Origin: an uncultured Candidatus Marinamargulisbacteria bacterium
GTDB taxonomy: Bacteria; Margulisbacteria; Riflemargulisbacteria; GWF2-35-9
DNA: 48,022 nucleotides
Assembly (NCBI GenBank): GCA_903910705.1
Contig: CAIWAN010000068.1
Coordinates: 1-48,022 of the forward strand
Direction of reading: 5' to 3'
Shown here: piece after piece, positions 1 to 48,022 of the stretch
Numbering within the stretch: the stretch's first letter is position 1
Layout of the letters: each line of letters starts with the position of its first letter
Position numbers and translations under genes: made by a program
Notes under the pieces: generated by a model
What the model was told of the DNA's origin: nothing
Seen by the model: only the letters and a program-made list of their open reading frames with translations
The model's database searches: none

Positions 1-337
1 ATTAGAGGTATGTGTTTTACCCCTAAAAAATTTTGGGGGCCCTTGCTCACTGTCAAGTGCTTTTATCTCGTTGTTTGTCTGGGTTCAAGCCCATTTAGCT
101 CTCCGTTTTTACTCATCTACCCGACCAAATTTTATGCGCCCCAAAAAGATCTAGTTCTCTCGTCTAACCTTCAATTCGGATTGTTTAATCAACCCGAATA
201 AACACCGTCAAAACCCCTTTATATCCAAACAATAAGCATGCACAAATTGTCATGTTTATTACTTGCTTCCTTTTGGGCATATAGTTTAAAGCTGCTAGAA
301 AAAGTGTAGTGGGGGTACAGCAGCAAAGGGGTAATAA
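1..337. other. Non-coding stretch before first gene
   Basis: No gene is supported here. A 63-codon open frame (10-201) has no convincing ribosome binding site and no recognisable protein character. A short AT-rich inverted repeat lies at 20-38. GCTGCT (291-296) can pair with AGCAGC (319-324), forming a small hairpin directly before the ribosome binding site AAAGGGG (325-331) of the gene at 338; it might modulate translation, but this is inference. A TATAGT hexamer at 280-285 is a possible -10 element without a matching -35. Confidence 0.5.
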
Positions 338-2314
338 ATGACGAGTGTAAACACCCGCACACATCGGTGCAGGGTATTACTTACCGCGCTACTAACGGGG
401 ATACTTTCAATATCTTATGGAGGACAGTTAAGTGTACTGGGCTTTTTGCCAGGCCCAACGGAGGCAAGTTCGATCCTATCGGACAATGAAACCTCCTGCA
501 TCTTAACTGTTTCTCAAGATGAATTTGCTCAGAGCATCCTTATATCCAGCGAAACGAATTTTCAACCGGAAGTTATTACCCCATCCGGCACAACCGCTTG
601 GATCATTCACCTTCAGAACCTCAATGCGGGCAATAATGTCATGCATATCTCGGCTCTCGACGAACTGGGAAATTTAACGGTTCCAGCCTACTTCTCCATA
701 AACTGTACCTCTCCAAGCAATAATCTCAGCAGCAATACCCTCTTGGCTTTCTCTCTCCATCTCTCCGATACAAGTAGCGAAAGCTCCGCCTATACCAATT
801 CAAGACTCATTAGTGTCAATGTCTTCTGGGATAGCACGATCTCTCAAGGCGTCTCCTTTTATATCACCGAGAACGCCACCTCTACCCCCAACGCCGCTCA
901 GGATAGTCCAGGCTGGCTCGATCACATCGTCTCCTATTCCATCCTCGGCCTAGAAGGCCCCATCACCCTCAGCGTTTTCTCTCGGGACTTCGCCGGTAAT
1001 CTCGCCGTCACCTCCTCGACCATTGCCTTGGATTTGACGCAGCCGTCTTCCGCCTCTCTCTTTCTCGCTGACCCTTCCAATGGCAATCGCCTCACCACGA
1101 ACCAAAGAACCCTTCAGCTCATTGTCTCCGCTCAAACCAACCTTCTCGACATCGCCGGCTTCCTTGTCTCCGAAAATAGCTTTCTTCCCCTTGAGAATGT
1201 TCCCCTTTGGCTCCCTAACTTGCCATCCACGCTCAACCTCCTCAGTGACGGCGATGGCCCTAAATCTGTCTTCCTCTATTTCAAAGACCTCGCCGGCAAC
1301 ATCGCCGTTTCCAGTGCCTCTATCGTCTTAAATACCTCTCCTAAGGCTATTGGGGTTCTAAATAAACTTTGGATCAACGATACAGAGATCAGCTTAACGC
1401 AGGTCGATCAGTTGCGAATGAAACCATTGCAAACAAGCAGCAAAAAACCAAAGTTGAACGTCAAATTTGAAGCGGCCGACCATATCACTCTAATAAATGC
1501 AACAGGAACTAATACTTCTTTTGGATGCTTATTAACAACTGATCTTGCCATTAAGACAACAACATCAAATGCTAGCCCAACCATCAACTTAGACATAACC
1601 CTTCTTGAAGGGAAAAACTCCATAAGTTATGAATTTATGAATTCAGAGGGTACCTTGCTCACGCTTTCTGCGATCCAAGTTATTGCAGACTTCACACCCC
1701 CATTTTTCACCTTTTCTCCAATCAACACCAAAACGATTCAACTCATAAACGGCGGAGCTTATTCTTTCTCAACGAAAGAAGAAGCTATCTTTCGTTTATT
1801 GGTTAGTGACAATGTTGAAGTTAGCACCGTCAATGCTTGGCTAAATGGAGTGCTTGTGTTCAGTAAAACGGCTTTACACCCAACGAGCGACCTCCGAATA
1901 ACCCTTAATACAACAATGGCACAAGGAATGCAAAATTTGCACATTGAGTGTACAGACGGGGTTGGAAATATGAGTGAGTTAGCCTGCAGCATCCTTATGT
2001 CTGGCCCCGTGTCAATAATTGGGAATGTCCTAAACTACCCTAATCCTATGAAAGCGGACAACGGCTCAACCTTTCAGTACAATTTATCTTCCGCCTCTAA
2101 CATCAAATTGGTTCTCTTCGATATGGCTGCACACGAAATGATGGTTCAAACGTTCATGGCAAATTCTGCCGGCGGAAAAAGTGGTCTCAACAAAATAACT
2201 TGGGATGGTCGAGATAAACAGGGCCGAAAAGTAGGCAGCGGACTCTACCTCTTAAAGGTATATACCGACAATAGCTGTCTTGGAAGCTGCAAGATCATTG
2301 TGATTAACAATTAA
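338..2314 (+). CDS. Secreted Ig-repeat protein with FlgD-like C-terminal domain
   Basis: A 658-residue predicted secreted protein. Residues 1-45 contain a basic start and a hydrophobic stretch (LLTALLTGILSI), consistent with a signal peptide. The body is a series of beta-sandwich (Ig-like) repeats; two share the pattern 'DFAGN-AV-SS-I-L' and 'DLAGNIAVSSASIVL' near residues 220 and 320. The last 85 residues form a FlgD-type Ig module beginning with NYPNPM and ending in 'GRKVGSGLYLLKV', the tail found on many exported proteins of T9SS-bearing and candidate-phylum bacteria. The start is set by AAAGGGG six bases upstream of ATG. The PorV-like barrel gene follows after 10 bases, so the two are probably co-transcribed. 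No enzymatic motif is visible; an adhesive or structural surface role is inferred. Confidence 0.75.
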   Translation: MTSVNTRTHRCRVLLTALLTGILSISYGGQLSVLGFLPGPTEASSILSDNETSCILTVSQDEFAQSILISSETNFQPEVITPSGTTAWIIHLQNLNAGNNVMHISALDELGNLTVPAYFSINCTSPSNNLSSNTLLAFSLHLSDTSSESSAYTNSRLISVNVFWDSTISQGVSFYITENATSTPNAAQDSPGWLDHIVSYSILGLEGPITLSVFSRDFAGNLAVTSSTIALDLTQPSSASLFLADPSNGNRLTTNQRTLQLIVSAQTNLLDIAGFLVSENSFLPLENVPLWLPNLPSTLNLLSDGDGPKSVFLYFKDLAGNIAVSSASIVLNTSPKAIGVLNKLWINDTEISLTQVDQLRMKPLQTSSKKPKLNVKFEAADHITLINATGTNTSFGCLLTTDLAIKTTTSNASPTINLDITLLEGKNSISYEFMNSEGTLLTLSAIQVIADFTPPFFTFSPINTKTIQLINGGAYSFSTKEEAIFRLLVSDNVEVSTVNAWLNGVLVFSKTALHPTSDLRITLNTTMAQGMQNLHIECTDGVGNMSELACSILMSGPVSIIGNVLNYPNPMKADNGSTFQYNLSSASNIKLVLFDMAAHEMMVQTFMANSAGGKSGLNKITWDGRDKQGRKVGSGLYLLKVYTDNSCLGSCKIIVINN

Positions 2315-2324
2315 GGATAAACTG

Positions 2325-3236
2325 ATGGAAAGAATTTTAATAATATGGTTCTTTCTCCTTATGATACTGACGCCCCCATTATTTCCGGGGGTGTGGGATC
2401 TTAGCCAGTTAGATAGTTCTGCAAGGATCACTTCGCTTGGAGGGATCGACTCGGTAGCCAATACCCAATTCGAGTCAATATTCGGAAATCCCGGCTCTCT
2501 GGATAACTCCTCAGGACTGTGCTTCGGGTGGATGAATACTCCCCTTATTGGCGACGTTAATTATTTAGTTTCGGGAGCAAAGATCACCAACCTTTTCGGT
2601 TTTGACTTTGGGCTGGGGCTGGGGCTGCAACAGATACGCACCGATGGCATTTATCAAACAGCTTTAGATGGAGGGGGAGACGCCTATATTTTAAACAATC
2701 TTCAATATGATCAGACTCGTCTTTGTTTTTCACTTTCCAGACAACTTCAAGCAGGACTTGCACTTGGCATTGGGATTTCCACGGAACGCATCAACTGGGG
2801 CAGTCTCGGGGCAGGAAATAGTTACGGGCTAGATTTAGGAGCAGAATTCCAACCATTAGAAGGCTTGAAGATAGGGGTTGTCGGGAAGAATATCATGGGA
2901 AAAATGACATGGACCAACAATATTAATGAAAGTTTATCCACTCGGATTAAAGCAGGATCAGAAATAAAGACCCCTTATGGCCTTCTCTTTATCGAAGCAG
3001 AAAGCACAGACACTGGAAAGCCTGATCTCCGAATTGGAACCATCATGCCAATATTTCATTTTGTTGAATTGCGTGCGGGATTTCATCCAGCAGCCTCCGA
3101 TGTTAATAACAATGAATGGTTCAGCCTTGGACTGGGAATTAATAGCTCATTTATTAAATTAGATTATGCCTATAAACATGACTTCAATTACGAAACAAAT
3201 AGTCAGCACACCTTCAGTTTTTTACTGGAAATCTAA
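2325..3236 (+). CDS. PorV/UPF0164-like outer-membrane beta-barrel protein
   Basis: A 303-residue protein with a hydrophobic signal peptide (residues 1-22, IIWFFLLMILTPPLFPG), then the pattern 'SSARITSLGGIDSVAN' and 'IFGNPGSLD', which resembles the conserved start of PorV/UPF0164 barrels (ARxxGMGGA...NPAGL). The rest alternates hydrophobic and polar residues rich in Gly and aromatic residues, as in transmembrane strands, and the protein ends with a strand-like hydrophobic segment (TFSFLLEI). PorV-type proteins are outer-membrane shuttles or porins that accompany type IX cargo in Bacteroidetes and have distant relatives in candidate phyla. It follows the FlgD-tailed protein by 10 bases with AAGGA as ribosome binding site, suggesting it helps export or anchor that protein (inference). 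A general porin is the alternative. Confidence 0.6.
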   Translation: MERILIIWFFLLMILTPPLFPGVWDLSQLDSSARITSLGGIDSVANTQFESIFGNPGSLDNSSGLCFGWMNTPLIGDVNYLVSGAKITNLFGFDFGLGLGLQQIRTDGIYQTALDGGGDAYILNNLQYDQTRLCFSLSRQLQAGLALGIGISTERINWGSLGAGNSYGLDLGAEFQPLEGLKIGVVGKNIMGKMTWTNNINESLSTRIKAGSEIKTPYGLLFIEAESTDTGKPDLRIGTIMPIFHFVELRAGFHPAASDVNNNEWFSLGLGINSSFIKLDYAYKHDFNYETNSQHTFSFLLEI

Positions 3237-3256
3237 CAAACATCAATTTGCCGTGA

Positions 3257-3262
3257 TATAAT
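3257..3262 (+). promoter_or_regulatory. Possible -10 element before giant GH9 gene
   Basis: A perfect TATAAT lies 25 bases before the TTG start at 3288. The hexamer 17 bases upstream (3234-3239, TAACAA) is a poor -35, so this is only a candidate promoter. Confidence 0.3.
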
Positions 3263-3287
3263 AGTTCCTTGCAAAGGGGTTGACATC

Positions 3288-6200
3288 TTGGCTCGACTTA
3301 TTCACTTTCTGGTTGGGCTCCTTCTCTTTTCATTAAGCTTAGGGCTCACCTCTAATACCACCATTAAAGATTTGCAAATTATTTGTGTAAAAAATAATGT
3401 CGTTATCTCAAGAGTCATCCCTTGGGGGCAAGGCTTTTCTGTCGACAGTTCTATCTACCTCGATGATGGTCAATGGGACGTTGGGTTGTATGCCCGAAAT
3501 CTAAACCAGATCGCCCTATACAGCTCTTCTCAAAATATCATTGTCAGCAATGGTTTACCCATTACTCTAAATGTTGCCCTTTTATCAAGGATGAGCCCCA
3601 CCCATATTGGAGTATCAGGCATGAGGAATACTGTTGTCACGGTTCAACTTCTGGCGGTCAGTTCAGGTCTCGACATAAAAAAACAGAAAATGATTGTCCA
3701 TGGCAATACGTTATCTCTGGGTACTCGCTTGATCGGGTCACAATGGAACATGGCAGCAGTTGGTTTTAATGCTGCAGGCATACCGATCCAGATCGCGAGT
3801 ACAGCCACCCCTATTCTGCCTCGACAGGATAATACCCTTGAAATGATCCTTCAGGGGTTCTCTCATGCCCCATCTCTTCTCGCGTATTATCCCCTTAACC
3901 GTGATTTTCGTGATTATTCTGGGAACGGTTTCCATCTGATACCTCGACACAACGACCAACCCTTTTCTGGTCAGTATTACGGGCCCCTTTCTTCCAAACC
4001 TGGAGTCCTCTATGGTGCCACACTAGGGCAAATTCCTTCCGATATCACCAATGGATTTACTGTCTCTGGTTTTATGCAAAAATCGTCTGGCACTCATTAC
4101 GACGGGGTTGCCTTTGGGTTTGGTCATAATGAATACGCAACCCCTAGGATGAATATCGGCTTCTCTAATGGACTTCTTCAAACCTCTGTACATGACTATC
4201 TAAATGATCAATACCTTCCCATCCATGACGGCAAGTGGCATCATATCGCTCTTGTTGTTCCCCCCGCCTCTTCCCCAAGCGCCAATACCTATAGTGTTTA
4301 TCTCGATGGCGAAATGATCTTCAGCGCCCTCGCTAAACGCTTTTCAGATTATGGAGACTTCTTCTTAGGAACATTTAATGGTACAGGCGACGTAGATGGT
4401 CTAATGCTTGACGAAGTCAAAATCTTTAACCGTGCGTTGTCTCCCGAGGCACTGGCACTTGAAGCCACATTCCATGCCGACAACCTACCAACCCCCCTTC
4501 AACCTGAGCTCTTGGCAACATACCCTCTAAATGGCAGTTTTATGGACGAATCAGGCAACGGCCTTCACCTGATGCCTTATCAGTCCAATCAGTTATTTAC
4601 AAACGATTACCTAGGCCCTATAGCCACCACCAAAATACCTTATGGCGGTGTACTCGACATTCCTTCATTAAGCATGGCCGTGGCTTACAGTGCAATAGCA
4701 AATATTATGATCCCAAGTCAATCTCAGGGAGTCATTCCCTTGTTAGGGTTTAAGAACCCAGCATCACCAACCGATCGACTATTAATTTCAGCCCAAAATG
4801 GCCAACTTGTCGTTGATAGGGGAACGTCCCTTCTTCCACTTGGGGCAGACGTTAATGATAACACTTGGCATCAATTGGGTATTATCGTTCAGAGACAAAA
4901 TGGCTTGGACTCAACAACTTTTTACCTTGATGGAATACCCGAATATTCTGAAAGCGATGCCTCGCTGAACATTACCCAGTTCGAGGTTGGCTCTTTAACG
5001 GGGGCTGATTCGGCTGGATTTTCCATTGACGAAATTCAACTCTACTCTACCGCCTTATCGGTCGCCGATCTGATAAAACATACTGACATTCATCCCCTTC
5101 CACCAACAACAGGTGATATCAAAATAAACTTCTCTCCTTTGGGTCAAAATATTAAACAGGTGCGTCTATCTCTTGAACGACGCAATGCCAACGGAACCCC
5201 GATCGAGAAAAAGATCCTTGTATTAACACCCACCTCATCCCAACTGGACTTCTCAACATCACTCATAATAGGGTCGTGGAATATTTCGGCCCTTGCAAGT
5301 GATGCAAGTGGCGTAACCTTGCAAGTTGGTCAGATTGACTGTCGCATCGATCGTCAAGAGCAAAGCAACGCCTATCTTCCACTTGAATCCACAATCATCT
5401 TTCAAACCATTCAGGTATGCGACATTTCCCCTCGAGTAAAGTCTCTCGACATGACCGCTAAAAGTGATTCAGGGGATGAATTCTCTTATCACTCACTCAA
5501 CCCTTCAACCTCGCTAAAAGTTGAGCTACAACTAACCAACAAAATATGGACGGTTGATTTTCTTGGTGTCGATGAATATGGCATCCAAGTCCAGACTGCG
5601 ACCGCCATCATGGACAAGACGTCCAACCTATTAGAGCTAAATCAACACGCGACACTAAATCTGTCATCTTGGATTCTAGAGCCTGACTTATTGGCCTATT
5701 ACCCCCTCGACGATAACTTCCATGACTACTCTGGCCATGGCTATCACTTACAACCCCAATCAACCAACCAGCCTTTTATCGGCAATGCCTTCGGCCCACT
5801 TCCAGCCGTTAGCTCTTCGTACGGGGCAACCCTTGCCAGTATCCCCTCAGGGGTTACTACGGGCTTTACCCTCATGGGGTTCATGCTAAAATCTGGAGGG
5901 AACAATTACAGCGGAACCGCTTTTGGATTCGGCGATACAGGGTATCTTCACCCACGTGCCACGATTGAATTTCCAAGTGGAATCCTTTCTTCTGGCGTGG
6001 GGGATCGCACAAAAGAGTCCTATATTCGAATTCATAATGGCTACTGGCATCATATCGCCCTTGTCGTTCCACCTGCCGTCTATGGCGAAGTCAGCTATGA
6101 TGTTTATGTCGATGGAGTCGCTGCATACAAGGGAGCCATTAAACGATTATCCAGTTATGGAACCTTCAGTCTGGGAACCTTTGTTTCTCCGATTACCTCC

Positions 6201-8951
6201 GATCTTGCTAGTATTCGTTTGGATGACGTTCGGTTATACCAACGGGCACTTTCTCCTCAAGAGATCAACTACTTCGTCTCGCTCCATCCGACACAAAACA
6301 CCATTAGCACCACTGATGGAGGGGCAAGTGTCTCGTTGCCAAGCACGCGTCGCATTATCCCTCCGACACCTGTAACCTTGAACGGACGGTTGGTTCTACA
6401 CCCCATCACCAATGAATGGATTTGTGTGGTGGGTGATTACAACGACTTTATTCGAAACCAACTTCAAGCAGAGTGTGGCAGCTTCTTAACCATTGTTGAT
6501 CAGAATGAGCCAGAGGACTGGTTATGGGAACGTCACTACCGCATCGCTATGCACGAACTGCTTCTGGATTATCAACCAAGGATCAAAAAAAGTTTTGAGT
6601 CCTCGACCAACTTTCAGATCCTTTCTGATGCTCATGAATCCATTGGTATTGCTGAAAACGGATATTGGTTGAATGCGATCGGCATGATGAGAGTGAATAA
6701 AGTGAGTGTTCCGGGAGTGCTCAGTCTAAAGGATGCTGCTACCGCACACTTTGCTTTTATAAAACTAAATCACCCTCTTCAAGAGGGACATAGCTACTAT
6801 ATCAAAACCCCCAGTGGCGAAACTCTAACCATTAACTACATCGAGAAACAACTCATCTCGCGCGCAATAAAAGTTGATCAAATCGGGTATGTGCCTGACG
6901 CAGGCCGAAAATATGCTTATTTAGGGCTTTGGATGGGCGACAAAGGGAAGCTTGATCTTAGTGCTTATAGCGGGAGGCCCTTTTATCTCATCAGTAGCGA
7001 GAATGGTTCGACCGTTTTCTCAGGAACCATCACCCCAAGATTCCCCGCTGGCGACCCTTATCATGATAGCTTCACACATACCGATGGTTGGACCGCTCCA
7101 GCAACAGGCGAAGATGTTTACCAAATGGACTTCTCTAGTTTTACTCAACCAGGCAATTACTATATATATATTCCAGGCATTGGTCGCTCTTGGGGCTTTA
7201 AGTTGAATGGTGACTCACTCGGAGAAGCATTCTATACCCACATTCGCGGCTTATATCACCAACGCTGCGGGATCGATAAAGAAATGCCCTATACCCCTTG
7301 GATCATGGCAGACAACCATAAAACAACATTTGTTGCTGGGTTTGAGTCCAATGACGCCAATTACGGTGCTCGAACCGATGAGTTCGGCTTTCGAAACCCC
7401 GATGGCTCGGCTCGGGCTGTCGATCATTTTCAAGTCATCAAAGAAACAGCAACCAATACTGAACTTACCTCTGTTCATGGGGGGTGGCATGATGCAGCCG
7501 ACTATGATCGTCGAACCTACCATTTTTCTGCTGTTCAAGATCTATTAGCCGCCTATATTTTGTTCCCCCAAAAGTTTATGGATAACCAGTTAAATATCCC
7601 AGAAAGTGGGAATGGGATTCCTGATATTGTTGATGAGGCAACATGGGGAATGGAGCTTTGGAGGCTTGCCCAGAACACCGATGGGGGGATCGGATGTTGG
7701 ATCGAAACCACAAGCCATCCGAGCAATCATAATCCGGGCACTGATACTCAACGCTATTATCTAGCGTTGCCAACCATCCAAAGCTCAATGGAATATGCAG
7801 CGTATGCGTCTCTCTTGGCCAGAGTATATGCCGACATTTTCAGTCACAATCCATCGCTTTCTCTTGCCCAAGAAAAGGCAACTCAATACCTTACCTCTGC
7901 TCAGAAGGCATTCGACTATGCAACCAACACCACCAACGCAGTCAGCTATAATTGGAGCTTTGAAGGTAAATCCTACTCTTATAAAGAAAATCCTAAGTCC
8001 GTAAAAAAGAGCCTAACCTTCAAAGCTGCTTTAAATCTATATGCTCTAACCCGAAACCCACATTTGGTTACGGTTATGCAGGCGAATGAATCCGGAACAA
8101 ATGAGGGGTTTTACTATGACTCCTATAATATGCATTGGAAAACAAACCCCTTTTCCTTTATTGAGGTTCTTTGGTCTAAACAAGACTTTCCTCAATATGC
8201 AACGGCCTATGAGTCTCGGCTTAACAGTTATTCCACAACGGAGTTGACCATGCAGGAAAAGCAACCTTACCGCAATTTTCACTTTTTGCCTGACACCCCC
8301 AAATTTTCCAAAGATCTCCAATGGGGGGGGTCGTGCACGATACGTCGGGGACGTGTGCTGATCGCTGCCTACGCCTTTGCTTTAAAAGCAGGCAACACAG
8401 CTCTTGCAACAACATATCGTAACGCTGCCTTACTATTAAATAACTGGCAAAATGGAGGGAACCCTCTCGGCAGAACATTTACCACGGGGCTTGGGAAAGT
8501 AAGCGTTGTCGATCTTTTACACCATCCCTCCGAGGCAGATGGTATAGCTGAACCGATCCCTGGTATTACGATCTACGGTCTAGTCGGCCAAAATGCTGCT
8601 TCGGCTAGGACGATGGTTAATGCCTTGCGTTATGAAAGTGATCCCTTTATGAAATATATCGGTGGCGATTTTACACTCTTACCTAATAGCTTATCGGGGG
8701 GTAACGATCACATGACCGACCTCCAAATAAAGAACATTCTGGATAATACAGTCCCCATCTGGCGTCGACTAACGAGTGTCGGTATCTGGGAAGTCGCTCA
8801 AAACGAGTTTACCATCTGGGAGACGATCGCTCCTGCAGCAGCCTTTACAGGCTGTTTGATGCCAGACGGATGGATGCCTTCGCAAACCTTGAAAGATCGA
8901 CAACCGGTCAACGACCTGAGGCAGCTTGACGGTTATTTATTCCAACCCTAG
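3288..8951 (+). CDS. Giant secreted GH9 glycosidase with three LamG domains
   Basis: An 1887-residue multidomain enzyme. It begins with a signal peptide (HFLVGLLLFSLSLGL). Three concanavalin-A/LamG-like domains lie near residues 197-394, 402-597 and 800-1000, each opening with 'LLA(Y/T)YPL' and containing 'W(H)HIALVV'-type strands, separated by beta-sandwich linkers. Residues about 1030-1190 form a domain shared with the paralogue at 9993. A cellulase N-terminal Ig domain follows (IKVDQIGYVPDAG, near 1200), then a GH9 catalytic domain with GGWHDAADYD (near 1398; paired Asp of the catalytic base) and 'AQNEFTIWETIAPAAA' near the C-terminus (catalytic acid Glu). GH9 enzymes hydrolyse beta-1,4-glucans; LamG domains bind carbohydrate or protein. 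The start is TTG with AAAGGGG (3274-3280) upstream; the signal peptide supports it. Its stop shares the tetranucleotide CTAG with the convergent gene's stop. The true substrate (cellulose, mixed glucan or the organism's own matrix) is not visible. Confidence 0.9.
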   Translation: MARLIHFLVGLLLFSLSLGLTSNTTIKDLQIICVKNNVVISRVIPWGQGFSVDSSIYLDDGQWDVGLYARNLNQIALYSSSQNIIVSNGLPITLNVALLSRMSPTHIGVSGMRNTVVTVQLLAVSSGLDIKKQKMIVHGNTLSLGTRLIGSQWNMAAVGFNAAGIPIQIASTATPILPRQDNTLEMILQGFSHAPSLLAYYPLNRDFRDYSGNGFHLIPRHNDQPFSGQYYGPLSSKPGVLYGATLGQIPSDITNGFTVSGFMQKSSGTHYDGVAFGFGHNEYATPRMNIGFSNGLLQTSVHDYLNDQYLPIHDGKWHHIALVVPPASSPSANTYSVYLDGEMIFSALAKRFSDYGDFFLGTFNGTGDVDGLMLDEVKIFNRALSPEALALEATFHADNLPTPLQPELLATYPLNGSFMDESGNGLHLMPYQSNQLFTNDYLGPIATTKIPYGGVLDIPSLSMAVAYSAIANIMIPSQSQGVIPLLGFKNPASPTDRLLISAQNGQLVVDRGTSLLPLGADVNDNTWHQLGIIVQRQNGLDSTTFYLDGIPEYSESDASLNITQFEVGSLTGADSAGFSIDEIQLYSTALSVADLIKHTDIHPLPPTTGDIKINFSPLGQNIKQVRLSLERRNANGTPIEKKILVLTPTSSQLDFSTSLIIGSWNISALASDASGVTLQVGQIDCRIDRQEQSNAYLPLESTIIFQTIQVCDISPRVKSLDMTAKSDSGDEFSYHSLNPSTSLKVELQLTNKIWTVDFLGVDEYGIQVQTATAIMDKTSNLLELNQHATLNLSSWILEPDLLAYYPLDDNFHDYSGHGYHLQPQSTNQPFIGNAFGPLPAVSSSYGATLASIPSGVTTGFTLMGFMLKSGGNNYSGTAFGFGDTGYLHPRATIEFPSGILSSGVGDRTKESYIRIHNGYWHHIALVVPPAVYGEVSYDVYVDGVAAYKGAIKRLSSYGTFSLGTFVSPITSDLASIRLDDVRLYQRALSPQEINYFVSLHPTQNTISTTDGGASVSLPSTRRIIPPTPVTLNGRLVLHPITNEWICVVGDYNDFIRNQLQAECGSFLTIVDQNEPEDWLWERHYRIAMHELLLDYQPRIKKSFESSTNFQILSDAHESIGIAENGYWLNAIGMMRVNKVSVPGVLSLKDAATAHFAFIKLNHPLQEGHSYYIKTPSGETLTINYIEKQLISRAIKVDQIGYVPDAGRKYAYLGLWMGDKGKLDLSAYSGRPFYLISSENGSTVFSGTITPRFPAGDPYHDSFTHTDGWTAPATGEDVYQMDFSSFTQPGNYYIYIPGIGRSWGFKLNGDSLGEAFYTHIRGLYHQRCGIDKEMPYTPWIMADNHKTTFVAGFESNDANYGARTDEFGFRNPDGSARAVDHFQVIKETATNTELTSVHGGWHDAADYDRRTYHFSAVQDLLAAYILFPQKFMDNQLNIPESGNGIPDIVDEATWGMELWRLAQNTDGGIGCWIETTSHPSNHNPGTDTQRYYLALPTIQSSMEYAAYASLLARVYADIFSHNPSLSLAQEKATQYLTSAQKAFDYATNTTNAVSYNWSFEGKSYSYKENPKSVKKSLTFKAALNLYALTRNPHLVTVMQANESGTNEGFYYDSYNMHWKTNPFSFIEVLWSKQDFPQYATAYESRLNSYSTTELTMQEKQPYRNFHFLPDTPKFSKDLQWGGSCTIRRGRVLIAAYAFALKAGNTALATTYRNAALLLNNWQNGGNPLGRTFTTGLGKVSVVDLLHHPSEADGIAEPIPGITIYGLVGQNAASARTMVNALRYESDPFMKYIGGDFTLLPNSLSGGNDHMTDLQIKNILDNTVPIWRRLTSVGIWEVAQNEFTIWETIAPAAAFTGCLMPDGWMPSQTLKDRQPVNDLRQLDGYLFQP

Positions 8952-9931
8952 AATCGGCGACGCGGAATTTGTCTTAGCCTCGTCAGGTTCAAGCCACAGC
9001 GAAGCCCAAGCTTATGAAAAAACACTTTTCTCCAAATCTTTCGATAATCGCTCAGGCTTCCTTCCGCATTATATATTCCTTGAATATAGTCAATGAATAG
9101 CTGTCTATGCTTGTGAATACGGTCAATGGTCGCTTGTCTAATCTTTTCGGGATCTAGGTGCATCTGACAAACGGCCGCCACTGTGTTCTTGACTGACACC
9201 TCTTCCGCATCCACATAAAAACAATACCTTTGATCAAACAAAGAGTCTCGACCACCCTTATTATAAGTATTCACTATGGGAAGACCCGACAGTAAATACT
9301 CCGCACTCACATACATGGCTCCTTCTTCGGCCGATAAGCATAAGCCTACCCGACATTCATTCATCTGCGCGGAGACTTTTCTAGACGAAACCCTTTCCAT
9401 AATAGTCACATTCTTAAACATAGCTTGTGTTTCTCTAGCATATTCGGTCTCTTTAGGCAGAAAACCACCGATCAGTTTTATTTTAGTTATTCCTTTTGCT
9501 AGATAGTGCCTTTTGAACGGGGTAAATCTAGCCAGATAAATAGCATCAAAACGCTTCTCAGCCTTTGACATCACTTTATACCTATTCTCATCCAACATAA
9601 TATTGTGATTGCAGATCGTGGAAGGAAACTTTAGCTGCTTGAAATTCTGGTCTTCCATTTCTGAGTTACATAAAATGACAATTCGAAGATTTGTATGAAG
9701 AGATGTAATGGGTTGTAATTCTTCAACCAATTTGGCTGCCGCATCCATGTCTTCACATTGCCACCCCAAGTGCAAAAGAATATAAGTTCTTCTTGTTCCG
9801 ATTGACCGGATAAAAGCAGTCTTTTGATTCAGAAAATCTTTCTCAAAAGAAACTAAGATGTAGGGCCTCCAACTGATGATACAAGCAGGCAAGAAAATCT
9901 TACTAGGAAGTGATTTTAGTTCTTTCAACAT
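8948..9931 (-). CDS. Glycosyltransferase, GT-B fold (GT4-like C-terminus)
   Basis: A 327-residue protein whose C-terminal half matches the donor-binding lobe of GT4/GT1-type glycosyltransferases: 'GLCLSAEEGAMYVSAEYLLS' carries the E-x7-E-like spacing (acidic residues before a hydrophobic helix), followed by 'GLPIVNTYNKGGRDS'. 'YLARFTPFKRHYLA' resembles the nucleotide-sugar loop usually written 'GRL...KG'. The N-terminal acceptor lobe is short and atypical, lacking the usual Gly-rich loop, so the protein may be a reduced GT-B enzyme. It is the only minus-strand gene between two GH9 paralogues, transcribed divergently from the second and convergently to the first. Acceptor and sugar are unknown. 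Exact family assignment is uncertain, glycosyltransferase nature is likely. Confidence 0.65.
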   Translation of the reverse strand: MLKELKSLPSKIFLPACIISWRPYILVSFEKDFLNQKTAFIRSIGTRRTYILLHLGWQCEDMDAAAKLVEELQPITSLHTNLRIVILCNSEMEDQNFKQLKFPSTICNHNIMLDENRYKVMSKAEKRFDAIYLARFTPFKRHYLAKGITKIKLIGGFLPKETEYARETQAMFKNVTIMERVSSRKVSAQMNECRVGLCLSAEEGAMYVSAEYLLSGLPIVNTYNKGGRDSLFDQRYCFYVDAEEVSVKNTVAAVCQMHLDPEKIRQATIDRIHKHRQLFIDYIQGIYNAEGSLSDYRKIWRKVFFHKLGLRCGLNLTRLRQIPRRRF

Positions 9932-9992
9932 AGAGATATCATAACATAGTTACTTTTCTCTGTTTCCTGTATGATTAAACACAGAGGCACTG

Positions 9993-12611
9993 ATGAATCG
10001 AAAGTTATTATTTATCCTATTAGGGGTCATCTTCACACTCGGGATAACCTTTGTCCTATCTTGGACTGTTGCCATGAACCAAACCCTTTCAGCAAAAATC
10101 ACTATTACCCCGATTACCCATGAATGGATATGTCTTTCTGCAGACTATGACAAAGCCATAGAATCACGACTTCATCGACAATTTGGCTTTATTCTTCTTA
10201 TTACCGACCTTATCCCCATATCCTCTCAAAAGAAGACTCAGATCTATGAACAACTCATGCATCGTGTCATGCTCTCAATTCGACCTACTTTGGCAAAACG
10301 GTTTAGTTCACCTGCATCATTTCGGTTAACTAGTAGTTCAGGAAAAACCATTCCCATTGTCGACTCAGGTTTCTGGATAAACGCACTTCAAGCATGTATC
10401 GTTCACCCCATCCTCCCAGGTCAACCCCATTCATTGAGGGATGCACAAGTTCGCTATTTTGCCTTCCTGAAAGTGGCCCACCCCTTTAAAGACGGCCAAA
10501 CTTTCTCTGTCAACATTGAAGGCACCCCCCCTTTTCGGTCTACCTTTTCGGCCAATTCTTGGTCACCCGCTATAAAAGTCAATCAGGTTGGATATATGCC
10601 CAATGCTAGCAAAAAATATGCATATGTCGGATTCTGGCTTGGCGATCGAGGAAAGCTCGATATTCGCCAATGGCTTGGTCAACCCTTTTACCTCATTAAT
10701 CGTCAGACAAAGTGCGTTGACTATACAGGTGTCATTTCACCCCGATTTCCCTTAGGGGATCCATTTAACGATATGTGTATACAGTCATCCGGATTAATGG
10801 CTCCTATTACGGGTGAAGACGTTGCCCAGCTCGATTTCTCCTCATTCTCAGGCTCGGGAACCTATATGATCGTCATTCCAGGCATAGGACAGTCTTGGGA
10901 TTTTCGTATCAGCCAAGATGTTGTCAATGAAGCTTTTTATATTCATGCCCGCGGTCTTTATCATCAACGTTGTGGCATTGCTAAGAAAAAACCTTTTTCT
11001 AACTGGACTCTTGGCGATATTCACAAAACGTATCAAGGAGGCTTTGATCCTGATGATCGACACTACAAATCACAAGATGGCCCCTATGGATTTCGAAACG
11101 ATGAGGGGAGCGCAAGAACGGTTGACCATTTCAAGGTTATCAGAGAAACAGCCACCAAGCGTATCCTTCCCCATGTTTCGGGGGGCTGGCACGATGCAGC
11201 TGACTTTGACCGGCGTCCCTATCATTTTTCGGTTGTTCAAGACCTACTTGCAGCCTATCTTCTCTATCCAGACCATTTTTCAGATGGACAATTAAATCTT
11301 CCTGAAAGTGGAAACGGCATTCCCGACCTTGTGGATGAAGCCACTTGGGGAATGGAAGTCTGGCGAAAAGCACAGAATCCCGCAGGAGGCGTTGGCTGTT
11401 GGATCGAAGCCACTAGTCACCCCCAGAACCCAAATCCGGGGAAGGATCCCCAAGCTTATTACTTGGCATGGCCCACCATACAAAGCACATTAGAATACGC
11501 CGCATACGCGGCACTTCTTGCTCGTGTTTATCACCTTATCAATGAAAAAACCCCTCTCCCGCTGGCAAAACAAAGAGCCGAAGAATACCAAGCCTCAGCA
11601 ATACGCGCCTATGAGTATTCCAATGATCCTAAAAACGCGGTGGTCCGTTTTTGGCGAATTGGATCAAAATCAAATAGCTATATCGAAAACCCCTCATGGC
11701 GCTCCAACACTATGAGATTTAAAGCGGCGCTCAATCTGTATGCTCTGAGTGGTGATAAAAAATGGGTTAACATTATGACTCAAAACGAAGCCGGAAATCG
11801 AGATGGATATTATTTTGATGTTCACAATATGCACTGGAAAACGAATCCTTTCAGCTTGATTGAAATCCTCCTTTCAAAACAAGAATTTCCTCTATATTTT
11901 AACGCCTATAAGAACCGTGTTCTTCAGATCGCCGACCAGCTTGTTATGGATCAATCCATCCAGGCCTACCGTAACCTGAATGTAAGCCCACAAAGCAAGA
12001 AATTTTCTAATCTCGCGTGGGGGGGGTCCAACAATTACAACCACGGAAGAGCCCTTATCGCTGCCATGGCGATCACTCAACAATCCGATCCAATAAAATC
12101 AAACCTCTATCGGGAAGCAGCACTATTAGCCGTTGACTGGCAAAATGGCGCAAACCCTCTGGGACAAAGTTGGACCACGGGTCTCGGTAGAAACTACCCG
12201 ACTACCCCGCTTCACCTCTCATCCTCATCCGATGGAATCACCGATCCAATCCCTGGGATCACCATCTTTGGGATCACAGGACAAAACTCTACAAATGGTC
12301 GAAAACTAGTTTACTCTCTAGATTATGGACACATTAGTCTTCTCCCTCAGAGGCTCTATCTTGGCAATCCAAACCCAAACGACCAAGCAATAAAGAAAAT
12401 ATTAACTCAAACGGTCCCTCTTTATCGCAGATACACAAGTCTAGGGGGGTTGGAGGTTGCACAAAATGAGTTTACAGTTTGGGAAACCATCGCACCTGCC
12501 GCTGCCTTTACTGGATGCCTGATGTCCAACGGGTGGATGCCTTCCTATTCCCTCAAAACAAAGAAACCCCTCGACAAAGGCTTCCTTCAAGGTCGTTTGA
12601 TGCTACCATAA
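9993..12611 (+). CDS. GH9 glycosidase, membrane-anchored or secreted
   Basis: An 872-residue paralogue of the last two thirds of the giant protein at 3288. The N-terminus has one strong hydrophobic helix (LLFILLGVIFTLGITFVLSW), acting as signal peptide or anchor. The order is a shared unknown domain (about 40-185, opening 'TPITHEWICLSADYD', with 'FAFLKVAHPFKDGQ'), a cellulase N-terminal Ig domain (IKVNQVGYMPNAS, near 195) and a GH9 catalytic domain with GGWHDAADFD (near 396) and 'AQNEFTVWETIAPAAA' (near 823). These contain the expected catalytic Asp pair and Glu, so the enzyme should be active on a beta-1,4-linked glucan-type polymer. It lacks LamG domains. The ATG is preceded by AGAGG (9983-9987). 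The high similarity to the first enzyme shows a local duplication followed by gain or loss of the LamG part. Confidence 0.9.
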   Translation: MNRKLLFILLGVIFTLGITFVLSWTVAMNQTLSAKITITPITHEWICLSADYDKAIESRLHRQFGFILLITDLIPISSQKKTQIYEQLMHRVMLSIRPTLAKRFSSPASFRLTSSSGKTIPIVDSGFWINALQACIVHPILPGQPHSLRDAQVRYFAFLKVAHPFKDGQTFSVNIEGTPPFRSTFSANSWSPAIKVNQVGYMPNASKKYAYVGFWLGDRGKLDIRQWLGQPFYLINRQTKCVDYTGVISPRFPLGDPFNDMCIQSSGLMAPITGEDVAQLDFSSFSGSGTYMIVIPGIGQSWDFRISQDVVNEAFYIHARGLYHQRCGIAKKKPFSNWTLGDIHKTYQGGFDPDDRHYKSQDGPYGFRNDEGSARTVDHFKVIRETATKRILPHVSGGWHDAADFDRRPYHFSVVQDLLAAYLLYPDHFSDGQLNLPESGNGIPDLVDEATWGMEVWRKAQNPAGGVGCWIEATSHPQNPNPGKDPQAYYLAWPTIQSTLEYAAYAALLARVYHLINEKTPLPLAKQRAEEYQASAIRAYEYSNDPKNAVVRFWRIGSKSNSYIENPSWRSNTMRFKAALNLYALSGDKKWVNIMTQNEAGNRDGYYFDVHNMHWKTNPFSLIEILLSKQEFPLYFNAYKNRVLQIADQLVMDQSIQAYRNLNVSPQSKKFSNLAWGGSNNYNHGRALIAAMAITQQSDPIKSNLYREAALLAVDWQNGANPLGQSWTTGLGRNYPTTPLHLSSSSDGITDPIPGITIFGITGQNSTNGRKLVYSLDYGHISLLPQRLYLGNPNPNDQAIKKILTQTVPLYRRYTSLGGLEVAQNEFTVWETIAPAAAFTGCLMSNGWMPSYSLKTKKPLDKGFLQGRLMLP

Positions 12612-12623
12612 TTGACATTTCTA

Positions 12624-12652
12624 TTGACAAACCCAAAATAAAACCCTACTAT
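12624..12652 (+). promoter_or_regulatory. Sigma-70-type promoter of DUF4114 gene
   Basis: TTGACA (12624-12629), a 17-base spacer, then TACTAT (12647-12652; four of six consensus bases). It lies in the gap between the GH9 gene and the small exosortase-type protein gene, giving a leader of roughly 30 bases. A second TTGACA at 12612-12617 has no -10 at proper spacing. Confidence 0.6.
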
Positions 12653-12690
12653 CAACATAAGGGGTTAATTATTTTGTAAGGGTGATTGTG

Positions 12691-13305
12691 ATGAAAAAGT
12701 TGCTCCTATCCTCTATCCTCTTTTTATCCCTTTTTACTCAGGTTGCTTTTTCTGTCGACTTATTGGATTGGGCATCAGTCCAATCCAATTGTAAGGATAA
12801 AGAATTTGGTTTAGTGTTGAAGCAGCCGACTCGGCTTGTCTTTGATCTTAAAAAGGTAGAAACCGGTTGCTTTGAGCATGATTCTTTTGGTTACTTCACC
12901 TATAGTTATGACCAGCGGCTCCTCAGCTCCGTTGTCGTTTGGTCAAATGTCAACAAGGTTCCGATCGGAACAAAGGTTATTTCCTCTGAGTTAGCACAAG
13001 GTACCCGAGTTGGATTTTGGATGAGAAACTCCTGTGGAACATATTTCACATTAAGTGCAATGAATTATGACCATAAAGACCGCGCTACTGCCAAGATAAT
13101 CCCAAAAAACGAGTCCATCATTTTCTCTTTTGAGGATGACTTTATTACTCATGGAGTTTGCAATCTTTTTTGGGCCAATCCTGATTTTGCAGATCTATCC
13201 GTTATGATCAGTATGTTGGGGGCGCCGCTTCCCTTATCGGGCATTTCCTTTCTGCTAACCGCCCTCATTTCGATTGGTTATCTTCGTCAACGCCGAGCAC
13301 ATTAA
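12691..13305 (+). CDS. Exosortase-type (PEP-CTERM-like) DUF4114 secreted protein
   Basis: A 204-residue secreted protein with a signal peptide (KKLLLSSILFLSLFTQVAF). The centre and C-terminal half resemble DUF4114: 'IIFSFEDDF' followed by 'DFADLSVMISM', matching the family pattern FEDL...DYNDLV. The C-terminus is a tripartite sorting tail: a short Pro motif (GAPLPLSG), a hydrophobic segment (ISFLLTALISIGYL) and a basic end (RQRRAH). Such tails are cut by exosortases; one is encoded at 28771. The paralogous protein at 23092 has the same arrangement. GTG at 12682 is possible, but ATG at 12691 has TAAGGG seven bases upstream and gives the better signal peptide. Its likely job is a surface or matrix protein linked to the exopolysaccharide; no enzymatic residues are seen. 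Confidence 0.75.
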   Translation: MKKLLLSSILFLSLFTQVAFSVDLLDWASVQSNCKDKEFGLVLKQPTRLVFDLKKVETGCFEHDSFGYFTYSYDQRLLSSVVVWSNVNKVPIGTKVISSELAQGTRVGFWMRNSCGTYFTLSAMNYDHKDRATAKIIPKNESIIFSFEDDFITHGVCNLFWANPDFADLSVMISMLGAPLPLSGISFLLTALISIGYLRQRRAH

Positions 13306-13366
13306 GAACTCTTACACTTAGTGTGCACCATGCTCGCATTTTTATCTTCATGATAGAATTGTAGTT

Positions 13367-14623
13367 ATGCATTCCCCAAAGAAACAGAAATCAATTCTCT
13401 ATATTTGTCGACGATTTAACCCAGACAAATGGGGTGGCACTGAAACAGTCATGATCCAAAGCGCTCTTCAACTTCAAAAAGAGGGTTATCATGTTGAGAT
13501 ATTCACCACTCTCGCACTCAGCAATCTTCGAGAAGAATGGGTTCAAGGTATATTGATCCAACGTTTTCCTTATATTTTACCATGGTTTGGACTAAGCAAA
13601 AAAGCCAAAGAAGCCATGCTCCTGAAAGGAGGCAACCTGTTCTCGTTTTCACTTCTTTGGGCTGTATTGTGGAAACGGAACATCAACCTTATCCACCTAC
13701 ATTCGTCTCATCGAATTGGGGCTATCGGTCGTTTTGCAGCTCGATTAAGAAAAATTCCTTATGTCATAACCTTTCACGGAGGGTGGTTAAGTATCCCCAA
13801 GGAACAAACCGACCAGATGACAGACCCGTTTAAAGGAAAGCTTGAATGGGGAAAGGTCATGGGGTTCTTCCTTGGTTCTCGACATATTGTTCGTGATGCT
13901 CAAGCACTTATCTGCGTTGGTAAAGACGAATATAACACTTGCAAGAATCGGTTTCCTGAAAAACGGGTTTTATATCTGCCTAATGGGGTAAATCCCGCTT
14001 TTTTCTCTCACGGCAATGGCGCCCAGTGGCGCATGGCTCACAACATTCCTTCATCAAAAAAAATGATCCTTTGCCTCTCTCGCATAGATTATCAAAAAAA
14101 CCAACTCTCTCTTGTAGAGGCCTTACCCGATATTCTAAAGAATCACACAGAAACCTATCTTGTTTTGGTTGGATCGGTTAGCGCTCCTGCTTATTATGAC
14201 CTGCTAATACAACGTATTCAAACTCTTAACCTAACCAATCACGTACTTGTAATACAGGGTGTTCCTCCACAATCAGACAACATAAGGGATCTTTATGCCG
14301 CTTGTGATATTTTTGTCCTGCCAACCCGCCATGAACCCTTTGGCATTGTGATCCTTGAAGCATGGGCCGCGGGAAAACCAGTTGTAACCTCTGCCATAGG
14401 GGGCATTCTCGGATTTGTAAGCCCTGAGAAAGATGGGCTCTTCATCGATCCTGAAAACAGTGGGTCTCTCGTTGATCAGATTCATCGGATCCTTAGCAAC
14501 CATGATTTAGCGAGAAAATTAGGACAAAACGGCAAGAAAAAAGCCTATCAGGAATATGACTGGCGAATCATCGCCAAGCCTCTCATTTCATTATATAATG
14601 AACTGTTAGAATTGAATGACTAA
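13367..14623 (+). CDS. Glycosyltransferase family 4
   Basis: A 418-residue GT-B glycosyltransferase. The N-terminal lobe (GT4-like acceptor domain) has 'RRFNPDKWGGTETVMIQSAL' near residues 15-34, the Gly-Gly loop of retaining GT4 enzymes. The C-terminal lobe has 'ILCLSRIDYQKN' and 'RHEPFGIVILEAWAAGKPVV' with the E-x7-E motif (Glu of EPFG and Glu of LEAW) that holds the nucleotide sugar. It is cytoplasmic and adds a sugar to a lipid-linked repeat. It is the first gene of the glycan operon; the next gene starts eight bases before its stop (ATGACTAA), implying translational coupling. Donor and acceptor cannot be read from sequence. Confidence 0.92.
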   Translation: MHSPKKQKSILYICRRFNPDKWGGTETVMIQSALQLQKEGYHVEIFTTLALSNLREEWVQGILIQRFPYILPWFGLSKKAKEAMLLKGGNLFSFSLLWAVLWKRNINLIHLHSSHRIGAIGRFAARLRKIPYVITFHGGWLSIPKEQTDQMTDPFKGKLEWGKVMGFFLGSRHIVRDAQALICVGKDEYNTCKNRFPEKRVLYLPNGVNPAFFSHGNGAQWRMAHNIPSSKKMILCLSRIDYQKNQLSLVEALPDILKNHTETYLVLVGSVSAPAYYDLLIQRIQTLNLTNHVLVIQGVPPQSDNIRDLYAACDIFVLPTRHEPFGIVILEAWAAGKPVVTSAIGGILGFVSPEKDGLFIDPENSGSLVDQIHRILSNHDLARKLGQNGKKKAYQEYDWRIIAKPLISLYNELLELND

Positions 14624-15479
14624 TCCACCAACACCAATCAGTATTATTATGCGTTCAAAAAATGATGGGGCCGTCATCAGGGAAACCCTTTCCATGCTCT
14701 ATAAGCAGACGATCTGCAACTTTGAGCTCCTGAACGTTGACTCCGGTTCTTCTGATAATACGGTCGACCTCATTAGGGAGTTTCCAGGCAAACTGACCCA
14801 GATTCCCTCCGAGAGCTACATTCCAGGCAGGGTACTCAATTCTATGGTCAATATCGCCACAGGGAAACTAATTGTACTCCTAAATTCTGATGCTACCCCC
14901 GCCAACGAGGTTTGGCTTGAGAATCTACTTAATACCTTCAACGACCCTACGATTAAGGTCGCCTTCAGCCGACAAATTGCTCGAAACAATGCATGGGAAC
15001 TGGTTAAATTTGACTACCTTCGTGCCTTTCCTTCTGCTAGCAGGGGGAATATGCCTCCAGACTTTATCTCATTTGCGTCAGCCGCATTCAGACGTGAAAC
15101 ATGGGAGGCATCCCCCTTCTATGAAGAGGGTCTGGCCGAAGACCATCACTGGGCGCACAATCTGGTTAAGCAAGGAACGTCCATCACCTATATTCCCCAT
15201 TCTATTGTTGTCCATTCTCACAATCTTTCGATTAGATCATTATATCGCAAAGAATTTTATCAAGGCGGCATGGCGCGAGTACATATTTTCGGAGAACAAC
15301 CGGATATATTAGCAGAAGGGGGTTCATTCTTTAAAGCTGTCGCTCGGGATATCCTTTATGCTCTGCCAAAGGGCTTGATCCTGTCTCTCTTTTACAGCCC
15401 GATATACCGCTTTACCCAACATTTGGCCTTCTATAGAGGGCGACGAAAAGGAGCCCCTCGATATCATGGCCACGCTTGA
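14616..15479 (+). CDS. Glycosyltransferase family 2
   Basis: A 287-residue GT-A enzyme. It opens with 'PISIIMRSKNDGAVIRETLS' (nucleotide-binding strand), followed by 'NVDSGSSDNTVDLIREF' and 'LIVLLNSDATPANEVWLENL', where the SDA stretch takes the DxD-like metal position of GT2 proteins. 'EEGLAEDHHWAHNLVKQG' near residue 175 is the typical ED catalytic-base motif (xED). The C-terminal 50 residues are hydrophobic with basic ends and may associate with the membrane. It overlaps the preceding GT4 gene by eight bases and the next gene by fourteen, so it belongs to one polycistronic glycan operon. Family assignment is firm; sugar specificity (rhamnosyl, galactosyl or other) is unknown. Confidence 0.92.
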   Translation: MTNPPTPISIIMRSKNDGAVIRETLSMLYKQTICNFELLNVDSGSSDNTVDLIREFPGKLTQIPSESYIPGRVLNSMVNIATGKLIVLLNSDATPANEVWLENLLNTFNDPTIKVAFSRQIARNNAWELVKFDYLRAFPSASRGNMPPDFISFASAAFRRETWEASPFYEEGLAEDHHWAHNLVKQGTSITYIPHSIVVHSHNLSIRSLYRKEFYQGGMARVHIFGEQPDILAEGGSFFKAVARDILYALPKGLILSLFYSPIYRFTQHLAFYRGRRKGAPRYHGHA

Positions 15480-16617
15480 CCAACGTTTCAGTCAATCTGG
15501 GGGGCCTATGATTGAAACCAAGATCAAAGAACATCTTGATTTCATCACTCATCAAGTCAGAGAAGGAATAGGTTATGATCATATCTTGTCGATCATCCTT
15601 CTTGGTGGATATGGACGGGGGGAAGGAGGCGTTGTTCGTGAAAACCATACAGAGCAAGTCTTTAATGATTACGATCTATATATTATCGTAAAGGATTACA
15701 TCCCCATCACAAAGCACTTTCGGACATTGATCCAGCAAATTGCTAGCCACTGTAGTCAAGCGGTAGGCATCGAAGTTGATCTGTTTGCTCTGAAACTTTC
15801 AACCTATAAAAAACTCCCTATAGGACTGATGAACTATGAGGCAAAATATGGCAGTCGGATAATCTTTGGTGCCCCTGAGCTGATCCAAGAAATGCCTGAC
15901 TACAACCTATCTGAAATCCCTCTCGTTGAAGGAACCCGACTACTCCTCAATCGCGGTGCCTTATTAATTTATTGTCGTGCACTCCTCTTCAAGAAAATCT
16001 CTTTGACCAAAGAAGAACATCGCATTTGCATCAAATATTTATTTAAAGCGCAATTGGCCATGGGTGACACATTGCTCTTACATCATGGGCTTTACTCGAT
16101 TCCATACATCGAGAAGAGGCAAACAATCCAGTCTATTTCTCAATCATACTATCCTCGATTTAATGAACTAAAAGCCTGTTATTTAGAGGCGATCCATTTT
16201 AAGTTTGACATTGACTTCTCTCTCTACGAAGACAAGAGTCTTCAAGAGTGGTTCGGTTCTCTTTCTGAACTGTTCTTGGATTACTATGTCTGGTTTGAAG
16301 CCCAACGGCTTTCATTACCCTTCTCCAATATTAACGAGTATTTGAATACAATTCTCATTCATGCCCAGCATCAACCCCTACATAAACAATTGAGAAATAT
16401 CCTCATCAACCTCCGCTCTTTTGGATGCCCACGATTTTATCAGTTTCGTTGGCTCATAGCTTATCCCCGCGAAAAACTGTATGCACTATTCCCTTACCTT
16501 ATTAGCAACACTTGGATCGAGGCTATTCCCGTCATGAAAAAACTTATGGGAGTTAAATCATCATCCTATCAAGAACTTTTCGATCGATTCTGGCTAATTT
16601 GGAAGAGATTTTCCTAA
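15466..16617 (+). CDS. Pol-beta-fold nucleotidyltransferase-like protein
   Basis: A 383-residue protein whose N-terminal 120 residues have the full nucleotidyltransferase signature: GGYGRGEGG (47-55), the metal-binding pair in NDYDLY (Asp68, Asp70), and a third acidic residue in IEVDLFAL (Asp105). The C-terminal two thirds are helical with no recognised motif, as in kanamycin-nucleotidyltransferase-like or MNT-type proteins that add helices for substrate binding. The predicted role is transfer of a nucleotidyl group, perhaps activating or modifying a glycan component. It overlaps the GT2 gene by fourteen bases if ATG 15466 (AAAAGGAG twelve bases upstream) is used; ATG at 15508 with a G-rich stretch before it is an alternative start and still keeps the motif. 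It overlaps the following phosphatase-fold gene by one base, suggesting a functional pair. Confidence 0.7.
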   Translation: MATLDQRFSQSGGPMIETKIKEHLDFITHQVREGIGYDHILSIILLGGYGRGEGGVVRENHTEQVFNDYDLYIIVKDYIPITKHFRTLIQQIASHCSQAVGIEVDLFALKLSTYKKLPIGLMNYEAKYGSRIIFGAPELIQEMPDYNLSEIPLVEGTRLLLNRGALLIYCRALLFKKISLTKEEHRICIKYLFKAQLAMGDTLLLHHGLYSIPYIEKRQTIQSISQSYYPRFNELKACYLEAIHFKFDIDFSLYEDKSLQEWFGSLSELFLDYYVWFEAQRLSLPFSNINEYLNTILIHAQHQPLHKQLRNILINLRSFGCPRFYQFRWLIAYPREKLYALFPYLISNTWIEAIPVMKKLMGVKSSSYQELFDRFWLIWKRFS

Positions 16618-17762
16618 TGAAAAAAAACTCTTTATCTCTCTTTATATTTATCGATGCTTTTGGTTGGGAACTTCAACAGGAAACAGGCTTCCTCAGCGAC
16701 CTACTCCCTTACCGATACCCCCTTAGATCCATTTTTGGTTATTCCTCTGGTTGTGTTCCAGCCATACTCACCGGTCTTTCTCCTAATAAAAATGGTTATT
16801 GGTCAGGGTTTTACTACGCTCCTGACACCTCCCCTTTTCGCTTTCTAACCCCGTTCAAATGGATTCCTTCTTCCTTGTCCTCAATAAGTCGGGTTAGACA
16901 TCTCATTACTCGCTATGCAAAATGGAAACTGGGTTGGAACGGTTATCTAAATCTATACAATATCCCCTTCCAACTTCTCCCCTATTTCGATTACCAAGAG
17001 CGAGTAAACTTTTACGAGCCCAAAAGCCTTAGTCCCATAACGACCATTTTCGACACATGGGTCTCACACCAGATTCCCTATTTTAGTTTCTCTGTTGGGA
17101 TGGACGAATCTACCCAGATTCCTTCTCTCCTAAAATGTCTCCCTGACAAAAAATTACGAACGGCTTATCTTGCCTTCGGTAAAATTGATGCTTCACTGCA
17201 TCTACACAAACGAAACTCACCCACCGTACTAACCTGTGTTCAGCAATATGAGGATAGTATTCGAAAGCTATATAATGAAGCAACTAAGCATTATGATGAG
17301 GTCACCCTCACGGTATTCTCGGATCATGATATGGCTCCCATTCATACGGTTATCGATCTCATGTCACCGATTATGGCTCTTCCCCTCCAGTATGGGATTG
17401 ATTATCTTGCGTTCTATGACTCCACTATGATCCGATTCTGGTTTAACAACAACCATGCTCGAACATTGATCAAAGCCTGTCTGGCCACCTTCTCTCTGGG
17501 TCATTTTATGCGAGATACTGAACTAAAAGACCTTGGAACATGGTTCCCAGACGGAAAATATGGCGAGCTCTTCTATGTTGTCAATGAAGGGGTTCTTATC
17601 ATTCCGAGCTTTATGGGACGCAAACCCATTGAAGGCATGCATGGCTACCTTCCAGATACCCGTTATTCCAAAGCAATGCTCCTGACGAACGCTCCCTTGA
17701 AAAACATTCCAAAAAGCATTGTAGATATTTATCAAGTCATGCGCACTCAGTCGGAACAATGA
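16617..17762 (+). CDS. Alkaline-phosphatase-superfamily phosphodiesterase-like enzyme
   Basis: A 381-residue protein resembling type I phosphodiesterase/nucleotide pyrophosphatases. It begins 'LSLFIFIDAFGW' (first metal Asp near residue 13). 'GYSSGCVPAILTG' (41-53) supplies a candidate Ser nucleophile (43 or 44), and 'LTVFSDHDMAP' gives the Asp-His metal ligands. 'GMHGYLP' near the end is the last His ligand expected of the family. There is no clear signal peptide, so it may act in the cytoplasm, where it could hydrolyse or transfer phospho-groups. A longer TTG start at 16599 exists, but ATG at 16617 overlaps the upstream stop (TAATG) and has GGAAGAGA at suitable distance, so it is preferred. 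Pairing with the nucleotidyltransferase-like gene suggests a phosphoryl modification step in glycan assembly; this is inference. Confidence 0.75.
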   Translation: MKKNSLSLFIFIDAFGWELQQETGFLSDLLPYRYPLRSIFGYSSGCVPAILTGLSPNKNGYWSGFYYAPDTSPFRFLTPFKWIPSSLSSISRVRHLITRYAKWKLGWNGYLNLYNIPFQLLPYFDYQERVNFYEPKSLSPITTIFDTWVSHQIPYFSFSVGMDESTQIPSLLKCLPDKKLRTAYLAFGKIDASLHLHKRNSPTVLTCVQQYEDSIRKLYNEATKHYDEVTLTVFSDHDMAPIHTVIDLMSPIMALPLQYGIDYLAFYDSTMIRFWFNNNHARTLIKACLATFSLGHFMRDTELKDLGTWFPDGKYGELFYVVNEGVLIIPSFMGRKPIEGMHGYLPDTRYSKAMLLTNAPLKNIPKSIVDIYQVMRTQSEQ

Positions 17763-19087
17763 CTATCAAATTTATTGTTTTCGCTTTGGCCTTTCTCTCA
17801 TTCGTCCCTATCGGGCTTGGGTTAGCACTGATCTCGAAAAAGTTTGAACGTTTTCTTTTCTATCTCTTGGTATTTGGTACGGCGGTTAATCTTCCTTTCC
17901 TTAACATCAACTTTTATTCTATGGCTTTGTATCGAGGCACCACTCGTGGCTTTGAATTCACATTTATTGATCTAATCACGGCCATTTTATTCTTTTTCAT
18001 CCTTCTTTCCCCAAGGTTACGGGGGCGCATTCGATGGGTTCCATTCAACTTCCCAATATTTTTAATTTTGGTTGTTATCTTTACGATCTCAATACTAACA
18101 AATACACCTCAGATTTATGGCTTATTTGAACTACACAAATGGTTGAGGGGGATGGTGTTATACTTTGTCTGTATTAACTACATCAGAGATAAGGACGACA
18201 TTCTCCTCGTCTTGTATGCTCTACTCAGTACAGCTTTCTATGAGTCGTTTCTTTCACTCTTTCAGCGTTATATTGAAAAGTCTTATCGTATCCATGGTTC
18301 CTTTGGTCATTACAATATTTTAGGGGCATATAGTTCTATTTGCTTCGCTACCCTCTTTTCCGTCGCTTTTGATTACGGAGGAAAGCTAAAAAGACGATGG
18401 CTCTATTGGGTAGCCATCGTTGGTGCAGCAGGTTGTGTGGTGCTTTCCATATCTAGAGGCGCAATGGTTTCTATAGTGATCTCATCCTTCTTCATCATAG
18501 GGTTCTCACTTTTAAAGAGTATTTCCGCGCGTAAAATCAAAACGATGGGATACATGGTTCTGGTCATGTTTGTTGCTCTCCTGTTTTCTATTGATACCAT
18601 CACTGATCGGTTCTCAAACGCACCCGAAGCATCGGAAGACAGTCGTGTCGACTATAATGCTGTCGCGATTGCGATGGTAAAAGACAAACCCTTAACTGGT
18701 GTTGGATTGAATAATTTCTCTGATGCCACCCTAAACACCTATTTCCCAAGAACCGGACTCAATGAATTTGGGACACCCGCTCATAATATATATATGCTAA
18801 CAATGGGGGAGACGGGTATCTTTGGGATAATATTTCTTATTATTCTTTTATGGCGCTTTATTTTTCTTGGCCTCAAGACCGCCATAAAACGACGACAATC
18901 ACTCTATGACTCGCTTGCCCTTGGCATCACATCGGCTATCTTTGCTTTTGCGCTTCAAAGCAACTTGGAATATATTTACCGCATTACCTCGATCTTTTTT
19001 CTGCATACGATCCTTGTCGCTACATTAGTCTCGGCGTGTAATCTATCAAAAGAACAACAGAGCAGGGGGGGGATGAGGCGTGGATAA
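17759..19087 (+). CDS. O-antigen polymerase/ligase (Wzy/WaaL family)
   Basis: A 442-residue polytopic inner-membrane protein with about ten to twelve hydrophobic helices. Features of the Wzy_C/O-antigen ligase family are visible: 'HGSFGHYNILGAYSSI', 'LSISRGAMVSIVISS' (SRGA motif after a helix), and a large periplasmic loop with 'DKPLTGVGLNNFSDA' and 'PAHNIYMLTMGETG' (conserved His-Asn and E-x-G). The protein either polymerises lipid-linked repeats in the periplasm or ligates glycan to an acceptor; the sequence alone does not separate these. Given Wzx, Wzc and Wza homologues nearby, polymerase is more likely. It overlaps the upstream stop by four bases (ATGA). The 3' end contains eight G in a row (19065-19072), and the next gene starts eight bases before its stop. 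Confidence 0.88.
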   Translation: MTIKFIVFALAFLSFVPIGLGLALISKKFERFLFYLLVFGTAVNLPFLNINFYSMALYRGTTRGFEFTFIDLITAILFFFILLSPRLRGRIRWVPFNFPIFLILVVIFTISILTNTPQIYGLFELHKWLRGMVLYFVCINYIRDKDDILLVLYALLSTAFYESFLSLFQRYIEKSYRIHGSFGHYNILGAYSSICFATLFSVAFDYGGKLKRRWLYWVAIVGAAGCVVLSISRGAMVSIVISSFFIIGFSLLKSISARKIKTMGYMVLVMFVALLFSIDTITDRFSNAPEASEDSRVDYNAVAIAMVKDKPLTGVGLNNFSDATLNTYFPRTGLNEFGTPAHNIYMLTMGETGIFGIIFLIILLWRFIFLGLKTAIKRRQSLYDSLALGITSAIFAFALQSNLEYIYRITSIFFLHTILVATLVSACNLSKEQQSRGGMRRG

Positions 19088-20627
19088 AAAGCTCTTCTCT
19101 GACCAAATGGTTCAAGCATTGCCTTGGACCATCCTTGTAAAGCTCATCATGTTTGTTCTATATTTTTTGATGTCGATCCTTATTGTTCGGTTATTGGGTC
19201 CACGAGATTATGGCATTTACAGCCTATGTAAAAATATGATGAGCTACCTAATCATTTTCTGTGGACTGGGTCTCTCAAATTCTGCCTTACGACATATTCC
19301 AGAGCTATTAGTCAAAGACAACCATTTAGGAGTACGAACTTATCTCAATAAATCTATTGGTCTACAGCTCGGGATGGGGATATTTTTCCTCATTGTCATG
19401 TATTTTGCTCAACCTTGGCTCAGCATTCTTTTCCATGTTGATTTCAAGTATTATCTGATTGTCACGGTATTTCTCGCTACTGCCACCACAACAAAGGACT
19501 ATCTCTACAATTTATTTTATGCTAAATATAATACGAGGATCCTCGCCAAAACAACGCTGATCAACGGATTAACATGGCCCACCCTTGCGGTCATTCTGAT
19601 GCTAGTTGGGCTAAAGGCAGGGGGCGTGTTGCTGTCTGAACTGTTCTCGATCTTCATCGTTCTTTGGACCTTGTCGCGGATCATTCACAAGACACACCCC
19701 CGCCCACAAACGCTTGATCAACCGCCCATGTCGGGGATTGGGAAGCAACGGGTAGCAATTCTCTCTCTTACTTTTATGGCCAACGCCTTGTTGAGTCTTC
19801 TATTATCTCAACAGACCCAAACCTTCATTATCGGTTATTTTGAAGGGCCCATACAAGTGGGGTTTTATAATGCAGGGAGCTACCTTCCCCAAATGGCGCT
19901 TTCCTTTATTCCACAAGCTATTTACGGCATCTTTACAGCTGGGTTTGTTGAATCATTCGTTCGGCAAAGCTCGGAACTTAAACCAATGGTCATGGCTTTT
20001 TATAAAGGTCTTATTCTTGGCATTCTACCTCTGGCAGTATTTGGAATAGCCTTCGGAGATAGTATGATGACCATTCTATATGGAAGCAAAATGTCCGGAG
20101 CCGGATGGATCATGCAGTCCTTCTTTTTTCTAAGCATCCTGCCCTTCATCTCTATGCCCCTTTCAATGGCTATTACTGCCACAGAAAAGAACTACAGGAT
20201 GTTGCCCTATCTTGTTTTACAAGTCGTCCTTAATCTCAGTTTATCGTGGATCCTGATAAAACACTTCTCGATACTCGGCGCCCTGATTGCCGTGTTCTTA
20301 ACCTTCTTCTTAACCATTCCATTCCGCCTGTTAGAAGTAAAAAAGATCCTTGGAGGCATCTATTTTCCTGGGCGTTTTTTCGGTAAAATACTTCTGTCAA
20401 CCATGGTAGTGCTTCTTCTTCTTCCCTTAAAAGCATATATTCGACAGGCATGGTCTCTAGGGCTTATCGCTGCTACCTATGCAAGTTTGATTATTATTGT
20501 TATTCGACAATTCTCTTTTTTCACCCAAGAAGATATCAGCATCCTATCAAATCGAAGCCATCCGATTTATCGATTTATTCTGAAGTGTCTTGTTAAGCAT
20601 AATAACTCAGACGTTCCATCAGCATGA
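19080..20627 (+). CDS. Wzx-type polysaccharide flippase
   Basis: A 515-residue integral membrane protein with roughly fourteen hydrophobic helices, typical of the MOP/PST flippase family that moves lipid-linked repeats across the inner membrane. The beginning (LPWTILVKLIMFVLYFLMSI ... 'VRLLGPRDYGIYSL') carries the conserved 'R-LG-x-x-x-Y-G' turn of Wzx/RfbX proteins, and 'GYFEGPIQVGFYNAGSYLPQ' matches the middle conserved region. The start is GTG at 19080, overlapping the ligase gene by eight bases, with GATGAGG just before it as the ribosome binding site. Its end overlaps the pyruvyl transferase start by four bases (ATGA). Family assignment is strong; it carries the repeat unit made by the surrounding glycosyltransferases. 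Confidence 0.9.
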   Translation: MDKKLFSDQMVQALPWTILVKLIMFVLYFLMSILIVRLLGPRDYGIYSLCKNMMSYLIIFCGLGLSNSALRHIPELLVKDNHLGVRTYLNKSIGLQLGMGIFFLIVMYFAQPWLSILFHVDFKYYLIVTVFLATATTTKDYLYNLFYAKYNTRILAKTTLINGLTWPTLAVILMLVGLKAGGVLLSELFSIFIVLWTLSRIIHKTHPRPQTLDQPPMSGIGKQRVAILSLTFMANALLSLLLSQQTQTFIIGYFEGPIQVGFYNAGSYLPQMALSFIPQAIYGIFTAGFVESFVRQSSELKPMVMAFYKGLILGILPLAVFGIAFGDSMMTILYGSKMSGAGWIMQSFFFLSILPFISMPLSMAITATEKNYRMLPYLVLQVVLNLSLSWILIKHFSILGALIAVFLTFFLTIPFRLLEVKKILGGIYFPGRFFGKILLSTMVVLLLLPLKAYIRQAWSLGLIAATYASLIIIVIRQFSFFTQEDISILSNRSHPIYRFILKCLVKHNNSDVPSA

Positions 20628-21850
20628 AGCCTCTCAAGATATTGATCGGAGGTGTTCCCTATGGATGCGATAATGTTGGGGATGAGGCTATTTTGGCTGT
20701 GATCGCACGCTCGATTAGCGCTGTCTTCCCCGAAGCTCAGCTCACTGTTAGCACCCGTACAATGGCTTCAACAACCCAGAAACTGGGTGTTCGGACGGTT
20801 CCCTTATTTGGGTTTGACAAACGACCTTCTCACCGATGGAAACAACTTAGAGAATTCTGGAAAACAGATCTTTTTCTTTGGGGCGGCGCAACAGGCCTGT
20901 CTGATTACCCACATGTCACTTTGCGGTTGGTTCGTCTTGCCAAATGGCTTGGCAAACGAGTTGTTCTTTATTCCGTGGGCATGAATGATGAACTTAATCC
21001 CTCGTTCCACAAACTTCAAACGGGACGAAAATTTAGACTACTCCGAATCATGGAGCAGGTTACTTTTCATCGCCTAGACTGGGTCAGAGCTTATGAGCAA
21101 CATCTTGACAATAGAACTCGACACCAAATCAGAAAAACCTTAAATTACGTTGACCTCATTATTACCAGAGATGAACGCTCAGCTGACAACCTTCGTTCCT
21201 GCGGGGTAACCCTTCCCATTAAGACCACCGCCGATCCGGCTTTACTCTTGAGCCCCATCCCTCCAGAAACCCTAGACGAACTCTGGAACAGATTTTCGAT
21301 TTGGAAGGATGATCGACCTATCTGTGTATTCGGTATTTCTTCTCAACGAGAAGTTCGTCAACTCGACGTAATCGCTAAACTCGCCGATGAGCTTGTCGAC
21401 CGCTTCAATGCGCATATTCTCCTTGTTCCGATGAATCCCTATACCGATGCGTCAACGATGCAACGAATTATTCAACTCATGACCCATTCAACGGAAACCA
21501 TTATCTTAAAAGGACTTCTTGAACCTGAAGAGGTTGCGGCTATTCTTTCACGAACGAACCTTGTGATCAGCTCTCGACTTCATCTATTAATTCTTGCAAG
21601 CATTCACGCTATTCCCATAGTAGGACTCTCTCGTGGAAGCAAAATTGATACGTTTCTACAACAATTTGGGGAATCTTCTTGCGGTACGGTGGAAAACTTT
21701 TCTTATGATACGGTTATGAGCGCTTGTGATCGACTTATGACCCAACAAAATGAATACCGACAACGAGCTGAACCTATTGTCAAACACATGCAATCGCTAG
21801 TCAGACAAAACCCCTTTCTTCTCACCCCCCTCATTAGGAAACCTTCATGA
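20624..21850 (+). CDS. Polysaccharide pyruvyl transferase (CsaB/WcaK family)
   Basis: A 408-residue cytoplasmic enzyme. 'GGVPYGCDNVGDEAIL' near residues 8-23 is the hallmark start of the polysaccharide pyruvyl transferase family (GN-GDE pattern), and 'SSRLHLLILASIHAIPIVGL' is the conserved C-terminal SRxH motif region that binds phosphoenolpyruvate. The enzyme transfers a ketal-linked pyruvate from phosphoenolpyruvate to a sugar, giving the glycan negative charge; in some bacteria this serves as the ligand for S-layer SLH domains. That point is notable because an SLH-like protein is encoded at 41344. It is coupled to neighbours on both sides by four-base ATGA overlaps. Confidence 0.9.
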   Translation: MKPLKILIGGVPYGCDNVGDEAILAVIARSISAVFPEAQLTVSTRTMASTTQKLGVRTVPLFGFDKRPSHRWKQLREFWKTDLFLWGGATGLSDYPHVTLRLVRLAKWLGKRVVLYSVGMNDELNPSFHKLQTGRKFRLLRIMEQVTFHRLDWVRAYEQHLDNRTRHQIRKTLNYVDLIITRDERSADNLRSCGVTLPIKTTADPALLLSPIPPETLDELWNRFSIWKDDRPICVFGISSQREVRQLDVIAKLADELVDRFNAHILLVPMNPYTDASTMQRIIQLMTHSTETIILKGLLEPEEVAAILSRTNLVISSRLHLLILASIHAIPIVGLSRGSKIDTFLQQFGESSCGTVENFSYDTVMSACDRLMTQQNEYRQRAEPIVKHMQSLVRQNPFLLTPLIRKPS

Positions 21851-22989
21851 GTCGAATTGGAATAAGTCTTCACGCTTGTGACCATGGAAAGTCGGGCATT
21901 GGCCAATATATGATCGAGCTCCTCCAAGCTATTGAAAGGGAGGATCAATCTAACCACTACTATCTCTTCGTATCAGAGACCGATAATCATTTGTTTGATC
22001 TTCCATCAGATCGATTTCAGCGTATACTTGTCCCAAAACAATTTGATTCAGCTATGATGAGTATTCTTTGGCATCAAACTCTATTGATCTGGCATATTAG
22101 AAAGCTCAAGATTGACGTCTTTTTTTTCCCAGCGGCAAATCGACGTTTAACATGGACCCGTTGCATTCCTACCATAGGCACTATTCATGATCTATGCCAG
22201 TTTCGCACCAAAGGGAAATATGACCCTTTCAGAATGTTTTATGTGAAACATCTCCTTCCACTTCAGGCTAAACGCCTAACAATGATCCTTACACCAAGCC
22301 AGAACTCTAAAGAGGACGTTATCTCCTTTTACAACCTCTCTGAAGAGAAAATTCATGTCATCTACAATGGAATAAACCAAATCCGTTATCAGCCTCTCCC
22401 TAGCGATATCAACACAGATGAACTTCGGAAACAATATCAACTACCCAGAAATTACTTGGTTTATGTTTCTCGATTAGAACATCCAGGGAAGAATCATGTG
22501 AAGCTGATTACCGCCTATTCTCTTCTCAGGGAGAAAGGTTACGATGGTAAACTCCTCTTGGTGGGGTCAGACTGGAACGGTGCGGATATCATCCACGAGG
22601 TAGCCCGTGCATCGCCATATTCTAGGGATATTATTATGTCAGGTTTCGTTGAGAATGAAGCCTTGCCCAATCTAGTACGTCTAGCCGATATCTTTGTGTA
22701 TCCCTCGCTTTATGAAGGATTTGGCATCCCCGTTATCGAGGCTATGGCGTGTGGCGTTCCAGTCGCCTGCTCAAGCGGCTCATCTCTTAGCGAGATCGCT
22801 AACGGTCATGCCCGTCTTTTTGACCCAGAAATCCCTGAGGACATTGCTAATCAAGTATTGCACCTTTTAACACATAAAAAAGAAACGCAACTAATGGCTC
22901 TCAACAATATTGAATATGCTCAAACCTTTTCTTGGAAACGGGCTGCCCAACAGACCCTATTACACATCAAAGCGTCCCTTAAGAAATAA
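21847..22989 (+). CDS. Glycosyltransferase family 4
   Basis: A 380-residue GT-B glycosyltransferase of the mannosyltransferase-like GT4 group. The acceptor lobe opens 'HACDHGKSGIGQYMIELLQA' (residues 8-27); the donor lobe has 'LVYVSRLEHPGKNHVKLI' and 'PSLYEGFGIPVIEAMACGVP', containing the E-x7-E motif, plus 'SSLSEIANGHARLFDPE', the family's conserved nucleotide-contact loop. It is last in the operon that starts at 13367, overlapping the pyruvyl transferase stop by four bases; a strong terminator lies 21 bases beyond its stop. Sugar specificity is not visible. Confidence 0.93.
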   Translation: MSRIGISLHACDHGKSGIGQYMIELLQAIEREDQSNHYYLFVSETDNHLFDLPSDRFQRILVPKQFDSAMMSILWHQTLLIWHIRKLKIDVFFFPAANRRLTWTRCIPTIGTIHDLCQFRTKGKYDPFRMFYVKHLLPLQAKRLTMILTPSQNSKEDVISFYNLSEEKIHVIYNGINQIRYQPLPSDINTDELRKQYQLPRNYLVYVSRLEHPGKNHVKLITAYSLLREKGYDGKLLLVGSDWNGADIIHEVARASPYSRDIIMSGFVENEALPNLVRLADIFVYPSLYEGFGIPVIEAMACGVPVACSSGSSLSEIANGHARLFDPEIPEDIANQVLHLLTHKKETQLMALNNIEYAQTFSWKRAAQQTLLHIKASLKK

Positions 22990-23010
22990 TATTACCCAAA
23001 AACAAATAAC

Positions 23011-23038
23011 AAAAAACCCCTCAAATGAGGGGTTTTTT
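23011..23038. terminator. Bidirectional rho-independent terminator
   Basis: A perfect 13-base inverted repeat: AAAAAACCCCTCA (23011-23023), a two-base loop, then TGAGGGGTTTTTT (23026-23038). The flanking A and T runs give a U-tract on either strand. It ends the plus-strand glycan operon (stop 22989) and the convergent minus-strand gene (stop 23092). Confidence 0.95.
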
Positions 23039-23091
23039 GTTTAACTCTAGAACCTAAAAGCCCTAAAGCAAGAAGTTGATGATGATAATCT

Positions 23092-23715
23092 TTAGCTCAT
23101 CATTCTGCGTTTACGCATAAACATGAACGCACCAGAAAGCAAAGAGGTCATCCCAAAAGTAAGTCCAGCAACTGGCATGGGGGCACCCATCATCTTGATA
23201 ATGACATCGTTATAATCTTTGTCACCAAGAGCGACCATATCCTCCCAAGCAAAGCGTATCCATAGTTTTGCGGGATCAATAACGGCATTATAGTGCTGCA
23301 ATGTATCTGAACCTCCAGCAATGGTGGTTCTATAAATTGGCCTACCTTTACGATTATAGCCATTAGCAATGAGATAAATCCCCACTTTAGTTCCAAGTGG
23401 AAGTGTTCCAATTGTTTTAGTGTCACCTGGAAGCAATGTACCACCACTTCCTAATGCAGAGGCATTCGGCCAAAGAACCACATCAGGACCAAACGTAGAA
23501 GCATCTGTGGGATCTGTAAACGTGAAATACCCTATCGTACTCTTATAACCAGCAGATTCGGAGAGAAATTGAGCCAATAGATTAACTCCGCCATTGACTT
23601 CAACCCCTACAATTCGCCCTCCAGACCAGACCGCCCAGTCCCCAATTTGGTAACCAAACGCCGAGGACAACAAAACCAAACTCAACACAAACAAAGACAA
23701 ATACCTCTTCAACAT
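23092..23715 (-). CDS. Exosortase-type (PEP-CTERM-like) DUF4114 secreted protein
   Basis: A 207-residue protein with a signal peptide (LKRYLSLFVLSLVLLSSAFG), a DUF4114-like domain whose conserved end is clear ('FAWEDMVALGDKDYNDVIIK'; acidic FED-like and DYND signatures, possibly metal-binding), and a C-terminal sorting tail: GAPMPVAG, hydrophobic helix, then RKRRMMS. The tail has the same layout as in the protein at 12691, and the P-x-P plus small-residue start is reminiscent of proteobacterial 'VPxPAAxW' exosortase tails. It is probably processed by the exosortase at 28771 and delivered to the cell surface or matrix. GTG at 23724 is a possible longer start; ATG at 23715 is preferred. It has its own promoter and shares the terminator with the convergent glycan operon. 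Confidence 0.8.
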   Translation of the reverse strand: MLKRYLSLFVLSLVLLSSAFGYQIGDWAVWSGGRIVGVEVNGGVNLLAQFLSESAGYKSTIGYFTFTDPTDASTFGPDVVLWPNASALGSGGTLLPGDTKTIGTLPLGTKVGIYLIANGYNRKGRPIYRTTIAGGSDTLQHYNAVIDPAKLWIRFAWEDMVALGDKDYNDVIIKMMGAPMPVAGLTFGMTSLLSGAFMFMRKRRMMS

Positions 23716-23784
23716 AATAATCACTCATCCTTTCTTTAATTATCCACCCCCCGGCTTCAAAATTTCCCTATAACTACTACGCAC

Positions 23785-23814
23785 ATTTTAGTAAATACCA
23801 GACCTCAATGTCAA
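23785..23814 (-). promoter_or_regulatory. Sigma-70-type promoter of DUF4114 gene
   Basis: Read on the minus strand: TTGACA (23814-23809), an 18-base spacer, TAAAAT (23790-23785; five of six). The predicted leader is about 60 bases to the ATG at 23715. A consensus -35 in front of a small exosortase substrate gene, as also seen at 12624, suggests these proteins are strongly expressed. Confidence 0.7.
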
Positions 23815-23852
23815 CATACTTTTTTTACATGAATTAAGTTATACTTTTAAGT

Positions 23853-25082
23853 ATGCACTTTATTAACTCTTCGCTGAGCATCCTCTTCATACACGAGACC
23901 TTTGGCACCATGGCAGGTGCTGAACAAAATATTTTCCTAACAGCGGGTGCACTAAAAGAAAGAGGGCATCATATATCAATTCTATATCAACAACGATCAG
24001 GTCGCGACGAGAGCTCTTGGGAGTCAATTTTCGATCATGCAATTGCTGTCCCCATGTCAGGAAAGTGGACTGTAACAAGAGAAGCCCAATTATTAGAAAC
24101 ATTGGGCATCATTAAACCGGATCTGTTCTATATTCACAAAATGCCCGATCTCTCCTTGTTACGAAAGATTCTAAAGATAGGACGCCCAGTCGTGAGAATG
24201 GTCCACGACCATGACATCTACTGTATGCGCGGCTATCGGTATCACCCGCTAACCCGAAAAATTTGCCATCGGAAAACAGGGTTACCCTGTTACTTCACCT
24301 GCGGAGCATTCATCGTCAGAACTCGTAAGCGTCTATTTCCGTTAGCATTTCGTTCTCTATCCCATAAAAAGGACGAAATAATGCTAAATCAGCAAGTTGA
24401 CAAAGTCTTTGTAGTTACAAACTATATGAAGGAAGAATTTATCACACAAGGGTTTACGCCCAACAAGATCGAGATTTTTCCACCCATTCCTAAAACCATC
24501 TCAAATCCACCTATGCCTATGTTTAGCCAACCCACTGTCCTTTATATCGGCCAAATCATCCGAGGAAAAGGGGTCGATTGTCTGATTAAAGCATTAGCCC
24601 TACTTAAGGTCCCATATCAAGCTCTTATTATTGGGACAGGGTCACACAAAACATATTGCGAGAGACTCACCAAAAAACTTGGGATAGGGGATCACGTCCA
24701 GTTCTTAGGCTGGGTTAATCATGACCAACTAGCCTCATATTACCGAGACGCAATACTCGTGGCTGTTCCAAGCGTTTGGCCAGAACCTATTGCCACAATT
24801 GGGCTCGAGGTGATGCGTTACAAGCTTCCTGTTGTTGGCTTTAATAGTGGGGGCATTGGAGATTGGCTCATAGACAACGTTAACGGCTTTCTTGTTAACT
24901 GGATGGATATCAAGGCGTTTTCTATAGCCATGGAAACTCTTCTTCAGGATACCGAACTGGCTCGTTCAATGGGGATAAAAAGTTTTGAGATCATACAAAA
25001 ACTCTACGATTTTGAAAGCTATATTGCCCGCATGGAAGACTGTTTTTACACCCTAGTACGGTCAAAACAAATCGATATATAA
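23853..25082 (+). CDS. Glycosyltransferase family 4
   Basis: A 409-residue GT-B enzyme. The acceptor lobe starts 'LSILFIHETFGTMAGAEQNI' with the Gly-Ala-Glu loop of GT4 enzymes; 'RMVHDHDIYCMRGYRYHP' and a Cys cluster (CHRKTGLPCYFTCGAF) between residues about 125 and 155 resemble the Cys-containing insert of a subgroup of GT4 proteins. The donor lobe has 'VLYIGQIIRGKGVDCLIKAL' and 'SVWPEPIATIGLEVMRYKLP', with the E-x7-E motif. It is the first gene of a second plus-strand set (GT4, initiating transferase, TPR protein, exosortase, EpsI), ten bases before the initiating transferase. Sugar and acceptor are unknown. Confidence 0.9.
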   Translation: MHFINSSLSILFIHETFGTMAGAEQNIFLTAGALKERGHHISILYQQRSGRDESSWESIFDHAIAVPMSGKWTVTREAQLLETLGIIKPDLFYIHKMPDLSLLRKILKIGRPVVRMVHDHDIYCMRGYRYHPLTRKICHRKTGLPCYFTCGAFIVRTRKRLFPLAFRSLSHKKDEIMLNQQVDKVFVVTNYMKEEFITQGFTPNKIEIFPPIPKTISNPPMPMFSQPTVLYIGQIIRGKGVDCLIKALALLKVPYQALIIGTGSHKTYCERLTKKLGIGDHVQFLGWVNHDQLASYYRDAILVAVPSVWPEPIATIGLEVMRYKLPVVGFNSGGIGDWLIDNVNGFLVNWMDIKAFSIAMETLLQDTELARSMGIKSFEIIQKLYDFESYIARMEDCFYTLVRSKQIDI

Positions 25083-25092
25083 TGAGCCCAAC

Positions 25093-26523
25093 ATGCTAAA
25101 AGAAAATAACAAAGTTTTTACAAATTTACAGAACTTTATCGATGTATCGATCACTATCGTAGCTTACTACTTGGCCTATATCATTCGCTTTACCTTTTTT
25201 GAAACAGAATTCTCAATTGGACATATAAAGAGTCTCAACTGGCTTGGGGTTCTTATTGCCTTCATTTGGTGGTTTACGTTTCGCTCTAGTCGACTCTATC
25301 AGTCCTATCGTTATCAGTCTTTCTACACAGTATTACTACAAGTACTCCGAACTGTACCGGCATCTTTTATCTTGTTTGTTGCGTCGATCATGCTCTTTAA
25401 GTTACCCGATACAGGACGCTTATTATTGGGGATATTTGCCGTATTTGACATTTTATTCCTTGTTGGGGGAAGAATGTTGATCTTTGAAATGAAGCTTTAT
25501 TTTCGACACAGTGGTTATAATACTCGCAATGTTTTGATCATCGGTCATGGGGGACATACCGAGGAATTAATCCAAATCATTCAAGATCATCCAGGATGGG
25601 GCATGATCCTTTTAGGGTTCTTGACCTTTGACGGAATTAAACCTAAAATTCTCAGCTCTCAAGAAGCTACCATTCCATTTTTAGGTGGAACTCAGGATTT
25701 ATCCCAAATTGTAAAAGATCAGGTTGTAGATATTGTTTTTATTATGGTCCCTCCATCTCAAATTGAAGCCCTTCAACCCCTTATCCGTCAGTGCCTTGCT
25801 ATAGGTATTTCCGTTAAAGTAAACGCTAGCCTCTTTGATGACCTTGGTTATGTTCAGCCCCAATGGGATGAAATTGGCCCCATACCACTGTTTTCCTTTG
25901 AAATGACTCACCATAGCCCCTACATGCTTACCCTCAAAGAGGTTATTGATAGCCTCGTCGCTTTGGTCGGACTGGTTCTACTTGCACCGGTATTTATGAC
26001 GATCGCTGTTGCTATCAAATTAGACTCACGTGGCCCCATATTGTTTGTTCAAAAAAGGGTAGGTATCCACGGACGATTATTTAATTTTTTTAAGTTTCGC
26101 TCCATGGTTACAAATGCGGAGGCCCTTCAAGAACAACTTATCGATAAAAATGAACAAGATGGACCCGTTTTCAAAATCAAAGACGATCCACGTGTTACCC
26201 GCGTAGGTCGATTTCTGCGCAAAACAAGTCTTGACGAACTCCCCCAGCTTTTCAACGTCCTCATCGGAGACATGAGCCTTGTAGGACCACGCCCCCCCCT
26301 TCCAAAAGAAGTCGAACAATATAAACAATGGCAAAGACGACGCCTTTCAGTAAAACCCGGTATAACATGTACTTGGCAAGTTAGTGGCCGAAACAGCATT
26401 AATTTTGAGGCTTGGATGAAAATGGATATGAACTATATCGATGACTGGTCACTCTCTAAGGACGTTGAATTATTGGCTAAAACCATTCCCGCCGTAATCA
26501 TGCAAAAAGGTGTCAAGGAATAA
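25093..26523 (+). CDS. Initiating polyprenyl-phosphate sugar transferase (WcaJ-like)
   Basis: A 476-residue polyisoprenyl-phosphate hexose-1-phosphate transferase. The N-terminal half has four to five hydrophobic helices and a CoA-binding-like (Rossmann) domain with '[18 protein letters not shown]'. The C-terminal bacterial sugar transferase domain shows '[20 protein letters not shown]', '[20 protein letters not shown]' (the catalytic Asp-Glu pair) and '[16 protein letters not shown]', then '[14 protein letters not shown]'. It places the first sugar-phosphate on undecaprenyl phosphate at the inner membrane, starting the repeat built by the neighbouring glycosyltransferases. Eight C in a row occur at 26292-26299 in the conserved GPRPP codons. 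Confidence 0.93.
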
Positions 26524-26551
26524 TCCTGACAAAAAGAAAGGTGGAGCAATC

Positions 26552-28774
26552 ATGAAGAAGAAGAACGTAATAATAGCGATACTGGCTCTGACATTTGTAC
26601 TCATTTCCATTGTTGGATGGGATGTATTCCAAAATCGAAACATTAGTTTTCTGCTCCCCCATGCCCGTAACGAGTTTCAACAAGGCCATTATGACCGAGC
26701 GAACAAACTGTTTCGATCCGTTCTGGCTAAAGATCGTAACAACGAGGAAGCGGTTAGAGCCTTGGCATTTATTGCGGAGAAACGTGATGATTTTGGTCTA
26801 GCAGCTAGCCTCTGGAAAGCAGCAATGGCCTTAGACCCACTTGATGGTAGCCTAAATATGCGCTACGCTTTCAGCCTCATTCAATCGGGTCAACATACAA
26901 AAGCCATTCCTGTCTTAGAGAAATATTTAGACCCTGAAACCGCCAAACCAGAAGATACCCTTTTATTGGCTCGAGCCTATTTCCATGATTTCCGATTTGA
27001 TGACTCTAAAAAGCTGCTTTCCTTGTTGCTTGCAAAAGCTCCAGATATGGAAGGCGTACAACTATTAAACGCTGATTTTTTGTTCCTTGAAAACCGTGTT
27101 GACGAGGCGAAATCAATTTATCAAAAAATCAGCCTAAGTAGTAGTAATCCACCAAACCGATCGAGTGCCTTTGTCGGCCTAGGTCATTGTGCCATTTCCG
27201 AACAAAATATGGATCAAGCAACTGAGTACTATCGCCAAGCGTCTCTTGGCGAAAAAACACAGTTATCTTTGAAAAGCACACTAGCCGAGCACTATCGACG
27301 TATTGGTGAAATTGATAAATCACTTCAGGAGTGGGAACGACTACAAAAGGAATACTCACAAAACCCCATCGTTCTAATCAATCTAGCAGAGCTTTATCTT
27401 GCCACTAATAATATTAAGGCGATAGAGACGCTCCGTGACAGTATCAAGCCTAACAACTACACAAGCACCAAAATCGCCCATTATTGCAACGGACTCTTGG
27501 CCTATGCTCAGAATAAATCCGCTGAAGCACTAAAATATCTAGGGTGGGCAAGCGAGATTGTCAATTCACGAGAGGTATTTCAGTATGTTTGGTTAGCCTC
27601 AGCTGCAAAGGAGAATAATCTTGAAGCTATTATTCAGGGAACTACTTTGATTAAAAAGAAAAAATTTAGCTCAAGGGGGTTAGATGAGATCAATGTACTC
27701 CTTAACGAATCGGCTAACCGAGCACTTCGAAACAACCAACCCGAACTTGCACGGCTGATCAGCAAAGAAGCCCTTAGTCTTAATCGCGAGTTTGCTGCAG
27801 CGCATGTGACTCTCCTTCAGGAATCTCTTATGTCTGGAGATAATTTTCGAACCATTGAGCTCGCGAATAACATGCTAAATGATCCAAAGACTGCGGTCAT
27901 TGCCCTTCTCTCGAGAGGTCGAGCCTATTTAGCTCTTAAAAGAATTGACTTAGCTAAAGCAGACTTCCAACAAGTTATTCAAGCCGCTCCTCGTTACGAC
28001 CTAGGATATTATTGGATGGGAGCCACCTATTACAAGCAGAACGATTTCTCACAAAGCGTCCCCTTTCTTCAAAAAGCCTACGCTATCTCCCCCGACATAA
28101 AAACGGCACAAATTTATTATGGGGCACTCAAGAAAAGTGGATACATAAACCAAGCAGATCAACTAATAAATCAAATGTTACAAAGTAAAGTCGCTGCTCA
28201 TAGGAGCACCGCCCACAGGCTTCTTGCAGATAAAGCCATGGCAGCAAATAATCAACAGCAAGCCATTAAAGAATACCAAACAATACTTAAACTCTCTCCA
28301 CAAGATATTTCGGCTTATTTAAATCTATTTGAACTCTATTTAAAAGATCAAAATTCTATTGAGGCAAAAAAGGTCGTCCAGTCTAGCCTAAGCAATCTTT
28401 CAGGGAATATGTACATTCTATTTAATGCTGCTCTTTGGGAAGAAAAGTTTGGCGATTCTCAGAAAGCTATTATGATATATCGTTCTATCCTCGATAAGAA
28501 CCCAAACTGGACCCTTGTTCATTGCAATCTATCCGATCTATATGCTAAGAACAAGATCACTGCTCCAGAAGCCATGAGGCTCGCAGAAACCGCCGTCAAC
28601 TACACCCCTAAATGGTGGGCTGCACAGCTTGTCTTGGGGAAGCGTCTTTGGGAGCAAGGAGACAAGAGTGAGTCGGTGATCCACATTAAAAAAGCCCTTT
28701 CTCTCGCACCAAATAATCCAGATATCATGGACTATATCTCTAAGAATAAGATAAGTCCGGCCGCCCTGAAATGA
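26552..28774 (+). CDS. Large TPR protein of the exosortase/EPS system (PrsT-like)
   Basis: A 740-residue protein with an N-terminal hydrophobic helix (VIIAILALTFVLISIVGWDV; signal anchor) and tetratricopeptide repeats along nearly the full length, e.g. 'ARNEFQQGHYDRANKLFRSV', 'GRAYLALKRIDLAKADFQQV', 'AYAISPDIKTAQIYYGAL' and 'ALSLAPNNPDIMDYI'. Such long TPR proteins (PrsT type) sit beside exosortase genes in many EPS loci and are thought to scaffold assembly in the periplasm. A longer GTG start at 26510 overlaps the preceding gene, but ATG 26552 has AAAGGTGGAG (26537-26546) and starts directly with the basic-hydrophobic signal, so it is chosen. Its stop overlaps the exosortase start by four bases, a direct link to that system. 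No lipobox Cys was seen. Confidence 0.82.
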   Translation: MKKKNVIIAILALTFVLISIVGWDVFQNRNISFLLPHARNEFQQGHYDRANKLFRSVLAKDRNNEEAVRALAFIAEKRDDFGLAASLWKAAMALDPLDGSLNMRYAFSLIQSGQHTKAIPVLEKYLDPETAKPEDTLLLARAYFHDFRFDDSKKLLSLLLAKAPDMEGVQLLNADFLFLENRVDEAKSIYQKISLSSSNPPNRSSAFVGLGHCAISEQNMDQATEYYRQASLGEKTQLSLKSTLAEHYRRIGEIDKSLQEWERLQKEYSQNPIVLINLAELYLATNNIKAIETLRDSIKPNNYTSTKIAHYCNGLLAYAQNKSAEALKYLGWASEIVNSREVFQYVWLASAAKENNLEAIIQGTTLIKKKKFSSRGLDEINVLLNESANRALRNNQPELARLISKEALSLNREFAAAHVTLLQESLMSGDNFRTIELANNMLNDPKTAVIALLSRGRAYLALKRIDLAKADFQQVIQAAPRYDLGYYWMGATYYKQNDFSQSVPFLQKAYAISPDIKTAQIYYGALKKSGYINQADQLINQMLQSKVAAHRSTAHRLLADKAMAANNQQQAIKEYQTILKLSPQDISAYLNLFELYLKDQNSIEAKKVVQSSLSNLSGNMYILFNAALWEEKFGDSQKAIMIYRSILDKNPNWTLVHCNLSDLYAKNKITAPEAMRLAETAVNYTPKWWAAQLVLGKRLWEQGDKSESVIHIKKALSLAPNNPDIMDYISKNKISPAALK

Positions 28775-29616
28775 CATTAAAACTCATTATTGATGCCTTA
28801 GGTCTTGGGATTCAAAACCGGTTGCTCTGGTTTCAAATTCCTTTAGCTTCTTTGGGTATCATCTTTAGTTTCTCGACCCTCGCCCCTCTTATTAACCAAG
28901 ATGCAATAGGCCTTTGGGGATTATGGATAATTGCATCGGTTCTTTTGATCTGGCGAATCTGGAATCAACCTAAGAAACAGAATCCAGCTCCCCTTCCAGC
29001 CATTATTCTTCTTGGGGCAGCTGCCTGTTTAATTTTTGTAAATTCTTGGCTCCCACTCCCCCCTACTCTACTTCAAACGCTTGTAATCGTACTTGTTTCC
29101 CTTAGTCTCATACTGATTATAAATGGGTACGCGTTAACCTTCTCGGTACTAACCCCAATGGTTATTCTGATTATTATTATTCCCCATTTTGAACCCATAC
29201 GTGATTGGATGGTCTTAGTTTTGCGCATAATATCAGCACATATCGCTGGATATATTTTAATGGGAATAGGTGTTGCCACGGGGGTCTCTGGAACTCAAAT
29301 CCAGTTACCCCATAACGAAATCGCTGTAACTGCCGCCTGTAGTGGCATTGCGATGTTTGAGAGTTTTATTTGTATCGGTTGGTTGGTTGTACTAAATCTC
29401 TATCGAACTGCCGAAGCTCGCCTACTACATTTCTCCCTATTTCTCCCCATTATCCTGCTCACAAACTCCCTTCGGCTACTCATCCTAATCATCGGAATGT
29501 TGTGGTTTGGCGAGCAAGTTATTACGGGTGTTTTTCACTTAATTCTTGGCTATATCATCATTGTCATGACCGTTTTGTTATTTCTATGGGGAGGAAGTTT
29601 GGTGGTTAAGGAATGA
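28771..29616 (+). CDS. Exosortase (transpeptidase-like sorting enzyme)
   Basis: A 281-residue polytopic membrane protein with about eight helices. The three catalytic landmarks of the exosortase/archaeosortase family are present in order: Cys190 in 'VTAACSGIAMFESF', Arg235 in 'LTNSLRLLILI' and His256 in 'GVFHLILGYI'. The enzyme cleaves C-terminal Pro-motif/TM/basic tails at the membrane and hands the protein on to the cell surface, usually in association with exopolysaccharide. Two proteins in this window (12691 and 23092) have such tails. It lies between the TPR gene (four-base overlap) and the EpsI gene (four-base overlap), the usual setting of XrtA-type systems, though its subtype is not determined here. 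Confidence 0.9.
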   Translation: MTLKLIIDALGLGIQNRLLWFQIPLASLGIIFSFSTLAPLINQDAIGLWGLWIIASVLLIWRIWNQPKKQNPAPLPAIILLGAAACLIFVNSWLPLPPTLLQTLVIVLVSLSLILIINGYALTFSVLTPMVILIIIIPHFEPIRDWMVLVLRIISAHIAGYILMGIGVATGVSGTQIQLPHNEIAVTAACSGIAMFESFICIGWLVVLNLYRTAEARLLHFSLFLPIILLTNSLRLLILIIGMLWFGEQVITGVFHLILGYIIIVMTVLLFLWGGSLVVKE

Positions 29617-30728
29617 AAACTTGGATTATTTTTGGGCTATCATTCCTTCCTCTGTTATACAATCTTCCGTGGATTCTATTTGGATGGATGCATTCTCCTC
29701 TTGATGCGATGGGGCCGTTACTACTTCTCCTATTAACTGTACTTCTGTATTTATATAGGGCAGACATCCTTCAGGTCAAACGAATCTCCGACCCCATGGG
29801 ATATATCTTAATTGTTACCTCTATTTTGGGGATCATTCTTGGGGTTATTAAGGATATTCATGTCGTCACCTCATTCAGCTCTATATTTCTTATCGCAGGT
29901 GTTATATGGTGCCAATGGGGTTGGGCTCAGCTTGTTTGTTTATGGCCATTGTTTGTTATCAGTATTTTATCGTTACCAACAATTACTCATCTTATTAGTT
30001 GGATGATCCCCTTATCCATTGGTTATTCTTCAGAGAGCCTCATTTTAATAAAACTCATCTTGGTCGTTCTATTGGTCGCACTCTTTCATCTTGTTTGCCA
30101 GTATCAACGTTCACATCAAAAACCGTTTATTTCTTCAACTCACACCCTCTATGGAATACTACTCGTTGGCGTCCTTCTTTTTATGATAGATATGCGATCC
30201 ACAAAAGATTCCTTTGGCCCCCCCCTGCAACTAGCGGTGGATAAAATCCCCTCATCTGATTGGTCTGGAATGGGGATACCCCTAGAAGCCTCCGAAAAAG
30301 ATTTCTTTATGGGTTCAAACGTAGAAAAATTTATTTATTTCTATAAAAACGGTGGAGCCATCAACGTTGTACACGTGCTTCCAGGGAAAGATATTCATAA
30401 GATTCACGCACCAGAATATTGCATGACTGGGGGAGGGTGGCAAATTGAGCAACGTTATAAACTCTCGATAAAGCTTAAAACGGGCACGTTTCCAGTATCT
30501 TGCGTGCTGATCAGCCTAGACGGACAGCACGCTTACCTCTATTATTGGTATTCGTCTTCCGAACGATCCACCACCTCACAGTCCACCTTTAGAAAAGCAT
30601 ATAATCCCAATGAATCTTGGCAAGCATACCAGTTCGCTGTTGTCGGCATATCCTCTTTAGAAAAAGCAACCCAACGAGTTATCCTGCTTCTGGATCAACT
30701 CTCATCGGTTGATCTAAATCGAGAGTAG
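29613..30728 (+). CDS. epsI: EpsI protein with an extra N-terminal membrane domain
   Basis: A 371-residue protein. Residues 1-190 form six to seven hydrophobic helices; residues about 195-371 are an EpsI domain with 'IPSSDWSGMGIPL', 'IHKIHAPEYCMTGGGWQIEQ' (the conserved H-x-PE-C-x-x-x-GW region) and 'YYWYSSSERS'. EpsI is found fused to or beside exosortases and is needed for EPS production in some bacteria. Stand-alone EpsI usually has a single anchor; here the multi-helix N-terminus looks like the first half of an exosortase ('GWMHSPLDAMGPLLLLLLTV') but lacks the catalytic Cys and the Arg and His landmarks. It overlaps the exosortase by four bases, and its 3' end overlaps the convergent gene at 30695 by 34 bases. 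Confidence 0.8.
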   Translation: MKTWIIFGLSFLPLLYNLPWILFGWMHSPLDAMGPLLLLLLTVLLYLYRADILQVKRISDPMGYILIVTSILGIILGVIKDIHVVTSFSSIFLIAGVIWCQWGWAQLVCLWPLFVISILSLPTITHLISWMIPLSIGYSSESLILIKLILVVLLVALFHLVCQYQRSHQKPFISSTHTLYGILLVGVLLFMIDMRSTKDSFGPPLQLAVDKIPSSDWSGMGIPLEASEKDFFMGSNVEKFIYFYKNGGAINVVHVLPGKDIHKIHAPEYCMTGGGWQIEQRYKLSIKLKTGTFPVSCVLISLDGQHAYLYYWYSSSERSTTSQSTFRKAYNPNESWQAYQFAVVGISSLEKATQRVILLLDQLSSVDLNRE

Positions 30729-31945
30729 TCTGGATCAAACCGACCAGCAAAGAACCGGCCTATCATCTGCTTCGCACTCAACATAATATCTTGAAATACT
30801 AAAATACGAACAAGATTTAATAGAGCTTGAGCGAAGTTTACTCTGGGAAGAATTATATCCATGGAAGGAACAGGCATATTCATTTTCTTTGTTAGAGCGA
30901 TCTGCCTTAGATGTACCTGTTGAATACTGTCCAGTTTCTCACGCCATTTTTTTTCATTGCCATCACCAACAATCCGACACTCTATTGCACCTAATGTTCT
31001 AGCTCTTAATAAGTATTCTATTCCAAGATAAGAGCGAGTCACTGTCGTTGTCCATTTCAAATCCCCATTTTTGAGTTCATCCACAAAAGGAAAGGGGTCT
31101 GCAAAAGCAATGTCCGAATGCAATGCATAATGATCCACGCAAAGACGACATCGATTTAAACTATAATGATTAAACAGTACCATATAGTTATCGAGTGGAA
31201 TCGTTTTTGATTCACTGTTATGTGTTACAACCTTAAACCCTCCGGGAAATGCACCCTCTCGATAATGAGCCTGTAAGATTGCGTCATGGGCTGTAACCTC
31301 TAATTTATCCAGAAGCTCTTGAGTTGCCCCATACTTCATTGTTGAATGACACAAAAGGCCTAGTTTCAGGACAATTCGATCTCTCCATTTTGGCTGGATA
31401 GCAAGCCATTTATCCAAACCCTCCAACATACAGGGAAGCCCCACAATTGCATAGCGATGCCCCTCTACTGTTTTTCTAAGAATCTGATTAAGCGGTGCAA
31501 CACAATATCTGCTCTGGGTATTATCAAGAACCTCAATGCTCGTTGTTAGAAGTTTTGCCATAGTCTGAGTTGGATTCTCAGGATTATAACCAAGCATCAA
31601 GACCCCATCCCACCATTTCTCGTTAAGACCAACAGCCAAGATCGACGTCACGGCTCCTCCTGATGTACCTCGTCTACAGACTTCTTTATCAATTGCACGA
31701 ACTAATTGGATACTTTTCGTTGCCCCCAATCCAAGTTGATACGAAGTAACATCTGATCGATACCCCGGGCAAACTTGAATACACAATCGACACCCATTAA
31801 TACATTTATTCAAATCTGATGGAAGGCATTGACCCAAAAGATCTTGAAACACGATGTTTTGTGCGGGACAAATCCCCGCACAAGAACCGCATCGACAGCA
31901 TAAATCATTTTTAATAACCAACTTCTGGAGATCTTGAAAGCTCAT
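30695..31945 (-). CDS. FrhB-like iron-sulfur protein of the polysaccharide type
   Basis: A 416-residue protein related to the F420-hydrogenase/dehydrogenase beta subunit (FrhB) family. It opens with two [4Fe-4S] motifs, 'CCRCGSCAGICPAQNI' and 'CINGCRLCIQVCPGY' (CxxCxxxC(P) pattern), followed by an FrhB-like domain: 'EVCRRGTSGGAVTSIL', 'GLPCMLEGLDKWL', 'LGLLCHSTMK' and 'CRLCVDHYALHSDIAFADPF', the last a conserved Cys pair. Relatives in EPS loci often accompany polysaccharide pyruvyl transferases and probably reduce or oxidise a glycan intermediate with a flavin/Fe-S cofactor; F420 itself need not be present. The start overlaps the upstream kinase-like gene by four bases. It is the last gene of the minus-strand export operon, and its 3' end overlaps epsI by 34 bases in the opposite direction. 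Confidence 0.8.
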   Translation of the reverse strand: MSFQDLQKLVIKNDLCCRCGSCAGICPAQNIVFQDLLGQCLPSDLNKCINGCRLCIQVCPGYRSDVTSYQLGLGATKSIQLVRAIDKEVCRRGTSGGAVTSILAVGLNEKWWDGVLMLGYNPENPTQTMAKLLTTSIEVLDNTQSRYCVAPLNQILRKTVEGHRYAIVGLPCMLEGLDKWLAIQPKWRDRIVLKLGLLCHSTMKYGATQELLDKLEVTAHDAILQAHYREGAFPGGFKVVTHNSESKTIPLDNYMVLFNHYSLNRCRLCVDHYALHSDIAFADPFPFVDELKNGDLKWTTTVTRSYLGIEYLLRARTLGAIECRIVGDGNEKKWREKLDSIQQVHLRQIALTKKMNMPVPSMDIILPRVNFAQALLNLVRILVFQDIMLSAKQMIGRFFAGRFDPDYSRFRSTDES

Positions 31946-32568
31946 GAACGTTCAAATTCCCACTCGGGATAATGTTTCTTTAAATAAATTATCATTGAGG
32001 ATAACGCATTTTCCGTTTTACCTGAGTTATCAACCTCAAGATCGGCCCATTGACGTGTTGGCTCCACGTGAACGTGGTGCATAGGACGAACGGTTTCCAA
32101 GTATTTTGAGATTACTTGATCAGTCGTTCTTCCACGAGCTTTAACATCACGCTGCAATCGTCTAATAAATCTTAAATCATCTTGAACTGAAACATAAAAC
32201 TTGACATCTGCAAGAGATCGAATATCGGGGTAATGCATAAATAAGAGTCCATCCAAAATAATGATGGGGGCGGGTTCAATTCTTTCAAACCCGACCCTAG
32301 TATGTGTTTCAAAGTCATATTTTGGCTTATCAATAGCATGGCCATTGATTAGCCTCAACAAGTGCCCCCTCAACAGAACATCATCCATCGAGTCGGGGTG
32401 GTCTACGTTCGTCTTCTCTCGGTCAAATAACGACTGTTCTGAAAGATCGTGGTAGTAAGAGTCACTATCCAATCGAACACTACGCTGAGCACCAAGCCAT
32501 GAAGCTAGTTCTTCAGCTAAGGTTGTCTTACCTGACCCAGATCCTCCATAGATCGCAATAAGAGTCAT
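31942..32568 (-). CDS. udk: Uridine-kinase-like P-loop kinase
   Basis: A 208-residue P-loop kinase. 'IAIYGGSGSGKTTLAEELAS' gives the Walker A motif (GGSGSGKT); 'RLDSDSYYHDLSEQSLFDRE' is the conserved uridine-kinase 'D-x-F/YY' substrate region; 'NVDHPDSMDDVLL' matches 'FDHPDAFD' of Udk; 'IIILDGLLFMHYPDI' is the equivalent of 'EGI' with the catalytic acidic residue. It phosphorylates uridine/cytidine or a related small substrate in the cytoplasm, possibly feeding UDP-sugars to the EPS pathway (inference). It lies seven bases after the second Wza-like gene and overlaps the FrhB-like gene by four bases. The symbol is by family resemblance; the substrate could differ. Confidence 0.78.
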   Translation of the reverse strand: MTLIAIYGGSGSGKTTLAEELASWLGAQRSVRLDSDSYYHDLSEQSLFDREKTNVDHPDSMDDVLLRGHLLRLINGHAIDKPKYDFETHTRVGFERIEPAPIIILDGLLFMHYPDIRSLADVKFYVSVQDDLRFIRRLQRDVKARGRTTDQVISKYLETVRPMHHVHVEPTRQWADLEVDNSGKTENALSSMIIYLKKHYPEWEFERS

Positions 32569-32574
32569 TCAAAA

Positions 32575-33609
32575 TTACTGAGCAGCCCTCGTGCCAACTT
32601 TTGTCGCGGTATATCTAACAAACGTCTGAAGTGCCAACTGAACAATATCTGAAAACGGGAGAGGAATGTTTTCGGGCAAATACACAATGTCGCCGGGTTG
32701 AAGTAATACATCCTTTGTTTCCATTTTTAGTATCATCTCTGGATTGACCCGAATGACCGTTCCACTTACAAGCGAATCACGTAAAATAATGACTTCATCC
32801 CTCTTCGATGTGGGTCGCCCACCTCCTGTAACACTAAGAAGGCGCAGAAGGGTCAAGCCCTCATAATAAGTGTAGTTTCCTGGACGTTTCACATCCCCAA
32901 GAAAGGTAACCTCCTGAGACAAATAACTTGGAAGATACACATAGTCCCCTGATCGCAATACAACATTCTGACTCATATCCGCCTGTTCGATCAAAGCTTG
33001 AAAGTTTACTGGAATATATTGATTGTTTCTAACGAGAAATGCTCTCGATAAGTCGGCCATCTCAGCGGCAGAATTTCGAAGCGAACCCAATCGGGCACCA
33101 CCTGCCATTGCTATGGCTTCTACAAGATTCGTATTTCCGTGCAGATCATAGACGCCTGGCCTTGAAACGGAGCCAAGAATTGTAAATCGTCGACTCCCGA
33201 AACTTATCGGTATTACACTAACGGAAGGTCGCTTCATATAACGTTCGAACTTCTGTGCTAGAAGCTTCTGGATACCTTCAATCGTCAAACCATTAACTGG
33301 AACTTCCCCAAGTAACAATAACGAGACTTTCCCATCATGTCCAATTTCTACAGACTGTTGATAGACATCCGCTCCATTAAGTTTCACCTCAAACTGATCT
33401 CCAGGTTGCAAACAATAGGGTGATGTGTCCTTATCAAAGTCCAATTGCGAAATATTAACTATCCTTGAACCAGAGACAACGATTTCAACACCAGGAGCCA
33501 CAGCTGTTAAAACCATTGACGGTGTCACATCTGCCCACGTGATACCAACGAACGTCCCATAAAATATAGCAAAGAATATGCCAAACCATCTTTTTCTAAA
33601 ATGTATCAT
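32575..33609 (-). CDS. Wza-like polysaccharide export protein
   Basis: A 344-residue outer-membrane-type export protein. It has an N-terminal signal (WFGIFFAIFYGTFVGITWA) without a lipobox Cys, a Poly_export domain ('YCLQPGDQFEVKL', 'VEIGHDGKVSLLLLGEVPVN'), and two SLBB-type beta-grasp domains ('FTILGSVSRPGVYDLHGNTN' and 'VTFLGDVKRPGNYTYYEGLT', each followed by 'L...GG'). The last 45 residues (PFSDIVQLALQTFVRYT) are predicted to form the amphipathic segment crossing the outer membrane. It builds a periplasm-spanning export channel in concert with the Wzc-like protein. It overlaps the first Wza-like gene by four bases. Two adjacent paralogues could form hetero-oligomers or act on two polymers. 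Confidence 0.9.
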   Translation of the reverse strand: MIHFRKRWFGIFFAIFYGTFVGITWADVTPSMVLTAVAPGVEIVVSGSRIVNISQLDFDKDTSPYCLQPGDQFEVKLNGADVYQQSVEIGHDGKVSLLLLGEVPVNGLTIEGIQKLLAQKFERYMKRPSVSVIPISFGSRRFTILGSVSRPGVYDLHGNTNLVEAIAMAGGARLGSLRNSAAEMADLSRAFLVRNNQYIPVNFQALIEQADMSQNVVLRSGDYVYLPSYLSQEVTFLGDVKRPGNYTYYEGLTLLRLLSVTGGGRPTSKRDEVIILRDSLVSGTVIRVNPEMILKMETKDVLLQPGDIVYLPENIPLPFSDIVQLALQTFVRYTATKVGTRAAQ

Positions 33610-34619
33610 GGTGTAGTCGCTCCTCCTAACATATCCTGAATTGATAACTGATAGAAATCAAGGGATTTCTGAGTAATATAAGTCGAAACAAATGAGCGTT
33701 TCGCCAACTCAAACAAATCACTAAAGAGCCATACGTCCTCTGGAGGAACAAAAACTAGGTCCTCTGGTTCGATACAAACATCTGGAATTTCCCGAGTCAT
33801 AATTCTTTCAAAATCGACTACTTGCATCGTTTTTTTATCATCTCTCGTCCTAAAAATGGTAACTCGTTTCAAATTAGCTTTATTCGTATAGGCCCGATCA
33901 GCCATCAACTGAATCAAGGTTAATCCCTCACTATAATAAAGGGTTCTTGGATTGGTTACTTCGCCAAAAACAAACACTTGCTTGGCAAGATTCGAAGCTA
34001 AATAGATTAGATCTCCTGGCATGATCATGACGTTTTGAGACATATCCCCCTCTTTGATCAGCTTCTTGAAATTCACGTTCAATCGCCGGCCATTTTCTCC
34101 TACCATATAGGAACGTTCATAATTTACTAATTGAAGACTTGACCCTCCTTGATCAAGCTCAGTAAATCCCCCAGCAATACCAACCGCCTCCAAGAGACGC
34201 ATCCCAGGCTTAATAGGATACACACCTGGTGCATTGGCTTTACCAAGTATGACAAACTTATACGTATTACTGTTGGAAATAGATACTGTCACTTTGGGGT
34301 TCATCACAAAACGGGATAGCTTCAACTCAATCTCCCTTGCAACCTCTGGCAAGGGTCTATCCTGTGCCATTACGGGCTCAATTAGAGGGTAATACAGCTT
34401 GCCATCAGGTGCAACAGGAATGGGGGCATGTGCCATTTCAGGATGTTCATATACTGACACCTCAACTAGGTCGCCAGGGGCAATTATCGTTGTTTCGGGT
34501 AGTTTCATTCGACTAATCGAAACAAAATCTGTTGCCCCAAAACTGTTGCAGATTATGCCCATAATAAGAAGTGTTATCCATCTAATTCTTTGTTTATTAT
34601 CTATCTGAAATAGAGACAT
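33606..34619 (-). CDS. Wza-like polysaccharide export protein
   Basis: A 337-residue paralogue of the next gene. The signal peptide 'WITLLIMGIICNSFGA' contains a Cys, but residues around it do not make a good lipobox. The Poly_export domain has 'TTIIAPGDLVEVSVYEHPE' and 'APDGKLYYPLIEP'; the SLBB domains are 'FVILGKANAPGVYPIKPGMR' and 'VFVFGEVTNPRTLYYSEGLT'; the C-terminal helix is 'DLFELAKRSFVSTYIT'. It follows the Wzc-like gene after 12 bases and overlaps the second Wza-like gene by four. Together they belong to the outer-membrane exit of the Wzx/Wzy-type pathway. Confidence 0.9.
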   Translation of the reverse strand: MSLFQIDNKQRIRWITLLIMGIICNSFGATDFVSISRMKLPETTIIAPGDLVEVSVYEHPEMAHAPIPVAPDGKLYYPLIEPVMAQDRPLPEVAREIELKLSRFVMNPKVTVSISNSNTYKFVILGKANAPGVYPIKPGMRLLEAVGIAGGFTELDQGGSSLQLVNYERSYMVGENGRRLNVNFKKLIKEGDMSQNVMIMPGDLIYLASNLAKQVFVFGEVTNPRTLYYSEGLTLIQLMADRAYTNKANLKRVTIFRTRDDKKTMQVVDFERIMTREIPDVCIEPEDLVFVPPEDVWLFSDLFELAKRSFVSTYITQKSLDFYQLSIQDMLGGATTP

Positions 34620-34631
34620 GTTAACTCCTTT

Positions 34632-36701
34632 TTACTTTTCTTCATGAAAAACATCTCCGATATAATATTTATTCAATTTGTTCAGTAAAATTCCCTCTGG
34701 TTTTATCCTTGACATCTCAAGCCTGTTAAAAGCATGATCCAAGGCTCTTTTTTTAAGCCGATTGCTCTCCACAGTATAAAACAAATGTTCCAACATATTC
34801 CCAGCGATAGGAAGAACAGCCGCCTCCAGAACGGCTGGTAAATCGATAAAAATAAAATCAAAGTTTAGCGATAGTTGGCTGATAATCTCATCAAGACTAA
34901 TAGCGTCGACGGTTGCTTGATATTCTTTCCAGCTATTGCCCACCTTCATGTAGTACAAACCATTAATGGTCGTTTCACGAATTGTTTTCACGAAATCCAG
35001 ATCAGGCTTTCTTGTCACTTCGTATAACGATATCTGCGTTGAGTCAGACGTCCCACCAAACTTGGAATAAGTATCGCTATCAGGATTAAAATCTAGGAAT
35101 AAACATCGTGAAGAGTATACCGTATAAAATCTTGATAAAGCCATACAGAGGGTTGTCTTCCCCTCACTAGGATAAGTACTGGTAAAAGCAAGCTTAAGGG
35201 CTGTCACCCCATCCCTATCTCCACTAATCTGACTTAACAGATTATAATAAGCACTGTCAGCTGGATTAACAACGTCACCTTCTTTAAGTCGAATTTGTTC
35301 CACCAGAACAGGATACGGACATAATAACTGAAGCTCTTTCTTCGTCTTAATTCGATAATTAAAAAGCATCATGACCACAGAAATAAATAGTGCTGTTCCT
35401 AAAGCTAAAGATAAGGACACCGCTGTTTTTATGGGATCAAATATCTTTTTTTTCTTATATTCAGGAACAACAGCATAAGAGGCAATCTGCATATTAGTAG
35501 CCAGTCCTTCTTTGATTAGCCTTGCTTCTTCCATTACTTTTATAAAATGAACATATCGCTGTTGTATTGCTTCTTTTTCTTGTAGCAACTGATTTATCTC
35601 AAGATTCTTTTTAGGAAGCCCACTCACCCGTTGGTTTAAGCCACCAACAGCTTGTCGAATTTGACCAAGACTTGCTCGAAGCGTAGATTGGTTATTTGCG
35701 AGACTAACTTTTGCTTTACGATAGACAGATTCTTGAACCTCTTTCCGTAGCGATGCCAACTCGGCTCGGAGTTGAACGACTCTGGGGTGTTGGTCAGTAA
35801 AGCGAGATAGTGCGTCATTAAGTTGTTCTTCCACATTTCGTATTCTTTGCTTTGCTTGTGGATCTTCAAACTGAGGATCATTAATAAGTTTTTCTGGATC
35901 AGTACTCCAACTCTTCTCAAGACTAGCCTGCCTAACGGCGTTCTCATTAAGCGCGAGCATAGCCTCATCTTGTCGAGTCTCCATCAAAGTCAGTCGTTGA
36001 TTATATGCCGACATATCCGCGTCAATATTGACGAGATTATTATTATTCGAAAACTGAATGATTTGTTGGTCGATCTGTTCAAGTTTTTCTTTTTCCTCCA
36101 TTGCCTTTTGGTCAAATATTTTTATGAAATTTGCGGCTTCTGTTGCATACATTCGAGTATTGGCTTGAATCGCCACCTCGCCAAGAGCATTAGCAATAGC
36201 GGCCGCACGATCTGGCAGGGTATCAACAACTTTGATCTTGATTGTCTCAGACTGTCGATTTGTTTCAATTTCTATTTTCTTTGCTAGATCCCAAGCCGAT
36301 GTCTTAATCCCTAGCATGGCAATAACACTTTGAATATTAGGGATCGTAGCAATGGTATTAGCAAGCGTACTGACATTATATTGTTGAATCGGAATACTAT
36401 TCTTTCCATCCCCTATACTCGTTACTGATGCATCATTTTTGATCAAAAGAAGGATTGAGGTTTCGAATTTTAGCTCGACAAGAAAATATAGAAGAATCAT
36501 CGAAACAACGAAAACAACTCCACCTGAGAGAAGCATCAACTTCCAATATGATAAAATATCTTTGAGAACACGAATAAAATCAATGGTGCCTACCTTGACT
36601 TCTTCCTCGGGTTGATTGAAATATGATTTTAGCATCGCAGGATTGTTGAGCATTTCCTGCAAAACCATTAATTCTTTGGAGACTGGCTCCTGCTCACCCA
36701 T
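34632..36701 (-). CDS. Wzc-like polysaccharide co-polymerase with BY-kinase domain
   Basis: A 689-residue inner-membrane protein. Residues 60-80 are a first transmembrane helix (LMLLSGGVVFVVSMILLYFL), then a Wzz domain, a long coiled-coil region (about 190-400), a second helix (about 425-450) and a cytoplasmic tyrosine-kinase domain. Kinase motifs: Walker A 'STYPSEGKTT' (about 508-517), Walker A' 'CLFLDFNPDSD' (about 533-543) and Walker B 'FDFIFIDLPAVLE'. The usual C-terminal tyrosine cluster is reduced to one adjacent Tyr pair (near 678-679), so autophosphorylation control may be weak. It sets chain length and couples polymerisation to Wza export. It is first in the minus-strand operon reaching 30695. 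The start has AAAAGGAG upstream (about 36710). Confidence 0.9.
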   Translation of the reverse strand: MGEQEPVSKELMVLQEMLNNPAMLKSYFNQPEEEVKVGTIDFIRVLKDILSYWKLMLLSGGVVFVVSMILLYFLVELKFETSILLLIKNDASVTSIGDGKNSIPIQQYNVSTLANTIATIPNIQSVIAMLGIKTSAWDLAKKIEIETNRQSETIKIKVVDTLPDRAAAIANALGEVAIQANTRMYATEAANFIKIFDQKAMEEKEKLEQIDQQIIQFSNNNNLVNIDADMSAYNQRLTLMETRQDEAMLALNENAVRQASLEKSWSTDPEKLINDPQFEDPQAKQRIRNVEEQLNDALSRFTDQHPRVVQLRAELASLRKEVQESVYRKAKVSLANNQSTLRASLGQIRQAVGGLNQRVSGLPKKNLEINQLLQEKEAIQQRYVHFIKVMEEARLIKEGLATNMQIASYAVVPEYKKKKIFDPIKTAVSLSLALGTALFISVVMMLFNYRIKTKKELQLLCPYPVLVEQIRLKEGDVVNPADSAYYNLLSQISGDRDGVTALKLAFTSTYPSEGKTTLCMALSRFYTVYSSRCLFLDFNPDSDTYSKFGGTSDSTQISLYEVTRKPDLDFVKTIRETTINGLYYMKVGNSWKEYQATVDAISLDEIISQLSLNFDFIFIDLPAVLEAAVLPIAGNMLEHLFYTVESNRLKKRALDHAFNRLEMSRIKPEGILLNKLNKYYIGDVFHEEK

Positions 36702-36967
36702 TATATTTTCTCCTTTTTGGCGTTCTCATTTTTATCCAAGCCCCAAAGAACAATTCAACAAATTGCATATCTTTGATCAGATACCGTTTCCATAGCCGTC
36801 GTGGTTAAAGACACAAACGCTAACGCCATTCTATACCACTTCGGTGCATCCATAAAGGTGCTCGGCGTATAGTACCTGTCACAAGATCAACGGTGTGCTC
36901 AATTTTTTCCTCTATAGATATATCGTGTTGGTCTTCAGATTATCCCAAATATTTTTTCACTTAGTTC
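36702..36967 (-). other. Leader region with two overlapping small open frames
   Basis: A 266-base gap between btuF and the Wzc-like gene that should contain the promoter of the export operon; no convincing -35/-10 pair was found. On the minus strand, a 32-codon frame (36853-36755, ATG-TGA) is followed by a 24-codon frame (36768-36694) that overlaps it and runs eight bases into the Wzc-like start. A third frame further upstream also reads protein-like before a stop at 36823. This may be a leader-peptide arrangement, the frameshifted remains of an old gene, or chance. Confidence 0.25.
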
Positions 36968-37735
36968 TCAGTTGTTCTGGCAATTGAATATCCCAAGGAT
37001 TTGTTCATATCGCGGTCCGGGACGCTTCAGAACCTCCTGAGAAAGAAATAATATTTTTGTTCTTTTTGGCCAGAGGCCATCATACCAGTCCGACTGACCT
37101 CTCTCAAGCACTAGGATAATATCAGGCGAAACCTCCGCCAACCCCTCTCGGCCCATCATCGGATATCGCTGAAATCCTTTAAACACAGACGAGAAACCCG
37201 CCGCCTTTAACATAGGCGTATAAAATGACTCCTGACCCAACACATAGGCCGCTTCGATTCGACCATTTCGGACAACTTGCTCAAGAATAACAAGCACTGA
37301 CCGAGTAGGCAAAGAAGAAGGATTTAAGGGAAACGGATGATGCTTTAGCCACTGTGTCGCAACTTTTTCTTCTCTCAAAATGGTTCCTAGCCGTTTTACC
37401 ATGTCTCGGATCCCTTCAATCGACTCGGCATCAAACGTCTCAACCTTAAGATGGTGTTTTCGACAAAACGCGATCAACGGGGCATGGGTTTTCAATAGCA
37501 GAACGATATCCGGCTTCAATGAAAGGAGTCGTTCCTCATTGACATCATTATACCCCCCCACACTGGGCAGCTTTTTGGCCGCTTCGGGGTAGTCACAGTA
37601 ACGTGTCACCCCCACTAACTGCGATTGGCCTCCCAGCAGAAACACCGTCTCAGTGATGCTCGGCGCAAGGGACACGATGCGAGCCGGAAAGACAAGGCTC
37701 ATGAAACATATGACGAAGAATAGCCGTCTTAAAAT
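36968..37735 (-). CDS. btuF: BtuF-like periplasmic cobalamin-binding protein
   Basis: A periplasmic-binding-protein-2-type (BtuF/FepB) lipid-free carrier. The mature part opens 'ARIVSLAPSITETVFLLGGQ', the family's diagnostic N-terminus, followed by 'VGVTRYCDYPEAAKKLPSVG' and 'LLSLKPDIVLLLKTH'; 'EVSPDIILVLERGQ' marks the second lobe. It delivers vitamin B12 (or another corrinoid) arriving through BtuB. The nearest ATG (37702) leaves a too short signal peptide. The same frame upstream reads ILRRLFFVICFMSLVFPA, a proper signal peptide, but the only usable initiators there are ATT (37735) or ATC (37738). ATT has AAGGTGG seven bases upstream, inside the btuB 3' end, so an ATT start overlapping the btuB stop by seven bases is chosen; ATG 37702 remains the conservative alternative. 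No BtuCD genes are seen in the window. Confidence 0.85.
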   Translation of the reverse strand: MLRRLFFVICFMSLVFPARIVSLAPSITETVFLLGGQSQLVGVTRYCDYPEAAKKLPSVGGYNDVNEERLLSLKPDIVLLLKTHAPLIAFCRKHHLKVETFDAESIEGIRDMVKRLGTILREEKVATQWLKHHPFPLNPSSLPTRSVLVILEQVVRNGRIEAAYVLGQESFYTPMLKAAGFSSVFKGFQRYPMMGREGLAEVSPDIILVLERGQSDWYDGLWPKRTKILFLSQEVLKRPGPRYEQILGIFNCQNN

Positions 37736-39477
37736 GATACCCCCACCTTAACCCCAAATGTTCGTCCAGGCATTGCATACCCACGATATTCCTCATACGT
37801 TTGATTGAAAACATTGTGTGTAAAAACCGAATAGATATCTTTGGTGTAATCCATGTCCACAGTCCAATAGCTTGGCAATGACGTTGAACCACCTGTTGAA
37901 ATCAAGCGTTCTGAGACATAATTTGCCCTCATCGACACACTGCCAGCCAGACCGCCAACGCTTAGCGTTCCATTCACTTTTGTTTTCGCTCGATTTTGCA
38001 GCCAAGCCCCAGTATTTTCGTCACTTGCATCCAGCATTTGTGTCCAGTTGAGGCTATACAATATCGCCTCGCCAACACTACCGAACCACTCGGTTTCAAT
38101 GCCGCTCACCCGTGCACGACCAACATTGTTAGGCGAGGATGAGGACCAATCGTCGGTGAAACACCATTCGATAAGATCGCTTACTTTCTTCTCAAAATAA
38201 GACGACCGAAAGCTCCCCATCGAGGTTCTGATAGACAGTTCAAGGTCAACGTTTTTGGCTGTTTCGGGACGAAGGCTGGGGTTCCCCGCACTTCCCCAAG
38301 CATCCTGATAATAAAGGTCAGCTAAGGAAGGAGCGCGAAAAGAGGTGCCATAGGAAGTCTTTAGCGTGCAATCCTTGCCGAACAAGAAGGAAGCCCCCAC
38401 TTTATAGGTATCCGCAATTCCAAAAGTCGAATGGCTGTCGCGTCTCAATCCGACGTTCACTCTGCATCCGGGCATCACAACCCAATCATCATTGACAAAT
38501 GCCGCCTTATTGAGAATTGTTTCATTGTAAGCAAGCATGCTGTCTTTGGGGATGACTTGATTTGCTTCTAGTCCCATAAAAAAAGAATGACTTCCGAGAG
38601 AGAGCTCCTGATTACCACCCAGCGTATTTGTCCAACCCTTGGAGTCGGTCACATTTCCGCTTACCGCGGTTCGCTCATCACACTTTGTAGAAAAAAATAG
38701 TCGACCACCCTGAGGATGATTATCTGCAACCTGAGCCTGAAGCAAATACCCTTGATCTTTTTGTTCAGAGGCCGAATACGGGCCCGCTGGATTCCCCCTT
38801 TGATCTGAGTAGGTCGAACCGACCACCCTTATATTAAAATCGCTCATAATATCCCCGCTATAGGCTAATGCCAGACTGTCATTATTAAAGTATCCCATAG
38901 GAAGGTAGCCATCATATCGACCATGGATCAGGCTCAACTGCACGCTTGAAGCCGTTGTTCCCTGCGACCAAGCTAACGAAAGATTTTGATTCCCGTATGA
39001 ACCCAGCTCTAGGTTCAATTTGTTCTTCTCTAGCGTTCTTTTTGAGACAATATTGATTACACCACCTACCGCATCAGCACCATAAACAGCTGACATGCCC
39101 CCTCGATATGCTTGAATTTCCTTAATCTGTTCAAGGTTAATATTGTTGAGATCCACGGTTCCATAAACAGCGTTCTTCATCGGCACCCCATCGAGAAGAA
39201 TCAACGTTTGGTTTGAATTAGCGCCCTGAAGGGAGAGTGCATTGACGCCACCCTTTCCACCATATCGATTCGCTTGCACCCCAGACTCACCTTGCAAGAT
39301 GTCTCCAATGGTAAAGTCTTTATATCGACAAACATCTTCTTCAGCGATCACAGAGCTATTGGGATAGGTTGAGAGAAATCGAGAAGCCGTCACAACAAAG
39401 TTCAAGTCCGCATTCATCGGACCGGCCAACACTAAACCCAAAAATGCACAGCTAATAACAATACGGGGAATAAACAT
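37729..39477 (-). CDS. btuB: TonB-dependent cobalamin receptor BtuB
   Basis: A 582-residue outer-membrane TonB-dependent receptor. After the signal peptide (VISCAFLGLVLAGPMNA) comes a TonB-box-like 'FVVTASR', then a plug domain with 'FTIGDILQGESGVQANRYG' and 'QTLILLDGVPMKNAVYGTVD', 'AVYGADAVGGVINIVSKRTL'. The remaining residues form a 22-strand-type barrel ending in an aromatic C-terminal residue (KVGVSF), the outer-membrane insertion signal. Its length is close to E. coli BtuB (about 594 residues). The cobalamin riboswitch directly upstream supports corrinoid uptake over siderophore uptake. ATG 39477 has GGAGG (39485-39489) seven bases upstream. btuF follows, coupled at the stop codon. Confidence 0.93.
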   Translation of the reverse strand: MFIPRIVISCAFLGLVLAGPMNADLNFVVTASRFLSTYPNSSVIAEEDVCRYKDFTIGDILQGESGVQANRYGGKGGVNALSLQGANSNQTLILLDGVPMKNAVYGTVDLNNINLEQIKEIQAYRGGMSAVYGADAVGGVINIVSKRTLEKNKLNLELGSYGNQNLSLAWSQGTTASSVQLSLIHGRYDGYLPMGYFNNDSLALAYSGDIMSDFNIRVVGSTYSDQRGNPAGPYSASEQKDQGYLLQAQVADNHPQGGRLFFSTKCDERTAVSGNVTDSKGWTNTLGGNQELSLGSHSFFMGLEANQVIPKDSMLAYNETILNKAAFVNDDWVVMPGCRVNVGLRRDSHSTFGIADTYKVGASFLFGKDCTLKTSYGTSFRAPSLADLYYQDAWGSAGNPSLRPETAKNVDLELSIRTSMGSFRSSYFEKKVSDLIEWCFTDDWSSSSPNNVGRARVSGIETEWFGSVGEAILYSLNWTQMLDASDENTGAWLQNRAKTKVNGTLSVGGLAGSVSMRANYVSERLISTGGSTSLPSYWTVDMDYTKDIYSVFTHNVFNQTYEEYRGYAMPGRTFGVKVGVSF

Positions 39478-39496
39478 CCTGCCACCTCCACGAGCG

Positions 39497-39610
39497 ATTA
39501 CGTTAAAGGCGTTCCGACTTTTCTGCCTACTTGTCTGCTTTGAGCAGAAGACAGACTCACGGTTGCGGGCCAGCGCGGGGGTTTCACCCGACTTTCCCTT
39601 TAACGATCAC
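39497..39610 (-). ncRNA. Cobalamin riboswitch
   Basis: On the minus strand, the leader contains the conserved pieces of the cobalamin aptamer: 'TTAAAGGGAA', 'GGGTGAAACCCCCGCGCTGG' and 'CCCGCAACCGTGAGTC', the last being the signature of the core junction. The ends pair: CGTTAAAGG (39605-39597) with CCTTTAACG (39509-39501), closing the outer helix. A B12-box-like 'AGTCGGAACGCC' precedes it. The btuB ribosome binding site (39485-39489) lies just after the aptamer, so translational control by adenosylcobalamin is likely: bound ligand represses btuB-btuF. Boundaries are approximate. Confidence 0.92.
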
Positions 39611-39628
39611 ATTATGGCGTAGATGTTA

Positions 39629-41344
39629 TTATTTGAACAGCGAATCGATGTCGTCTTGCTCCATTTTAGCCTCATCAACGCCGAATTCTTTTTGAACAAG
39701 ACTGATCCGCCCCATTTTCTTCAATGCTTTAGCCACTTTAACCATAACCCCTTTTGCATTATCGATCTCTACAGGAGCATAGGTATCTTTTCTAAGATCA
39801 ATGACTTCCCTCACCATGTCGATCAACCCTTCGGCCAACCCTATCATTTTTTTATCTCGTTCGGATTCATCCATTTCGATCAAGATCAAAGCCAAAATGT
39901 CGGGATCCAGTTCCATGAACACTTTAAGCAACTCTTCTTGTGGAAGGGCAATAACATCCTCAAATAGAACGATCATGTCACGAAGCTCAAAAAGCACGTC
40001 AGGATACTTTTCATGAAGGGCCATGGTAAGCTCCGATTTTTTTTCCGCAGGGAATCGATCAATTAAGGGAAGAACCGCATGTTTCCCTCCGATCAAACAG
40101 GAGACCTTATCTTTATAGATTTTTTCAAGTTCATGAATTTCTTCGACAGGATGTTCTACCTCATACGTAAGAAAGGGGATGATCTCAGTTTGCTCCTCCG
40201 TCGTGAATCGTGAAAAAATAACCGCACTCATGTGAGTAGGAAGGTATGAAATAATAATGGCGACCTTTTGCCAATAGGTATCCTGCTCGGGGGAATCGAG
40301 TTGTGGTTTATCCCGTTCAAGCAAATAAGCTAGTTTAATAATATTACTATCCGTTACAAAATCGAAATAATCTCGGATCGCGTTGCTTTCCTTAAAGGTA
40401 AGCTCATCTGCACCCAATCCAGCCAATCCAGACACATCTGCAGAAACATTCCCCATATTCGCTATACCCCCGCCCCCCCCCCCTTGGTGGAAGGTGCCCG
40501 ATGAGGATCCTGACGATTCCCCCGTTGACTCACTTCCAGTGCTAGCGAGATGCGTTGCCGAGCGAGAAAGGGTAAATAAGGCGAACGCAATTCCAGCCAT
40601 CACCAGAATCAACAGCGATCCTAGCACAATGGTGATAATCTCTCTTACCCCGACTTTGCCGGACGCATTGTTCAATAGGAGTCCAATAAACTCTCGGCCC
40701 GATTTGAGTTCATTTTTCACAAAGCCTAAAGTCTTCTCTCTTTCTTTTGCACTGAGTTCCTGTTGTTGAAGACTGCTTTGAAGCAAGGCATTAAACTTAT
40801 CATCGGAACTCTTCTGTGTATTGGTATTGCTATCAATCATGGCCTTGATCGCTTGCATTTCGGCTGTTTGTCCCCCACTATTAGAAAACTTCTCCTTCAT
40901 CACTTTGAGGGTACTATCTTTGTATTGGTCAAAATCTAATATTGATTTAACTTTATCAACAACGGTTTTTTCGCCAACTCCTGCCGAATTGATCCACACA
41001 TTGACCTCATAATGGCTAAAAACATAAGCATTCTGAATATTTGCCTTTGAGATCTGCTTTATGGGAACCCCAGGCAGAAAGAGCGTTTGGATCTTTTGCG
41101 CATTTGCAATATTCACCTTGACTCTAACCTTCAGAGAGATCATGACTTGGTTCGGGCCAAAAATCCTATCGACAAGACTTTGTGCATCTTTTTCTTTGAT
41201 TTGTTGATAAGTAAGTATCTCTGCGCCCGTATTAAATTCTAGATCGACGGGTTTACTGACAATTAAGTTTGATGGCTCCGCCGCCTGCAAGAAGCTGACG
41301 TTGAAGCTTAGGCAAATAAGAAAGAGGGTTATTATCTTTTTCAT
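39629..41344 (-). CDS. FliF-like/FliG-like fusion membrane protein
   Basis: A 571-residue protein with an unusual architecture. Residues 1-21 are a signal peptide (IITLFLICLSFNVSFLQA). Residues about 45-150 form a periplasmic region with 'LVDRIFGPNQVMISLKVRVK', recalling the ring-building motif of FliF/SctJ-type ring proteins. A coiled-coil-prone stretch follows, then one transmembrane helix (about 234-258), a Ser/Gly linker with an 11-base G tract in the DNA, and a cytoplasmic part related to FliG: a middle domain ('VAIIISYLPTHMSAVIFSRF') and a C domain ('FELRDMIVLFEDVIALPQEE' and 'APVEIDNAKGVMVKVAKALK'; compare FliG R-x-x-M-F-x-F-E/D-D and PV-x-L-x-x-V). The last 11 residues, MEQDDIDSLFK, resemble the CheY-docking peptide of FliM (SQxEIDALL) and the C-terminus of CheZ. 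It is the last gene of an operon with two CheY-like proteins. TTG 41347 is possible, but ATG 41344 overlaps the upstream TGA by one base. It could be a rotary, switch or scaffold ring; no biochemical role is known. Confidence 0.72.
   Translation of the reverse strand: MKKIITLFLICLSFNVSFLQAAEPSNLIVSKPVDLEFNTGAEILTYQQIKEKDAQSLVDRIFGPNQVMISLKVRVKVNIANAQKIQTLFLPGVPIKQISKANIQNAYVFSHYEVNVWINSAGVGEKTVVDKVKSILDFDQYKDSTLKVMKEKFSNSGGQTAEMQAIKAMIDSNTNTQKSSDDKFNALLQSSLQQQELSAKEREKTLGFVKNELKSGREFIGLLLNNASGKVGVREIITIVLGSLLILVMAGIAFALFTLSRSATHLASTGSESTGESSGSSSGTFHQGGGGGGIANMGNVSADVSGLAGLGADELTFKESNAIRDYFDFVTDSNIIKLAYLLERDKPQLDSPEQDTYWQKVAIIISYLPTHMSAVIFSRFTTEEQTEIIPFLTYEVEHPVEEIHELEKIYKDKVSCLIGGKHAVLPLIDRFPAEKKSELTMALHEKYPDVLFELRDMIVLFEDVIALPQEELLKVFMELDPDILALILIEMDESERDKKMIGLAEGLIDMVREVIDLRKDTYAPVEIDNAKGVMVKVAKALKKMGRISLVQKEFGVDEAKMEQDDIDSLFK
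40473..40483 (-). repeat. 11-base poly-G tract in fusion-protein linker
   Basis: Eleven consecutive C on the plus strand (G in the coding strand), interrupted by one base from five more (40467-40471). It codes for the Gly run of the linker between membrane helix and FliG-like domains. Tracts this long commonly vary in length by slippage; a one-base change would shift the frame and cut off the entire cytoplasmic part. Confidence 0.85.
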
Positions 41345-42309
41345 CAAAGCATATCTAGAAAATATTTAATTTCTTCATTGTCAGGCTGATAGCGCAATAC
41401 TTGTTCCCAGTATTTTCTGGCTTTTTCATAATCTTGAAGCATATAGAATGACGACCCTTTCAAAGAAAGAGCTCCGATGTGTTTATTGTCTTCTTTTAGA
41501 ATTAAATTGCATTCATCTATTGCCTGCCAAAACTGATAATCATAGAACGCAAGCAAGGCTTTATTGAGTCGTTTTGTTAACACATCGATACTTTCATTTG
41601 AGAGATCTTCATTGTTTCTTTGGTAGGCACTATCCCGTGTCGTCGCCACTTCCCAATACATCGCTTCGCACTGCTTGTTTCGTTTACGGTATGCGCTAAG
41701 TTCAAGCCGATCAAGTGACTGCGAACCACCGACGATGTAGTCACTGATGGCTGAACCAATGATTTGTTGTTCTTTTCGTGTGGCACTGTTTTTATTAGCA
41801 GCCACCTTAGCGGATATCTCCGGATTTTTTATGAGAAGCGCGATAAACTTTTCTCTCGTCACAAGACTTTTATCATTGACAAAGTCACTCAAATTTATTG
41901 TTGGAAAGATCTTTTTTAGCACATCAACAGCTACGGACATATCGACCACATTTTGATAGTTCTTGTCACTGGTTTCAAGATACTTAGACTCAACCCCTGT
42001 CTGAATGTAGGAGAAAGACTTCATCTCAGGGAGCACTTCTTTGAAAAACGGTTTCTGAAGGGACTCGTTCGGGGATATATTCCCCAACCACATTGCAATC
42101 AGCAAAACTTGGAACCCATTAAGATTAGCTTCGGGTTGAAAGGTATTGTCGACGAAGGCCGGCATATACCCATTCGCCATGAAAAACTGAGTCTCATTGT
42201 AATATTGGTAATTTGGGCTAATGTCTGTCACTTCAAGTGCCAATGACAAGGACTGGCACAACACCATAAAAGCGCAGAAAATCAGTATTCTTAGTTGATT
42301 TATTAACAA
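41344..42309 (-). CDS. Periplasmic protein with SLH-like and TPR segments
   Basis: A 321-residue secreted protein. The signal peptide is 'LRILIFCAFMVLCQSLSLA'. Residues about 30-85 ('TQFFMANGYMPAFVDNTFQP' then 'NGFQVLLIAMWLG') follow the SLH pattern of an alpha-helix, a 'G-x-x-D-x-T-F-x-P' turn and an 'R-x-E/F' helix; a second weaker copy lies around 115-160 ('INLSDFVNDKSLVTREKFIA'). The C-terminal 58 residues are two TPR units ('ALSLKGSSFYMLQDYEKARK' and 'YWEQVLRYQPDNEEIKYFL'). The role may be to link the membrane-ring-like fusion protein to the cell wall or surface glycan; SLH domains can bind pyruvylated polymers. The start is TTG 42309 (GAGG eight bases upstream, retains the full signal peptide); no good ATG fits. 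It overlaps the fusion-protein gene by one base. No enzyme motif is seen. Confidence 0.6.
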   Translation of the reverse strand: MLINQLRILIFCAFMVLCQSLSLALEVTDISPNYQYYNETQFFMANGYMPAFVDNTFQPEANLNGFQVLLIAMWLGNISPNESLQKPFFKEVLPEMKSFSYIQTGVESKYLETSDKNYQNVVDMSVAVDVLKKIFPTINLSDFVNDKSLVTREKFIALLIKNPEISAKVAANKNSATRKEQQIIGSAISDYIVGGSQSLDRLELSAYRKRNKQCEAMYWEVATTRDSAYQRNNEDLSNESIDVLTKRLNKALLAFYDYQFWQAIDECNLILKEDNKHIGALSLKGSSFYMLQDYEKARKYWEQVLRYQPDNEEIKYFLDML

Positions 42310-42374
42310 TCCCTTACCCTCAATTAGTTGCGAACAATAGGGCGTTTCACACCTTTTGATAGGATAGTATAGGG

Positions 42375-42402
42375 AACGCTAATATTCAATAATATTAGCG
42401 TT
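42375..42402 (-). promoter_or_regulatory. Perfect 12-bp inverted repeat after the first receiver gene
   Basis: AACGCTAATATT (42375-42386), loop CAAT, AATATTAGCGTT (42391-42402). It begins at the stop codon of the receiver gene and lies 66 bases before the SLH/TPR start. No U-tract follows on the minus strand, so it is an RNA stability or partial-termination hairpin, or a dimeric protein-binding site, rather than a classic terminator. Confidence 0.55.
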
Positions 42403-42761
42403 TATCGTTCTAACATTTTTTTTATTTGTTCAAGCATCCGTGTTTCATCAAAGGGCTTAACAACAAAATTTTTTGCTCCACATTCTAAGGCTTTCAAAAT
42501 ATGTTCTTGCTGTGAGGCGTTGCTAAGCATGACTACTTTGGCATTTTTATCGATCTTCATAATTTCTTGAAGCGCTTCTAGTCCACTCATGTTTGGCATA
42601 TTAACATCCATCAGAACTAAATCAGGCATTTGTGCCTTGTAGATTTCGAGCGCTTTAACCCCATCTGCTGCATCACTGACTTGATACCCCGCCGCTTCCA
42701 AGAGCTTGCGTAGTCGCATCCGAAGGAATGCAGCATCATCGACAATAAGAACCTTAACCAT
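42402..42761 (-). CDS. CheY-like single-domain response regulator
   Basis: A 119-residue stand-alone receiver domain. It has the acidic pocket (Asp8, Asp9 in 'VLIVDDAAF'), the phospho-accepting Asp52 ('LVLMDVNMP'), the switch Ser80 ('VVMLSNASQQ') in place of the usual Thr, and the conserved Lys102 ('VVKPFDE'). There is no output domain, so like CheY it must act by protein-protein contact. Its start codon follows the stop of the second receiver directly (TAAATG), so the two are co-translated. Its stop lies 93 bases before the SLH/TPR gene. It is 69 percent identical (82 of 119 positions, counted by eye) to its neighbour, showing a recent tandem duplication. Confidence 0.92.
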   Translation of the reverse strand: MVKVLIVDDAAFLRMRLRKLLEAAGYQVSDAADGVKALEIYKAQMPDLVLMDVNMPNMSGLEALQEIMKIDKNAKVVMLSNASQQEHILKALECGAKNFVVKPFDETRMLEQIKKMLER

Positions 42762-43127
42762 TTAGACCCCTTGGGATAAGACTTTTCCAATAACACTGAG
42801 AAGGTTCTTCTCATCAAAAGGTTTAACCACAAAATTTCTTGCACCCAATTCTAATGCTTTCATAATGGTCTCTTGTTGGGAAACATTGCTTAACATGACT
42901 ACTTTGGCTTTATTATCGAGCTTCATGATTTCATATAAAGCGTCTAATCCATTCATGACGGGCATATGTACGTCCATCAGAACAATATCTGGCGACTCCG
43001 TCTTGTAAGCCTCGATCGCTTTTTCACCATCTGCCGCCTCGCTGAAAACATGTCCAGAGGCAACCAAAAGCTTTCGCAAGCGCATACGAAAAAAAGCAGC
43101 ATCATCAACAATCAGCACTTTCGCCAC
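42762..43127 (-). CDS. CheY-like single-domain response regulator
   Basis: A 121-residue receiver with the same key residues as its neighbour: Asp8, Asp9 ('VLIVDDAAFF'), Asp52 ('IVLMDVHMP'), Ser80 and Lys102 ('VVKPFDEK'). An upstream GTG at 43163 gives twelve more residues without family counterparts; the GTG at 43127 (GGGG seven to ten bases upstream) aligns exactly with the start of the paralogue and is preferred. It is first in an operon with its own promoter (43178-43206), running through the second receiver, the SLH/TPR protein and the FliF/FliG-like fusion. No histidine kinase gene is in the window, so the input is unknown. Confidence 0.9.
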   Translation of the reverse strand: MAKVLIVDDAAFFRMRLRKLLVASGHVFSEAADGEKAIEAYKTESPDIVLMDVHMPVMNGLDALYEIMKLDNKAKVVMLSNVSQQETIMKALELGARNFVVKPFDEKNLLSVIGKVLSQGV

Positions 43128-43177
43128 TTGCAACCCCAATTCTTTTTGGTATACGCCCCCCACTTTTACACCGCTAT

Positions 43178-43206
43178 ATAATATAGCAAAATCACACTGA
43201 TGACAA
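43178..43206 (-). promoter_or_regulatory. Sigma-70-type promoter of receiver/FliG-like operon
   Basis: On the minus strand: TTGTCA (43206-43201), a 17-base spacer, TATTAT (43183-43178; five of six consensus). It lies about 50 bases before the GTG start at 43127 and after the stop of the giant protein (43235), so the receiver operon is likely transcribed separately from that gene. Confidence 0.68.
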
Positions 43207-43234
43207 TTCTTGCTTTCCTCGACTCAGAGACAAA

Positions 43235-46200
43235 TCAATGAATAATGGCGATGACCCGTTTTCCTAGAACCTCTTTTGCTTCTGCATCATAGATGATCAT
43301 CGGATACCCGCCTAAAGGCAGTTTATTCCCCATTTGATCGGTTCCGTTCCATTCGATTTCGTTCGCACCAGCCATCCCCCCTCTTCCACCTTCAAAATAA
43401 TTGGACTCATAAAGGGTTTTTCCGTAAATATTATAGATCTTAATCGATATCTTTTTGTTTTGATTTAAATAGTAGTATATCGTTGTATTCTCAAGGTTGC
43501 TATTAAACGGATTAGGATAGTTCGAAAGATTGGTCAACACTTTGGTTGGCATCCCTGTTGAGATGGGGTCCGTTGCTATCAGATAATCGGAAAACAGACC
43601 CGCTGTATTCAGCGCGCGCACTTTGTAATAATACGACGTTTCATTCTTTAGATTATCGACCTCTACAAAAGAAGCAGGATAGGATACCGTTCTATTTAAA
43701 ACCCATTCGGGATCCTGCCCTGTTCGAGAATAAACCTCAACAACGCTAACCGCCGAAACATCTTCAACAACACTACCCCAAAAGACTTTGTGTTTGATAC
43801 TGGACGCATTTTTTATCTGAGCAATATCCATTTTGTTTTTAACAAAGGTTGGCTTAGTAAGGTCAGCGGTGAGCGCCCATGTAAAGACATCGCTTTCGAA
43901 TCCCAATGCATTCTGAGCTTTAAGACTAAGCTGATAGTCTCTGCCCTGTTCAAAGGGGATGCTATAAAGCGACACGGCCTTAACCGCCGTATTGCTATCA
44001 ACGGTGACCCCGCTCACTTCAAAAGCACCCTCGATCATGGGTGCAAAAGAAACGATGACATTGTTGTCGAGTTTATCCTTGATCTCGCAAAGAACACTAT
44101 TGCTTTCCTCCGTTTTGCTCAGAGTCACAACAAGGTTAAGCGAGACCATATTATTTACATATCGAGTATTCACGGCTCGAACTTTATGGGGATGGAGTTG
44201 GCTTCTAATATTATAGCTGACTGATTGAAAGCTATAGCTAGGTACCCGTCCAAAATCCATTAAAAAAGAGGCTTCATTGATGGCAAATTTTATGGACGCA
44301 CTGGTTACCGAACCAATATTTAAGATAAAGGTCAGTCCTTTCGTATTTTCCGTTACCCCCAATGGACTTACAAAGCTGAATAGATTCGATCCTGCGTTGA
44401 GATAAGCTTGAGATAGGACGCCTCCATCATTATTATTCCTTACTTTTAATAAAATATTATTTAGATTTGATCCCACGTAGTTGATTGAGATGTTGATCGC
44501 ATTTAGGGTTGATCGGTTATGGTCTACTGCAAGATTAAGGTTGAAAATTGGTGTATCCTGAGGAGGTGCAAATAGCGCATCGTCTAAAACCGGATCGAAG
44601 GTAACTAATAGGGTTGGAGCGTATGGCAGTATGTTTAATGTATTCATGGCCGCATCCAAATTCTTCGACAACATTTCACTGCTGTTATCAAGAACAAAAG
44701 AATCAATACTCAACGATTTGTAGGTAATGGCCTTAATATTGGCCGAGGTGTAAGCAAGATCTGCGACCAAGTAGTAGTTTTGTTCCCCTTCATTGACCTC
44801 CTGTGGCATGGGGAAAGAAAGTGAAATCCTTGAATTCGCGAAAGAAAGCCCTGACAATTGGAGGCTATCAATACTTAGCTGTATTGCCCCCCCCACAACA
44901 GCTTTCTTGTAAAGCCGAACATTGTAGAACATATTGTCGGATACACTGTTTGTCTTTTCTATAGAGGTGCTCGACAAATAGGACGTGCCCTTTAGGGTTC
45001 GTAGTGAGAAGTCGGCCAAGACCACATTCTTCTGGCCAATAGAAACATTGAACGTCGGCAAGGCATAGTTTTTCAACAAAACTTGATTGCGTTGTTTTGA
45101 TATTGAAAATAGCGGCGTAGTTAAGGGAAAGTTCGTTGAGGCTGGCTCTCCACCATGACTCAAGAAAACGTCGACACTCGCGATATAAAGGTTAAACGAG
45201 TTTCCAACGACAGCATTCTTGTTAACATTGAGCACGACAAAATACTTTGAACCATTCACAGCTGGAATCTCTGTGCCACTGAACTTCAGCAAGGCTCTAT
45301 TATTTTTAAAATTGGCTTTATTTGTCAATGCAACAATCGATTCACTATCTCGATCGGATACCTTTCCGATATAGATGCTTTCAATATCGGAATCAAAGAC
45401 ATTCCCACTGATCGATATCTTTACCGTATCCACATACATAAAGTCAGTATTGTTATTCAGGGTTAACTCTGCCGCACGAACATCCGTATCTCCCGCATAG
45501 AGACTTGAACTGAGAGGATTAAGGCTGCTTACCTTCAGAACCGGAACAAAAATATTGACAAGGGACGCCCCGCCCATCAAGGCTCCCGCTTCGATCTTTG
45601 TTTGTGCTGAGAATCGGCTATTATTGTTGCGCGTAACAGCAACCTGAAAATAGGCTTGTCCTTGATAGGATTCATCCTTGGCAATGTTGAGAGTTGCAAA
45701 ATAATACGTTCCGCTCGCATTGTCTGTTGACTTCAGCGTGAGATAAATCGGTAGAACCGTTCCATTTAGCAAAACAAGATTCATGCTAGGCAGGCTATCG
45801 AGAGCCGATTTAATATCAATAATATTTAAGGTGACCTGCAAGACTCCAGGGAAAATGGACGCCCCTAAGTTGGTATATATTGTCGCATATTGTGAAGAGC
45901 CGATTTCATCAGGATTATATTCAATCGTTGTCTGAGAATCCGTTGTAGTCACATTGTCAGCTCTATCCTTGATCCATAAATGAATGGTTTTTATTCCTGA
46001 CTGAAGATTGCGAAAGTTATATTCGCTTGGCTTCACAAAAGACCAATGCGAATCGTTTGCTGCGGGTCTTGAATTGTATTCTTCGCCCATCATCCATGCA
46101 TAGTAATCAACACTGTCACTCAGATTAACGTTAACGATCAAATTATTCGTTTTTGCGGATAACCCCGTGTTCTTATCAGAAACGTAAAAGGTGGGGGGTA

Positions 46201-48022
46201 AGTCAATTTTTGTATCGATCACAATATCTCGATCACCCTCAATATTAATATAATTCGAACCCGTGTAGTTAACCACTTGCAGGCTACTTCGTGTCGCGGA
46301 AAGCTCAAAATGGGCCGCTCCGTCATAACTGTCAGCCAAAATATTTAATGTTGCCATATAGAAAGAATTGGTCGCATCAACTGTGATGCACTTATAAAGA
46401 TTTAACGTGATCAGGTTGCCACTTAGGCTCAGCCACATGTTTGGCGTTGAGATATTGGAGTCTTTAATATTTAACGTAATATTCATCTGTCCCACGCTGA
46501 CATAGCGAGTACTTAACTGAACACTCGTATAACCTGCAGGAGGTTGAGCCAGTGGATTGTAATTTATGTTTGCTGAAACAGATGATGTGGAAATATTATG
46601 GGCTCTATCCATCACCCAGAAATAAACGACCTTTTTTTCAACATTTAGATTTTGAAATGTATAGTCGGCCGGATCCTGATAAACCCAACGTTTGTCAGTT
46701 ATCGCTGGTTGGTCTTGATATGAGACACCCTCACCCAGCATCCAAGCGTAATAATCACTGTTAGCTGTGTATCTTACACCCACACTAAAATCGTTAACGT
46801 CTTTTGTAACGGTAGGACTATCTTTATCAAACATCTCAAATCCTTGGGGATTGTTGATCTGGGTATCCAATACCACTCGATTCCGGCCATTGATATATCC
46901 CGCACTCATGATGTCACTGTTTAATAATACGACCAGCCCCGAATCCTTTGTCGTCTGTACCCAGAAATACGCGACCCCATCCTTTGTTCCACTCGCCGGC
47001 ACATCCATCGACAACACATAGCTGATCCCCGTTACGCCTTGCGTCACGATCCGCTCAACCCCCAATTTCGCCACATCATTCGGACTACAAAGCATAGAGT
47101 AGTGAATCCAGATATCGGGTGTTAGTTTAAATGGCTTGGAAATATCAAAATTCACCGTCACTTCGTATGTGCCAGCCTTTAGATATTCCTTCTCCGTCGT
47201 GATGTACACAAAATTCCCAAAACTCGCCCCAGGCCCTTCGCCATTCCCACCGCTTCCATATCCTGCCAACAAGCCGATCTTTGTCTGAACATTTCCCGCA
47301 TTATCTGTCACCATGATGTTCCACGTCACTTTTGGAGATGTTGTCAGTGTACTTACATCGACCATGCCCGACCATACACGCCGATCACTCGTCTCATCCC
47401 AACTCACAGATCCAAGCAATATCCCACCATTGATTTCAAAGCGTAGATCAGGTGTGATGTCGACGGCCTCGTCGAGCTTGATCGACACAAAATAACTATC
47501 TTTACTCACAACCGGACTCCAGTTGTCATATAGCTCGACCCCTGTTTTGGTCCGGTCATAAATGATACTTCGGCTCACCATCTCTCCATTGATATTTTGC
47601 GCGTTGTCCATCGTCCACAAATAGACCGTCTTGATCCCATCGTCTCCATTCATAAACCCATACTCGTACGGCTTCTCTGCTCGCCAATAATCGCTCGTCA
47701 CCGTCGGACTGCTCGTGATCACTTCGCTTACGATCCATCGAACCACATCTCGATCACTACTGATCGTTACCCGTGGATAGCTGTCATTCGTATAGTCCGC
47801 TCGGCTCGTCTCATAGTCGTTCATCGTTAGGCTCGGATTGTTGATCTGGGTATCCAACACCACGCGGTTCCGGCCATTGATATATCCCGCACTCATGATG
47901 TCACTCGTTAACGCCACCACCATACCCGCATCTTTTGTCGCTCGTACCCAGAAATACGCAACCCCGTCCTTTGTTCCACTCGCCGGCACATCCATCGTTA
48001 ATATATAGCTGACCCCCGTTAC
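43235..48022 (-). CDS. Giant repetitive secreted protein, FN3 and FlgD-like tail (5' end beyond window)
   Basis: The open frame continues to the window's right edge without a stop, so the true start lies outside; at least 1595 residues are seen. A repeat of period 329 residues carries 'MDVPASGTKDGVAYFW' and 'SAGYINGRNRVVLDTQINNP'; further Ig-like repeats share 'K-V-YLW-x-D-A-N' (e.g. 'GIKTVYLWTMDNAQNI', 'GIKTIHLWIKDRADNV'). After these come beta-rich domains, an FN3-like segment ('NETSYYYKVRALNTAGLFSD') and a FlgD-type Ig tail ('NLSNYPNPFNSN', ending 'GGYPMIIYDAEAKEVLGKRV'). The shared repeat logic with the 338 protein indicates the same surface-protein family. No catalytic motif is seen; adhesin or sheath-like function is inferred. 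An 8-base C run lies at 44887-44894. Confidence 0.8.
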   Translation of the reverse strand, partial: VTGVSYILTMDVPASGTKDGVAYFWVRATKDAGMVVALTSDIMSAGYINGRNRVVLDTQINNPSLTMNDYETSRADYTNDSYPRVTISSDRDVVRWIVSEVITSSPTVTSDYWRAEKPYEYGFMNGDDGIKTVYLWTMDNAQNINGEMVSRSIIYDRTKTGVELYDNWSPVVSKDSYFVSIKLDEAVDITPDLRFEINGGILLGSVSWDETSDRRVWSGMVDVSTLTTSPKVTWNIMVTDNAGNVQTKIGLLAGYGSGGNGEGPGASFGNFVYITTEKEYLKAGTYEVTVNFDISKPFKLTPDIWIHYSMLCSPNDVAKLGVERIVTQGVTGISYVLSMDVPASGTKDGVAYFWVQTTKDSGLVVLLNSDIMSAGYINGRNRVVLDTQINNPQGFEMFDKDSPTVTKDVNDFSVGVRYTANSDYYAWMLGEGVSYQDQPAITDKRWVYQDPADYTFQNLNVEKKVVYFWVMDRAHNISTSSVSANINYNPLAQPPAGYTSVQLSTRYVSVGQMNITLNIKDSNISTPNMWLSLSGNLITLNLYKCITVDATNSFYMATLNILADSYDGAAHFELSATRSSLQVVNYTGSNYINIEGDRDIVIDTKIDLPPTFYVSDKNTGLSAKTNNLIVNVNLSDSVDYYAWMMGEEYNSRPAANDSHWSFVKPSEYNFRNLQSGIKTIHLWIKDRADNVTTTDSQTTIEYNPDEIGSSQYATIYTNLGASIFPGVLQVTLNIIDIKSALDSLPSMNLVLLNGTVLPIYLTLKSTDNASGTYYFATLNIAKDESYQGQAYFQVAVTRNNNSRFSAQTKIEAGALMGGASLVNIFVPVLKVSSLNPLSSSLYAGDTDVRAAELTLNNNTDFMYVDTVKISISGNVFDSDIESIYIGKVSDRDSESIVALTNKANFKNNRALLKFSGTEIPAVNGSKYFVVLNVNKNAVVGNSFNLYIASVDVFLSHGGEPASTNFPLTTPLFSISKQRNQVLLKNYALPTFNVSIGQKNVVLADFSLRTLKGTSYLSSTSIEKTNSVSDNMFYNVRLYKKAVVGGAIQLSIDSLQLSGLSFANSRISLSFPMPQEVNEGEQNYYLVADLAYTSANIKAITYKSLSIDSFVLDNSSEMLSKNLDAAMNTLNILPYAPTLLVTFDPVLDDALFAPPQDTPIFNLNLAVDHNRSTLNAINISINYVGSNLNNILLKVRNNNDGGVLSQAYLNAGSNLFSFVSPLGVTENTKGLTFILNIGSVTSASIKFAINEASFLMDFGRVPSYSFQSVSYNIRSQLHPHKVRAVNTRYVNNMVSLNLVVTLSKTEESNSVLCEIKDKLDNNVIVSFAPMIEGAFEVSGVTVDSNTAVKAVSLYSIPFEQGRDYQLSLKAQNALGFESDVFTWALTADLTKPTFVKNKMDIAQIKNASSIKHKVFWGSVVEDVSAVSVVEVYSRTGQDPEWVLNRTVSYPASFVEVDNLKNETSYYYKVRALNTAGLFSDYLIATDPISTGMPTKVLTNLSNYPNPFNSNLENTTIYYYLNQNKKISIKIYNIYGKTLYESNYFEGGRGGMAGANEIEWNGTDQMGNKLPLGGYPMIIYDAEAKEVLGKRVIAIIH
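46848..47035 (-). repeat. Copy 1 of an approximately 987-bp-period repeat
   Basis: This segment aligns base for base with few differences to the segment at 47835-48022, offset 987 bases (329 codons). It encodes the MDVPASG...NRVVLDTQINNP module. Confidence 0.8.
47835..48022 (-). repeat. Copy 2 of the repeat, cut by window edge
   Basis: Second copy of the module at 46848, with mostly synonymous and conservative differences. It continues beyond the window. Confidence 0.8.

Follow-up and report, generated by a model that had tools for sequence, protein, structure and literature searches.

A FliF/FliG-type fusion operon as the probable single-chain rotor of a flagellum-independent, MotAB-driven machine in Margulisbacteria

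An operon in a 48,022-nucleotide stretch of DNA (the window) from an uncultured Marinamargulisbacteria bacterium encodes a fusion of FliF-type and FliG-type domains, a TPR protein and two CheY-type receivers. We consider it probable that the operon specifies a single-chain rotor, which combines FliF ring, FliG and CheY dock, works with dedicated MotAB stators independently of the flagellum and is tied to outer-membrane or surface proteins. Margulisbacteria are a phylum close to Cyanobacteria. To our knowledge, the flagellar motor is not normally known outside the flagellum. No publication on this module was found in the open-access literature, and PMC6349859 and PMC6784892 make no mention of flagella or motility for this lineage.

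All four genes are located on the minus strand. The fusion gene (39629..41344, 571 amino acids) starts with ATG at 41344, with TTG at 41347 as another possible start, and overlaps slightly with the gene of the secreted TPR protein (41344..42309). The genes for receiver 2 (42402..42761) and receiver 1 (42762..43163, true start likely near 43127) abut each other. The two CheY-like regulators proposed in the sequence-only reading were recovered as single-domain receivers with Response_reg scores of 3.7e-32 for receiver 2 and 1.7e-28 for receiver 1, and the top NCBIfam model for receiver 2 was CheY. The proposed promoter, a sigma-70-like TTGTCA-17-TATTAT on the minus strand (43178..43206), is present upstream with 10 of 12 matching positions, but such matches are no more common in the window than expected by chance (10 found compared with 9.3 from shuffles). 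For the protein described as SLH/TPR, Pfam confirmed the TPR near residues 280-311. However, the SLH match was below the threshold in the window copy; possible degenerate SLH repeats lie N-terminal to the TPR, and one of 11 aligned relatives scored SLH with 1.6e-9 in Pfam. No further MotA, MotB, FliF or FliG homologue besides the fusion was detected in the window with purpose-built profiles, in agreement with the proposed position outside a flagellar locus.

From the N to the C terminus, the fusion comprises a signal peptide, an RBM3-homologous periplasmic domain, one membrane helix and the FliG middle (M) and C-terminal (C) domains; FliF is represented by RBM3 alone, and FliG by M and C alone. 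A FliG match had been proposed for residues 310-550, and profile searches found it. FliG_C scored above the Pfam cut-off (3.6e-8, residues 444-550; domain at residues 443-549, 39698..40018, minus strand), the NCBIfam fliG model TIGR00207 matched with 4.4e-10, and a profile built from the fusions matched the solved FliG structures in the PDB far beyond chance (7.5e-44). The M-like region (residues 325-435 with the invariant GG, 40040..40372, minus strand) matched FliG_M with 5.7e-4, below the Pfam cut-off in the window fusion and above it in relatives, and reached 97% against canonical FliG columns 124-326 in hhalign. Within A2, G419/G420 are invariant. The alignment of the fusions to canonical FliG starts at about canonical column 100-124, and no FliG N domain (PF14842) was found in the fusions of the window, L006, L056 and L097; L106 gave only an overlapping match of 0.0014. 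The FliM-binding motif EHPQ is absent: by eye, the window fusion has TYWQ at the place of EQPQ in the canonical copy.

The ring-like periplasmic part could be identified by profile comparison as a homologue of FliF RBM3 (residues 41-156, 40877..41224, minus strand). This homology is direct for fusion classes B, C and H, and transitive, with support from a pooled profile, for class A, to which the window fusion belongs. The direct hhalign match of the class A domain to FliF was only 1.5%; the transitive and pooled comparisons took its place. The class A N-terminal domain matched those of classes B and H with 94.6% and 93%, which in turn matched FliF amino acids 241-402 with 79-86%. The pooled N-domain profile of the fusions matched FliF with 95% (E 2.7e-8) compared with less than 4% for unrelated controls, and the L056 fusion exceeded the Pfam cut-off for YscJ_FliF_C. 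In a predicted model of low confidence, the RBM3-like domain showed the secondary-structure order helix-strand-(insert)-strand-helix-strand; AlphaFold2 pLDDT was 38.5 for the full fusion and 41.6 for the periplasmic domain with one relative. RBM1/RBM2 (PF01514, YscJ_FliF) gave no match in the window fusion or the other fusions and was found in canonical FliF. Hydropathy analysis bore out the single internal membrane helix (residues 239-257, 40574..40630, minus strand). The C-terminal FliG_N-binding tail of FliF is absent, and FliG M+C follows the membrane helix instead. In class D loci of the same phylum, FliF_C and FliG are encoded by separate genes adjoining motA-motB, which reveals the parts that became fused; by eye, the class D FliF-like proteins retain the C-terminal tail.

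The last residues of the fusion include the peptide EQDDIDSLFK (39632..39661, minus strand; dock peptide sequence EAKMEQDDIDSLFK), which on motif comparison resembles the N-terminal CheY-binding motif LSQxEIDALL of FliM. The role of the FliM-type EIDALL motif in CheY binding has been described (PMC6700473, PMC9126983). The consensus at the end of the window-type fusions is Q-x-[D/E]-[I/V]-D-x-[L/F], and it was present in nine of 10 class A fusions compared with none of 26 other fusions. The same motif is found at the N termini of FliM and FliN of the window genome. The peptide is a candidate CheY dock that may have moved from the FliM N terminus to the fusion C terminus; it was not part of the sequence-only reading and strengthens the CheY link made there. 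Fusions of classes A, B and C have receiver genes as neighbours. In relatives, the TPR protein is a conserved partner of the fusion, and on contig C25 of G003 the two form a single chain of 855 amino acids. The class A loci of G002 and G004 lack the CheY genes and yet retain the dock peptide, which counts against the CheY link. All eight Marinamargulisbacteria possess CheA, and no fusion carrier without flagellin has it.

The proposal that one polypeptide replaces FliF plus FliG did not hold. The window genome carries a complete canonical fliF-fliG-fliH-fliI-fliJ cluster on contig C25, together with three Flagellin_N genes, FliM/FliN and a separate flagellar stator, which rules out the fusion as a replacement. 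It is a genuine FliF/FliG-type fusion located apart from this cluster, and the earlier interpretation was thereby partly supported: the simplified CheY-regulated ring engaging a MotAB stator is best read as an additional machine and not as a simplified flagellum. The fusion is a member of a family that extends across the phylum. Among 55 Margulisbacteria genomes, non-canonical FliGs, including the fusions, occurred in 23, of which 15 lack flagellin, and full FliF was present in 52 of the 55 with or without a fusion. Both distributions support independence from the flagellum. As the window genome does build a flagellum, the fusion could alternatively add to the rotor of an ordinary flagellum or substitute for a part of it, perhaps as an auxiliary C-ring layer or a CheY-regulated stator-recruiting ring, and the receivers and dock peptide would suit chemotaxis control. 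This is very unlikely in view of the carriers without flagellin, the separate loci and own stator lineages of the fusions, and their lack of FliG_N, FliF RBM1/2 and EHPQ. When the window protein was used to scan a broader collection of genomes, an approach that detects only close relatives, a same-genus orthologue was the sole match.

A full-length MotA-family protein was present in all 23 carriers and missing from 30 of the other 32 genomes (co-occurrence table 23/0/2/30 over 55 genomes, which are related and not independent). A MotA-family gene was found within 7 kb on the same contig at 36 of 63 non-canonical FliG_C places compared with about 2.2 expected, with linkage in 19 genomes, and at none of eight canonical fliG genes. 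The MotA tree separates the stators of classes A, B and H from those of C and D. The window operon itself has no MotAB, which counts against the rotor-stator reading; the class A pair is unlinked on contig C70, where the MotA protein shares 76% identity with its counterpart from the class A operon of G003. The proposed MotAB association was thus found as linkage in relatives and as an unlinked orthologue in the window genome. These data also bear on a filament-less, rod-only flagellar export apparatus (FlhA, FliF, rod proteins and FliM/N, no flagellin) that most of the phylum keeps and that the fusion might serve. This apparatus occurs in nearly every genome and would have no FliG of its own, but about 30 genomes keep it without a FliG homologue or full-length MotA, and the fusions lack RBM1/2 and lie at other loci (hemL-TPR-fusion-MotA-MotB-rho), which makes such a role extremely improbable.

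The main counter-evidence to the rotor reading comes from the torque residues. K264, R281, D288, D289 and R297 correspond to I, G, E, V and A in the window fusion. They are mostly unconserved in the fused classes A, B, C and H; several are kept by canonical and most class D FliGs. Because most of the torque charges are lost, either the stator contact must differ or no torque is transmitted. In the latter case the FliG-like part could be a static scaffold or sensor around which MotAB units are collected in an ion-driven envelope-tension or TolQR/ExbBD-like device without rotation, and the TPR/envelope partners would fit. MotA-family motors power some systems without a FliG-type rotor. However, the fusions retain the FliG hinge region, the GG linker and the M+C order, the ion-binding channel Asp of MotB is kept in nearly all copies, and the CheY dock suggests a switchable output. 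We regard a static device as decidedly unlikely.

For the rotor reading, we infer ring assembly, rotation, CheY binding and an output in the form of adhesin movement, gliding or export. The operon would encode the rotor and switch input of an ion-driven rotary machine without a flagellum. The fusion would enter the inner membrane via its signal peptide and membrane helix, the RBM3-type domains would form a periplasmic ring with one membrane-spanning helix per subunit, and the FliG M+C domains would build the cytoplasmic ring. The covalent fusion would replace the FliF-tail/FliG_N joint of the flagellum. Dedicated, peptidoglycan-anchored MotAB stators, in the window genome the cognate C70 pair, would push the cytoplasmic FliG ring, and the phosphorylated receivers of the operon may dock on the Q-x-[D/E]-[I/V]-D-x-L-F peptide to change speed or direction. 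With the dock on the fusion itself, FliM would be unnecessary. The TPR protein may connect this ring with the outer envelope, and the machine would move or export surface proteins, for example the adjacent giant adhesin.

The proposed machine resembles the flagellar rotor (FliF MS-ring, FliG/FliM/FliN C-ring, MotAB) in RBM3, membrane helix, FliG M+C, MotA/MotB and an EIDxLL-type CheY peptide. It differs in being one polypeptide without RBM1/RBM2, FliF-tail/FliG_N joint or FliM/FliN, in having altered torque charges and no linked export gate, and in occurring where flagellin is absent. Chlamydiaceae, which have no flagella, possess a natural FliF-FliG fusion of about 330 amino acids, in which the homology of the cytosolic part is limited to FliG M and for which FliL and FlhA are reported as the only flagellar companions (PMC4768692). 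In contrast, the system described here has FliG M+C, dedicated MotAB and, in class A, the CheY dock. Engineered covalent FliF-FliG joints are tolerated, with ring assembly in Vibrio and rotation in Salmonella (PMC4768692, PMC11481574); these fusions are artificial, and the Salmonella one sits within a complete flagellum. Tentatively, the system may represent a new class of autonomous ion-driven rotary machines with a one-chain rotor (RBM3, FliG M/C, FliM-like CheY dock) and MotAB stators of its own. Such machines would derive from the flagellar motor but have come apart from export gate, rod, hook and filament, would have diversified so that one cell has several in parallel (flagellar and classes A-D), and would move or export surface proteins. 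If true, a conserved rotor-stator unit without a flagellum would make the motor a separable module, which bears on how the flagellum was built from, or split into, independent modules. It would also offer a minimal system for the requirements of a rotor, in which a single protein stands in for four, the stator interface differs and the CheY dock has shifted from FliM to the FliG-like chain, and may point to a new kind of secretion or surface motility.

The surface proteins near these loci suggest a comparison with the GldLM/PorLM motor of gliding and type IX secretion, which is likewise driven by ions, lies in the inner membrane and is coupled to PorV-family proteins and surface adhesins. The likeness is an analogy at the system level only, since the motor proteins are others. 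A PorV-family outer-membrane protein follows the class A cognate MotAB on C70 of the window genome and twice in G003 (NF033709 above the cut-off). Upstream of the operon, a giant surface protein with a FlgD_ig-like NYPNPFN C-terminal domain (43235..48022, minus strand, running beyond the window end) gave weak matches to FlgD_ig (1.5e-3) and CHU_C (0.014) in Pfam and to NCBIfam TIGR04183 (0.0059). Giant secreted proteins whose C-terminal domains resemble those of type IX secretion adjoin sets of class A and class B; one that ends in the same way as the window giant lies next to the class A locus L041 of G002. On these grounds, the machine could energise outer-membrane export or surface anchoring in the manner of type IX secretion, and the flagellar-type rotor and MotAB would stand in for GldLM/PorLM. 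This is unlikely: PorV-family proteins occur in all 55 genomes, fusion-less ones included, and their linkage is therefore unspecific and was down-weighted, and the C-terminal domain matches are weak. SprA_N had no match in the 55 genomes, and the control genomes likewise gave none. The giant protein of the window is probably linked functionally to the operon.

The four genes claimed between positions 39629 and 43206 in the sequence-only reading were recovered by ORF calling, all on the minus strand. The largest (39629-41344, minus strand) encodes a fusion protein of 571 aa with an N-terminal signal-like helix, a periplasmic domain, a single membrane helix (residues 239-257), a glycine-rich linker, and the middle (M) and C-terminal (C) domains of FliG. 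Its neighbors encode a secreted TPR protein and two CheY-type receivers. A Marinamargulisbacteria genome is the source of the contig: the closest named relative, from 'Candidatus Marinamargulisbacteria' AM_bin-3330, is 80% identical over the fusion. The suggestion that the fusion substitutes for FliF plus FliG in the flagellar rotor had to be abandoned, because a canonical 517-aa FliF and 334-aa FliG, both confirmed by Pfam, are encoded on contig C25 of this genome, ahead of fliH-, fliI-, and fliJ-like genes. Three Flagellin_N genes, SpoA (FliM/FliN-type) proteins, and FlhA are also present. The fusion is a gene additional to the canonical flagellar rotor genes.

In the 55 available Margulisbacteria genomes, non-canonical FliG proteins sorted into recurring gene arrangements, designated classes A, B, C, D, and H. 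Class A, the window type, has the order CheY-CheY-TPR-fusion, with MotAB attached in genomes G003 and G004; on contig C25 of G003, TPR protein and fusion form one chain of 855 aa, followed by MotA-MotB. In class B the fusion is accompanied by another FliG-like gene and by a giant surface protein, with MotAB located within the cluster or close to it. In class C the order is MotA-MotB-fusion, and G002 and G003 have CheY genes as well. Class H (hemL-TPR-fusion-MotA-MotB-rho, where hemL and rho were named by sequence recognition and not by profile search) occurs in genomes without flagellin. In class D, unfused FliF_C-type and FliG genes adjoin MotA-MotB, and several sets include a small FliM-like protein. 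Class D FliF retains the FliG-binding tail (judged by eye) and class D FliG the N-terminal domain, both of which are absent from the fusions; class D thus shows the two halves as they were before fusion. Contig C57 of the window genome (locus L008, 5693-12125) carries unfused FliF_C-like, FliG-like (N, M, and C domains), and small FliM-like genes, accompanied by TPR outer-membrane-type proteins, with a methyl-accepting chemotaxis-type protein close by. An 825-aa single chain in genome G012 (contig C18; L108, 6793-9270) joins FliF_C-like, SLH-like (by eye), and FliG-like parts and looks like an independent fusion event. The 2.2-Mb window genome alone holds five rotor sets and five MotA-type stators (C25/C64, C68/C70, C104, C3, and C57/C53), where the pairings of C64 (flagellar) and C53 (class D) are based on gene neighbors in relatives and on which MotA proteins came closest in the comparison.

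In profile comparisons, the pooled fusions matched FliF with 95% probability (E 2.7e-8), and eight unrelated control families all stayed below 4%. In classes B, C, and H, the N-terminal domain aligned with FliF residues 237-402 at 79-86% probability, and one class H fusion exceeded the Pfam cut-off for YscJ_FliF_C. The class A profile alone gave no match to FliF (1.5%) but matched classes B and H at 93-95%, so the relation to FliF is shown at the family level and reaches the window protein transitively. Modeling of the window domain, at low confidence, gave the order helix-strand-insert-strand-helix-strand, which would correspond to the split order reported for the third ring-building motif (RBM3) of FliF (PMC4768692).

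A MotA-family gene was found within 7 kb at 36 of 63 non-canonical FliG_C places (~2.2 expected) and within 1.5 kb at 23 (~0.5 expected), compared with 0/8 for canonical fliG. Full-length MotA-family proteins were present in 23/23 genomes with non-canonical FliG, a count that omits one 179-aa fragment in G018, versus 2/32 without, where G008, G010, G013, G015, G018, G023, and G054 were scored negative for frames of only 115-138 aa; as the genomes are related, these linkage and co-occurrence figures describe a pattern and not independent trials. Flagellin was absent in 15 of the 23 carriers. The class A stator of the window genome lies apart from the fusion operon: MotA on contig C70 is 76% identical to MotA of the G003 class A operon, and in both places MotAB is followed by a PorV-family protein. 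The channel aspartate was retained in almost all MotB copies.

The motif Q-x-[D/E]-[I/V]-D-x-[L/F/I]-[L/F/I] is found at the end of 9/10 class A fusions, compared with 0/26 other fusions and a chance level of 1.35 matches in 981 shuffled proteins. A similar motif begins the window genome's own FliM and FliN (MSSILSQDEINALL and MSGDISIDQNEIDSLL), and the FliM N-terminal motif of this type binds phosphorylated CheY (PMC6700473, PMC9126983). From this likeness, class A appears to unite parts of three rotor proteins: FliF RBM3, FliG M and C, and the CheY-binding peptide of FliM. CheA was found in 8/8 Marinamargulisbacteria genomes; none of the fusion carriers that lack flagellin had it.

The GG linker and LFED hinge region are retained. 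The FliM-binding EHPQ motif is lost in the fused classes, consistent with the absence of FliM. Counting against the motor reading, the known torque-carrying residues of FliG are substituted there, so either the stator contact must differ or force is not transmitted by the usual route; that a fusion-based motor rotates is what we infer. Artificial FliF-FliG fusions have been shown to rotate (PMC4768692) and to form S-rings (PMC11481574). The nearest published case found was the short FliF-FliG fusion of Chlamydiaceae, whose cytosolic part matches FliG M only and whose sole reported flagellar companions are FliL and FlhA (PMC4768692). No description of a FliF-FliG fusion with a dedicated MotAB or CheY dock was found in the open-access literature searched.

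Class A and class B sets adjoin giant FlgD_ig-type surface proteins. Together with the TPR partner and the PorV-family protein that follows the cognate MotAB, these point to an output toward the outer membrane and cell surface, with adhesin movement (gliding) or powered export as the leading candidates. PorV-family proteins are, however, widespread across the phylum. A search for SprA gave no match in the 55 genomes, nor in the control genomes. The giant Ig-like proteins at 43235-48022 (minus strand) of the window and at 11282-19012 of locus L006 share a FlgD_ig/'PNPFN'-type terminal domain.

Almost all of the 55 genomes retain FlhA, full FliF, rod-type Flg_bbr_C proteins, and FliM/N-like proteins; flagellin occurs in only eight, and in about 30 both a FliG homologue and full-length MotA are missing. 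Most of the phylum thus apparently has a rod-only, filament-less flagellar export apparatus, for which contigs C94, C91, and C66 are the listed sites in the window genome. Beside the operon, an AdoCbl-II cobalamin riboswitch-like element (39499-39613, minus strand; 31.9 bits against a gathering threshold of 36.5, E 7.1e-6) lies upstream of two genes that probably serve vitamin B12 uptake, one for a TonB-dependent receptor (37729-39477) and the other for a periplasmic binding protein (36968-37702).
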